From: Actinernus sp. WN-2022
Lineage: Eukaryota > Cnidaria > Anthozoa > Actiniaria > Actinernidae
DNA length: 64,000 bases
Assembly (NCBI GenBank): GCA_030867875.1
Contig: JAOWCC010000655.1
Location: 11,802,269-11,866,268 of the forward strand
Reading direction: 5' to 3'
Shown here: positions 1 to 64,000 of the stretch, in pieces
Layout: every line of letters starts with the position of its first letter
Position numbering within the stretch: the stretch's first letter is position 1
Translations under genes and position numbers: made by a program
Notes under the pieces: generated by a model
Told to the model about the DNA's origin: nothing
Seen by the model: only the letters and a program-made list of their open reading frames with translations
The model's database searches: none

Positions 1-1
1 C

Positions 2-388
2 CTAGAACAAATAGAAGAAGCTATAGTAGAACGGATGCCACTTAGGGATCGTATAAGAATCATCTTCAAGAAGTATGGAGTCAGTATAATTAGCGTGGTA
101 GCTGCGGTAAGTACTGTGATCGGCGTAATAGTTTCCAATCTGACAAAGGCAGTTCCCGCGATAGTATCGGGAGTTGGAGAGGCTGCCAAAGCAGCTGCTA
201 AAACAACTGCCAAAACCTTAAAAGCAATAGGTAAAAAGTTAGAAGAGATTCTACCTAAGATGATTGGGCCAATTGCGAGTTTCATATTCAGTATGGCTGC
301 TGACGTCGTTGGAGTCTTAGCAAACAACATTTGGTTGTTAATCGTAGCAGTAGTGGTCTTCGTAGTGGAGCAATACAAACGACGTTAA
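2..388 (+). CDS. C-terminal part of a fused coiled/membrane protein (partial at window start)
   Basis: The frame is open from the first bases of the window; an internal ATG lies at 35. The first residues match the C-terminus of the E2 protein at 28,261-28,983, and the rest matches the E2 protein at 27,937-28,257. In E2 the two are separated by a single TAG codon; here the same codon is TAT, so E1 reads straight through. The protein therefore probably is one polypeptide of about 370 aa with a charged, helical N-terminal part and a C-terminal membrane region: one hydrophobic segment near the middle and one near the end, closing with EQYKRR. The stop codon overlaps the stop of the convergent 604-aa gene by 4 nt. 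Function is unknown; a virion or membrane role is inferred from its place next to capsid genes in E2. Confidence 0.7.
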   Translation, partial: LEQIEEAIVERMPLRDRIRIIFKKYGVSIISVVAAVSTVIGVIVSNLTKAVPAIVSGVGEAAKAAAKTTAKTLKAIGKKLEEILPKMIGPIASFIFSMAADVVGVLANNIWLLIVAVVVFVVEQYKRR

Positions 389-2199
389 CGAAACAACATC
401 CATGCAATTCCAGCTGCGGCAATGGATGTCACTGCTAGATTAATCTCATGTTGTGGGACAGCCTTTAGTACAGGAACTCGTTTCTCGAAAGGCGACACCA
501 ATTTCTTATCTGGTGGGACAGCCTTTAGTACAGGAACTCGTTTCTCGAGAGGCGGCCCCAATTTCTTATCTGAGGGTCCTTCCATAGGAGGAGGTGGGCG
601 GCCTTTGACTTCTGCATTGATGTCGTTAGCGCCTAGCGACATATCTTTCGTGGCTTTCGGGATTGGATTCCTATAGCCATTTTTCTTACCAAGATAGTAC
701 ACTAGATTGCTTGGTAATAATCGCACGCCTTTAGCTATTGCTAGATCGAGCCTCTTATGCGTCATCGTTATAGCAGTAAGATAGTTATTGCGGCTCACTA
801 CTAAATCGTTTTCGAGAATGGCGTCTTCGACTAAGATCTTAAACTCTTCTTTGACGTTGAAACTATCTATGATGGATTCGTTAAGATTGTCTTGAGCGCC
901 TAGAATACAATATCCAAAAGCTTCGACAGATCGATTCAATCTACCTAATCCAGCATTCGTCAAACCTCTACCGATTGGTGGTGTAAACCAATTGTATTGT
1001 TTCTCAGCATGAGAATTCTTGATGTATGAGATATGCCATTTTCCCCCCTCATCTGGAAATTTATACCCATCATCATTTGGCCAATCAAGACTTTCTTTAC
1101 TGTGGTAATAGTCAGCATTTCGAATAGTTCCCTTTTTAACTAAGTACGTATATATATCTCCTAGGCCATTATTCCTACCACCTTTCAATCTGAAGTCTGG
1201 TGTTCTAGATAGACCAAACTCGATGCACAATCTCTCAAGAGCTGATTTGCTATAGAGATTGGCGAGTTGTTTGAAAGCACGGTCATTAGGTAGAGGAGCT
1301 CCAAGTTCGTGTAGAATTCTTCGTATCGTGAAATATACGTGGAATCGTAGGAACCCTTGGATGACTGGTGGATACGTTTTGAAAGTGGGGTCAAACAACG
1401 ACACTCCGCATCCAGAAGTTGCACACCACGTTGCAAAATTAAGTTGTTGAGGCCAGTATTTGAAATCCGGACCAGCCAACCAATGATGGGACTCCTTTGC
1501 TGTTGTATGCTTTACAACGATCTCCTTGAATATATTTGGAACGCCTACTTCGAACTTATTCGTAGGCGTGACGTATATCCATAACTTGGTGAGATCTATG
1601 TCTTGTGCCGGTTCGGTAAAAGGAACTGCTGTAATAGGATATTTCGCACTCCTATCTAGGGTCAACGTAGATGGGAAACCATCGACCATTCCCTGCAATG
1701 CGTCATCGATGCGTTTTTGAGTGACTGCAGATAACTTTGAGACATCATCGCCGTAAACGACATAGCTAGAATCTCCATCCCGAAACCAAATACTCGTCGA
1801 ATATTTGTTTGGACCGTTCACTTCCGTAGAGGCATAGAACTTGTGAAGATCTGCATGTGGGTATCGTTTCTTGAACTTCGCTAATAGATCTGCATTCGAT
1901 GTTGCGATCTTATCGTTTTCTCCTATCCAATCGCGTTTGGAAAGACCTTCGTGTTCCCGCGCGAATAGTACGCTCTCGTAAACTGACTTACCACCAAGTG
2001 CTATATCTAGAGCCTTACCAGTGCGACCAAGCCACACCATCAATTTACCACCTCCCGTCTTAGTAGGAGGACCTTCCTCAGTGAACACGCGATGAGACAT
2101 TCCCCGATCGATGAAATTAACATTATCAGAAGTAGATTCGAACCAACTAAGTACGGCATTAGGAAATAGGTACTTGAACTGCCGCCATGCGTCTGTCAT
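385..2199 (-). CDS. Conserved 604-aa Polinton protein of unknown function, tail-anchored
   Basis: An intact 604-codon gene. I do not recognise a named family, but the E2 copy at 26,322-27,940 is clearly homologous and this protein type recurs in cnidarian Polintons as far as I recall. Visible features: a conserved core with PQQLNFATWCATSGCG, a segment rich in aromatic and basic residues (FHVYFTIRRILHEL), a late motif GLTNAGLGRLNRSVEAFGYC, a proline-rich tail holding two copies of a roughly 20-residue unit (DKKL..P.EKRVPVLKAVP; the DNA repeat spans about 456-573), and a final hydrophobic segment ending in WMLFR that looks like a tail anchor. It is divergent from the penton-like gene and shares a short bidirectional promoter with it. 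The E2 copy is broken, so E1 holds the only intact version in this window. Confidence 0.75.
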   Translation of the reverse strand: MTDAWRQFKYLFPNAVLSWFESTSDNVNFIDRGMSHRVFTEEGPPTKTGGGKLMVWLGRTGKALDIALGGKSVYESVLFAREHEGLSKRDWIGENDKIATSNADLLAKFKKRYPHADLHKFYASTEVNGPNKYSTSIWFRDGDSSYVVYGDDVSKLSAVTQKRIDDALQGMVDGFPSTLTLDRSAKYPITAVPFTEPAQDIDLTKLWIYVTPTNKFEVGVPNIFKEIVVKHTTAKESHHWLAGPDFKYWPQQLNFATWCATSGCGVSLFDPTFKTYPPVIQGFLRFHVYFTIRRILHELGAPLPNDRAFKQLANLYSKSALERLCIEFGLSRTPDFRLKGGRNNGLGDIYTYLVKKGTIRNADYYHSKESLDWPNDDGYKFPDEGGKWHISYIKNSHAEKQYNWFTPPIGRGLTNAGLGRLNRSVEAFGYCILGAQDNLNESIIDSFNVKEEFKILVEDAILENDLVVSRNNYLTAITMTHKRLDLAIAKGVRLLPSNLVYYLGKKNGYRNPIPKATKDMSLGANDINAEVKGRPPPPMEGPSDKKLGPPLEKRVPVLKAVPPDKKLVSPFEKRVPVLKAVPQHEINLAVTSIAAAGIAWMLFR

Positions 2200-2240
2200 G
2201 TTGAAGCTATACGTATATATAGTTATACCTTCAACATATA
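2200..2240. promoter_or_regulatory. Bidirectional promoter region, 604-aa gene / penton-like gene
   Basis: This short gap between two divergent genes contains GCTATACGTATATATAG, with the palindrome TATACGTATA. The matching gap in E2 (26,278-26,321) has TGTATACGTATAGCTTC in the same place. The same palindrome sits beside several start codons in E3. The promoter role is inferred. Confidence 0.5.
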
Positions 2241-2715
2241 ACGACGATCCTTAATGTCACCACCACATCATCCGACCATACGGTCTACTTCGACGATCCA
2301 ATTCTTATCAATAATATTTCGCTAGTCGAGGTCACTCTTAGTCATAATTGGTGGAACCTAGATGAGAAGGGAAGTTTTAAGTGGGATAACAATAGTGTGG
2401 TGTTTCCATACGAAATTAAGGCGGGGCATTATAGTATAGAAAACTTGATAACCTACTTCGATCCCGCAGTTAAGGCTGGTTTCTTGAAATTCGTAGACCA
2501 TCCATTTAGGAAATATTGGATTATTGAGGTCAAAATACCAATCCAGTTCACTAAGAATATCTGCGATTTGTTTGGTATCAAAGTAAATAAAGACGTGACA
2601 GACTACGTGACTATCGATGTGGGAAAGTACACCCTGGTGCCACAAGATATTCATTATGCATATTTATACCATGGTAGCCTCGGATTCTTTTGTTCTCCGA
2701 GGCACATTTAAACCA

Positions 2716-2866
2716 CTAATTTTCCCTGATGGCAGGGATATTTAGAAATATGCATTGTTTCGAAATTTCCCGCCGGGAAATTTCAGTCTCGAAATTTCCC
2801 GCCGGGAAATTTCGAGACAATGCATATTTCTAAATTTCCCCTGCATGCGTAATGAGGGAAAATTAG
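2716..2866. repeat. Foldback (hairpin) repeat, ~150 bp
   Basis: The left arm starts CTAATTTTCCCT and the right arm ends with its complement AGGGAAAATTAG; the centre contains two copies of GAAATTTCCCGCCGGGAAAT. Arms are about 70 bp with a few mismatches. It looks like a non-autonomous foldback element. Confidence 0.7.
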
Positions 2867-3352
2867 AAGAGAATGCAGGCTGGAAGTGAGAAGGTCAAAA
2901 GCATCAACTCCTGCTCCCCTCTGACACAACTAGCCCTGCGATACCGGATGAAAAATATTGAATCCAAACTGACCTGTCTTCATCATAACCTTCAACGTAA
3001 TCCATGTGGGATCACGTATTTCAATCTGCATATTCTTCTGTTAATTTCTCAAACCCGCTTCTTCCATGTGGGATACTTAAAACCATAAACGTGACGTAAT
3101 TAAAATCCATTCATGCTCTTTGAATATTTAGTCAACCGCATAATTACATTGTATTTTAGTGTTATTCTTCTCAAAAACAACACGCTTTTCCCCAGGGGAA
3201 GCCAGGGTCGTTTAATCAATGGCGCTCAGTCAAGCATTAAACAAAACGTTTTCGAAAGCAACTCGACTGCGACGTCTTTAGTTTCGGCAGAGAAAACTAA
3301 ACTTCTCAGAGATTTGTTCCGTTCCTCGGCGATCATGGTATAACAAACTTAC

Positions 3353-3471
3353 ACCATGGCATTTCGGGGTATTAGTGATTTAAATTGCCCCGAGAGCCGC
3401 GGGAAGATTTCTAAAAATCTTCCCTCGGCTCTCGGGGCAATTTAAATCACTAATACCCCTCATGCCATGGT
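3353..3471. repeat. Foldback (hairpin) repeat, ~119 bp
   Basis: The arms begin ACCATGGCA and end TGCCATGGT, and run through a long complementary stretch containing ATTAGTGATTTAAATTGCCC on the left and its complement on the right. The loop is only a few bases. MITE-like. Confidence 0.75.
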
Positions 3472-3744
3472 ATAACCTATAAATCTACTGCGATGTGGTA
3501 GATTCCACCTTCTCACTTCTTGAGGGGAAGCCATCTAAAGTACTACATATTTTTCATATGGCAGACCACAGTTTTAAAGCAACGACTTACTTTCCGCCAA
3601 CTCTCCTACCCATTCGAGCCCTGGGAACGATGCAGAGCTACATTCGCCTCACAGTTCTCGATGAGGAAGGCAACCTCATAGACTTCAACAATCAGCCTAT
3701 ACGATACGTGTTGAAGCTTGAGTAAGTTATATGTATAACGTACA

Positions 3745-4365
3745 ATGGAAGGCGATTCGATTCAACCGTTTCCCTCAGCACCAAGTATCTATCCACCGAT
3801 TGCTAATGACACTGGAAAGAACTTTAGACTGCAAACGATCCGAGACACGCTTTCGGACATAGAAGTTCAAGAAAGGCACTACGAAGGTGTGCGCAAGAAA
3901 TATGCACGTTCTCAAGGAATAGTTCATGGCATCGCAGTGGTAACTGGAGGTCTATCTGTGATCTTATCTGGATCTGGATTGGGCGCAGCGTTGACTGGGG
4001 TTGGAATAGTGATTGGTCTACCACTTGGAGTTATTGGTGGGCTATGTGGATTAATTTCAGCATCTACTACCATTGGAGCTAAGAAGTTAGGAATGAAGGT
4101 TTCTAAGCATGAAAGGACAACTATGTTGGCAAAGGCGAAAATCAATACTATTCGAGATCTAGTATCGAAGGCCTTACGCGATGAAAACATATCCGACTCC
4201 GAATACGGTCTCATCCTGAACGAAGCGAATAAGTATGAGATCATGAGGTCTGAAATTCGTCGCAAGGCTTCCATAGGTGAAAAAAGCACGGATCGGGTTC
4301 GAGCCGAACTCAAGCAAGAAGTGCAAAAGGAAATGCGAGAAAAACTTGGCAGCTTAGTGGGGTAA
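3745..4365 (+). CDS. Polinton helical membrane protein, 206 aa
   Basis: An intact 206-aa protein. After about 25 residues it has a basic helical stretch (HYEGVRKKYARSQ), then a long Gly/Ala/Ile-rich hydrophobic region at about 55-115 that can form two to three membrane helices, then a charged helical tail. The E2 gene at 24,980-25,593 is a homologue, and the shorter E3 protein at 50,148-50,645 has the same architecture. I know of no assigned function; the type is common in cnidarian Polintons. A role in membrane remodelling or in the virion is inferred. Its 3' end overlaps the convergent TFIIB-like gene by 12 nt. Confidence 0.75.
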   Translation: MEGDSIQPFPSAPSIYPPIANDTGKNFRLQTIRDTLSDIEVQERHYEGVRKKYARSQGIVHGIAVVTGGLSVILSGSGLGAALTGVGIVIGLPLGVIGGLCGLISASTTIGAKKLGMKVSKHERTTMLAKAKINTIRDLVSKALRDENISDSEYGLILNEANKYEIMRSEIRRKASIGEKSTDRVRAELKQEVQKEMREKLGSLVG

Positions 4366-5370
4366 GAATCGACGTTTCCTATGAAAGGAACGAACATGGC
4401 TCTCACTTTCACTTTGCCAAGTCCTACTGCTAGTTATCCCATGCCTAGCGTAGATTGGTTCGAAGTGGGAATGGTAAGAAGACAACTCCTTGACAAAACG
4501 CTTGACCGCATTTCCAAATATGTCACATCGTTTAACAACATCCTTAAGAGACATAGACGATCCCAAGCGACGTAGCACCTCATAACTTGCTCCAACAACT
4601 TTCGTCTTAAGTATTGATCTTAGGCCTATATCGTTTTCTATTGCCATAGTAACGACCTCGTGGACTATTTGTTGAACGTCCCTAGGTACTCCTTGAGGAT
4701 CGAGTTTAAGGAAAGTCGTTGCAATGTGAGGAACTATGCACTCGGCATCCAAGTCTACATCGATCTTATCGTCGTCATACAGAGAACGTATAAAGACCTC
4801 TCCGCTATGGATGCTTTTGTTGCTTAGTTGCATGAAGCGAGCAACCTCACCTTTAGTTCGTACGAACCCACATTGTATGCATGCATGGTAGAGTAGAGCA
4901 GCTAAAATATTTCTCTTAGCATCACTACGCTTGAGACAAACTTTATTTACTTGGATAAATGCGTCGGCTACGATTCCTAACGTGTTCATAGGGAACGATA
5001 GGTCATAAATTTGTTTGTAAATAGTGTTGTACGCTTGTAGTTCTCGTAGGAGCATTTGTCGTCGCAGGTCCGTGTTATCGCTTTGCTTTGGTTTTGCGCG
5101 GTCTAGATCATGTTGATACCGAAAGCTATCCGGCCCTACTATGCGTAACCGAGTAGTAAGATCGATAGTTGTTTCTTCACATGATTCGACCTCGGAAACA
5201 AGACCACAAGTGGGACATATGAATTCCATTCCTCGTATTTCCATCGGACATAAACATTCGGAACATGATTCACCGGTGCTAATATGCGACAATGGTTTGA
5301 TATGCGACAGTGGTTTGATATGTAGGCTTGCACAAATTTCTGGACAAAGTAATCTGATAATATCATCCAT
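4354..5370 (-). CDS. TFIIB-like transcription initiation factor
   Basis: A 338-aa protein with an N-terminal zinc ribbon (CSEC..C at about 36-41 and CPTC at 52-55) followed by helical repeats that fit the cyclin folds of TFIIB (about 90-330). TFIIB places RNA polymerase at promoters; large DNA viruses encode such factors, so this one probably directs transcription of the element. The start at 5,370 (MDDII) was chosen because the E2 homologue aligns from the same Met; an upstream in-frame ATG at 5,397 is possible. A small internal duplication, IKPLSH twice, lies just before the ribbon. The C-terminus is longer than in E2 and ends in a basic tail. Confidence 0.7.
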   Translation of the reverse strand: MDDIIRLLCPEICASLHIKPLSHIKPLSHISTGESCSECLCPMEIRGMEFICPTCGLVSEVESCEETTIDLTTRLRIVGPDSFRYQHDLDRAKPKQSDNTDLRRQMLLRELQAYNTIYKQIYDLSFPMNTLGIVADAFIQVNKVCLKRSDAKRNILAALLYHACIQCGFVRTKGEVARFMQLSNKSIHSGEVFIRSLYDDDKIDVDLDAECIVPHIATTFLKLDPQGVPRDVQQIVHEVVTMAIENDIGLRSILKTKVVGASYEVLRRLGSSMSLKDVVKRCDIFGNAVKRFVKELSSYHSHFEPIYARHGITSSRTWQSESESHVRSFHRKRRFLPH

Positions 5371-5420
5371 ACTAGTTGTATACCATATGCCTGTCAATTG
5401 TCTAATTGTTTGTTTGCTTT

Positions 5421-5487
5421 AAAAAAAAAAAAAAAAAATGAAGAGAGGTCGCATAACAATTTCTCTTCATTCTTTTTTTCTTTTTTT
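5421..5487. terminator. A-tract / hairpin / T-tract transcript-end element
   Basis: Eighteen A residues run into AATGAAGAGA, a loop, then TCTCTTCATT and a T-rich tract. On the minus strand it lies just after the stop of the Cys-rich gene. The same structure occupies the same place in E2 (23,448-23,507). The layout resembles hairpins that mark transcript ends in mimiviruses. Confidence 0.55.
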
Positions 5488-5500
5488 CGTATCGTGATTT

Positions 5501-5920
5501 CTACTTATCCTCCGATTCTACCACATTTAGATCTTTCTCACCGATGGAGAGGTCATCCAATGCATTATCGAGATCGTTAATGTCCACCACATTTTGATCT
5601 TTTTCCGATTCCACTACATTTAGATCTTTCTCCGATTCTACTACATTTGAACACGTGATATTCGCCGACTCGTTAGCTCCTTTCTTATCAAGGTTCTTCT
5701 TATTGCGAATGGTACGGCGTTGAGGTGCACCACATTTTGCACAAAGTTCGTGAATAGTACGACAGCCTCGACCACACGTCAAACATGGAACGAATATGGC
5801 ACATCCTTTTCCTATCTGGAAGTTATGTTGAGAGCAATACTCTGACGTCTTTGAACACTTACTTATACATTTCGTGGTCTTTCCTCGCATCAACCAATCA
5901 CAAGTTCTTGTCTCAATCAT
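5501..5920 (-). CDS. Cys/His-rich small protein, probable zinc binding
   Basis: A 139-aa protein with many Cys and His residues in its first 65 residues (CDWLMRGKTTKC, YCSQHNF, PCLTCGRGC, CAKCGA), arranged as two or more CxxC-type pairs, so zinc binding is likely. The C-terminal half is acidic and repetitive, with several copies of VVESEKD-like units; the DNA repeats around ATTTAGATCTTT. E2 has a homologue of 134 aa. A role as transcriptional regulator or host-factor binder is a guess. It is followed by a hairpin terminator and lies upstream of the TFIIB-like gene on the same strand. Confidence 0.65.
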   Translation of the reverse strand: MIETRTCDWLMRGKTTKCISKCSKTSEYCSQHNFQIGKGCAIFVPCLTCGRGCRTIHELCAKCGAPQRRTIRNKKNLDKKGANESANITCSNVVESEKDLNVVESEKDQNVVDINDLDNALDDLSIGEKDLNVVESEDK

Positions 5921-6136
5921 CGTGCAATATACCTATATATGTTATATGTCTAATTGGTATCTTAGTTGTGGCGTCTACGTTGAGGTTCTTCAATCATACG
6001 CACTTGTCTAATCTGTGTGGTATTAATACGTACTAAGATAACAGCATACGTTAATATCGTGAAGTAGAGAATGTATGTTAGTACCATGGGTGGAGATAAC
6101 AACGTAAGCTAATATCGTGGAGTAGAGAATGTATAC

Positions 6137-6235
6137 TAATACCATAGGTGGCGATATACGGTATACTAATGATATCTCTAACAGTTGCTCAAGTTTGGAT
6201 CTTTAGGTGCAAGAATGCCTAGGGACAATTTGGAT
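6137..6235. repeat. Intergenic repeat block R1
   Basis: First of five related blocks in the accessory half of E1. The shared core reads TATACTAATCATATCTCTAA, then a CAAGTTTGGAT stretch, then AATGTCTAGTGACAATTTGG. R1 is a slightly diverged version. The blocks separate the F-box/ankyrin and 318-aa genes and probably hold the promoters. Confidence 0.6.
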
Positions 6236-6248
6236 GTTGCGAGAGATC

Positions 6249-6935
6249 CTATGTGGCGGCATAAGCATTTATGTAGTAATCTAGTAGAGCGTTTTCGTCC
6301 ACTATGGTGAGCTGGGAGCGCTTAATGAGCCACTCAACGATCCGTTTAGCGGTATTAAGATGACCATTGCTACTGGCGCATAGTAGAGCATGATGGGCGT
6401 ATTCATACTCTATGGTTATCTGAAAGCGTCGAATGAGCCACTTAACGGTATTGAGATGGCCATTCCTACAGGCATCTAGTATAGCAAACCCGACGGCTTT
6501 ATCCTCTTTGGTGAACTGGAAGTGCTTAGTGAGCCACTTAGCGATATCAAGACAGCCATCCTTACAGGCAGCGCATAGAACGTAATCGGTGTGTCCACCC
6601 ATTTTATCGAACCATAAGTGCTTAATGAGCCACTTAATAACGTTAAGATTACCATATTCACTGGCGTAGACAAGAGGAAAGCTATCATCGATGTAGTTTG
6701 CGGAAATACCGAATGTCCTAGCCAAATTGTCTCGATCGTTGTCATTACGAGTAGACCTAAGACCGAAAGTGAGTACTCGTTTACGGAACTCTTGGTCTAC
6801 GTTTTTGTAGCGCACGAGAGATGCGGCACCGTTTAGGTGTTTCGATGTCCTTGTGATGCTTGCGAATGATTCTGGGCCTGCATACTCTACGATCTTAGTC
6901 AAGATTTCCATCGGGAGGTACGATATATGATCCAT
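6249..6935 (-). CDS. F-box / ankyrin-repeat protein, copy 1
   Basis: A 228-aa protein. Residues 3-45 look like an F-box (LPMEILTKIVEYAGPESFAS followed by TRTSKHLN), which in known proteins recruits SCF ubiquitin ligase through Skp1. From about 85 onward there are four ankyrin-like repeats with the signature GHLNTVKWLI, ending in an incomplete unit. F-box/ankyrin proteins are used by poxviruses and mimiviruses to redirect host ubiquitination, although those usually place the F-box at the C-terminus. A tandem paralogue lies at 7,324-8,010. E2 has no equivalent. The order F-box then ankyrin also resembles mimivirus-type genes. Confidence 0.7.
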   Translation of the reverse strand: MDHISYLPMEILTKIVEYAGPESFASITRTSKHLNGAASLVRYKNVDQEFRKRVLTFGLRSTRNDNDRDNLARTFGISANYIDDSFPLVYASEYGNLNVIKWLIKHLWFDKMGGHTDYVLCAACKDGCLDIAKWLTKHFQFTKEDKAVGFAILDACRNGHLNTVKWLIRRFQITIEYEYAHHALLCASSNGHLNTAKRIVEWLIKRSQLTIVDENALLDYYINAYAAT

Positions 6936-6969
6936 AGTGGAAGAGATCGATACGGGACAATCGATGTCG

Positions 6970-7069
6970 ATATAACTATATGCTAATCATATCTCTAATA
7001 GGGTTATCAAGTTTGAATTTTTATGTGTAAGAATGTCTAGTGACAATTTGGATGACCCTTAGTACCCCC
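6970..7069. repeat. Intergenic repeat block R2
   Basis: A second copy of the block, reaching the GATGACCCTTAGTACCC sequence. A foldback hairpin starts directly at its end (7,070), exactly as at R5. Confidence 0.65.
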
Positions 7070-7207
7070 TAGTAGTAGGGGCGGTAGTAAAATTATACAA
7101 CTTTTTTGTTGTGCAAGGGCGTCATAAAGTGGATTTCCGAATTCGCTTTATGACGCCCTTGTGCAACAAAAAAAAGTGGTATAATTTTACTACCGCCCCT
7201 ACTACTA
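7070..7207. repeat. Foldback hairpin starting TAGTAGTA
   Basis: Two arms of about 66 bp are almost perfect complements (left arm begins TAGTAGTAGGGGCGG; right arm ends CCGCCCCTACTACTA) around a GGATTTCCGAATTCG centre. The inner part TTTTTTTG..GCAAGG and the terminal AGTAGTA are shared with the hairpin at 9,275-9,411, so both belong to one family. Confidence 0.75.
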
Positions 7208-7300
7208 AGAATATACACTAATACCATTCGGTGGCGATATACAGTATACTAATCATATCTCTAACAGATACTCAAGTTTGGACTTTTTAGGTGCAGTTGG
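7205..7300. repeat. Intergenic repeat block R3
   Basis: A third copy; it begins with the ACACTAATACCAT..GGTGGCGATATAC part also seen at 6,137 and continues through TATACTAATCATATCTCTAA. It ends before the stop of the second F-box/ankyrin gene. Confidence 0.6.
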
Positions 7301-7323
7301 ATTCAATCGGATTCTTCTTCTTC

Positions 7324-8010
7324 CTATATGGCAGCATAAGCATTCACATAGTAATCTAGTAGGGTATTTTCGTCCTCTATGGTGAGATGGGAGTTATTAA
7401 TGAGCCACTTAACGAGCCATTTAGCGGTATCAAGATGACCATTGCTACAGGCGCATAGTAGAGCATGATGAACGTGTTCATACTCTATGGTTAGCTGAAA
7501 ACGTCGAATGAGCCACTTGATGATATTAAGATGACCATTCATACTGGCATCTAGTATGGCAAACGTGACGGCTTTACCCTCTTTGGTGAACTGGAAGTGC
7601 TTAGTGAGACACTTAGCGATACCAAGATGACCATACGTTAAGGCAGCGCATAGAGTATGATTGGTGTATCTATCCATTTTATCGAAACGTAAGTGCTTAA
7701 TGAGCCACTTAATAATCTTAAGATTACCATGTTCGCTGGCGTAGATAAGAGGAAGGCTATCGTCGATGTAGCTTGCGGAAATACCGAAAGTCCTAGCCAT
7801 TTTGTCTCGATCGTTGTCGTCGTTAGTAGACCTAAGACCAAAACATAGTACTTGTCTACGGAACTCTTGGTCTACGTTTTCGTAGCGCGCGAGAGATGCG
7901 GCATCGTTTAGGCGTTTCGATGTCCTTGCGATGCTTGCGAATGACGTAGGACCTGCATGCTCTACGATCTTAGTCAAGATTTCTAGAGGGAGGCACGATA
8001 TATTATCCAT
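7324..8010 (-). CDS. F-box / ankyrin-repeat protein, copy 2
   Basis: A 228-aa paralogue of the gene at 6,249-6,935, the same length and alignable end to end. The F-box region is LPLEILTKIVEHAGPTSFAS; the ankyrin-like units again end each helix pair with IAKCLTKH or IIKWLIRR type sequence. The gene is intact. The identical length and flanking repeat blocks show a recent gene-cassette duplication. The likely role is the same as copy 1: targeting host proteins to ubiquitin ligase. That function is inferred from the domain pair only. Confidence 0.7.
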   Translation of the reverse strand: MDNISCLPLEILTKIVEHAGPTSFASIARTSKRLNDAASLARYENVDQEFRRQVLCFGLRSTNDDNDRDKMARTFGISASYIDDSLPLIYASEHGNLKIIKWLIKHLRFDKMDRYTNHTLCAALTYGHLGIAKCLTKHFQFTKEGKAVTFAILDASMNGHLNIIKWLIRRFQLTIEYEHVHHALLCACSNGHLDTAKWLVKWLINNSHLTIEDENTLLDYYVNAYAAI

Positions 8011-8027
8011 AGTGGAAGAGATCGATA

Positions 8028-8105
8028 TACTGTATAGTAATCATATCTCTAATAGGTTATCAAGTCTGGATTCTTAGGTGTGAGAATGTCTAGTGACAAT
8101 TTGGA
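8028..8105. repeat. Intergenic repeat block R4
   Basis: A fourth copy, upstream of the second F-box/ankyrin gene, with TAATCATATCTCTAATAGG and GAATGTCTAGTGACAATTTG. It runs directly into the A-tract of the next hairpin. Confidence 0.6.
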
Positions 8106-8109
8106 CATA

Positions 8110-8186
8110 GAAAAGGAAAAAAAAGAAAATAAAATGAAGAAGGGTCATGCAACGACTTTTCTTCATTTTTTTTTTTTTTTTTTTTT
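8110..8186. terminator. A-rich / hairpin / T-tract transcript-end element
   Basis: An A-rich run leads into AAAATGAAGAA, a loop of about 17 nt and TTCTTCATTTT followed by about 22 T residues. On the minus strand it follows the 318-aa gene by some 25 nt. The stem sequence ATGAAGA is the same as in the 5,421 hairpin although the gene is unrelated. Confidence 0.55.
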
Positions 8187-8211
8187 CCTCCATTACCTAC
8201 GTGCGTTCGGT

Positions 8212-9168
8212 TCACTCATCTTCTGCGGCTGCGTCCACACTGGCACTATGCTTAGTATTGGCGACATAAACGTCTCGTTGGTCGTATCTATTCTTCTTCG
8301 ATGGTTGTCGTACTATGTCGATCTCAACATCTAGTGGGTATGAAAGTCCCATACTACTTGCACAAATACTTGAGGCGTTGCAAATACCATCGTGAATAGA
8401 ACCTGGTAGGATGAGTTTGCTTATGTTGTCGATGTTAAGACCGCTAGAGTTCTCATCGACGAGAGGTTCGTACGTAGTGTTGTCCCCATCGGAGTACGAC
8501 TTACTTTTGTCAAAGAATTGTCCGTTAGGTGTTCCAGTCTTGTAGTCGCATTTCGCTCTCATCCTCATTATAGGGTTGGGCAATCGACATCCAGCATTGG
8601 TAGTGGAGTTCGTGGAAATAAACCTTTGGATCATCGGAACCACCTTGGTGTTGGGGACGATAATGGTGTCGTCCTTTCCAGGTGGACTGCGTTTACGTGG
8701 ATTGCGCATGCAGATCTTTTTGTCTTCGATAAGTTTACTTACTTCGCAATCGAAAGCCCAATCTAGGTGTTCGACTAGTTTGAAAGTAGGACTTAGCTTG
8801 TCGTCGGAAGGAAGGTCCAATTCTCCATTGTCACTTTTCTTAATCGTGATTCCATCGGCCTCCGTACGTACAAAGTCGTTCCACTTCTGAAATTGTAGGC
8901 AAGGATGTCGATCACGTTTTTTGCCTGCGTCTTCTTCGTCGTATGGTGCTATCCGTCCCACGTGCTTTTCCCCTTCGAACCGAAAGACCGCCGGATGAGG
9001 TCCATCGCCAATGTCGAAGAATACGGAAACGTACTTGCATCCGTTCGGTCCGTTTCTAGGATGGGTCCAGTCGAACGATATGACGGCTCCATGGGATTGC
9101 CCATCTTCTTTGGCCCTTTCGAATGCTTCGACCACATCGCCTACGTTGAAAAGCTTTGAACTCGCCAT
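8212..9168 (-). CDS. Unknown 318-aa E1 protein
   Basis: An intact 318-aa gene with no family I can name with confidence. It is soluble-looking and charged, with no membrane segment. The first 150 residues alternate short beta-type stretches (GAVISFDWTHPRNG, YVSVFFDIGD, AVFRFEGE) and loosely recall nucleic-acid-binding proteins of large DNA viruses such as the DUF2738-type; that is only an impression. It is the outermost gene of E1, beside the terminal hairpin, and has no counterpart in E2. It is preceded by repeat block R5 and followed by a hairpin terminator. Confidence 0.6.
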   Translation of the reverse strand: MASSKLFNVGDVVEAFERAKEDGQSHGAVISFDWTHPRNGPNGCKYVSVFFDIGDGPHPAVFRFEGEKHVGRIAPYDEEDAGKKRDRHPCLQFQKWNDFVRTEADGITIKKSDNGELDLPSDDKLSPTFKLVEHLDWAFDCEVSKLIEDKKICMRNPRKRSPPGKDDTIIVPNTKVVPMIQRFISTNSTTNAGCRLPNPIMRMRAKCDYKTGTPNGQFFDKSKSYSDGDNTTYEPLVDENSSGLNIDNISKLILPGSIHDGICNASSICASSMGLSYPLDVEIDIVRQPSKKNRYDQRDVYVANTKHSASVDAAAEDE

Positions 9169-9179
9169 TCTCTCTTCGG

Positions 9180-9274
9180 TATAACTATATGTTAGGATAG
9201 CTCTAACAGATACTCAAGTTTGGATTTTTAGGTGTAAGAATGTCTAGTGACAATTTGGATGACCCTTAGTACCC
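9180..9274. repeat. Intergenic repeat block R5
   Basis: The fifth copy, upstream of the 318-aa gene, with CTATATGTTAGGATAGCTCTAAC and GAATGTCTAGTGACAATTTG. Like R2 it ends GACCCTTAGTACCC and is followed by an AGTAGTA hairpin. Confidence 0.65.
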
Positions 9275-9411
9275 TAGTAGTATATACGGAGTCAAAACTG
9301 ATACCACTTTTTTTTGCACAAGGAAAGTCAAAAGTGGATTTCTGAATTCACTTTTTGACTTTCCTTGTGCAAAAAAAAGTGGTATCATTTTGACTCCGTA
9401 TATACTACTTA
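9275..9411. repeat. Terminal foldback hairpin of E1
   Basis: Arms of about 62 bp are nearly perfect complements. Read from the right on the minus strand it begins AAGTAGTATATACGGAG, closely matching the left ends of E2 (AAGTAGTATATC) and E3 (AAGTAGTATAGAG). It is also related to the internal hairpin at 7,070. It is taken as the outer terminus of E1. Confidence 0.65.
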
Positions 9412-12400
9412 TTCAGTGACCAAAATGTTCTGCAAGCCGGATGGTAATGTTTAACAAAAAAATAGTGCACAACTGGAAGCGGCAATGAATGAAATATCTA
9501 GCACCGAATAGAATTTAATCATATATTAAACGAAAAATAAAAATGACGTTGCATGGAAGGGAGGGGAATGGGTGCAACTTTATTAATATTTTTCAACATA
9601 TTTTTCAGACATAAGAGCTATAAGGGTTTTTGAATCTATCATAAACTGAATGGTCTGCGTAAAGTAAAACAACTTTGTACGATAAAAAGTACTGAATAAC
9701 TTTCACAAAACCTTTCAGTAAAGCTTTTAGCGAGGAAATCCAGTCCCAAAAGCTTCGTATACCGCTCTATCTGTATTTGACGGAAAAGTTATAGTTGACA
9801 AATCAAGAAATTAGCTTTCTATGTTATTTTGCCATTTACACTGTTCAACTTTCTTGGAATGGTGGCAACGAACTCGTACGCTTTTTATTAACGAATAGCT
9901 GGTACTAATTACGGTTGAGTATTCAGTGGTATTGACCCTTTGTATTGACCCTTTGTATTGACCCGAACGCCTCTCTTTGATGTAATGACCATCTTGCATT
10001 ACGTCGAAGTTAGGCGTTCGGTCAATTTCGCTGAAAATGCTATTAATTCGTCATGGACTCAACTGTAACACTTACACAATGTTGCACACGCATCAGAGAA
10101 CAATAAATGTGGCCCGCCAACATGTCTGTGGCCCGCTGGTATGTGAATTGTTCTAGTTGCATGCGCAACATCGTCAAACTGGGTTATTTCTTTCAACTAG
10201 ATAAGGTAATACATGTATTGAAATACAACGCAGTTCATTGATTTTTTTTAATATAACACCAGACATCAAAAGAGCGTATAGTGAATTTCGATAAACCTGG
10301 TCATTATGCATTTGTTAAAAGGAAACTAAATATAACAGAACAGTCCGATTCAATATGACGTCAATCTAAAAATGGCGATAGTACAATATTTAACAGAGTT
10401 AAATGTCCTACTGGCATCCATGTTATACTGGCACCATTATATTTTTATGACCAGGTCACATGATCGCTTAATGCAAGTCATATCTCTCGATGCGAGGCTA
10501 ACTTAGCAAAAACAAAGGATTGGCTCGCATTGAATCCAATTTGGCCAGCAGGTGAAAAAGGTGATTGACCTTATTCATAAAGGAATGAAAGCGAGGCCAG
10601 GTGTCCGGGCTTGTCACAGGAAGATCTGCACTCGATGGCGGAAAAAAGCGTTAATTTCCTTATGACACAAAAGAACATGTATGACGCAACAGATAGCGGT
10701 TGTTCTAGCTGATGGTCAAACTAGTCTATTTGCGGTCCGCACTGCGACACCTGGCCTCCTCTGATACCATTGTTACCAGACTTCTTACTGCTCAGAGGGC
10801 AAGAAAGTAATGCCCAAATTTAGTGAAATATCATGCAATAATATTGTACTGAAGCATTTCCATCGCTATTGAGATGAATTGTTATCAACATACAATATAA
10901 TTAACACAATACAAAACAATAGAACGAAATACGCAATACAATAGAACACAATAGACAATACAACCGTGTTTGCAATAAAGCCATAAAGCAGTTCCTAGAA
11001 TAAGAATAGATACGAGTCGTGATATCCTTTATTTATTTATTTCGTTGCATCTATAATATATGTACTAAAATAATAAGCTTTTACTTCATGGGTTTATTGC
11101 AATCGACCATTGCAATCACTCTATTAAGTAAGCCTGCTGCGTACTTGTAAATGCAAGCGCAAGAAATATAATAAAACAATAGATGATAATTAATGAATTC
11201 TGCTTAACATCGGATGCTGACATGACCAAAGGCAAATTTAAGGTTGGAAAACTAATTTTCAATGTGTTATATTCATTGTTCAATCAGAACAACTTGTTTT
11301 TAAATTGCTGCATCTTGACCAGGAGCCCTTTACACGGAGCGTGCATCTGCCATTGACTCAGCGTTTTTACAGACCGGATTATTTTTAGATTGTGTTTCTC
11401 ACGAGTTCGGTTTCCGCTAGCCAATCGCTAACTTTTGTATAATTTTAATTCAAATGATTAAATTAGTTATTCTCATATTTATTTTCTTTTTTAGGTTTTT
11501 ATTATCTTGATAATTTGCTGTTTATGTAATGACAAAACAAATTACCAAAGTTATCAATTATGTATTTAATTATAAATTTTATTTTAAATTATATTTTTAA
11601 TAGTTGATATTAATATCATAATTATTTAACTAAATTATTTAGTTATATTTTTATTAATTAGTTTAAAAAAAGGATATTATATTATTTTATTTTAATTATT
11701 GTTTTCGTTTTTATAAAAGTTGAGCCTCATTTTAGTTGAGCCTCATTTTAGTTGAGCCTCGTCGGTCCGCGTTGTATAGACTGACTTATATAACAGTCGA
11801 GCCTCGTTTTAGTTGAGCCTACCTCGTTTACAAAAGTTGAGCTCGTTTTAGTTGAGCCTCGTTTTAAGTTGAGCCTCGTTTACAAAAGTTGAGCTCGTTT
11901 TGTAAAAAACGAGCTCGTTTACAAAGTTGAGTCTCGTTCTCATGAAACGAGTCGTAATTACCAGATAGCGTGAGTGATCCGTTTTTAACAATATAGTTGT
12001 AGCGATAAAATAATTATAAGGCATTTCTGAATAATAATTACCTTTAAGAACACGGCCAAATCCTTTCGAAGAGTCTTTCTGATGAATCTTTCCGATGAAT
12101 CGAAAACTTGGACTCAAGCAATAAACTCCGTCAATACATCTTCGAAAATCGAAGACTATTCGGATAGCCAACAGAGAATCCCCGATGTACACAGAAAAAA
12201 AACGAAGTACACACCATAAAACGATGAATAAATTAGCTCGGAGCACTAACCCTAATAACTCGTGTTCTGCGCTTACTCGCATCCACGAGTTAAACACTGT
12301 GAACATAAGTTTTCTTATACGATACAGTGTGTCTCGAATAATCAAGAATTCACTTTTCGTAGATATGCCATCGCATCAATTATAATTATCATGAGTCATA

Positions 12401-12423
12401 TGCGAAGCTTGCCCTTTTTGCAG
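9412..12423. other. Gene-free stretch left of the EGF exon
   Basis: No convincing gene is seen. It holds a triple TTGTATTGACCC repeat near 9,935-9,963, a short hairpin with CCGAACGCCT arms near 9,961-10,021, CAATA-type microsatellite near 10,890-10,965, and a very AT-rich stretch at 11,450-11,720. It resembles host intergenic or intronic DNA. Confidence 0.6.
11720..11945. repeat. AGTTGAGCCTCGTTTT minisatellite
   Basis: About ten irregular copies of a 14-18 bp unit (AGTTGAGCCTCGTTTT and ACAAAAGTTGAGCTCG variants). Simple tandem repeat with no coding role seen. Confidence 0.7.
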
Positions 12424-12549
12424 GTTTTAATGAGTGTTCCTGCAACCCTTGCCAACATGGAGGCTCGTGTACAGACCAGTTAGACGGATACACTTGTAAC
12501 TGTACTGCAAATTTTATTGGATCTATTTGTCAGTCGTCGGTCTTTTCTG
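12424..12549 (+). CDS. Single EGF-like domain exon of a host gene
   Basis: The 126-nt stretch is flanked by a splice acceptor (TTTTTGCAG) and a donor (GTAAGT), is symmetrical phase 1-1, and translates to an EGF-like domain with NPCQHGGSC, GYTCNC and GSIC. Such exons encode one extracellular, disulfide-bonded EGF module of receptors or matrix proteins. There are seven cysteines instead of six: the residue before NPC is Cys where Ser/Asn is usual. No neighbouring exon of the same gene was found, so the rest lies outside the window, this is a lone duplicated exon, or other exons were missed. Confidence 0.65.
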
Positions 12550-12679
12550 GTAAGTATTATCCAATCGCACTTTAAAGGAAACCCTTTAATGTTGGAACAA
12601 GTCGCCGCTAAATTGTTGGTAATATGGTCTAAGTTGAAAATATGTTGAAAAAAGTGGGACATATATTTTAGTTTTTGAA

Positions 12680-13060
12680 AATATTTCACATGAGTATGAG
12701 CCATTTTGGTCACGGGCGCCGCCGACTTGGATCTGATGACGTTTCACGGCGGTCCCTATTGTCAAAACACAATAGCTGTTGTCGTGTAATAATAAGAATG
12801 TCCGCCCACATTACATTTTTTCTGAGGTTCAAACCTCAGAACATTCATGTATTTTTTTTCCTCTCCATTTTGTTTTAAATTTATCTGTAGGATAGGTTTT
12901 GGGATCGGGATAGGGACTGTGAAGTTTTTTGACCGTGGGAGACGCGCTGTCCCTAATGCATGTCTTGTGAAAGGCGGCATCTGATATGCCGTGCTTGTAA
13001 ATGGCGTAGGAGATGCTCTTAAGTTGAATTGACTTGAAACAAGAGGTTGTGACAACATGT
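12680..13060. repeat. Dispersed repeat, copy A
   Basis: The part from about 12,815 to 12,970 (TCAAACCTCAGA.., ATCTGTAGGATAGGTTTTGG, GGGATAGGGACTGTGAAG, GACCGTGGGAG) recurs in direct orientation at 13,955-14,115 with about 85-90 percent identity by eye. Non-coding transposon relic. Confidence 0.6.
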
Positions 13061-13159
13061 TGAAATAGACCCTTTCACGGTTTTCTGGGAAAGCACGTTA
13101 AAATTAGTAAGAATGTCAATTTTCTGGGTTATAACTTGTATAGGAACGAATATACTGCT

Positions 13160-13697
13160 ACAGTCGAAGCTCTCCTTGCGACCACTCTCTTAAGCGACCA
13201 GCTCTAGTTACGACCACCATCGCGAAACCCCGTTTCAATTGTCACTTAATCTCTGTAATTAAAAGCTCTCGTAAGCGACCGCTTTCGTAAGCGACCGCGA
13301 CCACTTTGGGGAATTACCAACTACGTGGTTCCTTTGTTTTTAAGCTCTCGTAAACGACCACTCAAGAGTCTGATTCGTATTACTCAACACTTTAATATGT
13401 CAATAGGAGAAGTTTCAGTTCGAATCTCTGCCGTTGATGCGTTATGACAGCGGGACATTCGCAAACCTCTTCAATATCGGTGATAAACAATAACCGTATA
13501 ATTACATAACGTACATCAAATTACATTACGTATTAAATTACATATCAAAAGAGCTAAAAGCTCTCGTAAGCGACCACCATCTATTGTTTTAGCGCGTGGT
13601 CGCTTACGAGAGCTCATTCTCGTAAGCGACCAGCTCTAGTTACGACAACTTTTACGAATTACCGAGGTGGTCGCTTACGAGAGCTTCGACTCTATGT
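13160..13697. mobile_element. Non-autonomous element with GAAGCTCTC..GCGACC inverted ends
   Basis: The left end ACAGTCGAAGCTCTCCTTGCG and the right end (GCTTACGAGAGCTTCGACTC) are inverted copies. The same GCTCTCGTAAGCGACC unit also occurs several times inside, in both directions. No gene. MITE-like; family not recognised. Confidence 0.6.
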
Positions 13698-15129
13698 AAA
13701 GTACGAAGCGATAGGAACCTTTACCTGGAAAAGCAGCCGATTGCGTTACTACCAGTGACCCCGTGTGCGAGCCCATGAAACATCTGTACGGCTTTTCATA
13801 ATAGTGCACGAACAATTAGAAATCGGAAATAGGTTCAAAACCGGTACCTTCGCATATATAATTATAACTAAACAGGTTAAATTTTAACTTTGTCACGTGT
13901 CTTACTGTCGGTGTTCGATTAGTGTCGTGGTATCACGCTTCCACCGTAGTCGGAAGGCTCGAGCTTCAAACCTCAGACGAATCATGTATTTTTCGCTCTC
14001 CATTTTGGTTAAAATATATCTGTAGGATAAGTTTTGGGGATCGGGATAGGGAATGTGAAGGGTTTTGACCGTGGGAGGCGCGCTGTCCCTACTTCATGTC
14101 TTGTGAAGGGACGGCAAACCGCGTTCAGATTTTATACAGCCGAAAAGTGGAACACAAAACTATAACTTTTTATTCTGTTTCTCCACTGCTCGTTTTCACG
14201 TAACGCCATCGCCACCATCTTTGTTGAACCTAAACAAAAGATCGCCGCCATCTTGGTCGACGTTAACAAAAGATTGATCGTTAGCTTCTCTTTTAGATTA
14301 ACCAACGTGGCCACCACGTCTTTGTTATCTGAATATCTGGGGATTGATTGCAAACCAGCAATTGGAAAGTTGATAATGGGTTGATTGCGATAGTACTATA
14401 TAAATCATCGAAGTAGTCGGATTATTTTTGTCTCGTTTCAGTCTACGACAGCGCCTCGAAGTTTAAACATGAACATATAATTGTACATACGTGGATTCTG
14501 GGAAGGCTGTGATTTTAGTTGATCAACATTTGCATAGAAGAGAAGAAAAATGAGCCTGATATGATTTATTTTTGTGCGAAACCGATCTCCACCGTCACTC
14601 TCTGTAATTGGTTATCAACCGACTCTTCTCGTCTTGTCTAATAGCTATGACCACCGTTATCGGAACGTGCCTGAAGACATGTAACCCGATATTGTACTTC
14701 AATACCTTTTCAGTAGATATGTTTAAGCACATCAGGTTTCGAATGTCGTCACTATTCAAAGGTGTCTTTAAAGATTCGTGTATTTTTTGGTCAATAACAC
14801 TTCCTTTACAAGAATCATAAGGTTAGTAAGTAATTAAAATGAATTGATAGCATCTCGCGCGTTGCTAATTTCATATTCTCTCTTTTCTAATTAGGTGATC
14901 ATAATATGAGCTGTAAATTAAACAGCGTGAACTAAGTATATAACGTTAATGCGCATGCCTACTGGTTTATCGCTCGATCAAAGCGCTCCGACCCACATGG
15001 TTAGTGGTGAGCGCCAGTATTTAATAAATTGTTTTCTAGACGATGGAATAAAAAAATATAATAAAATAAAAAGACACAGAGGGCAATCCAAAACTCAAAC
15101 CTACGGTGGCTTATAGGGGCCATAACAAG
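13698..15129. other. Gene-free stretch with dispersed repeat copy B
   Basis: It holds the second copy of the dispersed repeat (13,955-14,115) and otherwise nothing I can call. Short open frames here have no recognisable features. Confidence 0.55.
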
Positions 15130-15170
15130 TTCATTTCTTTTATAACTGGCCATAGACACTTATAAGTAAG

Positions 15171-15273
15171 AGTTTCATACCGAGAACCGAGGTTTTAAGC
15201 CCTAAACATCCCGAGGGCCGTAGGCCCGGAGCGATGTTTAGGGATTAGAACCGAAGGTTCGAGGTATGAAACT
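15171..15273. repeat. Foldback repeat inside the left arm
   Basis: The arms start AGTTTCATACCGAGAACCGAG and end with a complementary GGTATGAAACT; the centre is GC-rich. It interrupts the inverted repeat arm, so it inserted later. Confidence 0.65.
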
Positions 15274-15779
15274 GACTTATATCACATTTGGCGAGGTTTT
15301 CTCAAATAGAACAATTGCTCTGACAAAGTAATTCCTAGGTTTATAAATCAAACAAAGCGCCCTGATTCAGACTCTTTGCAGGGTTATAAAGTAAACAATG
15401 GACAATACATTGGTTTATATAGAAGATTATGTAACTGATGAGACATGACGTGTAACAAACTATTCAAACATTTTTGGTTCCTTTGAACAGTATTCATGAA
15501 AAGAATGTTCTAGAATCGTAGTGAAAGGCGAAGAATAATTATGAGTATAATTAAGATGTTAGCACAGTAACGTATAGAAATCGGTTTCAAAAAGGGAGCT
15601 GTGATTTTAAAAGCATGCAAACATGGCAAGCTTATAAATGTAGACGATGTGAACTGCACATTTCCACGCGTTTTACTAATAACAAATTAAAAGCTTTTGT
15701 AAGTTTTAGTTGGTAAAATGTTAATTAATGGAAGATTCTAAAAATTTATCGCAACTTGTCATTTCGAAACGTCTTCGAA

Positions 15780-17455
15780 ATGGCGGACTGTTCTAATAGT
15801 GACAACGATGATGAAATGTTTCTAACACAGAACGTGTTTAGTTCACGGCAGCCGGTATTGGATGATTTTGAGGATATACTGGGCATAATAAGTGGAGAGT
15901 CGACTAAAATGGAACGAAGTATTACAGTTTCTGACGCCGAATTACAGAAACGCAACGAAGAACTAATTCCCGAAGGCACCAGATCGTGTACAGCTTGGTG
16001 TGCTAGAGTGTGGGAGCAGTAGGCGGCTGAACGAAATATTCGAAATGTGCCATCAAATGATGATTTGTACCGAAGTGTTCAGTCCAATGTGTTACAGTTA
16101 AACGACGAAGAATTGAATTACTGACTCGGGAAATTCGTTGTGGAAGTGAGACAGAAGAAAAGTGCCGGAGAATCCTACACTCCTAATACACTGTACCAGA
16201 TATGCTGTGGAATACAGAGGCATTTCAGGGAGAATGGTCGGTCTGAGATTAACTTGTTTGACAATCCCTTTTTCAAGCATTTTCAAGACTCGCTTGATGC
16301 TGAAATTAAGCGACTAACTACACTGGGCATTGGAGCCGTAGAGAAACAGGCTGAGGCCTTTACAGAGAAGCAGGAGGAATCACTATGGGCCCTCAGACTT
16401 CTTGGTGATCACCGGCTCCTCAAGTTCTTCTCAACACCATGGTTTTTCTGATAGGCAAGAACTTTTCCCTTCGAAGCTAAGTGGCAAAGAACATCGTACA
16501 CTACGATTCCAACAGCTAACTCTTTTGCCCGCGTTCGAGAAGGAACCAGAAAGGCTGGTGTATACTTCTTTCGAAGAGAAAAACTATATGGGTGGTTTGA
16601 AACATAGCTCTGTTAAAGGCAAAAGCATCGAGCATTACGCAAATGATGATGTGCCGGAGAGATGTCTTGTTCAGCTGTACAAAAAGTACGTAGCCAAATG
16701 CCCAAAGTCTATCAAAGACTGCTTCTACCTAGCCCCAAGGCGAAAGTATAAGGATACTGATGAAGGTATTTTTGTATTTATCAATACATAATTATAAATG
16801 GTACATGTATCTTAGCGTACGAAATATTCGGCTAATTTAAAAATTCCTGAAAACCTGATAGTCAGTCGCCTTTGCATTTAGAATTTGTGGAATTTTGAAG
16901 CTTAAATTTTCAAAAGATATTGTCATAAGAGTTTAAAAGAAAGATGTTAAGTGAAACTATGGCGGGGTGTTCTACAGTTCTTCCCGAAATAGACATTAAC
17001 TAATTTATTTATTTAATTATTTAATTATATAGTGGTTTACGGGTAATCCAGTTGGCCATAACAGTCTGGGGCAAACAGTGCGGAAACCGGCTGTGTAAAG
17101 AAGCTGGCATTGAGGGTAACTTTACTAATCGCAGCTTAAGAGCCACTACCGTGACAAGGGGTTTGGAAAAAGGCGTGCCCGGAAATTCATAATGAAAAGG
17201 ACGGGCCATCGAGACGTAAGATCTCTGCAAAAATATCAAAGGCCAGACGTAAAGACGAAGGTAGCAATTTCCAAAGCGTTCGAATGTGGAAGTACTGCGT
17301 ATGGTGACATGGTTCAGGCAATTGCAAGAGCAAGGGAGGAAGAGAAAATCAAACCTAAGAGGGAGAACAGTGTGGACGGCGAAGATGAGTGTCCACTCAA
17401 GAAAATGTCTAGATCCAACAATATTTCATTTAACAATTGTAGTTTTTTTCTTTAA
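15780..17455 (+). pseudogene. Crypton-type (ZMYM/KIAA1958-like) tyrosine recombinase pseudogene
   Basis: Pieces in changing frames match the DUF3504-type tyrosine recombinases related to Cryptons and to the domesticated ZMYM and KIAA1958 genes. In order: an acidic N-terminus from the ATG at 15,780, a helical core-binding part (SYTPNTLYQICCGIQRHFREN), GKEHRTLRFQQLTLL with the first catalytic Arg region, and a final block with SLRATT, KRTGHRDVRSLQKYQRP giving the R..HxxR..Y residues. A likely intron runs from about 16,764 to 17,031. Breaks: stop codons near 16,021 and 16,123, and frameshifts near 16,440, 17,088 and 17,190. Not functional. Confidence 0.75.
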
Positions 17456-17496
17456 GTAAAGTAAGTTTGCATGTTTGTCCGTGTAATAAATAGTTC

Positions 17497-17588
17497 TCCG
17501 GACGAGTTACTGTGTCTTGGGTTACTGTCAGTGCGCCCATTATCGACCGCGCACCACAGGTAACCCAAAAACAGTAACTCGTCTGGAC
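17497..17588. repeat. Foldback repeat, GAGTTACTGT arms
   Basis: The left arm TCCGGACGAGTTACTG and GGGTTAC, and the right arm GTAACCC and CAGTAACTCGTCTGGA, are complementary. A second small palindrome, GGAGGTTTATAACTGAGTTA, follows at about 17,600-17,645. Confidence 0.65.
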
Positions 17589-17939
17589 AGGAGGATTATA
17601 ACTGTTACAGGGAGGTTTATAACTGAGTTATAAACCTCCCTATCAGTTATAAATCTCAAATTTATGAGTTTATTCATTAATCAACCCCACATTTCCCTGC
17701 CTGAACATCAAATCCCTCCCCGGGCTTTTAATTAGTCTATTGTTCAACGAGTTTATACCAGAGTTTCACCCCTATGAAGAAAAAATAAAACCGTGTCAAG
17801 TGTGATATAAGTGGCCATAGACACTTATAACTGGCCGTCGACACTTATAAGTGGCCGTCGACACTTATACGGCCAGTTATAAGTGTCGATGGACAGTTAT
17901 AAGTGTCTAAGGCCAGTTATAAAAGAAATGAATCATGCC

Positions 17940-18475
17940 TTAATCGTGCTTGGATCGTGCCTGGATCGTGCCTTAATCGTGCCTTAATCGTCGGTGCCTG
18001 GATCATGCCTTAATGGTGCCTGGATCATGCCTGGATCATGTCTTAATTGTGCCTAGATCATGCCTGGATCATGCCTTAATCGTGCTTGGATCATGCCTGG
18101 ATCATGCCTTAATCGTGCCTATATCATGCCTGGATCATGCCTTAATTGTGCCTAGATCATGCCTGGATCATGCCTTAATTGTGCCTAGATCATGCAAGGA
18201 TCATGCCTTAATCATGCCTGGATCATGCCTTAATCGTGCCTAGATCATGTCTTAATTGTGCCTAGATCATGCCTAGATCATGCCTGGATCATGCCTTAAT
18301 CATGTCTGGATCATGCCTTAATTGTGTCTAGATCATGCCTGGATCATGCCTTAATCATGCCTGGATCATGCCTTAATCATGCCTGGATCATGCCTTAATT
18401 GTGCCTAGATCATGGCTGGATCATGCACTCATCGTGCACTCTCTTGATCCGAATCGTGCCTGGATCATGCACACC
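17940..18475. repeat. GGATCATGCCTTAATCGTGCCT minisatellite
   Basis: About 30 irregular copies of a roughly 10-nt half unit alternating as ATCATGCCTGG and ATCATGCCTTA. It creates a spurious open frame of repeated Asp/His/Ala/Leu/Ile codons, which is not a gene. Confidence 0.85.
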
Positions 18476-18547
18476 CCAAAAGGCATGATTACGGCTGCGC
18501 AATTCTGCCTAAACTCCATCGTGCCTTGGTAAAACGATAGGGTTTTT

Positions 18548-18816
18548 TTACAGTCTCACGCCAGAGCTTTTCTGAAACCTTTTTTAGAATGTAAAAATCT
18601 ACAAAATAGAAGGAAATTTCAGTTAATCTACGTCGTTTTTGCATACAAAATATAGCATGTTAGGAATGGAACTTTATTCCTAAAATTTGTATTCAAAAGT
18701 TCTTGATCGTTATCTTTACATTACTGAGTGCACATTAACTTTAAACTTAGGAAGAACATTTTTCAAATAGGTTGAAGGATTTTCTAGTAACAGCGCAAAA
18801 TCAAGCGTGAGACTGT
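18548..18816. mobile_element. MITE-like element with ACAGTCTCACGC ends
   Basis: The perfect 12-bp inverted ends ACAGTCTCACGC and GCGTGAGACTGT lie 269 bp apart with AT-rich non-coding DNA between them. No target duplication is obvious. Confidence 0.45.
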
Positions 18817-19092
18817 GAAATCGGGGAGTGTGCTACGCAAAATCGTGCGCAGGGCCATAAATCACTAAAAATTGATAAGGATTTTGATATTATTTTATAT
18901 TTTATTTATATACTTGAAATATTAGGCAAAATACTTAACTTAATTCCTCGAGTACCTTCAAAGCGAATTATAAACAAATTACAAAATATGACACACCGTT
19001 GAAGTCAGCGACCAAAACCTTATCCCGATAACCGATTACAAGAATAGTTAGGTCATTTTAGGAAGGTATGAAAGACTACCGATCGATGATTT
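18817..19092. other. Short non-coding spacer
   Basis: AT-rich sequence between the MITE and the Gag relic; nothing recognisable. Confidence 0.4.
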
Positions 19093-19870
19093 ATGCTTAA
19101 ATTGTTCTTAAGAAAGCTATACAATTCAACCCAAAGAGTTTTCCCTGCGTTTGACGTCCATGTTTCGGATGTGAGCCACAGATGGGACATTTTAAAGTAC
19201 GTCGCGAGGTTAAAGAACCTTCTGTTAGCAATGAATATCACCGACCGTGCCAGGTCCAAAGCGAAGCTACTCCACTATGCCGTTGAGAAGTTAACGAGTT
19301 ATTCGAAACACTCGTTGTGGAGCCCGTAACAGAGACATAGAGCGTTCTAGACAAACCATTAAAGCACTAAATGGATATTTCATGCCTAGAAAAAAAAAAT
19401 GGAGTATGAAGTGTACAAATTTAGGCTAGCGCAACAACTCGCCCGTGAAATCATAGCTGCTTATTACACAAGACTAGTACAACTAGCGAAGTCATGGGAT
19501 TTTCACGACCATGCAAGCCAGGGAGAATAAGACATATACTGTACATAATTGTACATCAGCTACGCTTCGAAGGAAAGCCTTAGTCGATCCTGGCACGGAC
19601 CTCGACAAACTCCTGAATACCGCGAAAGCCCTGGAGATGGCTGAGTTACAAGCAGCGCATCATGGGGAATCGAACGGAAGGAAACTGCCGCAGGCGAATC
19701 GAATAACCAGAAAATCTAGAAAACAACGCTCCGGGCAGAGTGGCCAGAAATCAGAATGTAGTACTGTGAGTACAAACACGTGAAATGAAGGATAACTGCC
19801 CCGCATATGGCAAGAAATGCAGGGGCTGTCAAGGACAAAACCACTTTGAATCATGCATGTTGCCGAAATA
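19093..19870 (+). pseudogene. Ty3/Gypsy-like Gag fragment
   Basis: Three pieces in different frames resemble the Gag protein of Ty3/Gypsy-type retrotransposons, which coats the RNA in the particle. They include a helical capsid-like part with QQLAREIIAAYYTRLVQLAK near 19,430, a segment with TDLDKLLNTAKALEMAELQA, a basic linker, and a zinc-knuckle-like end (CPAYGKKCRGCQGQNHFESC) at about 19,798-19,858. Stops and frameshifts separate them, and no protease or polymerase follows. A decayed fragment; the zinc-knuckle context is the best evidence. Confidence 0.55.
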
Positions 19871-20584
19871 AAGTAAGATCACAAAAAGGTCATTCAAGCA
19901 GACACAAGTATGCTTCCGGAAGGATTGGATGGGAAAATGCGGGGTGCGGAGTATGGAAAGTGCGGAGTGTGAAAATTGGAAAATGCGGCGTATGTAAAAC
20001 GAGGAGTGGTGAGAAAATGAGGAGTAATAATTACCCTGGATTAACACGAACACGGTTGCGTGAACAATAGAATGAAAGAATGAGGGTGTATCAGGATATG
20101 AAAACTCACCATAGGCAAAAACTAATCCCACGACTTGAAAAAGCGTATTGACATGGGCAAATATGCAAAGTTTTACTTTCTTGCATATCGAAAAATTTAT
20201 AGGCGTAAAGTTTGAAAATTTACGCAGAAACCTTTTATGGCAGGCAAAGCCTTGCCTACCAGTGTAGGTTTCTGCTTAAATTTTCAAATTTTGCAAGCCC
20301 ACAACTTTTTCACAACAGTGATCTAGCTACCTAAAAAATACACAGATCCTAATATGCCCTTTCAAGCCATGGAATTCGTTTTTGCCTCGAGTTTTTATTT
20401 ACCTCTCTGAAAACCACTCATACATACAGTTCAGTGTCTTCAGTTTAATATCTCGGTACTTTGTCGAGCAAATGAGTAGCGAGGATTTGTTTTGCCACTT
20501 TATGTAATCTAAGCAATTGTAATGTAGTATGACTGATAAGAGAGCTATGGTATCAGACGCCAAACGTTTCAAAATTAAATTTTC

Positions 20585-20850
20585 ATACACCTATACCAGA
20601 TATGCATACAGGTATTAAAATCCATACACGTACAAAAAGTCTTACATGTAAACATTTCATACATGTATAACAAATATATATGTATGTATAGAAAATCCAT
20701 ACATGTATAAAAATACATATATGTACAAAAATCCATACATGTACAGAGATCCATACATGTAGATAAATCCATACATGTACAGAAATTCATACATGTACAG
20801 AGATCCATACATGTAGAGAAACCCATACATGCACAGAAATGTTTACATGT
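20585..20850. repeat. TCCATACATGTACAGAAA minisatellite
   Basis: About 14 copies of a roughly 18-bp unit built around the palindrome TACATGTA. It produces a false Cys/Met/Asp-rich frame on the minus strand. Confidence 0.85.
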
Positions 20851-21099
20851 GTGTAAAAAATGTATAAATTAAACCGTGCGTAACACAAATTTGCATAAAG
20901 TTGATATGGGAGAGATAACTACAACAACAATTTATCTGTACCCGGGTTACAAAACCTTTTACAGATATATATAAATTAAATTAAATGCTTTTAGGCCCTA
21001 CCTGAAATAGCTAAGAAGTTAAAAGTGTCAGGAAACGAGAAGTGCCAGGAAGCCAGGAGATAGCGGTAAAACATTGTAAGGCTGATATAGATGACATAT

Positions 21100-21435
21100 C
21101 AAATTGATCACGTTATAGATCAGGGCAAAATGTCGTTGCTTGTTTACAATTTACCGTTGTGTACAAGTTTGTGCACGTTTGGTTGAGATCTGGCAACTCG
21201 TTAAGGAGATATGGGCGATGTTCAAAAGAGTCACGTGATTGATGACGTCACAAATCCTGGCGAACTGCCCTTGTTTGTTTACCACAGTAGGTTGTTGTGT
21301 ACAAGTTTTGTTGACATCTGACCATTCGTTAAGGAGATATGTTGATTTTTCCACGGATCACGTGTTTAATGACGTCACAGACCACGACGGGCTGCCGTCG
21401 TTCGTTTGCTTCAGTAAGTTTGGTTGAGATCTGAC
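21100..21435. repeat. Tandem repeat of ~125 bp, 2-3 copies
   Basis: Each copy carries GTTTGTTTAC, GTTGAGATCTG, CGTTAAGGAGATATG, CACGTG and ATGACGTCAC. Non-coding, inside the long inverted-repeat element. Confidence 0.65.
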
Positions 21436-22467
21436 ATTTTCTATGGGTGGCAAGCTCTAATAAACACGTTCTCTCTCATAATTAATACCTGACGTGATAT
21501 GAAATGATACAATCTGTCTGTTCGTGATTTGGTTGTTCTTGGTGGTCCGTTCATGGTCTGTTTTCTAGGAGTCTTTTCTAATGGATTGTTTACATGCAAG
21601 GCGCTAGGGGTTACCCTAGCTCGCGGATAAAGATAGCCCGGGTTTACATGCCTAGGGTAACCCTCCTAGCCGAGTCAAGTCAGTGGTACATGGTGAAATT
21701 TGTTTTGGCAAATTTGCGGATTGGACAAGGTATTTCGGGTATTTGGCGTAACGAAATCAATGTTTTATTGTGGCCTCTGTGTCGAGTCGTGCATGTAATG
21801 CGCGCCATGGGTGGCTCAGTGCCCTGTTGGCGGTCAAGATGGCAGCTGATCAAACAGAGATAAAAAATCTCACTCAGTACCGAGATAACTGAAGACACTG
21901 AACTGTACGTATGAGTGGTTTTCCGAGGGGTAAATAAAAACTCGAGTCAAAAACTAATTCCATGGCTTGAAAGAGCATATTAGGATCTGTGTATTTTTTA
22001 GGTAGATAGATCACTGTTGTGAAAAAGTTGTAGGCTTTGCCTACCATAAAAGGTTTCTCCATAAATTTTCAAACTTTACGCCTATAACGTTTTCAATATG
22101 CAAGAGAGTAAAACTTTGCATATTTGCCCATGTCAATACGCATTTTCAAGTCGTGTGATTAGTTTTTGCCTATGGCGAGTTTTCATAACCTAATACACCC
22201 TCATTCTTTCATTCGATTGTTTACGCAACCATGTTCGTGTTCATCCAGAGTAATTGTTTGATTATTTCTCCTCATTTTCTCCCCACTCCGCATTTTCGAC
22301 ACTCCTCATTTTCTAATTTCCACACTCCGCACTTTCCATACTCCTCACTTTTCATACTTCATTTTTCATACTCCGCAATCCGCACCCCTCATTTTCCATC
22401 CAACCTTCCAGAAGCCCCAGATTAACACCGTGAGTGATGAAGAATAGAAGCATAGAGTATGCGTTTA

Positions 22468-22617
22468 AGTAGTATATCAAATGCGGGTTCTGGCCCACGT
22501 TGTATTTTTGTTTTGTTTTTTCATCTAATGGACATCCTCACTTCGTTCGGGGTCCATTAGATGAAAATACAACAAAAAAATACAACGTGGGCCAAAACAC
22601 GGCATTTAGTATTCTAC
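22468..22617. repeat. Terminal foldback hairpin of E2
   Basis: The left arm begins AGTAGTATATCAAATGCGGG and contains GGCCCACGTTGTATTTTTG; the right arm is its complement, ending near TATTCTACT. The loop is about 20 nt. The start matches the ends of E1 and E3. Confidence 0.65.
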
Positions 22618-23029
22618 TAGAGTTTATTTATTGTATTTATACATTATATTAAGAGACCGGTTTCTACCGCTTTTTTACGGATTAGAGCAGTTTTGTTGTA
22701 CTATTTTTGTTGTTGTATTTTTTACATTTAACGCCCTATTAGAGAAACCTGTTTATAAGGTATTATTTACTACTATAGTTCATTTATTGTATTTATACAC
22801 CATATTAAAGGAAGGATTAGTTTACAGTATATCCATCCATGGTACTAACATACATTCTCTACTTCACGATATTAACGTATGCTGTTATCTTAGTACGTAT
22901 TAATACCACACCGATTAGACAAGTGTGTATGATTGAAGAACCTCAACGTAAACGTTACAACTAAGATACCAATTAGACATATAGTATATATATATATAGG
23001 TATATTACACGATGATTGATAGTTGCACG
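22618..23029. other. E2 left arm, non-coding
   Basis: It contains two copies of a TTTATTGTATTTATACA.AT unit about 155 bp apart (near 22,625 and 22,783). From 22,838 on it is homologous to E1 6,000-6,090. The E1 accessory genes have no counterpart here. A TATATATATATAGGTATATT tract just before the Cys-rich gene may be its promoter. Confidence 0.55.
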
Positions 23030-23434
23030 ATGATTGAGACAAGAACTTGTGATTGGTTGATGCGAGGAAAGACCACGAAATGTATAAGGAAGTGTTCAAA
23101 GATGTTGGAGTATTGCTCTCAACATAACTTCCAGATAGGAAGAGGATGTGCTATATTCGTTCCATGTTTGACGTGTGGTCGAGGCTGTCGTACTATTCAC
23201 GAACTTTGTGCAAAATGTGGTGCACCTCAACGCCGTACCATTCGCAATAAGAAGAAACTCGATAAGAAAATAGCTAAGGAGGCTAGTGAGTTGGCGAACC
23301 TAATACGTCTAAAGGAATTAGAGAATCACGAGAAAGATCCAAATGTGGTGGACATTCACAATCTCGATAAGGCATTGGATGACCTCTCCATTAGTGATAA
23401 AGATCTAAATGTGGTAGAATCGGAGGATAAGTAG
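23030..23434 (+). CDS. Cys/His-rich small protein, E2 copy
   Basis: A 134-aa homologue of the E1 gene at 5,501-5,920, with the same Cys clusters (CDWLMRGKTTKC, YCSQHNF, PCLTCGRGC, CAKCGA) and an acidic C-terminus (KDLNVVESEDK). Start chosen at the Met that aligns with E1 (MIETRTCDW); an in-frame ATG six codons upstream at 23,012 comes from a small local duplication of the GATGATTGA sequence. Intact. Probable zinc-binding regulator; function unknown. It is followed after 13 nt by an A-tract hairpin. Confidence 0.65.
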   Translation: MIETRTCDWLMRGKTTKCIRKCSKMLEYCSQHNFQIGRGCAIFVPCLTCGRGCRTIHELCAKCGAPQRRTIRNKKKLDKKIAKEASELANLIRLKELENHEKDPNVVDIHNLDKALDDLSISDKDLNVVESEDK

Positions 23435-23447
23435 AAATCACGATACG

Positions 23448-23507
23448 AAAAAAAAAATTAAGAGAAATTGTTATGCGACCTCTCTTCATTTTTTTATTTT
23501 TTTTTTA
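23448..23507. terminator. A-tract / hairpin / T-tract transcript-end element
   Basis: The counterpart of the E1 element at 5,421-5,487: ten A residues, AATTAAGAGA, loop, TCTCTTCATT, then a T-rich tract. The stem has one mismatch. It lies just after the Cys-rich gene stop. Confidence 0.55.
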
Positions 23508-23554
23508 ACAAACAAACAATTGGACAATTGACAGGCATATGGTATACAACTAGT

Positions 23555-24490
23555 ATGGATGACCTTATTAGATTACTTGGTTCAGAAATTTGTGCAAGCC
23601 TACATATCAAACCACGGTTGCATATTAACACTGGTGAAACACGTTCCGAATGTCTATGCCCGATGGAAATGCAAGGAACGGAATTCATATGTCCCACCTG
23701 TGGTCTTGTTTCCGAGACTGAATCATGTGAAGAAACAACTATCGATCTTACTACTCGGTTACGCAAAGTAGGGCCGGATAGCTTTCGGTATCAACATGAT
23801 CTAGACCGCAGAATCCCAAAGCAAAGCTATAACAAAGAATTGCAACTACGAACGATCATGCGAGAACTACAGGCATACAACACTATTTATAAACAAAATT
23901 ACGACCTCTCGTTTCCCACAAATGTATTAGTAATCGTAGCCTACGCATTCATCCAAGTAAAGAAGGTTCGTATCAAACGTAGCTATGCGAAACGAATTAT
24001 TTTAGCTGCTATACTTTATCAGACATGTATACAATGTGGGTTCGTTCGATCTAAAGGAGAGGTCGCTCGTTTTATGCAACTAAACAATAAAAGCATATGT
24101 CGTGGAAATGTCTTTATACGTTCTCTACATGATGACGATAAGATCGATATAGATTTAAATACCGATCTAATAGCTCCTCACATTACAACGACTTTTGCTA
24201 AACTCGACCCCCAAGGAGTACCTAAGAATGTCCAACAAATAGTCTATGAGATTGTTCATACGGTAATAGAAAGCAATATAGGTACCAGCTCTATACTTCG
24301 AACTAAAGTCGTTGGAGCAAGTTACGAGGTGCTACGTCGTTCGGGATCTCGTATGTCTCTTATTGACGTTGTTAAACGATGTGGTACACATAAGAGTTCG
24401 ATCGTACGTTTTATCGATGAGTTGCTTGCTTACCATTCCTACTTTGAGCCCATCTATATAAAACATGGTCTAACTAGTGATAGAGCCTAA
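23555..24490 (+). CDS. TFIIB-like transcription initiation factor, E2 copy
   Basis: A 311-aa homologue of the E1 gene at 4,354-5,370. The zinc ribbon reads SECLCPME and FICPTCGLVSE; cyclin-like helical repeats follow. Start placed at MDDLIRLLG, shared with E1. The frame stays open further upstream, but that sequence is the poly-T hairpin region and is not conserved as protein. The gene is intact although neighbouring E2 genes are broken. It is expected to recruit RNA polymerase to the element's own promoters. It ends about 40 residues earlier than the E1 protein's basic tail. Confidence 0.7.
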   Translation: MDDLIRLLGSEICASLHIKPRLHINTGETRSECLCPMEMQGTEFICPTCGLVSETESCEETTIDLTTRLRKVGPDSFRYQHDLDRRIPKQSYNKELQLRTIMRELQAYNTIYKQNYDLSFPTNVLVIVAYAFIQVKKVRIKRSYAKRIILAAILYQTCIQCGFVRSKGEVARFMQLNNKSICRGNVFIRSLHDDDKIDIDLNTDLIAPHITTTFAKLDPQGVPKNVQQIVYEIVHTVIESNIGTSSILRTKVVGASYEVLRRSGSRMSLIDVVKRCGTHKSSIVRFIDELLAYHSYFEPIYIKHGLTSDRA

Positions 24491-24513
24491 TTTTAAAAGA
24501 AATAAATAGCATC

Positions 24514-24898
24514 ATGCACGAAGTCTATGAACAGAAAGTTTCTCACGCGTCGGAATTATTTTGATAGCACCACGAAGTCTACTAACAGAAAGTTTCTCAC
24601 GCGTCGGAATTATTTTAATATAGTCACGAAAGTCTATCACCAGAAAGTTTCTCACGCGTCGGAATTATTTTAATATAGTCACGAAAGTCTATGAATAGAA
24701 AGTTTCTCACACGTCGGAATTATTTTAATAGCACCATGAAAGTCTATGAATAGAAAGTTTCTCACGCGTCGGAATTATTTTAATATAGTCACGAAAGTCT
24801 ATGAATAGAAAGTTTCTCACGCGTCGGAATTATTTTAATAGCATCACGAAGTCTACGAACAGAAAGTTTCTCACGCGTCGGAATTATTTTAATAGCAT
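24514..24898. repeat. 55-bp minisatellite, 7 copies
   Basis: The unit contains AGAAAGTTTCTCACGCGTCG followed by GAATTATTTTAATA and CACGAAAGTCTAT. It fills the gap between the convergent TFIIB-like and membrane genes; in E1 those genes overlap by 12 nt, so this is extra DNA in E2. Confidence 0.85.
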
Positions 24899-24979
24899 AA
24901 ACCGGCCGACAAAAATTTACATACGAACCAGATGTCAGAATTAATTTATACGAAAAATCCACGCTGTTTATATTGATTC

Positions 24980-25593
24980 TTATCCCACTAGACTGCCAAG
25001 TTTTGCTCTCATCTCCTTTCGGATCTCTGATCGAAGTTCTTCTACGTTTTTTAATCCACCTTCTTGCCTGTGTTTTTGCCTTATTTCTAGCTTAAGCGTC
25101 TCGTATTTCAATTTCTCACCAATAACACTTCCGAACTCGACTTCTGAAATGTTACCATCGGCTAGAGCTTTTGAGACTTTGACTTCCACGGAATTGGCCT
25201 TAGCTTTTGCCAACATAACGGTCTTTTCATGCTTCGAGAGTTTCTTACTAACAACAGTCATTGAAGCCGAAATTACGGCACAAAGAAATGCAATTGATCC
25301 TAAGGAAATACCCACAGGTATCCCGACTCCCGTAAATGATATACCTACCGCCGAGGCTGATAAAACACCACTCAGGCTACCTGTGGCCACAGCAATCCCA
25401 TGAACGATACCACGCGCTCGCCCATATTTTTTGCGAACAACTTCGTAGTGCTTTGCCTGCTGTTCGATATCGGCAAGCGTATCGCAGACTTTCTGCAGTC
25501 TAAACTCGATCCAATGTTGCTCAGTTCCCTTAGATCTCCCGATGGATAGAGTTTTGGTGCTGATGGAAACGGTTGAATTGAATCGCCATCCAT
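24980..25593 (-). pseudogene. Polinton helical membrane protein, E2 copy, frameshifted
   Basis: Homologue of the E1 gene at 3,745-4,365. The N-terminus (MDGDSIQPFPSAPKLYP, from 25,593) and the main body (from about RLQKVCDTLADIEQQ) lie in different frames; the shift is near 25,500-25,540. The body keeps the HYEVVRKKYGRARG helix, the glycine-rich hydrophobic region and a charged tail ending KLGSLVG as in E1. An alternative reading from 25,600 gives a full-length frame with an unrelated N-terminus, which I think is accidental. Otherwise as described for the E1 gene. Confidence 0.65.
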
Positions 25594-25611
25594 TGTACAT
25601 ATACGTATGAT

Positions 25612-26277
25612 TTACTCAAGCTTCAATACGAAACGTAGAGGTTGCTTGTTGAAGTCTATGAGATTACCTTTCTCATCGCAAACTGTGAGGCGAATGTAGT
25701 TCCGCATCGTTCCTAGGGCTCGAATGGGTAGGAGAGTTGGTGGAAAGTAAGTTGTTTCGGAAAAACTGTGGGATATCGGATTAAGAGTATATAGTATTTT
25801 AGATGGCTTCCCCTCGAGAAGTGAGAAGTCGGAATCCACCACATCGCAGTAGATATATATGTGATTAACATCTTTTGGTATCAGGGTGTATTTCCCCACA
25901 GCGATGGTCACATAGTCTGTCACATCTTTATCTACTTTGATACCAAACAAATCGCAGACATTCTTAGTGAACTGGATTGGTTTCTTGACCTTCATAACCC
26001 AATATTTCCTAAATGTGTGGTCTATGAATTCCAAGAAACCAGCCTTGACTGCGGGATCGAAGTTGTCTATAAAGGATGCAATACTATAATGTCCCGCCTT
26101 AATTTCGTATGGAAACACCACACTATTGTCATCCCACTTAAAGCTTCCTTTCTCAGCTAGGTTCCACCAATTATGACTAAGAGTGACCTCAACTAGCGAA
26201 ATATTATTGATAAGAATAGGGTTATCGAAGTAGACCGTATGGTCAGCCGTAGGACAGGTGACATTTAAGATAACCAT
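25612..26277 (-). CDS. Penton-like minor capsid protein (single jelly-roll)
   Basis: An intact 221-aa protein of the Polinton penton type (PX in older Polinton naming), predicted to form the five-fold vertices of an icosahedral virion. Features: an N-terminal TVYFDNPILINNISLVEVTL strand pair, an NWWNL segment, FDPAVKAGF, DLFGIK and the closing strands IRLTVCDEKGNLIDF and RFVLKLE. The E3 penton at 54,905-55,645 has the same pattern (ITKNYQISLINASMW, NINPNQ-like turn, SFSLRDQSGN). It is divergent from the 604-aa gene across a 44-nt promoter. The E1 copy is broken. Confidence 0.75.
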   Translation of the reverse strand: MVILNVTCPTADHTVYFDNPILINNISLVEVTLSHNWWNLAEKGSFKWDDNSVVFPYEIKAGHYSIASFIDNFDPAVKAGFLEFIDHTFRKYWVMKVKKPIQFTKNVCDLFGIKVDKDVTDYVTIAVGKYTLIPKDVNHIYIYCDVVDSDFSLLEGKPSKILYTLNPISHSFSETTYFPPTLLPIRALGTMRNYIRLTVCDEKGNLIDFNKQPLRFVLKLE

Positions 26278-26321
26278 TATATATTAAAGGTATAAACTGT
26301 ATACGTATAGCTTCAATAGTT
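26278..26321. promoter_or_regulatory. Bidirectional promoter region, penton-like / 604-aa gene
   Basis: The 44-nt gap contains TATATATTAAAGG on the penton side and CTGTATACGTATAGC on the 604-aa side. The E1 equivalent at 2,200-2,240 keeps the TATACGTATA part. Confidence 0.5.
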
Positions 26322-27940
26322 ATGATGCCTTTTGTTGTGCGAGACGAAGATGATGGTCTATCTGTAGAGGACATAGTAGAGATTGCTAAGGGTGGTCCAA
26401 GGCTTTCGAAATCTGAGCAGATAGCGCTCCTTACCGATGAAAATAAAAAGGTCGCATCATTGAATGCCGATCTATTGGAGAAGTTCAAGAAAAGATACCC
26501 ACATACAGATTTTCACCAGTTCTATGTATCAACGGATATAGACGGTCATGGCAAATATTCAACTAGTATTTGAATTCGAGATGGGAATCATGGTTATGTG
26601 GTTTATGGCGATGATGTCTCTAAGCTACCTACCACCATTCAAAAACGCATCAACAATGCATTGTGGGATGTGCATGGAGGTTTTCCACATACATTAACAC
26701 TAGATAAAAGTGTGAAATATCCTATTGCGGCGGCCCCAGATACCGAAAAAGCACAAGATATCGATCTCATTAATCTATGGATATACGTCACGTCTACGAA
26801 AAAGTTCAAAGCAGGAGTACCCAACATATTCAAGGAGACCGTTATAAAGCATATGACAGCAAATGAGTCCTACCATTGGTTACATGGTCCGGATTTCAAA
26901 TATTGGCCTCAACAATTGAATTTCGCAACGTGGTGTGCGATCCTATTTTCAAAACGTATCCTACTATTGTTCAAGGACTACTACGATTTCACGTTTATTT
27001 CACAATACGAAGAATTCTACATGAACTTGGTGGTGCTCATGGAGTTCCTCTACCTGGTGACTCTGCTTTCAAGCAAATGGATAACCTCTATAGCAAATCA
27101 GCTCTTGAGAAATTGTGCATCGAATTTGGTATATCTCGAACGCCAGATTTCCGATGGCACGGAGGTAGGAATAACGGATTAGGAGATGTATTCCTTTTGT
27201 ACGGTGATGGTTTCAAAAACGTCCACGTAATCAGAGGTTACGACAAAGAAGCAGATAATTGGCCAAATCACAATAATTTATTTGCAGACCAAGGAGGTAA
27301 GGAGGATCAGGGCGATCTTGTGACATTCATTCGGAACGATGAACATGAAGGAAAACAATACAATTGGTTTACACCACCAATCGGTAAGGGATTAACGGAT
27401 GCTGGATTAGGTAGATTGAATCGATCCGTTGAAGCTTTTGGATATTGCGTTCTATAGCTGCTCAAAATGATCTTAACCAATCCATCATAGGTAATTTCAA
27501 TGTCAAAGAAAAAAATTAAGAGATTACTCGAAGACGCTATTCTCGAAAACGGTTTAGTGGTAAGCTATAAAAACTATCTTACAGCTATACTACACACACA
27601 TAAGAGATTAAACCTAGCAATAGCCATAGGGGTACGATTACTACCAAGCAATCTTGAGTACTACCTCGGTAAGAAGGATGGTTATAAAAATCCAATCCCA
27701 CGTGCCACAGAAGGTATGGTGTTTGGTGTAAACGATATTAATACAGATGTTCTCGAAACCAAATCCCCACCAGATATGAAAGGTAAGAAACAAAAGAAAC
27801 AATTACCACATCAAGTTGAACGACAATTACCACAACAAGTTCAGCATAGTATCTTACCAAATCCTACTCCACAACATGGGATCAATCTAGCAATAGTATC
27901 TATTGCAGGAGCTGGAATTGCATGGGCGTTATTTCGCTAA
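26322..27940 (+). pseudogene. 604-aa conserved protein, E2 copy, broken
   Basis: Homologue of the E1 gene at 385-2,199. Breaks: a TGA at 26,571-26,573 where E1 has Trp, a deletion with frameshift near 26,940 that removes the CATSGCGVS region, and a frameshift near 27,455 after GYCVL. The N-terminus is shorter than in E1. The C-terminal hydrophobic anchor (INLAIVSIAGAGIAWALFR) and the GLTDAGLGRLNRSVEAFGYC motif are conserved. A glutamine- and proline-rich linker replaces the E1 tandem repeat. It overlaps the following minus-strand gene by 4 nt at the stop codons. Confidence 0.8.
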
Positions 27941-28257
27941 CGTCGTTTGTATTGCTCTATTGTGATCACCACTATAGCTACGATAAATAACCAAACGTTC
28001 TCTGCTAATACTCCTAGAGCTTGACCGGCCATAGTAAATATGAAATTCGCAATTGATCCAATCATTCCAGGTAGTATCTGTCCAAGTTTCTTTCCCATTT
28101 CCTTTACCAAATCACCTACCGTTTTTAATCCCTTCTTTACTGTATCTGCTACTTTGTCGATACTATTTTTTACTGGTTTCGGTACAGATTTCGATAACTG
28201 GGAAACTAATACGCTAACGATAGCACCAATAGCAGTTGTCACCGCAAGAACGGTCAT
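27937..28257 (-). CDS. C-terminal membrane half of coiled/membrane protein
   Basis: A 106-aa reading frame with two hydrophobic segments and the ending IEQYKRR, homologous to the end of the E1 fused gene (2-388). It lies in the same frame as the upstream 28,261-28,983 gene, one codon after its TAG. In E1 the TAG is TAT and the frame is continuous. So this is either the rear part of a gene with a nonsense mutation or a readthrough product; the Met at 28,257 (Val in E1) may not be a genuine start. Function unknown; a membrane role is inferred. Confidence 0.6.
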   Translation of the reverse strand: MTVLAVTTAIGAIVSVLVSQLSKSVPKPVKNSIDKVADTVKKGLKTVGDLVKEMGKKLGQILPGMIGSIANFIFTMAGQALGVLAENVWLFIVAIVVITIEQYKRR

Positions 28258-28260
28258 TCC

Positions 28261-28983
28261 CTACTTTCTGAAAATGTATTTGATCCTCTCACGTAGCGAC
28301 GTACGTTCTAGTATGGCTTCTTCTTGACGTTCAAGTAATTCTCTTGCCTTATGGATAAATGTTAATTCTGTCTTAGCTTTTTCTTTCTGAGCGTTGGTCG
28401 ATTCGGAGTCTTCAAGAATAGATTCGTTATTTGCTTCCCGATCAGCGAGTTGTCGTTCTGCAAATATTACTTCATTAGCAGCCTCTTCATTATTTGGACC
28501 TAAAGCATCTTTGAGAGCTTTCCTCATCTGCACACGTAATTTCCTATCTTTATCCTTACCGACGAATAGACGTTTAAAGGGTTCTTTGCTTCCAAGTTCG
28601 CGAACGGTGATGTTTCCATCTACTAAGGAGATTTCTATATTATGCCGAACACCAGCATCCGGATATTGCCCCTTTACTATGTCAACCAGCATTTCTTTTG
28701 CCGAATCTCGAATTGTTTGTTCGAATGTGAATCCTCGAAGTGGGTCACCTTCTATAGCGTAGTCATGCAAAACATCCATAGTAATTGTTTCACTACCTCC
28801 AGCTTCATCTCGATTATCACCCAATAATCTAGTTATGTATATTTCAGTTGCTTCTCGTTCTCGTTGTCGGTCTTCTTCATCTCGTTCTCGTCGGTTTTCT
28901 TCATCTCGTTGTTGTTCTTCGTATCTGTCGGTACTATCCTCAGGTCTCACATCGACGTCGACCCTATCTTCCATATTGAACAT
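28261..28983 (-). CDS. Charged helical protein, N-terminal half of a fused gene
   Basis: A 240-residue frame starting MFNMEDRVDVD (second possible start at 28,974). It opens with an extremely charged Glu/Arg-rich stretch (about 15-45) suited to a coiled coil, continues with a mixed alpha/beta part (VRHNIEISLVDGNITVREL) and ends in another Lys/Glu-rich helix. No family is recognised. It is divergent from the capsid gene across 25 nt. E1 shows that the protein probably continues into the membrane segment encoded at 27,937-28,257. Confidence 0.6.
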   Translation of the reverse strand: MFNMEDRVDVDVRPEDSTDRYEEQQRDEENRRERDEEDRQREREATEIYITRLLGDNRDEAGGSETITMDVLHDYAIEGDPLRGFTFEQTIRDSAKEMLVDIVKGQYPDAGVRHNIEISLVDGNITVRELGSKEPFKRLFVGKDKDRKLRVQMRKALKDALGPNNEEAANEVIFAERQLADREANNESILEDSESTNAQKEKAKTELTFIHKARELLERQEEAILERTSLRERIKYIFRK

Positions 28984-29008
28984 AGCTATATATCTTGGTA
29001 TATTCAAC
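28984..29008. promoter_or_regulatory. Very short bidirectional promoter, capsid gene
   Basis: Only 25 nt separate two divergent start codons; the sequence is AGCTATATATCTTGGTATAT-like. It must hold promoter information for both genes if they start where called. Confidence 0.4.
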
Positions 29009-30243
29009 ATGATATCGACGAAGTTAATTCCTATAGAAGCACTAAGAGTGCCACTCGCACTCAAAGCTCAACGAACCCTATATAGAAAAACTTTCAATCC
29101 ATCATCTGCCAATCCAGGTGAGACTCTCTATGTGGACGTTCCAACGATGGGAGAAGATATCGTATTAGTACCTGGTAGTTTAGCATTATTGGGAGATATC
29201 GTACTGTCTGGTGGAGATCCTAATAATCGAGTTGTTGCAAATGTTAGACGTTGCTTAGTTATACATCGAGTTTGTAAGATGGGAGCTGAAATAGTAGAAG
29301 ACATTGCTCGATCAGATCTCTTACAAACGTATTCCGATGTATATCTATCTACTCAAGAGAGAGAATCGAGAATACAACAAGGTATCCAATCAGATAACAC
29401 AAATAAGCTACGATCTAAGGCTGCTGATGCAGGTACTTCAGATACTGGTGAGAATGCACTACTAACTGCATATGGTTCCAAATATAGAATTCCGTTTACG
29501 TTGATATTCTTACACAACATGGAGTTCTATATCCACATGCGTTAGAAGACACTATTTCATTCGAGTTGACTTTAGCTCACGCCATCGATATAATAGTTGG
29601 ATCAGATTCGACAAAGATAGGCACATACAAGCTTAACAACATCCAGTTAGAATACGAAGCAATCAAGAATGAAACACTAGCCAAGCATGCACTCAATGCG
29701 TACGAAAAAGGTACTGCATTCCTATACGATCACGCCGTTCACTTTAAGAGGGTAACTATTGCCAAGGCATCAGATACTTTGATATCTCAAAACATCAATG
29801 TTCCACGACGATCATTTGCTGGATTGCTTCTTCTATTTGTAGATCCACCTACCGCGGGTACACGAGATAGCGAATCATTCTCTAATCCTGATATTTTGAG
29901 GATAGAGGTAGATGTCAATGGAGTTCCAAATAGATTCTTTCCTGGAGGTATGTTACCACAAGATTTCTGGGAGGCAGCAAAAGTATGGTTCGCCACATCC
30001 GAGACTTCTATGACTCCTACAAAAGTTTACAACAATAGATTCGCTATTATAGTAGATTGTCGCACAGCAAAAGATTCCTCTGCTCATGGTGATGGAATGG
30101 CACAAACTGGTGGTGGAAAAGATATCGACATTCGTATACGTAGAACTGCAAACGGAAGTGGAAATGTAAACATGCATATCTATGTCCTTGCGGATGCTCA
30201 GCTTAAGATATCGAACAGATCTTTACATAGTATAACATACTGA
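29009..30243 (+). pseudogene. MCP: Major capsid protein (double jelly-roll, E1/E2 lineage), frameshifted
   Basis: Two overlapping frames together cover about 410 codons. The sequence patterns KYRIPFTLIFL, FELTLAHAIDIIVGSD, NIQLEYE, VPRRSFAGLLLLF and NRFAIIVDCR match what I recall of the capsid protein of cnidarian Polintons; the tail SGNVNMHIYVLADAQLKISN also fits. It forms the icosahedral shell. The frame changes at about 29,510. It lies directly before the packaging ATPase, as expected for a morphogenesis block, and is followed by it with a stop/start overlap (TGATGG). It is not closely similar to the E3 capsid protein, so two Polinton lineages are present. Confidence 0.65.
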
Positions 30244-30878
30244 TGGATTCTCTCGTAGAACATATCCCATTTAATGCACTCATAGTAGGTCCAACGAATT
30301 GTGGAAAGACTGCATTTCTCATAGAACAACTTCGTGGACCATTTCGTGGACCATTTCGTGGTAAGTTCGATTATATAGTATTAATTTGTCCTACGTATGC
30401 CCACAACAAAACATATCATGGATTTGCTAATCGAGATCCGCATTTTTATGTCATATCGCCATCTCAGGATGCTATCGATACCACATTAAATATTTGTGCA
30501 ACCTTTTGGTCAGGTACCAATACATTATTGATTCTAGATGATTGTGCCGCATCAAAAGATGTAAAACGAAGAACTGACAAACTAGTAGATTTAGCATTCT
30601 CTGCTCGACATATAGGACTATCTATTTGGGTACTATCCCAACAATTAACGAGTATATGTAAACCTTTTCGTGAGAACGTAGCTATCGTAGTAGCATTTCA
30701 TACGGCATCGGTTATAGATGGTAAAAAGTTATTTGAAGATTACGGAGGCTCACAAGAATGTAATGAATTACGAATGATACTTCGATCTCATAAGTTTGCT
30801 CGCATATGTTTCTGTTTGCGACATCCTTTTGCAGTAGTGTTAGAGCTACCCGCACCTATAACATATTATCATGGATGA
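30243..30878 (+). CDS. Genome-packaging ATPase (FtsK/HerA, A32-like)
   Basis: A 211-aa P-loop ATPase: Walker A GPTNCGKT at 16-23, Walker B LLILDDC at about 95-101, and a WVLSQQL segment at about 129-135 matching the conserved motif after Walker B. It is predicted to pump DNA into the capsid. Residues 31-40 hold a small tandem repeat (RGPFRGPFRGKF), a two-unit in-frame DNA duplication. Intact. It overlaps the upstream capsid gene by one base pair and the downstream 197-aa gene by 8 nt, so one transcript is likely. Confidence 0.85.
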   Translation: MDSLVEHIPFNALIVGPTNCGKTAFLIEQLRGPFRGPFRGKFDYIVLICPTYAHNKTYHGFANRDPHFYVISPSQDAIDTTLNICATFWSGTNTLLILDDCAASKDVKRRTDKLVDLAFSARHIGLSIWVLSQQLTSICKPFRENVAIVVAFHTASVIDGKKLFEDYGGSQECNELRMILRSHKFARICFCLRHPFAVVLELPAPITYYHG

Positions 30879-31464
30879 ATACCCCAAAGAACTGGATGGA
30901 TACGTCAGAGAACTGAAAGATGAGTGCGCTATTACTTGTCCTACAACCAAATTGGAATTTTCAACCGAATTGGAGGATATCGAAGAATGGCGGGAAGAAC
31001 TTAAGACCTTAGCTGTATTGTGTAAAACGAAAGAATGTCTAGGACAGAATTTCTCCCTAACAGATATAACTAAACTATCTGAGAAGGACGTAAAACGTTT
31101 ACATAGTAGATACCAGGCCGTAGTAGCAAATCAAATAACAGTACACTTAGTAGATGGTGTACTACGTCAAGCTACTCGCGCAGTCTCATACGTAGCTACA
31201 CTAGATGACCAACGAGCACGAGCACTGTTTAAGGATCTACAAGAAAACCAATTAGCCCGCCATGAGATATCTATTGCGGCCGGTCGATTAGCACTTAAAC
31301 ACGGTCGATTTGTAGCTCTAGCTAGTGTTTTGTTCACCGTAGCTGATCACATAGTCATTCCTAGTACACCTATTGAACCTTCGCAAGTAACTACTATATC
31401 GAATCAAGATGGAGGAACAGACGGATCAGATAACTGCGAATCCACCAACGACTGCACCAACTAA
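30871..31464 (+). CDS. Unknown 197-aa helical protein
   Basis: Mostly alpha-helical by composition, with a central repetitive helical region (SEKDVKRLHSRYQAVVANQI) and a hydrophobic patch near 145-165 (LALKHGRFVALASVLFTV). Four Cys residues in the first 65 residues (CAIC-type spacing ECAITC, LCKTKEC). No family recognised. It overlaps the ATPase at its start and the 118-aa gene at its end (56 nt), so it belongs to the morphogenesis transcript. A virion role is a guess. Confidence 0.6.
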   Translation: MDEYPKELDGYVRELKDECAITCPTTKLEFSTELEDIEEWREELKTLAVLCKTKECLGQNFSLTDITKLSEKDVKRLHSRYQAVVANQITVHLVDGVLRQATRAVSYVATLDDQRARALFKDLQENQLARHEISIAAGRLALKHGRFVALASVLFTVADHIVIPSTPIEPSQVTTISNQDGGTDGSDNCESTNDCTN

Positions 31465-31765
31465 AGTAAAAGATCCAAAGAGGGTTGCCGCTGGAAAAGC
31501 ATTAGCACTAAGTAATAAACTTGCTAGAGAGGCTCAAAAGAGAGAGATTGCACGCGAAAGTGAATTACCTAAAGAAATCAACGTAGATGAAAGTTGGACT
31601 AAAAACATATATACTAATACTACCATCGCAGTTATTGGTACGTGTGCTGCATTGGTTGGCGCATACTATCAATACAAAAGATATAGAGATGATACTACTA
31701 AGAACGTTAGTACGATACGACGACCAGCAAGTCCGATAAAGACTATAGTGCCAGATATGGAGTAA
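31409..31765 (+). CDS. Small membrane protein, 118 aa
   Basis: The N-terminal half is basic and helical, the second half has one membrane segment (TTIAVIGTCAALVGAYYQYK), and a Pro-containing tail follows. It overlaps the 197-aa gene by 56 nt in another frame. The position resembles small membrane proteins between ATPase and integrase in other Polintons. Function unknown. Confidence 0.6.
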   Translation: MEEQTDQITANPPTTAPTKVKDPKRVAAGKALALSNKLAREAQKREIARESELPKEINVDESWTKNIYTNTTIAVIGTCAALVGAYYQYKRYRDDTTKNVSTIRRPASPIKTIVPDME

Positions 31766-31800
31766 CAATTAAAGATTAGAGATATACGATATATATTAGG

Positions 31801-31914
31801 ATGGATAAAGAATTGATGAAAACAGCAACCGATGCTGCTATGATAACTGGAATCGCTACTTACTTACTTATCTTTATTTATACATGGAAAAGCATCAGTT
31901 ACATACATAGATAA
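31801..31914 (+). CDS. Tiny membrane protein, 37 aa
   Basis: The ATG at 31,801 opens a 37-codon frame with one hydrophobic helix (MITGIATYLLIFIYTW) flanked by charged residues. It is preceded by ATATACGATATATATTAGG, similar to start-proximal sequences of other E2 genes. The size and hydrophobicity match the 36-aa gene on the other side of the LINE. It is supported by that context only. Confidence 0.5.
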   Translation: MDKELMKTATDAAMITGIATYLLIFIYTWKSISYIHR

Positions 31915-32217
31915 AAAACACTAAAATATGAAACTGTTTTACATGAAAGCCATGTTGCAGGGACGAATAAGAAAAATAGGAATGTCATATATAAGAAATA
32001 TTTACATAAGGTTAAAATAACTCGATTTCGTAAGATTAAAAATGAAGTTATTTAAACTAGTTGATTGCCTTACATCCTCAGGCAGTTCATTCCATAACTT
32101 AGCCCCACTAAAGCGAAAAGCCTTTTTACCGAAATTGGTTCGTGGCCGTACAAGGGTTAGTTTTGTTGATGAGCCCCTAAGATTGTAATTTGTAGAGGCT
32201 GAACGTGGTATAAATTT

Positions 32218-34822
32218 TCAGGATAAATATTCAGGAGACAGGTTATTTAAAGCCTTATAAATCATTATTGCTTTTTGTTTGATTCGTCGAATATATAGTC
32301 TGTCCCAATTTAGAGTACTTAGGAGCTCATCAATCTTAGTATCAAAGGGTAAACCGGTTATTATTCTGGCAGCTCGGTTTTGCAACTTTTGTAGATTCTC
32401 GGCAAGTCCTTTGTTTAGATTTTCCCATACAACACTGCAGTAATCAAAATGAGGGAGTATGAGAGTATCATAGACACTTAGCAGTGCTTTGGGGGGTATG
32501 AAAGGCTTTATACGTCTGAGTGCACCTAGACCTGAGGAGATTTTCTTCATGAGTTTGTTAATGTGGGTTTTCCAAGACAAATTTTCATCTAGATGTACAC
32601 CAAGATATTTTGTTGAGGTAACTCTTTCTATGACTTTACCATCAATGGTGAAAGATAAATATTTCGGAAAATTTGTCAATTTCTGGTGGGAACCCACTAG
32701 CAACAATTCAGTTTTTGTTGCATTTAGGGTGAGTCTATTTGCACAAAGCCAATTTCTAACATTTTGGAGGTCGAGTCCTAAGCATTCTTCTATCTCTCTC
32801 GGACTCTCGCCGGTTACTGTTAAGTTTGTATCATCGGCGTACATCCGAGGAAAAGATTTTAATAGGCAGTTGGGTAGATCGTTGATGTAGAGTAAAAACA
32901 GAAGGGGCCCTAGGATCGTTCCTTGGGGCACGCCGCAATTGAGGGTTCTGGGACTAGATGTTTCATTATTTACCCTGCATCGTTGCTGCCTGTTACTAAG
33001 ATACGAGTCAAACCAGTTCAAAGAGGCTTGATCTAATCCATACAATTTAAGTTTTTCAAGAAGGATTTTGTGGTCGACAGTGTCAAACGCTTTTTTCAGA
33101 TCCAGGAATAACACAGCATTGACATGTCCTTTGTCAATGTTGTAGTACCACTGGTCTGTGGCTTCTAGTAATGCTGTCACCGTAGAGTGGAGGGTTCGAA
33201 ATCCCGATTGGCTATTAGTAAGGATTTTATGTTCTTGAAGATAATCATAAAACTGATCAAATACCAGCCTTTCAAATAATTTTGCAACAGCAGAGATAAT
33301 TGAGATTGGTCTATAGTTATCTGGATCAAATTTAGTACCCTGTTTAAAGAGAGGAGTAACTCTTGCAAGCTTCCAATCTTGGGGGAAGATCTCTTTTGCT
33401 ATAGATAAATTAAATAGTGAGGTTAGAGAGGGGCTAACAATTTCAGCTGCATCTCTTAGTAACCTGGAAGGGATATTATCTAATCCTGTGGCTTTAGCTA
33501 AAGGGAGCTTCTTTAGTAATCTGAGGACTTGCCTTCCTTCAATAGGTTTGATTTGAAATGAGGAATCTACTGTCTTTAGATAAGTTTTGAAAGATATATT
33601 ATAATCGGAGATCTTTCCTGCTAATTTGGGGCCGATTTCGGCAAAATGCTGGTTCAAAGCCTCGGCGATCTCTTTTGGATCTTCGATCGTATTTCCCATA
33701 ATGTTAATTTTGTTTAATATGGTTGTATTAACTTTATGGGACCTTAGCTCGTTAATAGCTTTCCACATTTTCTTCTGATCACCATTATTTGTTTTAATGG
33801 TGTCATGGAAGTAGTTTGCTTTAGCATTGCGGATATCATTATTCAATTTATTTCGGGTTTGTTTGTATCTTAACCAATCAGCTGAATTGTTTGTCTTAAT
33901 TGCTGAAGCTTTCAGCCGATCCCTTTCAAACATTTTTCGTTTCAGGTCATGAGTGATCCAAGGAGATTGTTGGGGACGAATACGTTTTGATTTAAATGGA
34001 GCATGTTTATCAGCTACTTCTAGGAAGAGTGTTTTCCATAATTCCCACGTCTCGTTAGGATCGTTAATTTGGTCTAACTGTTCCCATGGTTGCTTCTGTA
34101 AGTCATTCTGAAAGGCTTCAGGGTTAAATTTAGAGAAATTCCGAAAAGTCAATAGTTTGTGTCCGGCATGCTTAGGATTTATTATTTTACGGTAGGCATA
34201 AACCAAGCTATGGTCGCTAAAACTTGTGTGTAACACACCAGAGCAAATATTTTTTTTCTGGATAATTAGTTACAACAACATCTATTAGACTACTCGTTGT
34301 TTCAGTAACCCGCGTTGGTTCCTTAATGAGTTGAGTTAACTCATATATAGTAAAGATATCCTTTAGTGTTGTAATTAGGTTATTGTCATTGGTTAAAAAG
34401 TTGCAGTTCAGGTCTCCCAGTACATAGAGCTCTTTCCCTTCAGCATCAATTTGTCCAATCAGATTTTCGAAATGCTTCATAGTATCAATAGGAGCACTGG
34501 GAGGCCTGTACCACGTGAGAATGATAAATGGTTTACTTCTAGGTTTTTGAATTTCTACACATAAATTCTCTAGTTCATTCGTAGACAAATCATCCCGAAG
34601 GGTGTAGTTAATACCAGCTCTTACATAAATACATACTCCGCCGCCGTTTCTATTTCGATCCCGACGAATTAATTCATATCCCGGTAAATAGATCTCATTA
34701 TCAAGAATTTGATTGTCCAATTTAGTTTCATTTATAGTAAGGATATCTAATAGTTGATTTGACATAAAGACCCTTAATTCGTCTATATGTTTTAGGAGAC
34801 TATTTATGTTAATACAGGCCAT
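32218..34822 (-). pseudogene. LINE ORF2: endonuclease-reverse transcriptase, frameshifted
   Basis: The N-terminal endonuclease (34,822 to about 34,225) has the ETKLDN metal-binding Glu region and GDLNCNFL. The RT part (to 32,218) has PDNYRPISI, the GVPQGTILGPLLFL motif and the catalytic box MYADDTN. The two lie in different frames; the shift is in a run of T/A near 34,240, and the last endonuclease motif (SDHSLVY) is read in the RT frame. A TGA at 32,218-32,220 cuts the C-terminus short; homologous sequence (YNLRGSSTKLTL on) continues to about 32,040. Not functional as it stands. Confidence 0.8.
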
Positions 34823-34936
34823 TTTAAACCCTCGACAAGTGGGGAGGGAGTATGAGATAGGTAACGTATCAGTTAAACTAATAGGGTATTGGGAGTTTTG
34901 TGTCAGGAAATGGTCTGCCTGAGGAGTTTTAGAATT

Positions 34937-35575
34937 TCAATCAACATTAATATGATCTGAATAATTACGTAAGAGTTTATTAATCCCTTTCTGATTTAGG
35001 TGTAGACCTCCTGCGTTAAGGCCTGACTCGTTAATGTTAGTGTTTGTTAAAAGGGGCAATCCCCGATTGTTACAAAGCTTCTTGAGTAGTTTGTTTACCT
35101 GTTCGGCCTTGTTCCAAAAGTCCTTTTCACTTCTGCATAAGATAGCGGATACAGAGACTTTGGTGGTTGGGAATTCCATTTCAAGCTGCCGGGTTAAGTT
35201 CATAATACCTTCTGCAATTTCAAGCGGAGTTTGCCCTGATTTCAGATTATTTGTTCCTATGTGCAGGATGATATTTTCAGGCTCCTTTCTAGCGATTGGT
35301 TTGATGTAGTCTTGCATGTCTTCAACTGTGGCTCCCGAAAACGATTTCACTACGACTTTGCGTTGATTTGATAATTTCCAGCCTGGAATTCTTTGGATGA
35401 TGGAATCACCTACTACAACAGTCACCGGTTTTCTTTGCTGTTTGTCGGCGACTACTTTGGGCTTTGTGGATCTTGGCAGGTTGTTTGGTAGAATATGCCG
35501 ATTCTGGGTTGCAGTTTTACGGCCTGGCACAAACTTAGCTACTGGTATTGGTTGGATCGTAAAAAAGGCTACCAA
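34937..35575 (-). pseudogene. LINE ORF1 fragment with SGNH-type esterase domain
   Basis: A 212-codon frame with the SGNH hydrolase blocks: VVVGDSIIQRIPGW (block I with GDS), FSGATVEDM, LHIGTNNL (block III) and GGLHLNQKG with the catalytic His in the last block. These esterase-type ORF1 proteins accompany CR1/L2-like LINEs, and their exact role is uncertain. The frame begins at the right edge of the LINE, so the N-terminus is missing. The Asp of the usual DxxH block appears as Gly (AGGLH), which would weaken activity. Confidence 0.65.
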
Positions 35576-35582
35576 GGAATCT

Positions 35583-35693
35583 ATGCTTAACGATCCTTCT
35601 ATTTCTATTATAAATTACGTAAAGTGGACTGCAGTAATAGCTGGTAGCATATATGCAAAACAATATCTCGAGAAACAGAAGACCAAACCATAA
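35583..35693 (+). CDS. Tiny membrane protein, 36 aa
   Basis: MLNDPSISI starts a 36-codon frame with one hydrophobic helix (VKWTAVIAGSIYA) and a basic tail. The stop codon overlaps the ATG of the next gene (TAATG), indicating translational coupling or at least a compact viral layout. It lies immediately right of the LINE. Longer upstream reading in frame is LINE DNA and not part of it. Confidence 0.55.
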   Translation: MLNDPSISIINYVKWTAVIAGSIYAKQYLEKQKTKP

Positions 35694-36133
35694 TGGTGAC
35701 GTTAGCAGCTATTGGAATGTCTATTTTCGGAGCAGTTTTGAATGCAACGGCATTTACTGGTGGTGGAGTGCTTGCTAAGATGTTTGGTGGGAAAGATGAA
35801 ACTGCTAATATAGAACGAGAGAGACATGATAGGGAAACGGAAAAATTATATGCTGCTAGGGAGGCATATATCGAAGAACGTCAAACATTGTCTGATTGGA
35901 CGCACAAACAGGAAGTTGTTGAACGCGATTCTCATAATAATCAACTCGATAGCAACCGAGCTTTTGCGCAATCCGATAAGTTACGTCAGGCACTGAAACG
36001 ACTCGAAGCAATGAAAGAACCTCGTTTCTCTGACTACTATCAACCATCTAACGCACAGAAAACTGGTGAGTTGATCTATGTTGGTAGTGGAATGCTAGTT
36101 GGTGGATATGCTATTAGTCGATACGCTTTTTAA
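35693..36133 (+). CDS. Coiled-coil membrane protein, 146 aa
   Basis: A hydrophobic N-terminus (LAAIGMSIFGAVLNATAF), a long charged helical middle (about 35-115: ERERHDRETEKLYAAREAY), and a second hydrophobic segment near the end (ELIYVGSGMLVGGYAI). The type recurs beside integrase genes in cnidarian Polintons as I recall. Function unknown; the hairpin-like membrane topology suggests an envelope or inner-membrane protein, which is inferred. It is followed after about 30 nt by a hairpin terminator. Confidence 0.65.
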   Translation: MVTLAAIGMSIFGAVLNATAFTGGGVLAKMFGGKDETANIERERHDRETEKLYAAREAYIEERQTLSDWTHKQEVVERDSHNNQLDSNRAFAQSDKLRQALKRLEAMKEPRFSDYYQPSNAQKTGELIYVGSGMLVGGYAISRYAF

Positions 36134-36165
36134 AAAAACGAGAATTTTTACGATCGACGAGATAC

Positions 36166-36222
36166 TAAGAAAAAAAATAGAATAAGAACTAGTTGGTTAG
36201 ATAAGTTCTTATTCTTTTTTTT
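36166..36222. terminator. A-tract / hairpin / T-tract transcript-end element
   Basis: AGAAAAAAAATAG, then stem AGAATAAGAACT, a 12-nt loop, the complementary AAGTTCTTATTCT and eight T residues. It lies between the 146-aa gene and the integrase. The stem sequence is unrelated to the other three hairpins, but the layout is the same. Confidence 0.6.
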
Positions 36223-36256
36223 CTGCTTGTTGAAGGTTAGAATACATAGATATATA

Positions 36257-36610
36257 ATGGATGCTAAACTTGCGAATATCTTCTATGGTCCTATGGGCTA
36301 TTGGAAAGGTCATGCTGCAATTGGTAAGCTATCGGTGGCTGCAAATGTATCGGGAGATGTAGCTAAGGGTTGGTTAGAGAAACAAGCCATGTGGCAAATA
36401 TATCTATCACCACCACACTATATTCCACGATCACATTGGACTGTATCGAAACCTAATGAAATTCATCAAGCTGATTTGATCTTTCTACCTCACGATCGAC
36501 CTGGACGTGGAAGGAAACTATAAAAGTATGCTTTAGTGGTAATCGATGTAGCTTCTAGATATAAAGAGGCTGAGCCTTTAACATCGAAAGACTACACGAC
36601 TATGGCCTGT
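36257..36610 (+). pseudogene. INT: Polinton integrase, N-terminal fragment
   Basis: The start MDAKLANIFYGPMGYWKG is followed by the helical N-terminal domain (KGWLEKQAMWQIYLSPPHYI), then HQADLIFLPHD with the first catalytic Asp. A TAA at 36,521-36,523 interrupts the frame where Tyr is expected, and the same frame continues with VVIDVASRYKEAEPLTSKD, holding the second catalytic Asp. Homology stops near 36,595-36,610, before the catalytic Glu. The integrase inserts the element into host DNA; this copy lost its 3' part by truncation or by insertion of other DNA. Confidence 0.75.
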
Positions 36611-39360
36611 AGCATCTCTAAAATGCATCATCGGACGACAGGAAGACACACAGAACTGGTAAATATAATGAGTAAAGTTTGTTTTGACACAAGTTTAAAG
36701 ATTTCAACTTTAGAAATAACGCTATATTCATCCTGCAAATTTGAGGTAAACAAGGCAAAATCCGGGGGAAATCCGTTTGACAGCTGACGAAGCCAGAGGA
36801 AGCCCTAAACCAATTTTGAGGATGGTAAGCCTGTGAGCTCACATATGCCATTTCACCGGCCATTTTTGTTTGTCGAATGTCGGTAAACTATAAATAACAA
36901 CAGGGTTTCATTAACAACGTTTCACTAAATCTCTTAGAGATGCCAATGATACATTTGTAATTTACAGTATGTATTTATAAGTTTATGTATGTTTGTTATC
37001 GAGTGTAAAACAAACCGGCCTCGATCCCCGAAAAAAATAACTAGCTGCACATGCATATGCATGCAGCAACCGACTGACAGAAAGTATTTAACAAATAGAA
37101 CAGCCGGGGTTTGTTGTGCTCTGTAGTTTCGTAACTTTTTGAATGTTCTACAGCTTCAGTTCAGGGGTGTTTTTGTTATGCAGAGTACAACAGCAAACAA
37201 CAAAATACACAAACAAATAATCCTTGCAAGATCGACAGTTTTGTGTTCCGAAAAATGAAGTAATGAAATAATTAAGCCAGTTGTTAGCATTCAATACACC
37301 TCATTCATAAGGGCGTGGTCTCTGTATTTTAACAGTTTAGCTACATGTTCAATGTATGAAAAACAACATCCTTGCCTTTCGAAAGAGCATACCAACATTG
37401 GTGATTCTGTAGAATTTGAGTGTTCTAGCATAAAAGGCTGTAAAGTTACAGCGATTTGAAATTAGAGAGATTTGTATGAGAAATACCATGTAGGCCTTTA
37501 CAGCCTCGCTTTCATGTATTTTCTTCATTTAAAATGCCAATAACTCGACAGCAATTTGAAGCATTGCTTTCAAACTGTGGTCAATTACTAATTTAGGTAC
37601 GATCTTTCATATGGTAGCAATAGTTTCTCTGTACACATTAATCTTCCAATTTATGCAAATTAGGCGGCGGCCATTATGAATGAGGTCTATTCAGCTTTAG
37701 CTTTCTCATTTCATTTTACGAACAACTATATCATCATCATTACATGAAAAATATTATCCGAATTTTGCAAGCAAATGCGCCAAATCACATTTTTTTCACA
37801 AAAACAGAAACCAAAACAAAATGTCAAAAGACAAAAGCGAGCTTTTCTCTCTTACCTTGGACGCAAAACCTCATTTCACTGGAAGGAAGGTCCCAATAAC
37901 TAGATATTTCCATTCAGTTTGGCGAAAATAAGAGTTCCTTTACTGAAAGCTAACAAAATCTTCATCCTGGACCTGGGGCGGCCTTGGCTTGGGGTCGCCA
38001 AATCATGTGTGCCATAAACTAGCCGGCTTAATAAAGAGAAAGCAGTTATTATATTAAACGGCTGAAATAATAAAATGACTGGCAAAATGGGACTCGTACA
38101 ACACTTACAGTGGCTTGGAGTGATTCTTTGGAACCCTGAAGCACTGGAGAATAGCACTTTCTCTCACAACTGGAAGCAGGACTGAAGTAACTCCGCGCTC
38201 TCTGCACAGGTTTGTTTTAATTCCCGCCTCTAGCTCTGCAAATATGCACCAATCAGAGCACGTATTATACTAGTTATGTGACAGCTGAAGACATCCGCTG
38301 ACAATGAAACACGGCAACAAAACAATTATGGCGGCCATGTCACATGTGTTCGTTTCTGAATTATAAAGAAGAATGAATAGCTAGATACGAAAATCGCTTA
38401 AATGTTTCCTTGGTATATCGCTCTAAGAAAGCTTTTTTATTCGACACATAAATGCTTATCAAGGAAAACTCGAAGAGCATAGGATTTGGAAGCAAGGGCT
38501 TGTGATACAGGGTAAATTCTCTTAATTTATAATTAATTAGCATTTAATATAGAGTTAGAGTATTATTAAATTAACACTATAAGCATTAGAAATTTTACTG
38601 AGGCGATGGCCAGGGATGTTGCACAGTCTATCGGTATTTCAGTTGTGCTTTGCGTATAATTTATACTTTCCGATTCACCGATGCATTTGCATGTTTACTT
38701 CAATCAAATTGTCAGGCTCCAGTTCGGCATTGTTTTACGTTATCACGTGAAATTCGAAGTTTGTAAACAGTTATAAACCATTACCACTAGCTCTTTCTGG
38801 TAACTCAGACACTCTTGGATTTTGGCCTCTGGAGCAATTACAGAATGCAGGGCCATTTTTAAAGCTCCATATATTTTTTGTCATTGGCTCGATGGCCGAT
38901 GATCTTAATCCATCCACCGGTGGCTCGCTAGTCGCATTCACTTATGAATATCCTTAGTATCTGCCTCTTTAAAGAACGAAGCATCTCCATATGAATATTC
39001 AATGTAACTTCGGGTCTATATTTTAGTGGCTCGTTGGCTCGGTAGTCGCGTTCACTTATGAATATGCAATGATGCGTATATATATTCAGTGGCTCGGTGG
39101 CTCGGAAGTCACTGCCGAGCCACCGAGGCAGTGGCTCTTCAGGACATATCGAGAAATGGCACTGTATTCTGTAATTTAGCGTGGCCTCTTGCTAATTAAG
39201 ACTTTATGAAAATTTTGAAAATGTTGATGCCTGTGAAGGTCTCTTAAATATACAATTCCTATTTATACAGTATATTTTTATTTAGATTTAAAAAGGCTTC
39301 AACACTTCTTCATTTGCCATATTTACTCCAAGAATCTAGACTTAATTAAGTCTGCATACT
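36611..39360. other. Gene-free stretch between E2 and the satellite
   Basis: No convincing gene. Around 38,860-39,140 there are repeated GTGGCTCGGTGGCTCG and TCACTTATGAATAT units, partly as a palindrome (GTCACTGCCGAGCCACCGAG). Near 38,180-38,345 there is CCAATCAGAG and GGCGGCCATG, which may be promoter-like, but no exon was found. Otherwise unremarkable AT-rich DNA. Confidence 0.5.
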
Positions 39361-42300
39361 TAAAAATAGAAAAACAATAGAAGCAATGTTCCTATTTTAA
39401 CACTAGTTTGCCCTATGTTTTAATAAATAGCTTTAAAATAGCATAATAATAGAAGCAATGTCCCTATAATTTTAACACTAGTTTGCCCTATGTTTTAATA
39501 AATAGCTTTAAAATAGCATAATAATAGAAGCAATGTCCCTATAATTTTAACACTAGTTTGCCCTATGTTTTAATAAATAGCTTTAAAATAGCATAATAAT
39601 AGAAGCAATGTCCCTATTTTAACACTAGTTTGCCCTATGTTTTAATAAATAGCTTTAAAATAGCATAATAATAGAAGCAATGTCCCTATAATTTTAACAC
39701 TAGTTTGCCCTATGTTTTAATAAATAGCTTTAAAATAGCATAATAATAGAAGCAATGTTCCTATTTTAACACTAGTTTGCCCTATGTTTTAATAAATAGC
39801 TTTAAAATAGCATAATAATAGAAGCAATGTTCCTATTTTAACACTAGTTTGCCCTATGTTTTAATAAATAGCTTTAAAATAGCATAATAATAGAAGCAAT
39901 GTTCCTATTTTAACACTAGTTTGCCCTATGTTTTAATAAATAGCTTTAAAATAGCATAATAATAGAAGCAATGTCCCTATTTTAACACTAGTTTGCCCTA
40001 TGTTTTAATAAATAGCTTTAAAATAGCATAATAATAGAAGCAATGTCCCTATTTTAACACTAGTTTGCCCTATGTTTTAATAAATAGCTTTAAAATAGCA
40101 TAATAATAGAAGCAATGTTCCCTATTTTAACACTAGTTTGCCCTATGTTTTAATAAATAGCTTTAAAATAGAAAAATAATAGAAGCAATGTCCCTATTTT
40201 AACACTAGTTTGCCCTATATTTTAATAAATAGCTTTAAAATAGCATAATAATAGAAGCAATGTCCCTATAATTTTAACACTAGTTTGCCCTATGTTTTAA
40301 TAAATAGCTTTAAAATAGCATAATAATAGAAGCAATGTCCCTATTTTAACACTAGTTTGCCCTATGTTTTAATAAATAGCTTTAAAATAGCATAATAATA
40401 GAAGCAATGTCCCTATAATTTTAACACTAGTTTGCCCTATGTTTTAATAAATAGCTTTAAAATAGCATAATAATAGAAGCAATGTTCCTATTTTAATACT
40501 AGTTTGCCCTATGTTTTAATAAATAGCTTTAAAATAGCATAATAATAGAAGCAATGTTCCTATTTTAACACTAGTTTTCCCTATGTTTTAATAAATAGCT
40601 TTAAAATAGCATAATAATAGAAGCAATGTCCCTATTTTAACACTAGTTTGCCCTATGTTTTAATAAATAGCTTTAAAATAGCATAATAATAGAAGCAATG
40701 TCCCTATTTTAACACTAGTTTGCCCTATGTTTTAATAAATAGCTTTAAAATAGCATAATAATAGAAGCAATGTTCCCTATTTTAACACTAGTTTGCCCTA
40801 TGTTTTAATAAATAGCTTTAAAATAGCATAATAATAGAAGCAATGTTCCCTATTTTAACACTAGTTTGCCCTATGTTTTAATAAATAGCTTTAAAATAGC
40901 ATAATAATAGAAGCAATGTTCCCTATTTTAACACTAGTTTGCCCTATGTTTTAATAAATAGCTTTAAAATAGCATAATAATAGAAGCAATGTCCCTATTT
41001 TAACACTAGTTTGCCCTATGTTTTAATAAATAGCTTTAAAATAGCATAACAATAGAAGCAATGTCCCTATTTTAACACTAGTTTGCCCTATGTTTTAATA
41101 AATAGCTTTAAAATAGCATAATAATAGAAGCAATGTCCCTATTTTAACACTAGTTTGCCCTATGTTTTAATAAATAGCTTTAAAATAGAAAAACAATAGA
41201 AGCAATGTCCCTATTTTAACACTAGTTTGCCCTATGTTTTAATAAATAGCTTTAAAATAGCATAATAATAGAAGCAATGTTCCTATTTTAACACTAGTTT
41301 GCCCTATGTTTTAATAAATAGCTTTAAAATAGAAAAACAATAGAAGCAATGTTCCTATTTTAACACTAGTTTGCCCTATGTTTTAATAAATAGCTTTAAA
41401 ATAGAAAAACAATAGAAGCAATGTTCCTATTTTAACACTAGTTTGCCCTATGTTTTAATAAATAGCTTTAAAATAGCATAATAATAGAAGCAATGTTCCT
41501 ATTTTAACACTAGTTTGCCCTATGTTTTAATAAATAGCTTTAAAATAGAAAAACAATAGAAGCAATGTTCCCTATTTTAACACTAGTTTGCCCTATGTTT
41601 TAATAAATAGCTTTAAAATAGCATAATAATAGAAGCAATGTCCCTATTTTAACACTAGTTTGCCCTATGTTTTAATAAATAGCTTTAAAATAGAAAAACA
41701 ATAGAAGCAATATTCCTATTTTACCACTAGTTTGCCCTATGTTTTAATAAATAGCTTTAAAATAGAAAAACAATAGAAGCAATGTTCCTATTTTAACACT
41801 AGTTTGCCCTATGTTTTAATAAATAGCTTTAAAATAGAAAAACAATAGAAGCAATGTTCCTATTTTAACACTAGTTTGCCCTATGTTTTAATAAATAGCT
41901 TTAAAATAGCATAATAATAGAAGCAATGTCCCTATTTTAATACTAGTTTGCCCTATGTTTTAATAAATAGCTTTAAAATAGCATAATAATAGAAGCAATG
42001 TTCCTATTTTAACACTAGTTCGCCCTATGTTTTAATAAATAGCTTTAAAATAGCATAATAATAGAAGCAATGTTCCTATTTTAACACTAGTTTGCCCTAT
42101 GTTTTAATAAATAGCTTTAAAATAGCATAATAATAGAAGCAATGTCCCTATTTTAACACTAGTTTGCCCTATGTTTTAATAAATAGCTTTAAAATAGCAT
42201 AATAATAGAAGCAATGTCCCTATTTTAACACTAGCTTGCCCTATGTTTTAATAAATAGCTTTAAAATAGCATAATAATAGAAGCAATGTTCCTATTTTAA

Positions 42301-45300
42301 CACTAGTTTGCCCTATGTTTTAATAAATAGCTTTAAAATAGCATAATAATAGAAGCAATGTTCCTATTTTAACACTAGTTTGCCCTATGTTTTAATAAAT
42401 AGCTTTAAAATAGCATAATAATAGAAGCAATGTTCCTATTTTAACACTAGTTTGCCCTATGTTTTAATAAATAGCTTTAAAATAGAAAAAAAATAGAAAA
42501 ACAATAGAAGCAATGTTCCTATTTTAACACTAGTTTGTCCTATGTTTTAATAAATAGCTTTAAAATAGCATAATAATAGAAGCAATGTTCCCTATTTTAA
42601 CACTAGTTTGCCCTATGTTTTAATAAATAGCTTTAAAATAGAAAAACAATAGAAGCAATGTCCCTATTTTAACACTAGTTTGCCCTATGTTTTAATAAAT
42701 AGCTTTAAAATAGCATAATAATAGAAGCAATGTTCCTATTTTAACACTAGTTTGCCCTATGTTTTAATAAATAGCTTTAAAATAGAAAAACAATAGAAGC
42801 AATGTTCCTATTTTAACACTAGTTTGCCCTATGTTTTAATAAATAGCTTTAAAATAGAAAAACAATAGAAGCAATGTTCCTATTTTAACACTAGTTTGCC
42901 CTATGTTTTAATAAATAGCTTTAAAATAGCATAATAATAGAAGCAATGTTCCTATTTTAACACTAGTTTGCCCTATGTTTTAATAAATAGCTTTAAAATA
43001 GAAAAACAATAGAAGCAATGTTCCCTATTTTAACACTAGTTTGCCCTATGTTTTAATAAATAGCTTTAAAATAGCATAATAATAGAAGCAATGTCCCTAT
43101 TTTAACACTAGTTTGCCCTATGTTTTAATAAATAGCTTTAAAATAGAAAAACAATAGAAGCAATATTCCTATTTTACCACTAGTTTGCCCTATGTTTTAA
43201 TAAATAGCTTTAAAATAGAAAAACAATAGAAGCAATGTTCCTATTTTAACACTAGTTTGCCCTATGTTTTAATAAATAGCTTTAAAATAGAAAAACAATA
43301 GAAGCAATGTTCCTATTTTAACACTAGTTTGCCCTATGTTTTAATAAATAGCTTTAAAATAGCATAATAATAGAAGCAATGTCCCTATTTTAATACTAGT
43401 TTGCCCTATGTTTTAATAAATAGCTTTAAAATAGCATAATAATAGAAGCAATGTTCCTATTTTAACACTAGTTCGCCCTATGTTTTAATAAATAGCTTTA
43501 AAATAGCATAATAATAGAAGCAATGTTCCTATTTTAACACTAGTTTGCCCTATGTTTTAATAAATAGCTTTAAAATAGCATAATAATAGAAGCAATGTCC
43601 CTATTTTAACACTAGTTTGCCCTATGTTTTAATAAATAGCTTTAAAATAGAAAAACAATAGAAGCAATGTTCCTATTTTAACACTAGTTTGCCCTATGTT
43701 TTAATAAATAGCTTTAAAATAGCATAATAATAGAAGCAATGTCCCTATTTTAATACTAGTTTGCCCTATGTTTTAATAAATAGCTTTAAAATAGCATAAT
43801 AATAGAAGCAATGTTCCTATTTTAACACTAGTTCGCCCTATGTTTTAATAAATAGCTTTAAAATAGCATAATAATAGAAGCAATGTTCCTATTTTAACAC
43901 TAGTTTGCCCTATGTTTTAATAAATAGCTTTAAAATAGCATAATAATAGAAGCAATGTCCCTATTTTAACACTAGTTTGCCCTATGTTTTAATAAATAGC
44001 TTTAAAATAGCATAATAATAGAAGCAATGTCCCTATTTTAACACTAGTTTGCCCTATGTTTTAATAAATAGCTTTAAAATAGCATAATAATAGAAGCAAT
44101 GTTCCTATTTTAACACTAGTTTGCCCTATGTTTTAATAAATAGCTTTAAAATAGCATAATAATAGAAGCAATGTTCCTATTTTAACACTAGTTTGCCCTA
44201 TGTTTTAATAAATAGCTTTAAAATAGCATAATAATAGAAGCAATGTTCCTATTTTAACACTAGTTTGCCCTATGTTTTAATAAATAGCTTTAAAATAGAA
44301 AAAAAATAGAAAAACAATAGAAGCAATGTTCCTATTTTAACACTAGTTTGCCCTATGTTTTAATAAATAGCTTTAAAATAGCATACTAATAGAAGCAATG
44401 TTCCTATTTTAACACTAGTTTGCCCTATGTTTTAATAAATAGCTTTAAAATAGCATAATAATAGAAGCAATGTTCCTATTTTAACACTAGTTTGCCCTAT
44501 GTTTTAATAAATAGCTTTAAAATAGCATAATAATAGAAGCAATGTTCCTATTTTAACACTAGTTCGCCCTATGTTTTAATAAATAGCTTTAAAATAGCAT
44601 AATAATAGAAGCAATGTTCCTATTTTAACACTAGTTTGCCCTATGTTTTAATAAATAGCTTTAAAATAGCATAATAATAGAAGCAATGTCCCTATTTTAA
44701 CACTAGTTTGCCCTATGTTTTAATAAATAGCTTTAAAATAGCATAATAATAGAAGCAATGTCCCTATTTTAACACTAGTTTGCCCTATGTTTTAATAAAT
44801 AGCTTTAAAATAGCATAATAATAGAAGCAATGTTCCTATTTTAACACTAGTTTGCCCTATGTTTTAATAAATAGCTTTAAAATAGCATAATAATAGAAGC
44901 AATGTTCCTATTTTAACACTAGTTTGCCCTATGTTTTAATAAATAGCTTTAAAATAGCATAATAATAGAAGCAATGTTCCTATTTTAACACTAGTTTGCC
45001 CTATGTTTTAATAAATAGCTTTAAAATAGAAAAAAAATAGAAAAACAATAGAAGCAATGTTCCTATTTTAACACTAGTTTGCCCTATGTTTTAATAAATA
45101 GCTTTAAAATAGCATAATAATAGAAGCAATGTTCCTATTTTAACACTAGTTTGCCCTATGTTTTAATAAATAGCTTTAAAATAGCATAATAATAGAAGCA
45201 ATGTTTCTATTTTAACACTAGTTTGCCCTATGTTTTAATAAATAGCTTTAAAATAGCATAATAATAGAAGCAATGTTCCTATTTTAACACTAGTTTGCCC

Positions 45301-48300
45301 TATGTTTTAATAAATAGCTTTAAAATAGCATAATAATAGAAGCAATGTCCCTATTTTAACACTAGTTTGCCCTATGTTTTAATAAATAGCTTTAAAATAG
45401 AAAAACAATAGAAGCAATGTTCCTATTTTAACACTAGTTTGCCCTATGTTTTAATAAATAGCTTTAAAATAGCATAATAATTGAAGCAATGTTCCTATTT
45501 TAACACTAGTTTGCCCTATGTTTTAATAAATAGCTTTAAAATAGCATAATAATAGAAGCAATGTCCCTATTTTAACACTAGTTTGCCCTATGCTTTAATA
45601 AATAGCTTTAAAATAGAAAAACAATAGAAGCAATGTTCCTATTTTAACACTAGTTTGCCCTATGTTTTAATAAATAGCTTTAAAATAGCATAATAATAGA
45701 AGCAATGTCCCTATTTTAACACTAGTTTGCCCTATGTTTTAATAAATAGCTTTAAAATAGCATAATAATAGAAGCAATGTCCCTATTTTAACACTAGTTT
45801 GCCCTATGTTTTAATAAATAGCTTTAAAATAGCATAATAATAGAAGCAATGTTCCTATTTTAACACTAGTTTGCCCTATGTTTTAATAAATAGCTTTAAA
45901 ATAGCATAATAATAGAAGCAATGTTCCTATTTTAACACTAGTTTGCCCTATGTTTTAATAAATAGCTTTAAAATAGCATAATAATAGAAGCAATGTTCCT
46001 ATTTTAACACTAGTTTGCCCTATGTTTTAATAAATAGCTTTAAAATAGAAAAAAAATAGAAAAACAATAGAAGCAATGTTCCTATTTTAACACTAGTTTG
46101 CCCTATGTTTTAATAAATAGCTTTAAAATAGCATAATAATAGAAGCAATGTTCCTATTTTAACACTAGTTTGCCCTATGTTTTAATAAATAGCTTTAAAA
46201 TAGCATAATAATAGAAGCAATGTTTCTATTTTAACACTAGTTTGCCCTATGTTTTAATAAATAGCTTTAAAATAGCATAATAATAGAAGCAATGTTCCTA
46301 TTTTAACACTAGTTTGCCCTATGTTTTAATAAATAGCTTTAAAATAGCATAATAATAGAAGCAATGTCCCTATTTTAACACTAGTTTGCCCTATGTTTTA
46401 ATAAATAGCTTTAAAATAGAAAAACAATAGAAGCAATGTTCCTATTTTAACACTAGTTTGCCCTATGTTTTAATAAATAGCTTTAAAATAGCATAATAAT
46501 TGAAGCAATGTTCCTATTTTAACACTAGTTTGCCCTATGTTTTAATAAATAGCTTTAAAATAGCATAATAATAGAAGCAATGTCCCTATTTTAACACTAG
46601 TTTGCCCTATGTTTTAATAAATAGCTTTAAAATAGAAAAACAATAGAAGCAATGTTCCTATTTTAACACTAGTTTGCCCTATGTTTTAATAAATAGCTTT
46701 AAAATAGCATAATAATAGAAGCAATGTCCCTATTTTAACACTAGTTTGCCCTATGTTTTAATAAATAGCTTTAAAATAGCATAATAATAGAAGCAATGTT
46801 CCTATTTTAACACTAGTTCGCCCTATGTTTTAATAAATAGCTTTAAAATAGCATAATAATAGAAGCAATGTTCCTATTTTAACACTAGTTTGCCCTATGT
46901 TTTAATAAATAGCTTTAAAATAGCATAATAATAGAAGCAATGTCCCTATTTTAACACTAGTTTGCCCTATGTTTTAATAAATAGCTTTAAAATAGCATAA
47001 TAATAGAAGCAATGTCCCTATTTTAACACTAGTTTGCCCTATGTTTTAATAAATAGCTTTAAAATAGCATAATAATAGAAGCAATGTTCCTATTTTAACA
47101 CTAGTTTGCCCTATGTTTTAATAAATAGCTTTAAAATAGCATAATAATAGAAGCAATGTTCCTATTTTAACACTAGTTTGCCCTATGTTTTAATAAATAG
47201 CTTTAAAATAGCATAATAATAGAAGCAATGTTCCTATTTTAACACTAGTTTGCCCTATGTTTTAATAAATAGCTTTAAAATAGCATAATAATAGAAGCAA
47301 TGTTCCTATTTTAACACTAGTTTGCCCTATGTTTTAATAAATAGCTTTAAAATAGCATAATAATAGAAGCAATGTTCCTATTTTAACACTAGTTTGCCCT
47401 ATGTTTTAATAAATAGCTTTAAAATAGCATAATAATAGAAGCAATGTTCCTATTTTAACACTAGTTTGCCCTATGTTTTAATAAATAGCTTTAAAATAGC
47501 ATAATAATAGAAGCAATGTCCCTATTTTAACACTAGTTTGCCCTATGTTTTAATAAATAGCTTTAAAATAGCATAATAATAGAAGCAATGTCCCTATTTT
47601 AACACTAGTTTGCCCTATGTTTTAATAAATAGCTTTAAAATAGAAAAACAATAGAAGCAATGTTCCTATTTTAACACTAGTTTGCCCTATGTTTTAATAA
47701 ATAGCTTTAAAATAGCATAATAATAGAAGCAATGTTCCTATTTTAACACTAGTTTGCCCTATGTTTTAATAAATAGCTTTAAAATAGCATAATAATAGAA
47801 TCAATGTCCCTATTTTAACACTAGTTTGCCCTATGTTTTAATAAATAGCTTTAAAATAGCATAATAATAGAAGCAATGTTCCTATTTTAACACTAGTTTG
47901 CCCTATGTTTTAATAAATAGCTTTAAAATAGCATAATAATAGAAGCAATGTTCCTATTTTAACACTAGTTCGCCCTATGTTTTAATAAATAGCTTTAAAA
48001 TAGCATAATAATAGAAGCAATGTTCCTATTTTAACACTAGTTTGCCCTATGTTTTAATAAATAGCTTTAAAATAGCATAACAATAGAAGCAATGTCCCTA
48101 TTTTAACACTAGTTTGCCCTATGTTTTAATAAATAGCTTTAAAATAGCATAATAATAGAAGCAATGTTCCTATTTTAACACTAGTTTGCCCTATGTTTTA
48201 ATAAATAGCTTTAAAATAGCATAATAATAGAAGCAATGTCCCTATTTTAACACTAGTTTGCCCTATGTTTTAATAAATAGCTTTAAAATAGCATAATAAT

Positions 48301-48391
48301 AGAAGCAATGTTCCTATTTTAACACTAGTTTGCCCTATGTTTTAATAAATAGCTTTAAAATAGCATAATAATAGAAGCAATGTTCCCTATT
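39361..48391. repeat. Satellite array, ~72-bp unit, about 125 copies
   Basis: The unit runs TTTTAATAAATAGCTTTAAA, ATAGCATAATAATAGAAGCA, ATGTTCCTATTTTAACACTA, GTTTGCCCTATG (72 bp; 73- and 75-bp variants have extra C or AAT). It ends in poly-T/AT-rich DNA near 48,391. Variant units recur at fixed distance: 1,453 bp for a TATTCC..ACCACTAG unit (41,708 and 43,161) and for a TTCGCCC unit (42,019 and 43,472); about 1,019 bp for three markers between 45,000 and 46,500. So higher-order blocks were duplicated. Every unit contains AATAAA. No coding potential. Confidence 0.95.
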
Positions 48392-48484
48392 TTTTTTATA
48401 AAAATAGTCAAAAACAAGCAAAAAACTAAAAAACTATAAAAATATAGAGGAAAATAGCTTTTAAATAGCAAAATTTTCACAAGG

Positions 48485-48725
48485 GATTACAGATATCTGT
48501 CAGTTATCTATTGATATCTGTAGAATATCTGAAGTTGTAACAGATAATTGACAGATATATGTAATATGTAATATATCTGCAGTTATCTGTCAAATATCTG
48601 TAATGCCTATATTCAATTGACAGATAACTGACATATATATGTCATATATCTGCAGTTATCTGTACAATATCTGTAATGCCTACATTCAATTGCCAGATAA
48701 TTGAGAGATATATGTCATATATTTA
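48485..48725. repeat. ATATCTG/CAGATAT tandem repeat
   Basis: About 2.5 copies of a roughly 100-bp unit made of GACAGATAACTGAC, ATATATCTGCAGTTATCTGT and AATATCTGTAATGCCTA. Locally palindromic. Confidence 0.65.
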
Positions 48726-48726
48726 A

Positions 48727-48839
48727 CAATTATCCTGCAAGATCGCGCGGAATATCGCCAGATACTTAGCCGACGAGGGCCGATAGGTCAGAGCTGGCTA
48801 AAATCAGACGATATTCCGCAAGATCGAGTAGGATAATTG
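48727..48839. repeat. Foldback repeat, 113 bp
   Basis: The left arm CAATTATCCTGCAAGATCG and right arm CGAGTAGGATAATTG are complementary apart from mismatches, as are GGAATATCG and CGATATTCC inside. MITE-like. Confidence 0.65.
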
Positions 48840-49017
48840 ATTTATTATTCAATTCATCGATAGCAAAACGCAGTCTTTACCAAAATACTCGCAAATAGAC
48901 ATCTTCATTTCATAAAATGATTTTGGCGGGAATCTAGTGCCACGCGCGCGCCAGTTGTACACAATTTTGGCGCCTTTTCAGTTCCGATTTTGAACAAAGT
49001 AAACATTTTCAAACTTA

Positions 49018-49095
49018 AGTAGTATAGAGGGTGAGGGTACCGGACCATTTTCCATCATATGGTTTCTGATCTCATACCCCCACCCTATTATTTAT
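49018..49095. repeat. Putative left terminus of E3, foldback
   Basis: It begins AGTAGTATAGAGGGTGAGGG; the complementary arm is ATACCCCCACCCTATTA at about 49,074-49,091. Arms are about 20 bp, weaker than those of E1 and E2. The TTAAGTAGTATA start matches E2. The other terminus is not in the window, so the call is tentative. Confidence 0.5.
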
Positions 49096-49539
49096 CGATC
49101 GTATTTTTTATTCTTCTCAAGGTCAAGGTCAAGGTCGAATTCTCCATAACCGGTTTAACCAGTTCAATCTTTGGATGTCAAATTCTTGGAAATCTCCATA
49201 ACTGGTTTCAATCTTTGGATGTCTAAAGGCTTGATCTATAGTGATGTGTACGTATATTTTCGAAATGTGTTTGAACCAGCCGATTGATGGTTCTTCTCTT
49301 CGTTCTTCTCATACTATAGTATTCAACTTTTCATAGTTGCATTCTAGGCTATCCATTCTAATGGCTTCATTGCCTTGCCTGCTATCCGCTATTGCCATAT
49401 ATTGGCTTCTGCGAGTTTCTTCTATAGTATTTTCCTTTCTTTCTATTTCATAGTGCGTTCGAGGTATCCTGCATCTTCTCTATGTAATGGATGCTGGTGC
49501 ATGGTACTCTATATTTAATATCTAATATAGTAGTATAGG
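49096..49539. other. E3 left arm, non-coding
   Basis: AT-rich with a GGTCAAGGTCAAGGTC repeat near 49,121 and a partly repeated AACCGGTTTAACCAG / TCAATCTTTGGATGTC stretch. The region directly before 49,540 has TATTTAATATCTAATATAG, a likely promoter. It probably is the terminal inverted repeat. Confidence 0.5.
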
Positions 49540-50136
49540 ATGAACTGCAATTCAGAAATCCATGATGAGATGAAAGACTTTGGAGAGTTGTGTCCTTTCT
49601 GCAATGAGCGATTGATAGATTACGTACGCAAGAAAGAGAGTGAGTCGTGTTGTGGCAATACAGAGATAATTAATGATAATGGTATGTATGTTTGCAAAAG
49701 CTGTGGTGTAGTTCATTCATATCGTTTGGTGAATGGATATATCGATTACTACGAAAATAGGTACCGAATGAGACGTAAGTCTATCTACCATAGGAAATAC
49801 CATATTGACAATATATTCATTGCGAAATTTGATTTACGATATGGTGAGTGCATTGATATTCGTAGGATGTTCAATAAATTCGAAAGTGCTATTGATGTTA
49901 TATTGAAACGGAAGAGGTATCCAATACTAGATTTCGTGTTCTATAAGTTGTTCGAAATGAAGTTTCGCGAATCTGGAATCGATAACTATCGCATCCATAT
50001 GCAAAAGTGTACTAGGTACATATCGAAGATTACTGTTAAACGATATGTTAGGATATGGAAGAAGATCTGTGATATGAATGAATGGTTATACATAGAGACT
50101 CATAATGGCGTTTTTGCAAGAAGTGAAGATAATTGA
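49540..50136 (+). CDS. Zinc-ribbon transcription factor, VLTF3/TFIIB-like
   Basis: A 198-aa protein with two Cys pairs in front (CPFC at 19-22 and SCC..) and a ribbon ending CKSCGVVHSY at about 51-60, then a basic part rich in Tyr/Arg/His (YRMRRKSIYHRKYHIDNIF) and a helical tail. The ribbon resembles that of TFIIB, while the part after it recalls the VLTF3-type late transcription factors of large DNA viruses; I cannot separate these by eye. It would steer transcription of viral genes. It is the first gene after the left terminus, the same relative position as the TFIIB-like genes in E1/E2. Confidence 0.6.
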   Translation: MNCNSEIHDEMKDFGELCPFCNERLIDYVRKKESESCCGNTEIINDNGMYVCKSCGVVHSYRLVNGYIDYYENRYRMRRKSIYHRKYHIDNIFIAKFDLRYGECIDIRRMFNKFESAIDVILKRKRYPILDFVFYKLFEMKFRESGIDNYRIHMQKCTRYISKITVKRYVRIWKKICDMNEWLYIETHNGVFARSEDN

Positions 50137-50147
50137 TATGGCAATGA

Positions 50148-50645
50148 TCAACTAGTTGCGTACTTCTTGTTGTATCTCTCTCTGAATCTATCAACTAGTG
50201 GACATAGGTCACTAACTTGATCGTCCAACCAGTTCAACTCTAATGTAAATCTTTCGATGTCGAGTTCTTCTCCACGCAGATATGCCCTTATTTTATTCAA
50301 GATCTTCTGATATGATGTGTACGCAAATTTGCTCATTTCCGTCTTCCTATTGTAGTTTTTCATTTTTAGTAGTCCTTGAAGCAATAGTCCTGATCCCGAT
50401 ATTGTACCGAGAATGATTGGATTTAGTGTTATAGACCCAATGATTACACCTGTACTTGTGAGACCAATTGACGATAAGTGTAGAATTGTATTAACCTTCT
50501 TGAATCGTTTGTATGCTTGCTTGTGGTAGAAGCATTTTTTGTGGTAGTGAGAATACAGGTTTTTTAGCATTTCGACATCTGCTTCACTCAAGTCCTTGTC
50601 TATATGATTGAAGTTGAATATGTCTACTTTCAACGTCTTTGCCAT
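50148..50645 (-). CDS. Polinton helical membrane protein, 165 aa
   Basis: A helical, basic N-terminal part (LYSHYHKKCFYHKQAYKRF), two membrane helices at about 50-90 (LSSIGLTSTGVIIGSI and ILGTISGSGLLLQGL), and a charged tail. The architecture matches the 206-aa E1/E2 membrane proteins, which also sit beside the zinc-ribbon gene in convergent orientation. Function unknown. The start is preceded by ATAGCTATACGTTAC. It lies 11 nt downstream of the 386-aa gene on the same strand. Confidence 0.65.
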   Translation of the reverse strand: MAKTLKVDIFNFNHIDKDLSEADVEMLKNLYSHYHKKCFYHKQAYKRFKKVNTILHLSSIGLTSTGVIIGSITLNPIILGTISGSGLLLQGLLKMKNYNRKTEMSKFAYTSYQKILNKIRAYLRGEELDIERFTLELNWLDDQVSDLCPLVDRFRERYNKKYATS

Positions 50646-50656
50646 ATAGCTATACG

Positions 50657-51817
50657 TTACATAAATTGTTGATACATCTGTTTGTATTCGTCGTCGTCAA
50701 TCAAGCCATCGTTAGAAAGCTTATTGAGTATCTCGACGGCTTCGTTAGACAGTTCGATACTATTATTTCCAGCGTTTTTCGATGCTATTATTAACTCTAG
50801 TCTTTCACATAGCTCATTCGGGTTGTTGTAGTACTTTATTCGACTTTTGTTACAACCACCTGATTTTTTCGTTCCTAAGTCGATCTTACCACTTTTAGAC
50901 GTATATGGAGAGATTCCCGAGAGCTTAATCAGCTTGTTGAATATCCTTTGAGCATCATCAGTGTACAGTCTTCTAGGATTGTAGCGTTTCGTTAGCAACT
51001 CCATAAATGAATTATCGACCTTATGGTTTAGTATCTTCTTACCACTACCATTGTAAGCCTCTAATCTCATCTCTAATAATTTAGCTGGATCGATATACAA
51101 ATTTCCAAACGTATAATCGGACCCTATTTTTAGACCTGTGCCAGTCGTTTTCTTAGATGACTTTGGCGTTTCTATGACGTCCTCATCTGGTACGAATACG
51201 ACTTCCTTCTCTGGTGTCTTTAGTTTTCGCACTTCCTTCAAGTACTTGCTTGCTGCTAATTTTTGATTGCCTAGTATCTTTATTGTCGTGGGTGATTTAG
51301 ATGATTTGATTTGCTTGTTCAGTATCGTTATGGCATTCTGTATTAAGTATTCTGAAGGTATGTCTTTTAAGCTTGGATCGAACCCTAGTTTTTCTAGTCG
51401 TTTAGATTCTTGTGCTCCAAAAATTGGTTTTGTACCATCAATGGCTCCTTTGTCGTTCTCTTCGTCTTCATCTTCGTCTTCCTCGTAATGCGATGGCAGT
51501 TTACCAATCCACGATTCTAAGCCTTTAGTAGATCCTTGTGTTGAGATGGCTTCACTAAGTGTATCGATTGCTCCAGTGATGTTCTCTTGGTTTTCTTGTA
51601 GCTGTTCAATCATCTCATCTTGTTTCTTATCAGCCGATTTCTGCGCCTTTTCGACTGAAGCTGTTACGGGTTGGTATAGCTTTTCGCCAGCTTCTCGTAA
51701 TGATTGATCACCTAGCTTTTTATTGAGTAATCGTTTCTTTAAGATTTGCCTATTTTTCAAGAATTCGTTAATTAAGCTTGCTCTTTCTTCTACTGTCTTA
51801 ATAGTTCTGAACGACAT
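50657..51817 (-). CDS. Large coiled-coil protein, 386 aa (possible DUF8207-type C-terminus)
   Basis: The N-terminal half is coiled coil (about 5-110) with Lys/Glu/Gln-rich heptads, followed by an acidic linker EEDEDEENDKG. The C-terminal half has GSDYTFGNLYIDPAKLLEM and SFMELLTKRYNPRRLYTDDA, which loosely recalls the DUF8207-type domain of invertebrate Polintons. No function is assigned. The start lies next to ACGTATACATATTAG on the minus strand. Position between the membrane protein and packaging ATPase suggests a structural or scaffolding role, which is inferred. Confidence 0.55.
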   Translation of the reverse strand: MSFRTIKTVEERASLINEFLKNRQILKKRLLNKKLGDQSLREAGEKLYQPVTASVEKAQKSADKKQDEMIEQLQENQENITGAIDTLSEAISTQGSTKGLESWIGKLPSHYEEDEDEDEENDKGAIDGTKPIFGAQESKRLEKLGFDPSLKDIPSEYLIQNAITILNKQIKSSKSPTTIKILGNQKLAASKYLKEVRKLKTPEKEVVFVPDEDVIETPKSSKKTTGTGLKIGSDYTFGNLYIDPAKLLEMRLEAYNGSGKKILNHKVDNSFMELLTKRYNPRRLYTDDAQRIFNKLIKLSGISPYTSKSGKIDLGTKKSGGCNKSRIKYYNNPNELCERLELIIASKNAGNNSIELSNEAVEILNKLSNDGLIDDDEYKQMYQQFM

Positions 51818-51835
51818 ACGTATACATATTAGTTA
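51818..51835 (-). promoter_or_regulatory. Start-proximal palindrome, 386-aa gene
   Basis: ACGTATACATATTAG directly upstream of the start codon (minus-strand gene); contains GTATAC, related to the palindrome beside other starts. Confidence 0.4.
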
Positions 51836-51917
51836 CATAATTCGTTACTCTAAGTTAGCGTAACTTTTTGAAATCGTATGTAAATCACACGAAAACCCTC
51901 GAATTCTCATTCTCTAA

Positions 51918-52604
51918 CTACGTATTATGCACGTATAAACCGTCGAAGTTCTTTCGATACATCTCGGGAATATGCTTAGAAGTCTTATCCAACACCATGA
52001 AATCGAATGGTTCTATCGTAGCTTCTCGATATATGTCTTCGAATTGTTTCCGACTGATGTTTTTACAGTTATCATCAGCAATGTGTCTGATGTCCTTGTT
52101 ATCTAATCCGCCAAATAGAACGAAGCACTTAGTATTGCGTCGAATGTATTTTGGCACATCGTAATAGCTTTGACACAAGTAAATGCAGTTACAGTTCTTA
52201 TTTCTAGATAGCGAAAAGTATTCCTTAACGTTGTTCATATTTTTATTGTCGATCTTAATATCATCGAATACGATAACCTTATTAGCGTCATCATCTAAAT
52301 CTTCAACTGGTATGATGTCTTCTGGATTGCATAATTCGACATTACACGCATCGTCGTCGTCATCTAATTCCTCGTTAATGATATCATGGAATTCTTTTAT
52401 TAGACTGTACTTATCCTGATGAGGATTTAGAGTATGTATCTTACAAGAATCGTACTTCATCCATTTTAAAAGCATATTGGTAAGCAGATTCGTTTTACCT
52501 TGACCCGTACTACCAACTAGCATAAAATGGCAATCAGGAAGCAAGAAGTGATGTTTTGGTTTCTGACTTATTTTTTCAGTATCGTCAAAGTTGATTATAT
52601 TCAT
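51918..52604 (-). CDS. Genome-packaging ATPase (FtsK/HerA, A32-like), E3
   Basis: A 228-aa P-loop ATPase: Walker A GSTGQGKTN at 31-39, Walker B KVIVFDDI at about 109-116, and YLCQSYYD at about 145 for the following conserved motif. An Asp/Glu-rich insert (DDDDD at 81-85) lies between them. It powers DNA packaging into the capsid. The family is the same as the E2 ATPase but the sequences are far apart, in line with two lineages. It is divergent from the fibre-head gene across 27 nt holding GTACGTATAC. Confidence 0.85.
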   Translation of the reverse strand: MNIINFDDTEKISQKPKHHFLLPDCHFMLVGSTGQGKTNLLTNMLLKWMKYDSCKIHTLNPHQDKYSLIKEFHDIINEELDDDDDACNVELCNPEDIIPVEDLDDDANKVIVFDDIKIDNKNMNNVKEYFSLSRNKNCNCIYLCQSYYDVPKYIRRNTKCFVLFGGLDNKDIRHIADDNCKNISRKQFEDIYREATIEPFDFMVLDKTSKHIPEMYRKNFDGLYVHNT

Positions 52605-52631
52605 CTACTATAATGTACGTATACAATATAG
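52605..52631. promoter_or_regulatory. Bidirectional promoter, ATPase / fibre head
   Basis: 27 nt: CTACTATAATGTACGTATAC then AATATAG before the ATG. The ATACAATATAGATG stretch reappears exactly before the 46-aa gene at 60,792, which supports a promoter or start element. Confidence 0.55.
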
Positions 52632-53252
52632 ATGAGTTTTACGAAATTTGGAACGATTCGAACTGGAAGCCGCAATGAGTGCATGCATGAGCAAACACCA
52701 GTAAGAATAGTTAGTATTAATGCGAAAGAGATTTCACTCTTATGGCTTCAACGCGATACGGATTGGATGGATATACCCAATTACGAAATACAGCTAACAC
52801 CAAAAGGTACGAATATGATGAGACTATCATGCCGCCTATACATCTCAAACAACACTGGAGGAGGTAATTTTTGGTTCCGATGGGTTCTATTAACGCCAAC
52901 GCCAGTTCCAGGGCACCATTTACAAACGATTATTGGTGTAAGTAATTTACCAGATGCAGCAATTGGCTTGAGAACCAGATGTGCATTTGCGGCACAACCG
53001 CCAAGAGATCCAGAGACAGTCGTTTGTATTTCAGACGTCTCTTTTCATGAGAATTTCGGTAACGGCATCCTACACACGTATAAGCTGCAGTGTAAGATCA
53101 CTGATACAGGAACGATGGTATTGAATAGACTGTATAATGGCGCTAATGCGGCATGGAATGGATACGTGAAATCATCAATAATGGTTGAGGAAATCACAGG
53201 GATTACTAAAAAAGTTGCTCAAAATGGAATCAACGAATACGCATCAAACTAA
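52632..53252 (+). CDS. Stand-alone fibre-head-like protein
   Basis: A 206-aa protein that is paralogous over its whole length to the last ~175 residues of the next gene: both hold AKEIS.LW, IPNYEIQLTPK / IPHFSITISPK, MRLSCRLYIS / IRLSCTIYLG, N.WFRWV, HTYKLQ and NRLYN / NRIYN. The many alternating beta stretches suggest a jelly-roll or C1q-like trimer head, which is inferred. It lacks the collagen stalk. It may cap the same fibre or a shorter one. Preceded by the ATACAATATAG element. Followed by an AATCATATAATATA sequence before the stalked fibre gene. Confidence 0.65.
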   Translation: MSFTKFGTIRTGSRNECMHEQTPVRIVSINAKEISLLWLQRDTDWMDIPNYEIQLTPKGTNMMRLSCRLYISNNTGGGNFWFRWVLLTPTPVPGHHLQTIIGVSNLPDAAIGLRTRCAFAAQPPRDPETVVCISDVSFHENFGNGILHTYKLQCKITDTGTMVLNRLYNGANAAWNGYVKSSIMVEEITGITKKVAQNGINEYASN

Positions 53253-53255
53253 TGT

Positions 53256-53269
53256 AATCATATAATATA
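53256..53269 (+). promoter_or_regulatory. AATCATATAATATA promoter-like element, fibre gene
   Basis: A 14-nt sequence directly before the fibre gene; the identical 14-mer precedes the major capsid gene at 56,011-56,024. Two structural genes sharing it suggests a late-type promoter. Confidence 0.5.
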
Positions 53270-53273
53270 AGAG

Positions 53274-54887
53274 ATGAGTTACTCAATATTTGGAACGCTT
53301 TACAATGGTACGATAGAGCAAAAGGAAGGTAAGCGTGGACCAAAAGGCGATCAAGGAAGCCAAGGAAGCCAAGGGATTCGAGGAATGAAGGGCGATCAAG
53401 GAAGCCAAGGAATGAAAGGCGATCAAGGAGGCCAAGGGATTCGAGGAATGAAAGGCGATCAAGGAAGCCAAGGAATGAAAGGCGATCAAGGAGGCCAAGG
53501 GATTCGAGGAATGAAAGGCGATCAAGGAAGCCAAGGAATGAAAGGCGATCAAGGAGGCCAAGGGATTCGAGGAATGAAAGGCGATCAAGGAAGCCAAGGA
53601 ATGAAAGGCGATCAAGGAGGCCAAGGGATTCGAGGAATGAAAGGCGATCAAGGAAGCCAAGGAATGAAAGGCGATCAAGGAAGCCAAGGAATGAAAGGCG
53701 ATCAAGGAAGCCAAGGAATGAAAGGCGATCGAGGAAGCCAAGGGATTCGAGGGTCTGGGCCTGGGTCAAGTGTTATGCATAGTAGTCTAACATTCAATTG
53801 TGGCAATTTCCTTATGAAGTCTGGTAATTGGGCATCATCGAGCAGTGTAAGCTCATTTATGGTTGTATATGACGCATACTCTATGAATAACATCACTCCA
53901 GAACATCGAGGTTTTAGGATCCTAGAGACTTTTAAATCGAACTCAACAGAAACGTTGACTATGACTATACCAAAAAATGATAATACGACTTTAGGGTTAA
54001 AAGGCAACAGCACATACACAGTTCGGGTCGAAGCTTATGCAAACAACATTGGATCCATAATACTAAGCTCTTTATCAATTGAAGAGAATTTGACTTTCAT
54101 ATCAAACACGATAAAAAGTGGAAGGATAGGATCTACAAACACTGCTTTCCAAGAGCTAAGCATAACAACATCTGCCAATAGCACAGGTAAACTATCATTT
54201 ACTTTGAGTCATAATCAGTCAACCAATCAGCTAATAACTATCTATGTTGCAATCATTGCTGGAGCATTAGATGCAAATACTTTTGTGAATCCTACTGTCT
54301 TCGATGATAATGAGTACATTATTGAACAAAGAGTGCAAGAAGTGGTTCCTATTAGGACAGTCGCTTATATAGCAAAGGAAATTTCGAATTTATGGAGTCA
54401 TGCAGACATGGAGTGGGGAGACATACCACATTTCTCCATCACAATATCTCCCAAGGAAGCAACGAATTTAATTCGATTATCGTGTACGATTTACCTTGGA
54501 TGTGACGCTGGAGGAGCTAATGTGTGGTTTCGATGGGTCGTAACTACAGGTCAAGGATTACTGGCTTATGTCAGTACGAATTCATTACCAAATAATATCC
54601 TTCAAACCCGTAACAGAGCTAGCTTTGGCTCTCAATTAGCCATCAATCCAGAAACTCTTGCCTGCGTGTCCCATACTGGGTTCCACGTCCCATTTAATAA
54701 AACCCCACATACATATAAATTACAGATAAAAGTGAAAGACACAGGAACCGTTACAATCAATAGAATATACAACAATGGAAACGCTAAGTGGAATAGTTAC
54801 GTTACCTCAAGTATGATTTTAGAAGAAGTCTCAGGGATCGCGAGGAGTTTCGCTAGTAATGGGGATGTGATATGTTCATCAGAATAA
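53274..54887 (+). CDS. Collagen-stalked fibre protein
   Basis: A 537-aa protein. Residues ~1-18 form a short N-terminal anchor; ~19-162 are an uninterrupted Gly-X-Y collagen-like stalk built from KGDQGSQGM and KGDQGGQGIRGM units; ~165-340 are a Ser/Thr/Asn-rich beta domain; the last ~190 residues are a head paralogous to the gene before. The shape of anchor, triple-helical stalk and globular head fits a receptor-binding fibre. Its place just before the penton gene fits an adenovirus-like vertex spike. KGD repeats could in principle bind integrins; that is speculation. The stalk is encoded by 63-bp DNA repeats, so stalk length may vary. Confidence 0.8.
   Translation: MSYSIFGTLYNGTIEQKEGKRGPKGDQGSQGSQGIRGMKGDQGSQGMKGDQGGQGIRGMKGDQGSQGMKGDQGGQGIRGMKGDQGSQGMKGDQGGQGIRGMKGDQGSQGMKGDQGGQGIRGMKGDQGSQGMKGDQGSQGMKGDQGSQGMKGDRGSQGIRGSGPGSSVMHSSLTFNCGNFLMKSGNWASSSSVSSFMVVYDAYSMNNITPEHRGFRILETFKSNSTETLTMTIPKNDNTTLGLKGNSTYTVRVEAYANNIGSIILSSLSIEENLTFISNTIKSGRIGSTNTAFQELSITTSANSTGKLSFTLSHNQSTNQLITIYVAIIAGALDANTFVNPTVFDDNEYIIEQRVQEVVPIRTVAYIAKEISNLWSHADMEWGDIPHFSITISPKEATNLIRLSCTIYLGCDAGGANVWFRWVVTTGQGLLAYVSTNSLPNNILQTRNRASFGSQLAINPETLACVSHTGFHVPFNKTPHTYKLQIKVKDTGTVTINRIYNNGNAKWNSYVTSSMILEEVSGIARSFASNGDVICSSE
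53380..53750. repeat. In-frame 27/63-bp repeats encoding the collagen stalk
   Basis: About five copies of a 63-bp unit (GAAGCCAAGGAATGAAAGGC, GATCAAGGAGGCCAAGGGAT, TCGAGGAATGAAAGGCGATCA-type) and three 27-bp units, nearly identical. Such DNA homogeneity points to recent expansion. Confidence 0.9.
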
Positions 54888-54904
54888 TCTAACCAAACTG
54901 TATA

Positions 54905-55645
54905 ATGCAAACTACGTTATTCTTTGATAGTAAGAAAGGATCTGGTTCATCTGAAAACTTCACGACATACTTCAATCCTCCATTGGAGCTAGATATTACG
55001 AAAAACTATCAAATCTCGTTAATCAATGCATCTATGTGGTACTCTTGGTACAACATAACGAGTGCAAATAACAAGTTCAAATACTACAATGGTACAGCTT
55101 GGAAGACGATAACATTATCGCCAGGAGCATACAACGTAATTGACATAAACGACACTATGAAGCACCATATGAAGCAAAATAGCGATTGGGACGTTGCTAA
55201 CAGTAAGTACTATGTCGATATTAAACCTAATTACAACACACTGAAGTCTATGATTGAGATACGAAATGGTTATAAAGTGGATTTCACTATTGACGAAAGT
55301 TTTAGGACGATACTTGGTTTCGAATCTAAGATAGTTCAAGGCAACGGCTTTCACGATAGCGATAAGATTGTGCAAATCACGGAGGTCGATACTATTCAAG
55401 TACACTGCGATCTAGTAACAGATTCTTACATAAATGGCAGTACAAGTTCGGTCATCTACTCATTCGTTCCATCGGTTCCTCCAGGTTACTTGATCAACAT
55501 CCATCCTAACCAACGATTCGATATGAACATATCGAAAAGATCGATTAACAGTATATCGTTCTCGCTTAGAGATCAAAGTGGTAATTCGATAAGAATGAAT
55601 AATGAGAGAGTTACGTATTACATCCATCTTAGTGAGATTGTGTAA
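54905..55645 (+). CDS. Penton-like minor capsid protein, E3
   Basis: A 246-aa single jelly-roll type protein. It opens with TLFFDSKKGSGSSENFTTYF and the strand pair ITKNYQISLINASMWYSWYN, contains SPGAYNVIDINDT and ILGFESK, and ends with ISFSLRDQSGNSIRMNNERV. These are the conserved blocks of Polinton penton proteins, which occupy the capsid vertices and would hold the fibre. 17 nt separate it from the fibre gene. Intact. Confidence 0.85.
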   Translation: MQTTLFFDSKKGSGSSENFTTYFNPPLELDITKNYQISLINASMWYSWYNITSANNKFKYYNGTAWKTITLSPGAYNVIDINDTMKHHMKQNSDWDVANSKYYVDIKPNYNTLKSMIEIRNGYKVDFTIDESFRTILGFESKIVQGNGFHDSDKIVQITEVDTIQVHCDLVTDSYINGSTSSVIYSFVPSVPPGYLINIHPNQRFDMNISKRSINSISFSLRDQSGNSIRMNNERVTYYIHLSEIV

Positions 55646-55650
55646 CCAAT

Positions 55651-55998
55651 ATGTATATGCTATTAACGAGAGAACGATATACCAAAAGGAAAGTCATTGG
55701 TGGAAACCTCATTGGGAACGTATTCGACAAAGCAAAGAGTACGCTTTCAACAGCTAGCAAGATAATAACGAGACCCATTAATGCTTTAAAAAATAGATTG
55801 CTAAAACCCGTTATTACTAAGGCTCTTCCATATGTTAAACAGAAAGCCATCAATGTTGGCACTAAAGCGATCCTTCAAAAAGTAAAGCAGGGCGTTAGAG
55901 ACGTTTCGTCAAATCCAGAGGTTCGGAAAGTCTTGAATGACCGGTCGAGAGCTATCTTATCGAATCTTATTGCTGGAAGTGGCATGAAACGATTGTAG
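55651..55998 (+). CDS. Small basic core-type protein, 115 aa
   Basis: A strongly basic, amphipathic protein (RERYTKRKVIGG, then alternating Lys/Arg and hydrophobic residues, ending AGSGMKRL). The position between penton and hexon-like genes matches that of adenoviral core proteins such as VII/X or VI; it may bind DNA or line the capsid. The early KRKVIGGN and late GSGMKR could be protease cleavage sites of the GG/G-x type; this is inferred. A second ATG two codons in is an alternative start. Confidence 0.6.
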   Translation: MYMLLTRERYTKRKVIGGNLIGNVFDKAKSTLSTASKIITRPINALKNRLLKPVITKALPYVKQKAINVGTKAILQKVKQGVRDVSSNPEVRKVLNDRSRAILSNLIAGSGMKRL

Positions 55999-56010
55999 TG
56001 ACTTTTGTAT

Positions 56011-56024
56011 AATCATATAATATA
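56011..56024 (+). promoter_or_regulatory. AATCATATAATATA promoter-like element, capsid gene
   Basis: Identical to the 14-mer at 53,256; it overlaps the first base of the capsid start codon. Confidence 0.45.
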
Positions 56025-57442
56025 TGACTGAAGTAATTAGCCAATATTTTCAATTCGATGAATCGAACATTATCGATAACTCAACTACGAAATTCGAATA
56101 TATCGAATACCTTCCAAGAGACTCTAATAACATGGATAAAGATGGCCAAAGGATCATCGAGACTCGAGATGAAGACGTATACCTGCTCCCACATAAGGCT
56201 ATGTTGGAGGTGCGTGGTAAGCTGCAAACAGCTGCTAATGCTGATTATAATGCAACAGATATTGTATCGCTTGTGAATAATGCGTGGAGTCTATTTTCAA
56301 GTGCTCAATATCAGATTAACAACCAAATAGTAGAAAGTGTGAATGACTACCTACCAGAAGCAAGCACAATTCTAAACACAGTCATGTTTTCTGATGACTA
56401 TAGCCGTAGTACTGCTAGTAATATGCTTTGGTTTAGAGATACATCAACGGGTACACCAACTTTAAAGTACACAACTGCAATTGCTGCAGTCGATGATGCT
56501 GCTAATGCAGCTACCGTTCGAACAGGAACGCAAGCCTTAGTTGTTGCATACACACAAGACCAAACAGCTAATCTAGGTTTCACTGCTCGACAGGCTATCA
56601 CGACAGGAGCTAAACAAGTATCCCTGCTTCTACCACTATCGCAAGTTTTCGGATTCTGTAAGGATGTAGATACTGTGTTTCGGAGTGTCAAACATACGCT
56701 TATCCTAAACAGAGCAACAGCAAACCAGTATATCATGAAAGATAATGCTGCAGGCGTTGGTAAATTTAAGATTACTCACCTATCACTATGGATGCCTAAA
56801 GTCGTTCCTTCACTAGAAATTCAATCATACATTGATGCCAAACTAGTAAGTGGTTACATAAAGGACCTATACTTCGAGCAGGTACGTGTATACAGAACGA
56901 TGTTCCAAGCCGTTGAAACGAACCCAACATGGAGAATTACAACACAGCCAGGTAGCGAACTTCCAAGACATGTCTTCATTGCATTACAGTCTAGTGATCG
57001 TCATCCAACAGCTAATGCACAGAATGTCAATAATATGATCTTCGATAATGGGAACCTAACGAGAATCAGTGTTCGAATCAATAGTGTACAACATCCAGAA
57101 AGAGAAGTAGAATGTAACTTCACTCCAGCTAATAGGAACTATAATAGATCGTACATGATGTTCATGGATGCCGTTAACAAATACCAAGATACCGATACTG
57201 GTAGTCAGCTTAGTGTTGAGGATTGGGCATCATTGTATCCAATACATCATTTCGACGTTAGTAAGCATTCAGAGCAGCTGAAAACAAGCATGGCTGATAT
57301 TGAAGTCCGATTTACCCTAGGTGGGAACTTCAGAAACATAGCTAACAATGCTGATATACCTTATTATGTTTATGCCGTAATCCTATCCGATAGGCACTTA
57401 CAACTACAAGGCTTGTCTGGTAGAATGAATGTAATCGTGTAA
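56024..57442 (+). CDS. MCP: Major capsid protein (hexon-like, double jelly-roll), E3
   Basis: A 472-aa protein of the Polinton major capsid type (PY). Visible blocks: YFQFDESNIIDNSTTKFEYI, DVYLLPHKAMLEVRGKL, VSLVNNAWSLFSSAQYQIN, ITHLSLWMPKVVPS and the final YYVYAVILSDRHLQLQG. Length fits trimer-forming hexon-like shell proteins. It lies at the centre of the virion block after penton and core protein and before the membrane-active proteins and protease, as in adenovirus-like gene order. Intact. Confidence 0.85.
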   Translation: MTEVISQYFQFDESNIIDNSTTKFEYIEYLPRDSNNMDKDGQRIIETRDEDVYLLPHKAMLEVRGKLQTAANADYNATDIVSLVNNAWSLFSSAQYQINNQIVESVNDYLPEASTILNTVMFSDDYSRSTASNMLWFRDTSTGTPTLKYTTAIAAVDDAANAATVRTGTQALVVAYTQDQTANLGFTARQAITTGAKQVSLLLPLSQVFGFCKDVDTVFRSVKHTLILNRATANQYIMKDNAAGVGKFKITHLSLWMPKVVPSLEIQSYIDAKLVSGYIKDLYFEQVRVYRTMFQAVETNPTWRITTQPGSELPRHVFIALQSSDRHPTANAQNVNNMIFDNGNLTRISVRINSVQHPEREVECNFTPANRNYNRSYMMFMDAVNKYQDTDTGSQLSVEDWASLYPIHHFDVSKHSEQLKTSMADIEVRFTLGGNFRNIANNADIPYYVYAVILSDRHLQLQGLSGRMNVIV

Positions 57443-57480
57443 ATTTTATCTAATTATACTACATATACTACATATACGAA

Positions 57481-57948
57481 ATGAGCTATATTAGAACAGG
57501 ATTGAGTCTAAGCGAATCTCAAAAAGAATCAATTAAGAATGCTTACATCAATAAGAAAACAGTTAGCTTGAGATTGAACAACAATCAACTAACAGGAAGC
57601 GACTTTCTAGGACTGACTAAAGCGCAACGTAAGAAGGTGGTTGAAGCTAAAAGAGGAATGTCTGGAGTCCAACTAAAACTTAGTAAGACGCAAGTCTCAA
57701 AACAAGGCGGATTTTTAGGTGGATTGGGTAATTTAGTGAAAATGATTGCTCCTATGTTCTTGAAGAAAATCCTACCAGCTCTTGGAATGGCTGCTGCAAC
57801 TGGAGCAATATCTGGTTCTGTCTCTAAGGCTGTACAAGGAAAAGGCATTAAGAAAAAGAGATGTAGACCAAAAAAGAAGGGCAAAGGCTTGATACTAGGA
57901 CCAAATTCGCCTTTTAAGGGCATACCATTACTTGGAGCAATTCTCTAA
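57481..57948 (+). CDS. Membrane-active basic protein A (adenoviral pX/VI-like by position), 155 aa
   Basis: It begins with SLSESQKESIKNAYINKKTV and a repeated LSKTQ motif (LKLSKTQVSKQGG), then a glycine-rich hydrophobic segment at about 80-120 (FLGGLGNLVKMIAPMFLKKI), then a highly basic tail (KKKRCRPKKKGKGL). The LSKTQ..GGF arrangement is common in Polinton proteins beside the capsid gene; functions such as membrane disruption or DNA condensation are inferred. The gene after it is a paralogue. Preceded by ACTACATATACTACATATACG. Confidence 0.65.
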   Translation: MSYIRTGLSLSESQKESIKNAYINKKTVSLRLNNNQLTGSDFLGLTKAQRKKVVEAKRGMSGVQLKLSKTQVSKQGGFLGGLGNLVKMIAPMFLKKILPALGMAAATGAISGSVSKAVQGKGIKKKRCRPKKKGKGLILGPNSPFKGIPLLGAIL

Positions 57949-57986
57949 TCATATTCAAATTATTGTCTAACGATATCATATATAGA

Positions 57987-58502
57987 ATGCCAACGAATTA
58001 TGTAGAAACATCATTAAAGTTGTCTGAGGCACAGAAACGTAAGATAGCTTTAGCTGTTCAAAACAAGACATCGACTACCATTAGACTATCATCTAGCGAC
58101 TATCATGGTAGCGATAAGATTAAATTGACTAAGCAGCAAATCGATAGAATCCATAAAGCTAAATCGAAAAACGTCGGAGTAGATATTAAACTCAGTAAGA
58201 CGCAGTTAAGTAAGCAAGGCGGGTTCATTGGGGCTTTGCTTGGTGGCTTAGCGGCAAGCCTGCTTCCCAATCTCTTAGGCGGTATCTTCGGTAAAGGAAT
58301 CGCTCTACCAGGTACTAATCCAAAGTCAAGTGGAAGAGGATTCAATCTTTCAGCCCTACGACCACCACCGTTTATTGGATCTTGGAATTCTGATGGTACG
58401 ATTGGTTATGGAGTAAAAAAAAAGATCTCAAGAAAGAAAACAGCCAAAGGCCTCGTGCTTCCAGGGACAATCCTAAAGCGTCCATATTACGGAACGCGCT
58501 AA
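57987..58502 (+). CDS. Membrane-active basic protein B, 171 aa
   Basis: A paralogue of the preceding gene, with the same order: SLKLSEAQKRKIALAVQNKT, IKLSKTQLSKQGG, then FIGALLGGLAASLLPNLLGG, then a Gly/Arg/Pro-rich basic tail. Start set at MPTNYVETSL, which follows a TATCATATATAG element; the frame is open eight codons further upstream from a TTG. The GKG-IALPGTN and AKGLVLPGT repeats in the tail suggest proteolytic sites, which is inferred. It lies before the protease gene, which may process it. Confidence 0.65.
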   Translation: MPTNYVETSLKLSEAQKRKIALAVQNKTSTTIRLSSSDYHGSDKIKLTKQQIDRIHKAKSKNVGVDIKLSKTQLSKQGGFIGALLGGLAASLLPNLLGGIFGKGIALPGTNPKSSGRGFNLSALRPPPFIGSWNSDGTIGYGVKKKISRKKTAKGLVLPGTILKRPYYGTR

Positions 58503-58534
58503 GACCACTGAGCAACATCGATATCGATAGCATT

Positions 58535-58954
58535 ATGAAAAAACTAAAGATCGCCAACTACATAGGTGCTTACAGTAAAGATATGCTACCTGATAGGATC
58601 AATAATGACGGGTGTGTAGTAATCAATATTCAAGACTATTTTAAAGGCGATGGTACTCACTGGGTTGCCGTATATAACAATCATGATAATAACTACATCG
58701 AACACTTCGATTCATTCGGCCTATTGCCAGCAGAAGAGGTAATAGAGCTTATGGAAACAAGCAACAAACAAATAGAGTACAATAGCTCACAGATTCAAGA
58801 TATGGATAGCATTATGTGTGGTTATTATTGCATATTCTACATTCTAGAACGCTCAAAGGGTAGAAAACCTATCGACATCTTGTTAGACTTTCAGTTCAAA
58901 CCATCTATGTTCAATGAATTGCTTATACAGCACTTCGCTTACGATATTATGTAA
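58535..58954 (+). CDS. PRO: Adenain-type cysteine protease
   Basis: A 139-aa protease with the C5/C48-like catalytic set: HWVAVY with His42, HFDSFG with Asp59, Gln88 for the oxyanion hole, and MCGYYC with Cys95 as nucleophile. All residues stand at family spacing. The enzyme matures capsid and core proteins in Polinton and adenovirus-type virions. Start at MKKLKIANYIG; the following Gly-Ala-Tyr-Ser and Asp-Met-Leu-Pro motifs are usual near the N-terminus. Intact. The gene is 29 nt from the PLA2 gene. Confidence 0.9.
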   Translation: MKKLKIANYIGAYSKDMLPDRINNDGCVVINIQDYFKGDGTHWVAVYNNHDNNYIEHFDSFGLLPAEEVIELMETSNKQIEYNSSQIQDMDSIMCGYYCIFYILERSKGRKPIDILLDFQFKPSMFNELLIQHFAYDIM

Positions 58955-58983
58955 CGATATTATGTAACGATATTGTATACGAA

Positions 58984-59844
58984 ATGACTAAGATATATTG
59001 TTTAAGACAAAAGAAACAAACTGAGACGAAAGATGAGCATATCGTAAAGACTCAAAATGGAAGGACTCGTCTGGTAGGTGCATGTGTAGAATGCGGAAGT
59101 CAAAAGTCGAAATTCGTGAAATCTACACAAGGCGGTAGTATGTTGCCAGGAGCACTAGCTATTTCAGCTGGAATACCACTTCTTGCTGGAGCCGCCGCAT
59201 TATCAATGGTTCCAGGTAGTGGAAAGCTATTTTCGACACTTGCTAAGGGTGCTACACAGGCAATAGGTAAGAAGATAAGAAGCAAAGCTGCCGATTTCAT
59301 CCAAAAAGAAGGTCGAACCATATTGAATCTAGCATCTAAGAAAGTTCGTGGTGGCCAGATACAACATCCAATGAGTATGTATACTGACGTAACAGATCCA
59401 GCATCCGAATTCTATGATGATCATATGAAAACTATTAAGAAAGGAGGTAAGTTAGACATTCATAAAGCAATATTAAAGGTTGCACCAAAAAAGGGATTCA
59501 CGCTACCAGGTCATCATTATACAGGACCTGGGAATCCCTTAGAAAATCAATTGACTTATGATAAGACAGGTCGAATATTAGAGATTTACGATAAGCCAAC
59601 TGGCAAAACTGATGCTGTGAGTATGCAACACGATGTCGATTATTCTATCTGTGATGATGACGTCAAATGCAAAAATGAAGCTGATCGAAAAATGGTCAAA
59701 TCATTAGACGAAATTCCATGGAAGGATCGCCAATGGGGTCATGCCTTAGCAAGGAATGCTATCGCGACTAAAGCAAAGCTTGGAATGGGTGCTAAGAAGC
59801 CAAAAAACGAAAAAAGCCGTCGAGTGAAGAAAACTGGCAAGTAA
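58984..59844 (+). CDS. Parvovirus-type phospholipase A2 with N-terminal zinc ribbon
   Basis: A 286-aa protein. Residues 5-45 resemble a DUF5679-like zinc ribbon, but the second Cys of the first pair is Gln (CLRQ), leaving CVEC at 34-37. A hydrophobic stretch at about 54-78 may insert into membranes. The PLA2 domain has the Ca-binding loop YTGPGN at 179-184 and the catalytic QHDVDY at 215-220. Similar domains in parvovirus capsids help the particle leave endosomes. The C-terminus is Lys-rich. The last 49 nt overlap the integrase frame and include the slippery heptamer at 59,802. Confidence 0.85.
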   Translation: MTKIYCLRQKKQTETKDEHIVKTQNGRTRLVGACVECGSQKSKFVKSTQGGSMLPGALAISAGIPLLAGAAALSMVPGSGKLFSTLAKGATQAIGKKIRSKAADFIQKEGRTILNLASKKVRGGQIQHPMSMYTDVTDPASEFYDDHMKTIKKGGKLDIHKAILKVAPKKGFTLPGHHYTGPGNPLENQLTYDKTGRILEIYDKPTGKTDAVSMQHDVDYSICDDDVKCKNEADRKMVKSLDEIPWKDRQWGHALARNAIATKAKLGMGAKKPKNEKSRRVKKTGK

Positions 59845-60767
59845 AACTAGCAGATGAATTGCATAGACCAATAAGACGTAAATTTACTCGGCGGCGTGTT
59901 ATAGCTAATCACATTGATGAAATATGGTGTTCTGATCTCGTTGAGATGCAACAGTTTAGCAAATGGAATAAGGGCTATCGATACCTTCTCATGGTTCTAG
60001 ACGTCTTTAGCAAATATGGTTGGATCGTACCTTTGAAAGATAAGAAAGGCGAAACAGTTATGAAAGCTTTCCAAACTATCTTCGAGGAAGGAAGAATACC
60101 AAAATATCTATGGGTCGATAAGGGTAAGGAGTACTATAATAAGCATGTGAAAGAGCTATTGGACAAGCATAGTATACAAATGTATTCAACTGAGAATGAA
60201 GAAAAGTCTTCTGTTTGCGAGAGATGGAACCGTACGATAAAGACGAAGATGTGGAAACAATTTACTGTCCAAGGTAATACGCAGTATTTAGATATGCTGC
60301 CTAGAATATTGAAACAGTACAATAGTATGAAACATTCAAGCATCAAAATGCCTCCTATTGAAGCATCTAAGAAGAAGAACGAAGGAACTGTGTACTTTAA
60401 TCTATATGGCAATATGGAGTCATTACAATCGAAACCAAAATTTAAGGTTAGCGATAAGGTTCGAATAAGCAAGTACAAGCGCAAGGTATTCGACAAAGGT
60501 TATACTCCGAATTGGACTGAAGAAGTGTTTACGATTGATAAAATCCAGTATACGAACCCTATTACTTACAAATTGAAGGACTTGAATGGTGAAGAAATAC
60601 AAGGTTCTTTCTACGAACCTGAACTATCGAAAGCGGTTCAAGAAATCTTCAGAATCAACAGAGTCATCAGAAGGAACTACAAAAAGAAGCAAGCTCTAGT
60701 ATCGTGGAAAGGGTACAGCGACGAATTCAATAGTTGGGTGCCATTCAAGAATCTAGATGCGATATGA
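59796..60767 (+). CDS. INT: Retroviral-type integrase with C-terminal chromodomain
   Basis: The catalytic core has the D,D-35-E set: WCSDLVEMQ, then LMVLDVFSKYGW region with KDKKGE and LWVDKGKEYYN, then SVCERWNRTIKTK. It ends in a chromodomain (KKQALVSWKGYSDEFNSWVP), which could direct insertion to marked chromatin. The conserved N-terminal part (LADELHRPIRRKF) lies upstream of any in-frame ATG: the first ATG codes for the Met in VEMQ after the first catalytic Asp. So it must start by frameshifting from PLA2, splicing, or a non-AUG codon such as TTG at 59,859. The start given is the first codon after the upstream stop. Confidence 0.85.
   Translation, partial: EAKKRKKPSSEENWQVKLADELHRPIRRKFTRRRVIANHIDEIWCSDLVEMQQFSKWNKGYRYLLMVLDVFSKYGWIVPLKDKKGETVMKAFQTIFEEGRIPKYLWVDKGKEYYNKHVKELLDKHSIQMYSTENEEKSSVCERWNRTIKTKMWKQFTVQGNTQYLDMLPRILKQYNSMKHSSIKMPPIEASKKKNEGTVYFNLYGNMESLQSKPKFKVSDKVRISKYKRKVFDKGYTPNWTEEVFTIDKIQYTNPITYKLKDLNGEEIQGSFYEPELSKAVQEIFRINRVIRRNYKKKQALVSWKGYSDEFNSWVPFKNLDAI
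59802..59808 (+). promoter_or_regulatory. Canonical -1 ribosomal frameshift heptamer A AAA AAC
   Basis: In the PLA2 frame the codons are CCA AAA AAC, so the heptamer is in the correct phase for -1 slippage. The -1 frame is the integrase frame; its last upstream stop (TAA) is at 59,793-59,795, only 6 nt before the heptamer, and the PLA2 stop is at 59,842-59,844. No downstream pseudoknot was identified by eye. Confidence 0.6.
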
Positions 60768-60791
60768 AAATAATATAAGCATACAATATAG

Positions 60792-60932
60792 ATGCATGCT
60801 AAATTAATCAAATTACTTGATAGCATAAGAAAAGTAATCGATACTTGCGAAGCACTACTGAAAAGATTTAAACGTATATTGTCTTCTATACGTATATTGT
60901 CTTCTATACGTATATATGGTAGAACCGAATAA
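60792..60932 (+). CDS. Small basic amphipathic protein, 46 aa
   Basis: The ATG at 60,792 follows ATACAATATAG, the exact element before the gene at 52,632. The frame encodes an amphipathic Lys/Arg/Leu/Ile-rich peptide (KLIKLLDSIRKVIDTCEALL) ending in two ILSSIRI repeats, which come from the promoter repeat of the next gene. It overlaps that gene by 17 nt. It may be a membrane-active peptide or only a leader; weakly supported. Confidence 0.4.
   Translation: MHAKLIKLLDSIRKVIDTCEALLKRFKRILSSIRILSSIRIYGRTE
60871..60915 (+). promoter_or_regulatory. Duplicated TATACGTATA element
   Basis: The unit TTGTCTTCTATACGTATA occurs twice in tandem just before the ATG at 60,916, preceded by a third, partial AACGTATA. 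It is the clearest repeat of the start-proximal palindrome in E3. Confidence 0.6.
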
Positions 60933-61110
60933 CGATAAAAAGAAAAGGAAGACTAGATGCGACAAAATATATGAATGTAGCAATGACCGAGTTAAGGCGT
61001 GGTTCAATACCCATAAATTCTATTGCCTATTATGTGAGAAAGAGATGCATCCAGCTTCGAAATATACACATCTGAAATCTAAGAAGCACATAAACGCACA
61101 TCGAAAATAA
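60916..61110 (+). CDS. Small C2H2-type zinc finger protein, 64 aa
   Basis: A basic N-terminus (NNDKKKRKTRC) followed by one finger FYCLLCEKEM..KYTHLKSKKH with CxxC and HxxxxxH spacing, close to U1-type C2H2 fingers. Such single-finger proteins are found beside the polymerase gene in Polintons as I recall. It may bind DNA or RNA. Its start overlaps the TATACGTATATATG element. Confidence 0.65.
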   Translation: MVEPNNDKKKRKTRCDKIYECSNDRVKAWFNTHKFYCLLCEKEMHPASKYTHLKSKKHINAHRK

Positions 61111-61127
61111 AAAACATATAGATTCGA

Positions 61128-61199
61128 TTAAACGTACGACGACACTTAAACGTATGACGACACTTAAACGTATGACGACACTTAAACGTATGACGACAT
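61128..61199. repeat. 18-bp tandem repeat before the polymerase gene
   Basis: Four copies of TTAAACGTATGACGACAC (the first with C for T) end 9 nt before the polymerase start. Each contains AACGTATGACG, resembling half of the TATACGTATA palindrome. It may be an upstream control element. Confidence 0.65.
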
Positions 61200-61207
61200 A
61201 TTGTAGT

Positions 61208-64000
61208 ATGCCTGAAAATCAGATGAAAACGAATGAAATTATTATCTCAACTAATAGTAATATGAATGCTAGCGATCTTAAGAAATTGTCTAAATCGAAA
61301 CTTATCGAATTGCTATTGAAACGAAATACTATAAGACGTCCAAAAATTGAAATCGTAGATGACTACAAACCAGTTCCTACTCCACGAAGAAGCGTTAAGG
61401 ACATGATCGAACGCTACGAGGAAAACATCATCCTACCACCAACCCGATTCAGAGATGACTACAAACCAATCCCAGCTCAGAGGACCATTAAGAATACAAC
61501 CAAAAGACCGGTTCCTGCTCCAAGAACTAAGATCACGCAACGAGATAGAGCTATGAAGGGTTCAATCAGATCATTTGAAGTCGCCATTAAGAACAATAAA
61601 GACCCACTAGTACAACTAGCCACTACGAGAAAAGGCATTCAGAATCAATTCAAAACACTACTAATTGATACTAACGGCTATAAATTCGTCGAAACAATAA
61701 GGGTTACATTCGAAAAGCAATTAGATGAAGACAAGACAACAATCAAAACGGCTTATTTCAATAGCACTGCATTCACAGTAATCAATGAAACCAACATCGT
61801 GGAAGGACTACAATCATCCAAACAACAAATACTAAATAAAATAGCGCAATGGATCTCAGAGGGTTCAGGATGGACTATAGAGACAATCAACAAACATTAT
61901 ATCAACATAGTCAAGTATGAGCCTATGAAAGGAAGCAGCTACATTGAACTACCATCAGAACTTCAAAATTCAGCTAAAGGCTTGATCAATATGAAAAACA
62001 TCGACGACGAATGCTTCAGATGGTGCCACGTAAGGCACTTGAATCCACAGGAAAAATATCCTCAGAGAATCAAGAAGAGCGATAGAAAATCCGCAAAGGA
62101 CCTAGACTATTCAAATATCGAATTTCCAGTGACTACCAAGCATTACAATAAAATCGAGAAGCAAAATAACATAAGCATCAACGTATTTGGATACGAAAAT
62201 AAGAAGCCATATCCACTATTCGTATCGAAAGAAAAGTACGATGATCATATGGATCTGTTATTGATTACTGAAGATACGAACAAACATTACGTTCTAATAA
62301 AAGACTTCAATAAATTCATGTACAACCAAACGAAGCACAAGAATAGAAAGCACTTCTGTAGACATTGCTTACAATGCTTTGGATCTGAAAGAGTCCTAAT
62401 CAACCATAAAGAAGTATGTATCGAAGTAAATGGTGAGCAAGCAATCCAAATGCCTACCAAATCAAATAATATGCTACGATTTAAGAACTACAACAAGCAA
62501 CTACCAGCTATATTCGTTATCTATGCAGACTTCGAAAGCATAACACGCAAAATCGATGGATGCATGCCTAACAATAACAACTCATATACTGAAGCATATC
62601 AACAGCATATCGACTGTAGTTATGGATACAAACTAGTTTGCCGTTATGATGATCGATACAGCAAGCCATTGAAAACGTATCGAGGAGAGAACAGTGCATA
62701 CAAATTCCTCGAAGAAATGCTCAATGAAGTAAAATGGTGTCAAGATACGATAAAGAGCCATTTCAATAAAGACATGGTGCTGACTAAGAAAGACAAACTA
62801 GACTTCAAAGATGCTACCAAATGCCATATATGCGATATCGAATACCTAGTAAATGACATCAGAGTTCGAGATCACTGCCATATCACTGGAAAATACAGAG
62901 GATCATCTCATCAAATATGCAATCTCAACTTCGACATAAAAGCTGAAGAAATTAAGATCCCAGTCTTCTTTCACAATCTTCGAGGATATGACTCTCATCT
63001 AATTATGCAACAGATCGGCAAAGTCATCAAGAATCATCCATACATAGACAAGAATGGTAATACAAAATACCATAAGCTCAACGTAATCCCTAATAATATG
63101 GAGAAGTACATGGCATTCATGCTAGGCAATAACCTCACATTTCTCGACAGTTTCCAATTTATGGGTCAATCACTTAGCACATTAGCAACTAATCTTCCAG
63201 AAGACAAATTCATATACACCAAGAAAGACTTCGCAAACGACGAGCAATTCGAATTAGCAAAAAGGAAAGGAGTCTATCCATACGACTTCATGGATGACTT
63301 CGAAAAATTCGACTACGAATGCCTTCCTAAGAAAGAAGACTTCTATAGCATCATCAATGATGAGCACATATCGAATGCTGACTACGAGCATGCATTAAAA
63401 GTATACGATACCTTCGAAATGACTTCTATGGGTGATTACCATGACCTTTACCTAACAATCGACGTACTTCTCTTGACAGACGTCTTCGAAAATTTCAGAT
63501 CTATGTCGATTTCGAATTACGGCCTCGACCCATGTCATTATTTTACGACTCCTGGTTTAAGTTTTGATGCGATGCTCAAAATGACTAAAGTCGAATTAGA
63601 GTTGATCACTGACATAGATATCTACCAGTTTATTGAGAAGGGCATGAGAGGTGGCACTAGTTACATAGCCCATAGATACGCTAAAGCAAATCACGAATAC
63701 CTAAAAGATTACGATAAAGACGCTCCAAATAGCCATATAATCTACCTCGATGCTAATAACCTCTACGGCTACGCCATGAGCGAATACCTACCTACTGGTG
63801 GATTCCGATGGCTAACCATAAAAGAGATCGAAAATACAAATCTAGCTAAGTATGATGAGCATAGCAAAAAAGGACTCATAATTGAGGTTGATTTAGAATA
63901 CCCTAAATCTATACATGACGATCATAACGACTATCCATTAGCAGTAGAAAAGATGTGCATAGATAACGACATGCTATCAGACTATTGCAAAGACATCCAA
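61208..64000 (+). CDS. POLB: Protein-primed type family-B DNA polymerase (partial, 3' end outside window)
   Basis: 931 codons are open to the end of the window. In order: a SAP-like helix pair (SDLKKLSKSKLIELLLKR, ~20-37); repeats of DDYKPVP/PAPRT-type (~55-115); a C2H2-like finger (~384-405); ExoI YADFES (~439); an endonuclease-VII-like zinc site (CHIC..DHCHITGKYRG..CN, ~539-575); ExoII HNLRGYDSHL (~588); FLDSFQFM (~645); YLTIDVLLLTDVF (~746); polymerase motif A IYLDANNLYGYAM (~844). The PLAVEK sequence near the end precedes the missing B and C motifs. It replicates the element using a terminal protein primer. The start follows the 18-bp repeats. Confidence 0.9.
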   Translation, partial: MPENQMKTNEIIISTNSNMNASDLKKLSKSKLIELLLKRNTIRRPKIEIVDDYKPVPTPRRSVKDMIERYEENIILPPTRFRDDYKPIPAQRTIKNTTKRPVPAPRTKITQRDRAMKGSIRSFEVAIKNNKDPLVQLATTRKGIQNQFKTLLIDTNGYKFVETIRVTFEKQLDEDKTTIKTAYFNSTAFTVINETNIVEGLQSSKQQILNKIAQWISEGSGWTIETINKHYINIVKYEPMKGSSYIELPSELQNSAKGLINMKNIDDECFRWCHVRHLNPQEKYPQRIKKSDRKSAKDLDYSNIEFPVTTKHYNKIEKQNNISINVFGYENKKPYPLFVSKEKYDDHMDLLLITEDTNKHYVLIKDFNKFMYNQTKHKNRKHFCRHCLQCFGSERVLINHKEVCIEVNGEQAIQMPTKSNNMLRFKNYNKQLPAIFVIYADFESITRKIDGCMPNNNNSYTEAYQQHIDCSYGYKLVCRYDDRYSKPLKTYRGENSAYKFLEEMLNEVKWCQDTIKSHFNKDMVLTKKDKLDFKDATKCHICDIEYLVNDIRVRDHCHITGKYRGSSHQICNLNFDIKAEEIKIPVFFHNLRGYDSHLIMQQIGKVIKNHPYIDKNGNTKYHKLNVIPNNMEKYMAFMLGNNLTFLDSFQFMGQSLSTLATNLPEDKFIYTKKDFANDEQFELAKRKGVYPYDFMDDFEKFDYECLPKKEDFYSIINDEHISNADYEHALKVYDTFEMTSMGDYHDLYLTIDVLLLTDVFENFRSMSISNYGLDPCHYFTTPGLSFDAMLKMTKVELELITDIDIYQFIEKGMRGGTSYIAHRYAKANHEYLKDYDKDAPNSHIIYLDANNLYGYAMSEYLPTGGFRWLTIKEIENTNLAKYDEHSKKGLIIEVDLEYPKSIHDDHNDYPLAVEKMCIDNDMLSDYCKDIQ

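Follow-up and report, generated by a model that had tools for sequence, protein, structure and literature searches.

A probable -1 ribosomal frameshift signal joining a phospholipase A2 gene to the integrase of a Polinton/Maverick element in Actinernus

Gene content of the element

The stretch of DNA analysed here, 64,000 nucleotides of contig JAOWCC010000655.1 from Actinernus sp. WN-2022 (hereafter the window), carries part of a Polinton/Maverick element. The following genes were recognised, with Pfam families and E values in parentheses.

51918..52604, minus strand: A32-like packaging ATPase (PF04665, E 3.2e-5)
56024..57442, plus strand: double jelly-roll capsid protein (PF21738, E 2.5e-22)
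58535..58954, plus strand: adenain/Ulp1-like protease ORF, a weak match (PF02902, E 0.003; PF00770, E 0.05; neither reaches the Pfam cut-off)
58984..59844, plus strand: phospholipase A2 (PLA2) ORF, the 0-frame, with an ATG start, 286 aa (DUF5679, PF18930, E 5e-9; PF08398, E 1e-7)
59796..60767, plus strand: integrase ORF, the -1 frame, open for 323 aa (rve, PF00665, E 6e-11; chromodomain, PF00385, E 9e-6)
61154..64000, plus strand: 949-aa ORF leaving the window at its right edge (Endonuclease VII-like region, E 3.5e-4, below the cut-off)

According to Pfam, the integrase frame consists of an rve core followed by a C-terminal chromodomain, one of the features by which Polinton/Maverick elements are recognised, while the PLA2 ORF unites a zinc-ribbon-like N-terminus (DUF5679) with a phospholipase A2 domain of the parvovirus VP1 type. 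The 949-aa ORF is probably the N-terminal part of a protein-primed PolB, since an Endonuclease VII-like domain is given among the parts of Maverick POLB in the accessible text of PMC5803895; no Pfam match was obtained for the 336 aa directly past the window edge, taken separately from the 949-aa piece. A scan of 45000-64000 for inverted repeats yielded no more than two weak pairs, each spanning 26-32 nt with 77-78% complementarity, and the right end of the element lies beyond the window.

Layout of the junction

The PLA2 and integrase ORFs overlap, and their junction has the following features, all on the plus strand.

59793..59795, plus strand: TAA stop that ends the -1 frame ahead of the slip site
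59802..59808, plus strand: slippery heptamer A AAA AAC, in phase, read in the 0-frame as CCA AAA AAC
59809..59815, plus strand: 7-nt spacer, formed by gap-free columns in 28 distinct haplotypes
59842..59844, plus strand: PLA2 0-frame stop, inside the loop of the predicted hairpin
59946..59948, plus strand: first AUG of the integrase frame, lying past the Asp inferred to be the first catalytic residue

Signals for -1 frameshifting follow an X_XXY_YYZ heptamer, in which Z is not G in eukaryotes, with a spacer usually of 5-9 nt and a stem-loop or pseudoknot, as set out in the available part of PMC7618472, and the portion of PMC5009743 consulted places A_AAA_AAC with the heptamers at which mammalian ribosomes shift most. 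The site at 59802 presents such a heptamer in the 0-frame with Z other than G, an RNA structure predicted 5-9 nt downstream with a covarying stem, and, in the window, a conserved -1 frame protein without a start of its own. The original prediction had placed A AAA AAC in the phase of the PLA2 gene, shortly after the stop that opens the -1 frame, with the integrase in that frame and no ATG before its conserved N-terminus. Each of these points is borne out: the heptamer begins six bases past the TAA, the -1 frame encodes rve and chromodomain, and its first AUG falls beyond Asp47, the inferred first catalytic residue.

The position of this residue comes from a profile of 25 integrase sequences, which matches PFV integrase (3l2q) with profile position 56 (Lys59 in the window) at residue 140. 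Gapless extension of the match would set Asp47 at PFV Asp128, which we take to be the first catalytic residue, and an integrase begun at the AUG at 59946 would start four residues past Asp47.

The site is also distinctive within the element. AAAAAAC occurs once in the PLA2 ORF and twice on the plus strand of 49501-61000. A scan of 13 ORFs in the element gave seven slippery heptamers in phase, and the -1 frame exceeds 24 codons at two of them, 58415 (179 codons) and 59802 (321 codons). Only 59802 is followed at a spacer of 5-9 nt by a 13-bp stem, the best at the other six being 6 bp.

A predicted stimulatory stem

Folding of 59809-59900 places a 13-bp stem 7 nt after the heptamer, with an energy of -24.2 kcal/mol and a z-score of -3.24; one of 200 shuffles was equally stable. 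Its arms are as follows.

59816..59828, plus strand: 5' arm of the predicted stem, 13 bp (folding, covariation)
59883..59895, plus strand: 3' arm of the predicted stem, within the integrase-only coding sequence (folding, synonymous recoding)

A stem of at least 13 bp spanning up to 92 nt occurs a single time on the plus strand of 49501-61000 (11.5 kb). When the coding sequence was recoded synonymously with the element's codon usage, a stem of at least 13 bp at a spacer of 5-10 nt arose in 3/1000 recodings. A folding energy equal or lower was reached in 46/1000, which is a weak test, the stem-specific tests being stronger. Recoding of the 3' arm alone reached 13 pairs in 35/20000 cases for the window, 47/20000 for L117 and 63/20000 for L119, and 12 pairs in 14/20000 for L071 and 126/20000 for L025; in a divergent family of copies (L085, L086), 13 pairs were reached in about 600/20000. 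Pairing of the 3' arm exceeds codon constraint.

The original prediction had proposed folding 59809-59900 in search of a pseudoknot, and that fold recovers the 13-bp stem, whereas the pseudoknot pairing examined is not conserved. Three pairings of 6-7 bp between the loop and downstream sequence were considered, two of them GU-free. One of these two, 59859-59864/59946-59951, keeps its six pairs in only 13/25 haplotypes, is broken in 11/25 and gives no call in 1/25, and it was rejected. No Rfam match was found in 59700-60000.

Conservation among copies in the host genome

The host genome comprises 1.39 Gb in 1772 contigs. At least 40 copies are 95-100% identical to window positions 59500-60764, 39 of them spanning the full 1265 bases (the 40 best of 417 candidates were scored), and the heptamer is kept in 40/40 of these DNA-found copies. 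Protein searches of the same genome gave more than 6000 first-look candidates each, of which the best 118-126 were scored. Together these yielded 112 junction loci (L015-L126), from which L073, L084 and L103 were left out as repeat fetches of L026, L018 and L083, leaving 109. These 109 copies are the best matches from a DNA search and four protein searches, a non-random set with many near-identical members, and decayed or damaged copies are under-sampled in it because it holds the top-scoring matches.

Within this set, A AAA AAC is in phase in 105/109 distinct copies and A AAA AAU in 1/109 (L055), so that 106/109 carry an in-phase site, and the conservation of heptamer and frame relation expected of relatives is found in the host genome. 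The stem keeps 13/13 pairs in 98 of the 106 in-phase copies and 12/13 in 8; an A faces a C at 59822-59889 in L025, L027, L091, L096 and L097, and one pair elsewhere is lost in each of L053, L071 and L118. The in-phase site is missing in 3/109: L108 has an altered heptamer, and L109 and L110 have indels that shift the frame relation, their integrase frames being nonetheless open for 330 and 337 aa. One further copy, L022, has a stop inside the -1 frame.

Outside this genome, searches of IMG/VR, phage and plasmid DNA found no relative of the junction, and 13 IMG/VR pattern matches gave neither integrase nor PLA2 by tblastn. A contig search yielded one distant element, L001, in which PLA2 was not seen adjoining the integrase. 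The DNA-level signal therefore covers one host genome, and other relatives were compared as proteins.

Traces of the site in protein relatives

Databases hold 5115 integrase and 1359 PLA2 relatives, and the best 120 of each were examined. Among these, PLA2 tails commonly finish ...PKN[V/G]KSRRVKKTGKKN, and integrase heads are frequently KKRKKPSSEENWQ. Where the -1 frame reads KK and the 0-frame reads KN at the same place, the DNA must read A AAA AAC or A AAA AAU. With a pattern tolerant of K/R and N/S, 106 of the best 120 PLA2 tails could be placed, and K-N stood in 106/106 of them, compared with 15-32% expected from the integrase-frame (-1) residues alone. Several of the 14 unplaced tails also have KN, and P0125, P0139, P0142, P0153, P0177 and P0187 are without it. 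Of 23 integrase-frame segments, 18 permit KN and hence the site, and P0244 permits A AAA AAA; in P0080 and P0099 a canonical heptamer is not encodable there. A U UUA AAC heptamer was considered for P0054/P0064, where the protein permits U UUA AAC or AAU and does not force either, and is not claimed.

Both domains occur in one predicted protein in 31 of the best 120 integrase relatives, and the residues of several such fusions (e.g. P0004, P0005 and P0010) would be consistent with a single additional A in the run. Many other database proteins are integrase-only. Their leading M may stand for the GTG or TTG start of a bacterial-type gene caller, since some M starts sit where relatives have Leu or Val. 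In 16 decoded clusters the integrase frame appears open back to an M that corresponds to an ATG within PLA2, set in a CAATGG-like stretch, which makes an internal start conceivable in those clusters though not in the window; in clusters of this kind, such as P0021, the site is retained.

Covariation and selection

Covariation was assessed on 28 distinct haplotypes, a set from which L108-L110 were left out because the in-phase heptamer is missing. Across it, 98.4% of the stem cells are paired, and three pairs are changed on both sides, in 11 cells, against 2.5 cells in shuffles, a value above every shuffle. The covariation score of 0.190 compares with 0.123 in shuffles (0/500 as high) and with at most 0.054 in six slid controls, and a run with 23 haplotypes agrees. 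The counts of doubly changed pairs (3) and of pair types (8) are unremarkable, each having been reached by 111/500 shuffles.

These double changes represent a small number of independent events, two of them within one divergent family (L085-L087, L093, L094, L105, L107 and L111-L114). Relative to the window, this family has G-C for C-G at 59817-59894 and U-A for C-G at 59821-59890, with 13/13 pairs retained. The third, from G-C/G-U to A-U at 59826-59885, is found in L071 alone. The 0-frame stop is shifted in the divergent family to a UGA within the 5' arm, and L117 and L119 have another different stop. The stop thus varies between families, and with it the end of the PLA2 product, whereas heptamer, 7-nt spacer and helix are held.

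Selection was assessed in both coding frames. The integrase-only part has dN/dS of 0.03-0.12 against five copies, including 0.07 against L024 (dN 0.019, dS 0.267), and PLA2 has 0.08-0.13 against four copies, including 0.08 for L026 (dN 0.029, dS 0.36) and 0.12 for L027; the PLA2 of L024 shows one change only, which is synonymous. The overlap in L027 carries four changes, each of which alters an amino acid in the PLA2 frame and is silent in that of the integrase. With dN/dS of about 0.03-0.13, purifying selection acts on both ORFs, and neither frame looks to be decaying.

Frameshifting and its alternatives

The junction is very probably a -1 programmed ribosomal frameshift signal that joins PLA2 to the integrase, and the sequence support for the link originally predicted is strong within one host genome, coming from the heptamer, the 7-nt spacer, the covarying stem and selection. 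Ribosomes translating PLA2 would arrive at A AAA AAC while meeting the 13-bp stem 7 nt downstream. A minority, put under tension by the stem, would slip one base back and read on in the -1 frame, producing a PLA2-integrase fusion, and the majority would terminate a few codons later, releasing PLA2 alone. Frameshifting from the PLA2 gene would thus explain an integrase without a start codon, supplying its start and tying its amount to that of PLA2. That slippage happens is inferred from the heptamer, its phase, the spacer, the predicted stem, conservation, covariation and purifying selection.

An open fused frame already exists in one of the 105 copies, L070, where seven A place PLA2 and integrase in a single 622-aa frame. 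This copy lends some weight to transcriptional slippage, in which RNA polymerase would insert an additional A at the A6 run and a fraction of the transcripts would then carry PLA2 and integrase as one frame; the run is a homopolymer, and several database fusions would also fit an extra A there. Six A is nevertheless short for polymerase slippage, and the process leaves unexplained the fixed 7-nt spacer, the covarying stem and an in-phase run ending in C or U in 106/109 copies, so that we regard it as very unlikely. The frame break might otherwise be a mutation or an assembly error in a dying element, and damaged or rearranged copies are known (the stop of L022, the heptamer change of L108 and the indels of L109 and L110). 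Against this stand the identical frame relation in 105/109 distinct copies, with L070 set aside, the purifying selection on both frames and the compensatory stem changes, and the fused L070 sits on the same contig (C635) as other copies that carry six A. Mutation or assembly error in a dying element is barely conceivable on this evidence.

Splicing of an upstream exon to the integrase frame would find donor-like GTRAG motifs in PLA2 at 59267, 59447 and 59617. With no open integrase frame ahead of 59796 and conserved integrase residues setting in at about 59811, the acceptor must fall in about 59796-59850. There the window has no good YAG; a scan found a sole one at 59850, with 28% pyrimidines in the preceding 18 nt. 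Splicing would also leave the heptamer and stem unexplained, and the ORFs of intact vertebrate Mavericks are intronless in the available part of PMC8097293; such an arrangement is highly improbable. Separate translation of the integrase could begin at a non-AUG codon, by reinitiation past the PLA2 stop, at the AUG at 59946 or, in some relatives, at an AUG inside PLA2. The numerous integrase-only database proteins speak for it, as do the 16 clusters that appear open to an ATG in PLA2 and the deletion copy L110, which has an in-frame ATG upstream of the integrase and no in-phase site, a combination close to the refuting case named in the original prediction. The window, however, has no in-frame AUG before 59946, a start there would drop the inferred first catalytic Asp, and the next AUG past the PLA2 stop (59854) is out of frame; some M starts, moreover, align with Leu or Val of relatives, as would suit TTG/GTG calls. 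An independent start for the integrase is accordingly given only a very slight chance.

Comparison with known systems

Programmed -1 frameshifting is best known in RNA viruses, retroelements and bacterial insertion sequences. The junction resembles retroviral gag-pro and gag-pol signals in its X XXY YYZ heptamer, a spacer within 5-9 nt and a downstream RNA structure, and it shares with the gag-pol layout an upstream protein that is extended by an enzyme region containing an rve integrase. Unlike those systems, the Polinton is a DNA element without reverse transcriptase, its upstream ORF encodes a PLA2-domain protein rather than Gag, and its stimulator is a predicted 13-bp stem with a loop of 51-60 nt, for which a pseudoknot is unsupported. 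Insertion sequences of the IS1 and IS3 families also join an upstream ORF to a catalytic domain by frameshifting, as described in the consulted part of PMC5009743, but they are bacterial and their upstream partner is generally a DNA-binding protein, whereas the present case is a eukaryotic element of viral type. Polinton/Maverick elements are not mentioned in the part of this review that was available.

The nearest published precedent in the literature covered appears to be a KnotInFrame-based remark, in the accessible text of PMC11071296, that some adintovirus penton ORFs may carry a -1 slippery site close to their 3' end. Adintoviruses belong to the same broad element group, and a -1 event is likewise predicted; that site lies in another gene and would give an alternative C-terminus, and stem covariation is not reported in the same text. 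The Sf Maverick, with its CAP protein, offers a different parallel, in that a VP1-type PLA2 domain and an integrase with rve core and chromodomain occur in the same element, but in the available portion of PMC5803895 the two ORFs of this and other PLA2 Polintons are not linked by frameshifting. A PLA2-integrase frameshift in Polintons was not reported in the sources covered by our literature search, which lay mostly outside subscription journals and drew on partial texts. What is new beyond the original prediction is the predicted 13-bp stimulator stem downstream of the heptamer.

Implications for Polinton biology

The original prediction also had the fusion made at a fixed ratio and placed in virions. 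Slippage at this site may set the ratio of PLA2 to integrase and, more speculatively, tether the integrase to a protein associated with the capsid. Parvovirus VP1, which has a PLA2 domain of this type, is a capsid component, so that a fusion could carry the integrase into the particle. In a strategy like that of Gag-Pol, a virion-associated PLA2 protein would package integrase at a ratio set by frameshifting, and incoming virions would bring the integrase with them; we put this forward tentatively, as a possibility with the balance somewhat against it.

A signal backed by covariation would extend -1 frameshifting to integrating DNA viruses that stand close to the ancestry of many DNA viruses of eukaryotes. 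It suggests how the integrase of Polintons could be dosed and possibly packaged, of which we are aware of no test. If the Gag-Pol-like reading is true, DNA viruses would share with retroviruses both an integrase and a translational route for packaging it.

Additional slippery site and neighbouring elements

Upstream of the junction between phospholipase A2 (PLA2) and integrase, a further candidate slip site and a collagen-repeat ORF were recorded within the Polinton, while a tandem repeat lies beside it:

39359-48393, 72-bp AT-rich tandem repeat, about 125 copies
53274-54887, collagen-repeat ORF
58415-58421, in-phase slippery heptamer A AAA AAA, close to the 3' end of ORF 57987-58502

The -1 frame at this heptamer is that of the putative protease ORF, with 179 codons open; no stem is recognized near the heptamer, the best reaching 4 bp, and the protease ORF possesses its own ATG at 58535. 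By eye, the ORF at 52632-53252 resembles the C-terminal part of the downstream collagen-repeat ORF, which perhaps encodes a fibre-like protein. Roughly 1 kb separates the end of the 72-bp repeat array from the Polinton's first listed ORF.

Elsewhere in the window, the following features were labelled by eye:

1-9213 and 23462-31464, ORFs like those of other viral-type elements
6249-8040, ankyrin-like ORFs
30231-30878, ATPase-like ORF with GPTNCGKT
32218-35614, minus strand, fragmented LINE-type endonuclease and reverse transcriptase ORFs

The two regions like viral-type elements, which include the ankyrin-like and ATPase-like ORFs, carry ORF pairs judged similar by eye, for example 354/342 aa and 162/223 aa, the latter pair with NVT..DHTVYFD.

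Related elements and probable recent amplification in the host genome

L001 is a distant, broken-up Polinton-like element on a contig catalogued as part of the genome of a Bathymodiolus symbiont; it is perhaps contaminating DNA from the symbiont's host.

Within the host genome, the junction copy L070 (C635:140361021) has seven A at the slip site, generating a single PLA2-integrase frame of 622 aa, and the same contig, C635, holds many six-A copies. Among the matches listed, database relatives also include L070-like in-frame PLA2-integrase fusions.

Twelve copies with equal integrase score are spread over 8 Mb of C635 (about 140.2-148.1 Mb), and the matches listed include 21 places outside that stretch that are 100% identical; together, these copies point to recent amplification in the host genome. 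Two further junction copies, L024 and L026, diverge from the window in patches along PLA2 and integrase, the near-identical parts differing by copy, a pattern expected if copies recombine or undergo gene conversion with one another.
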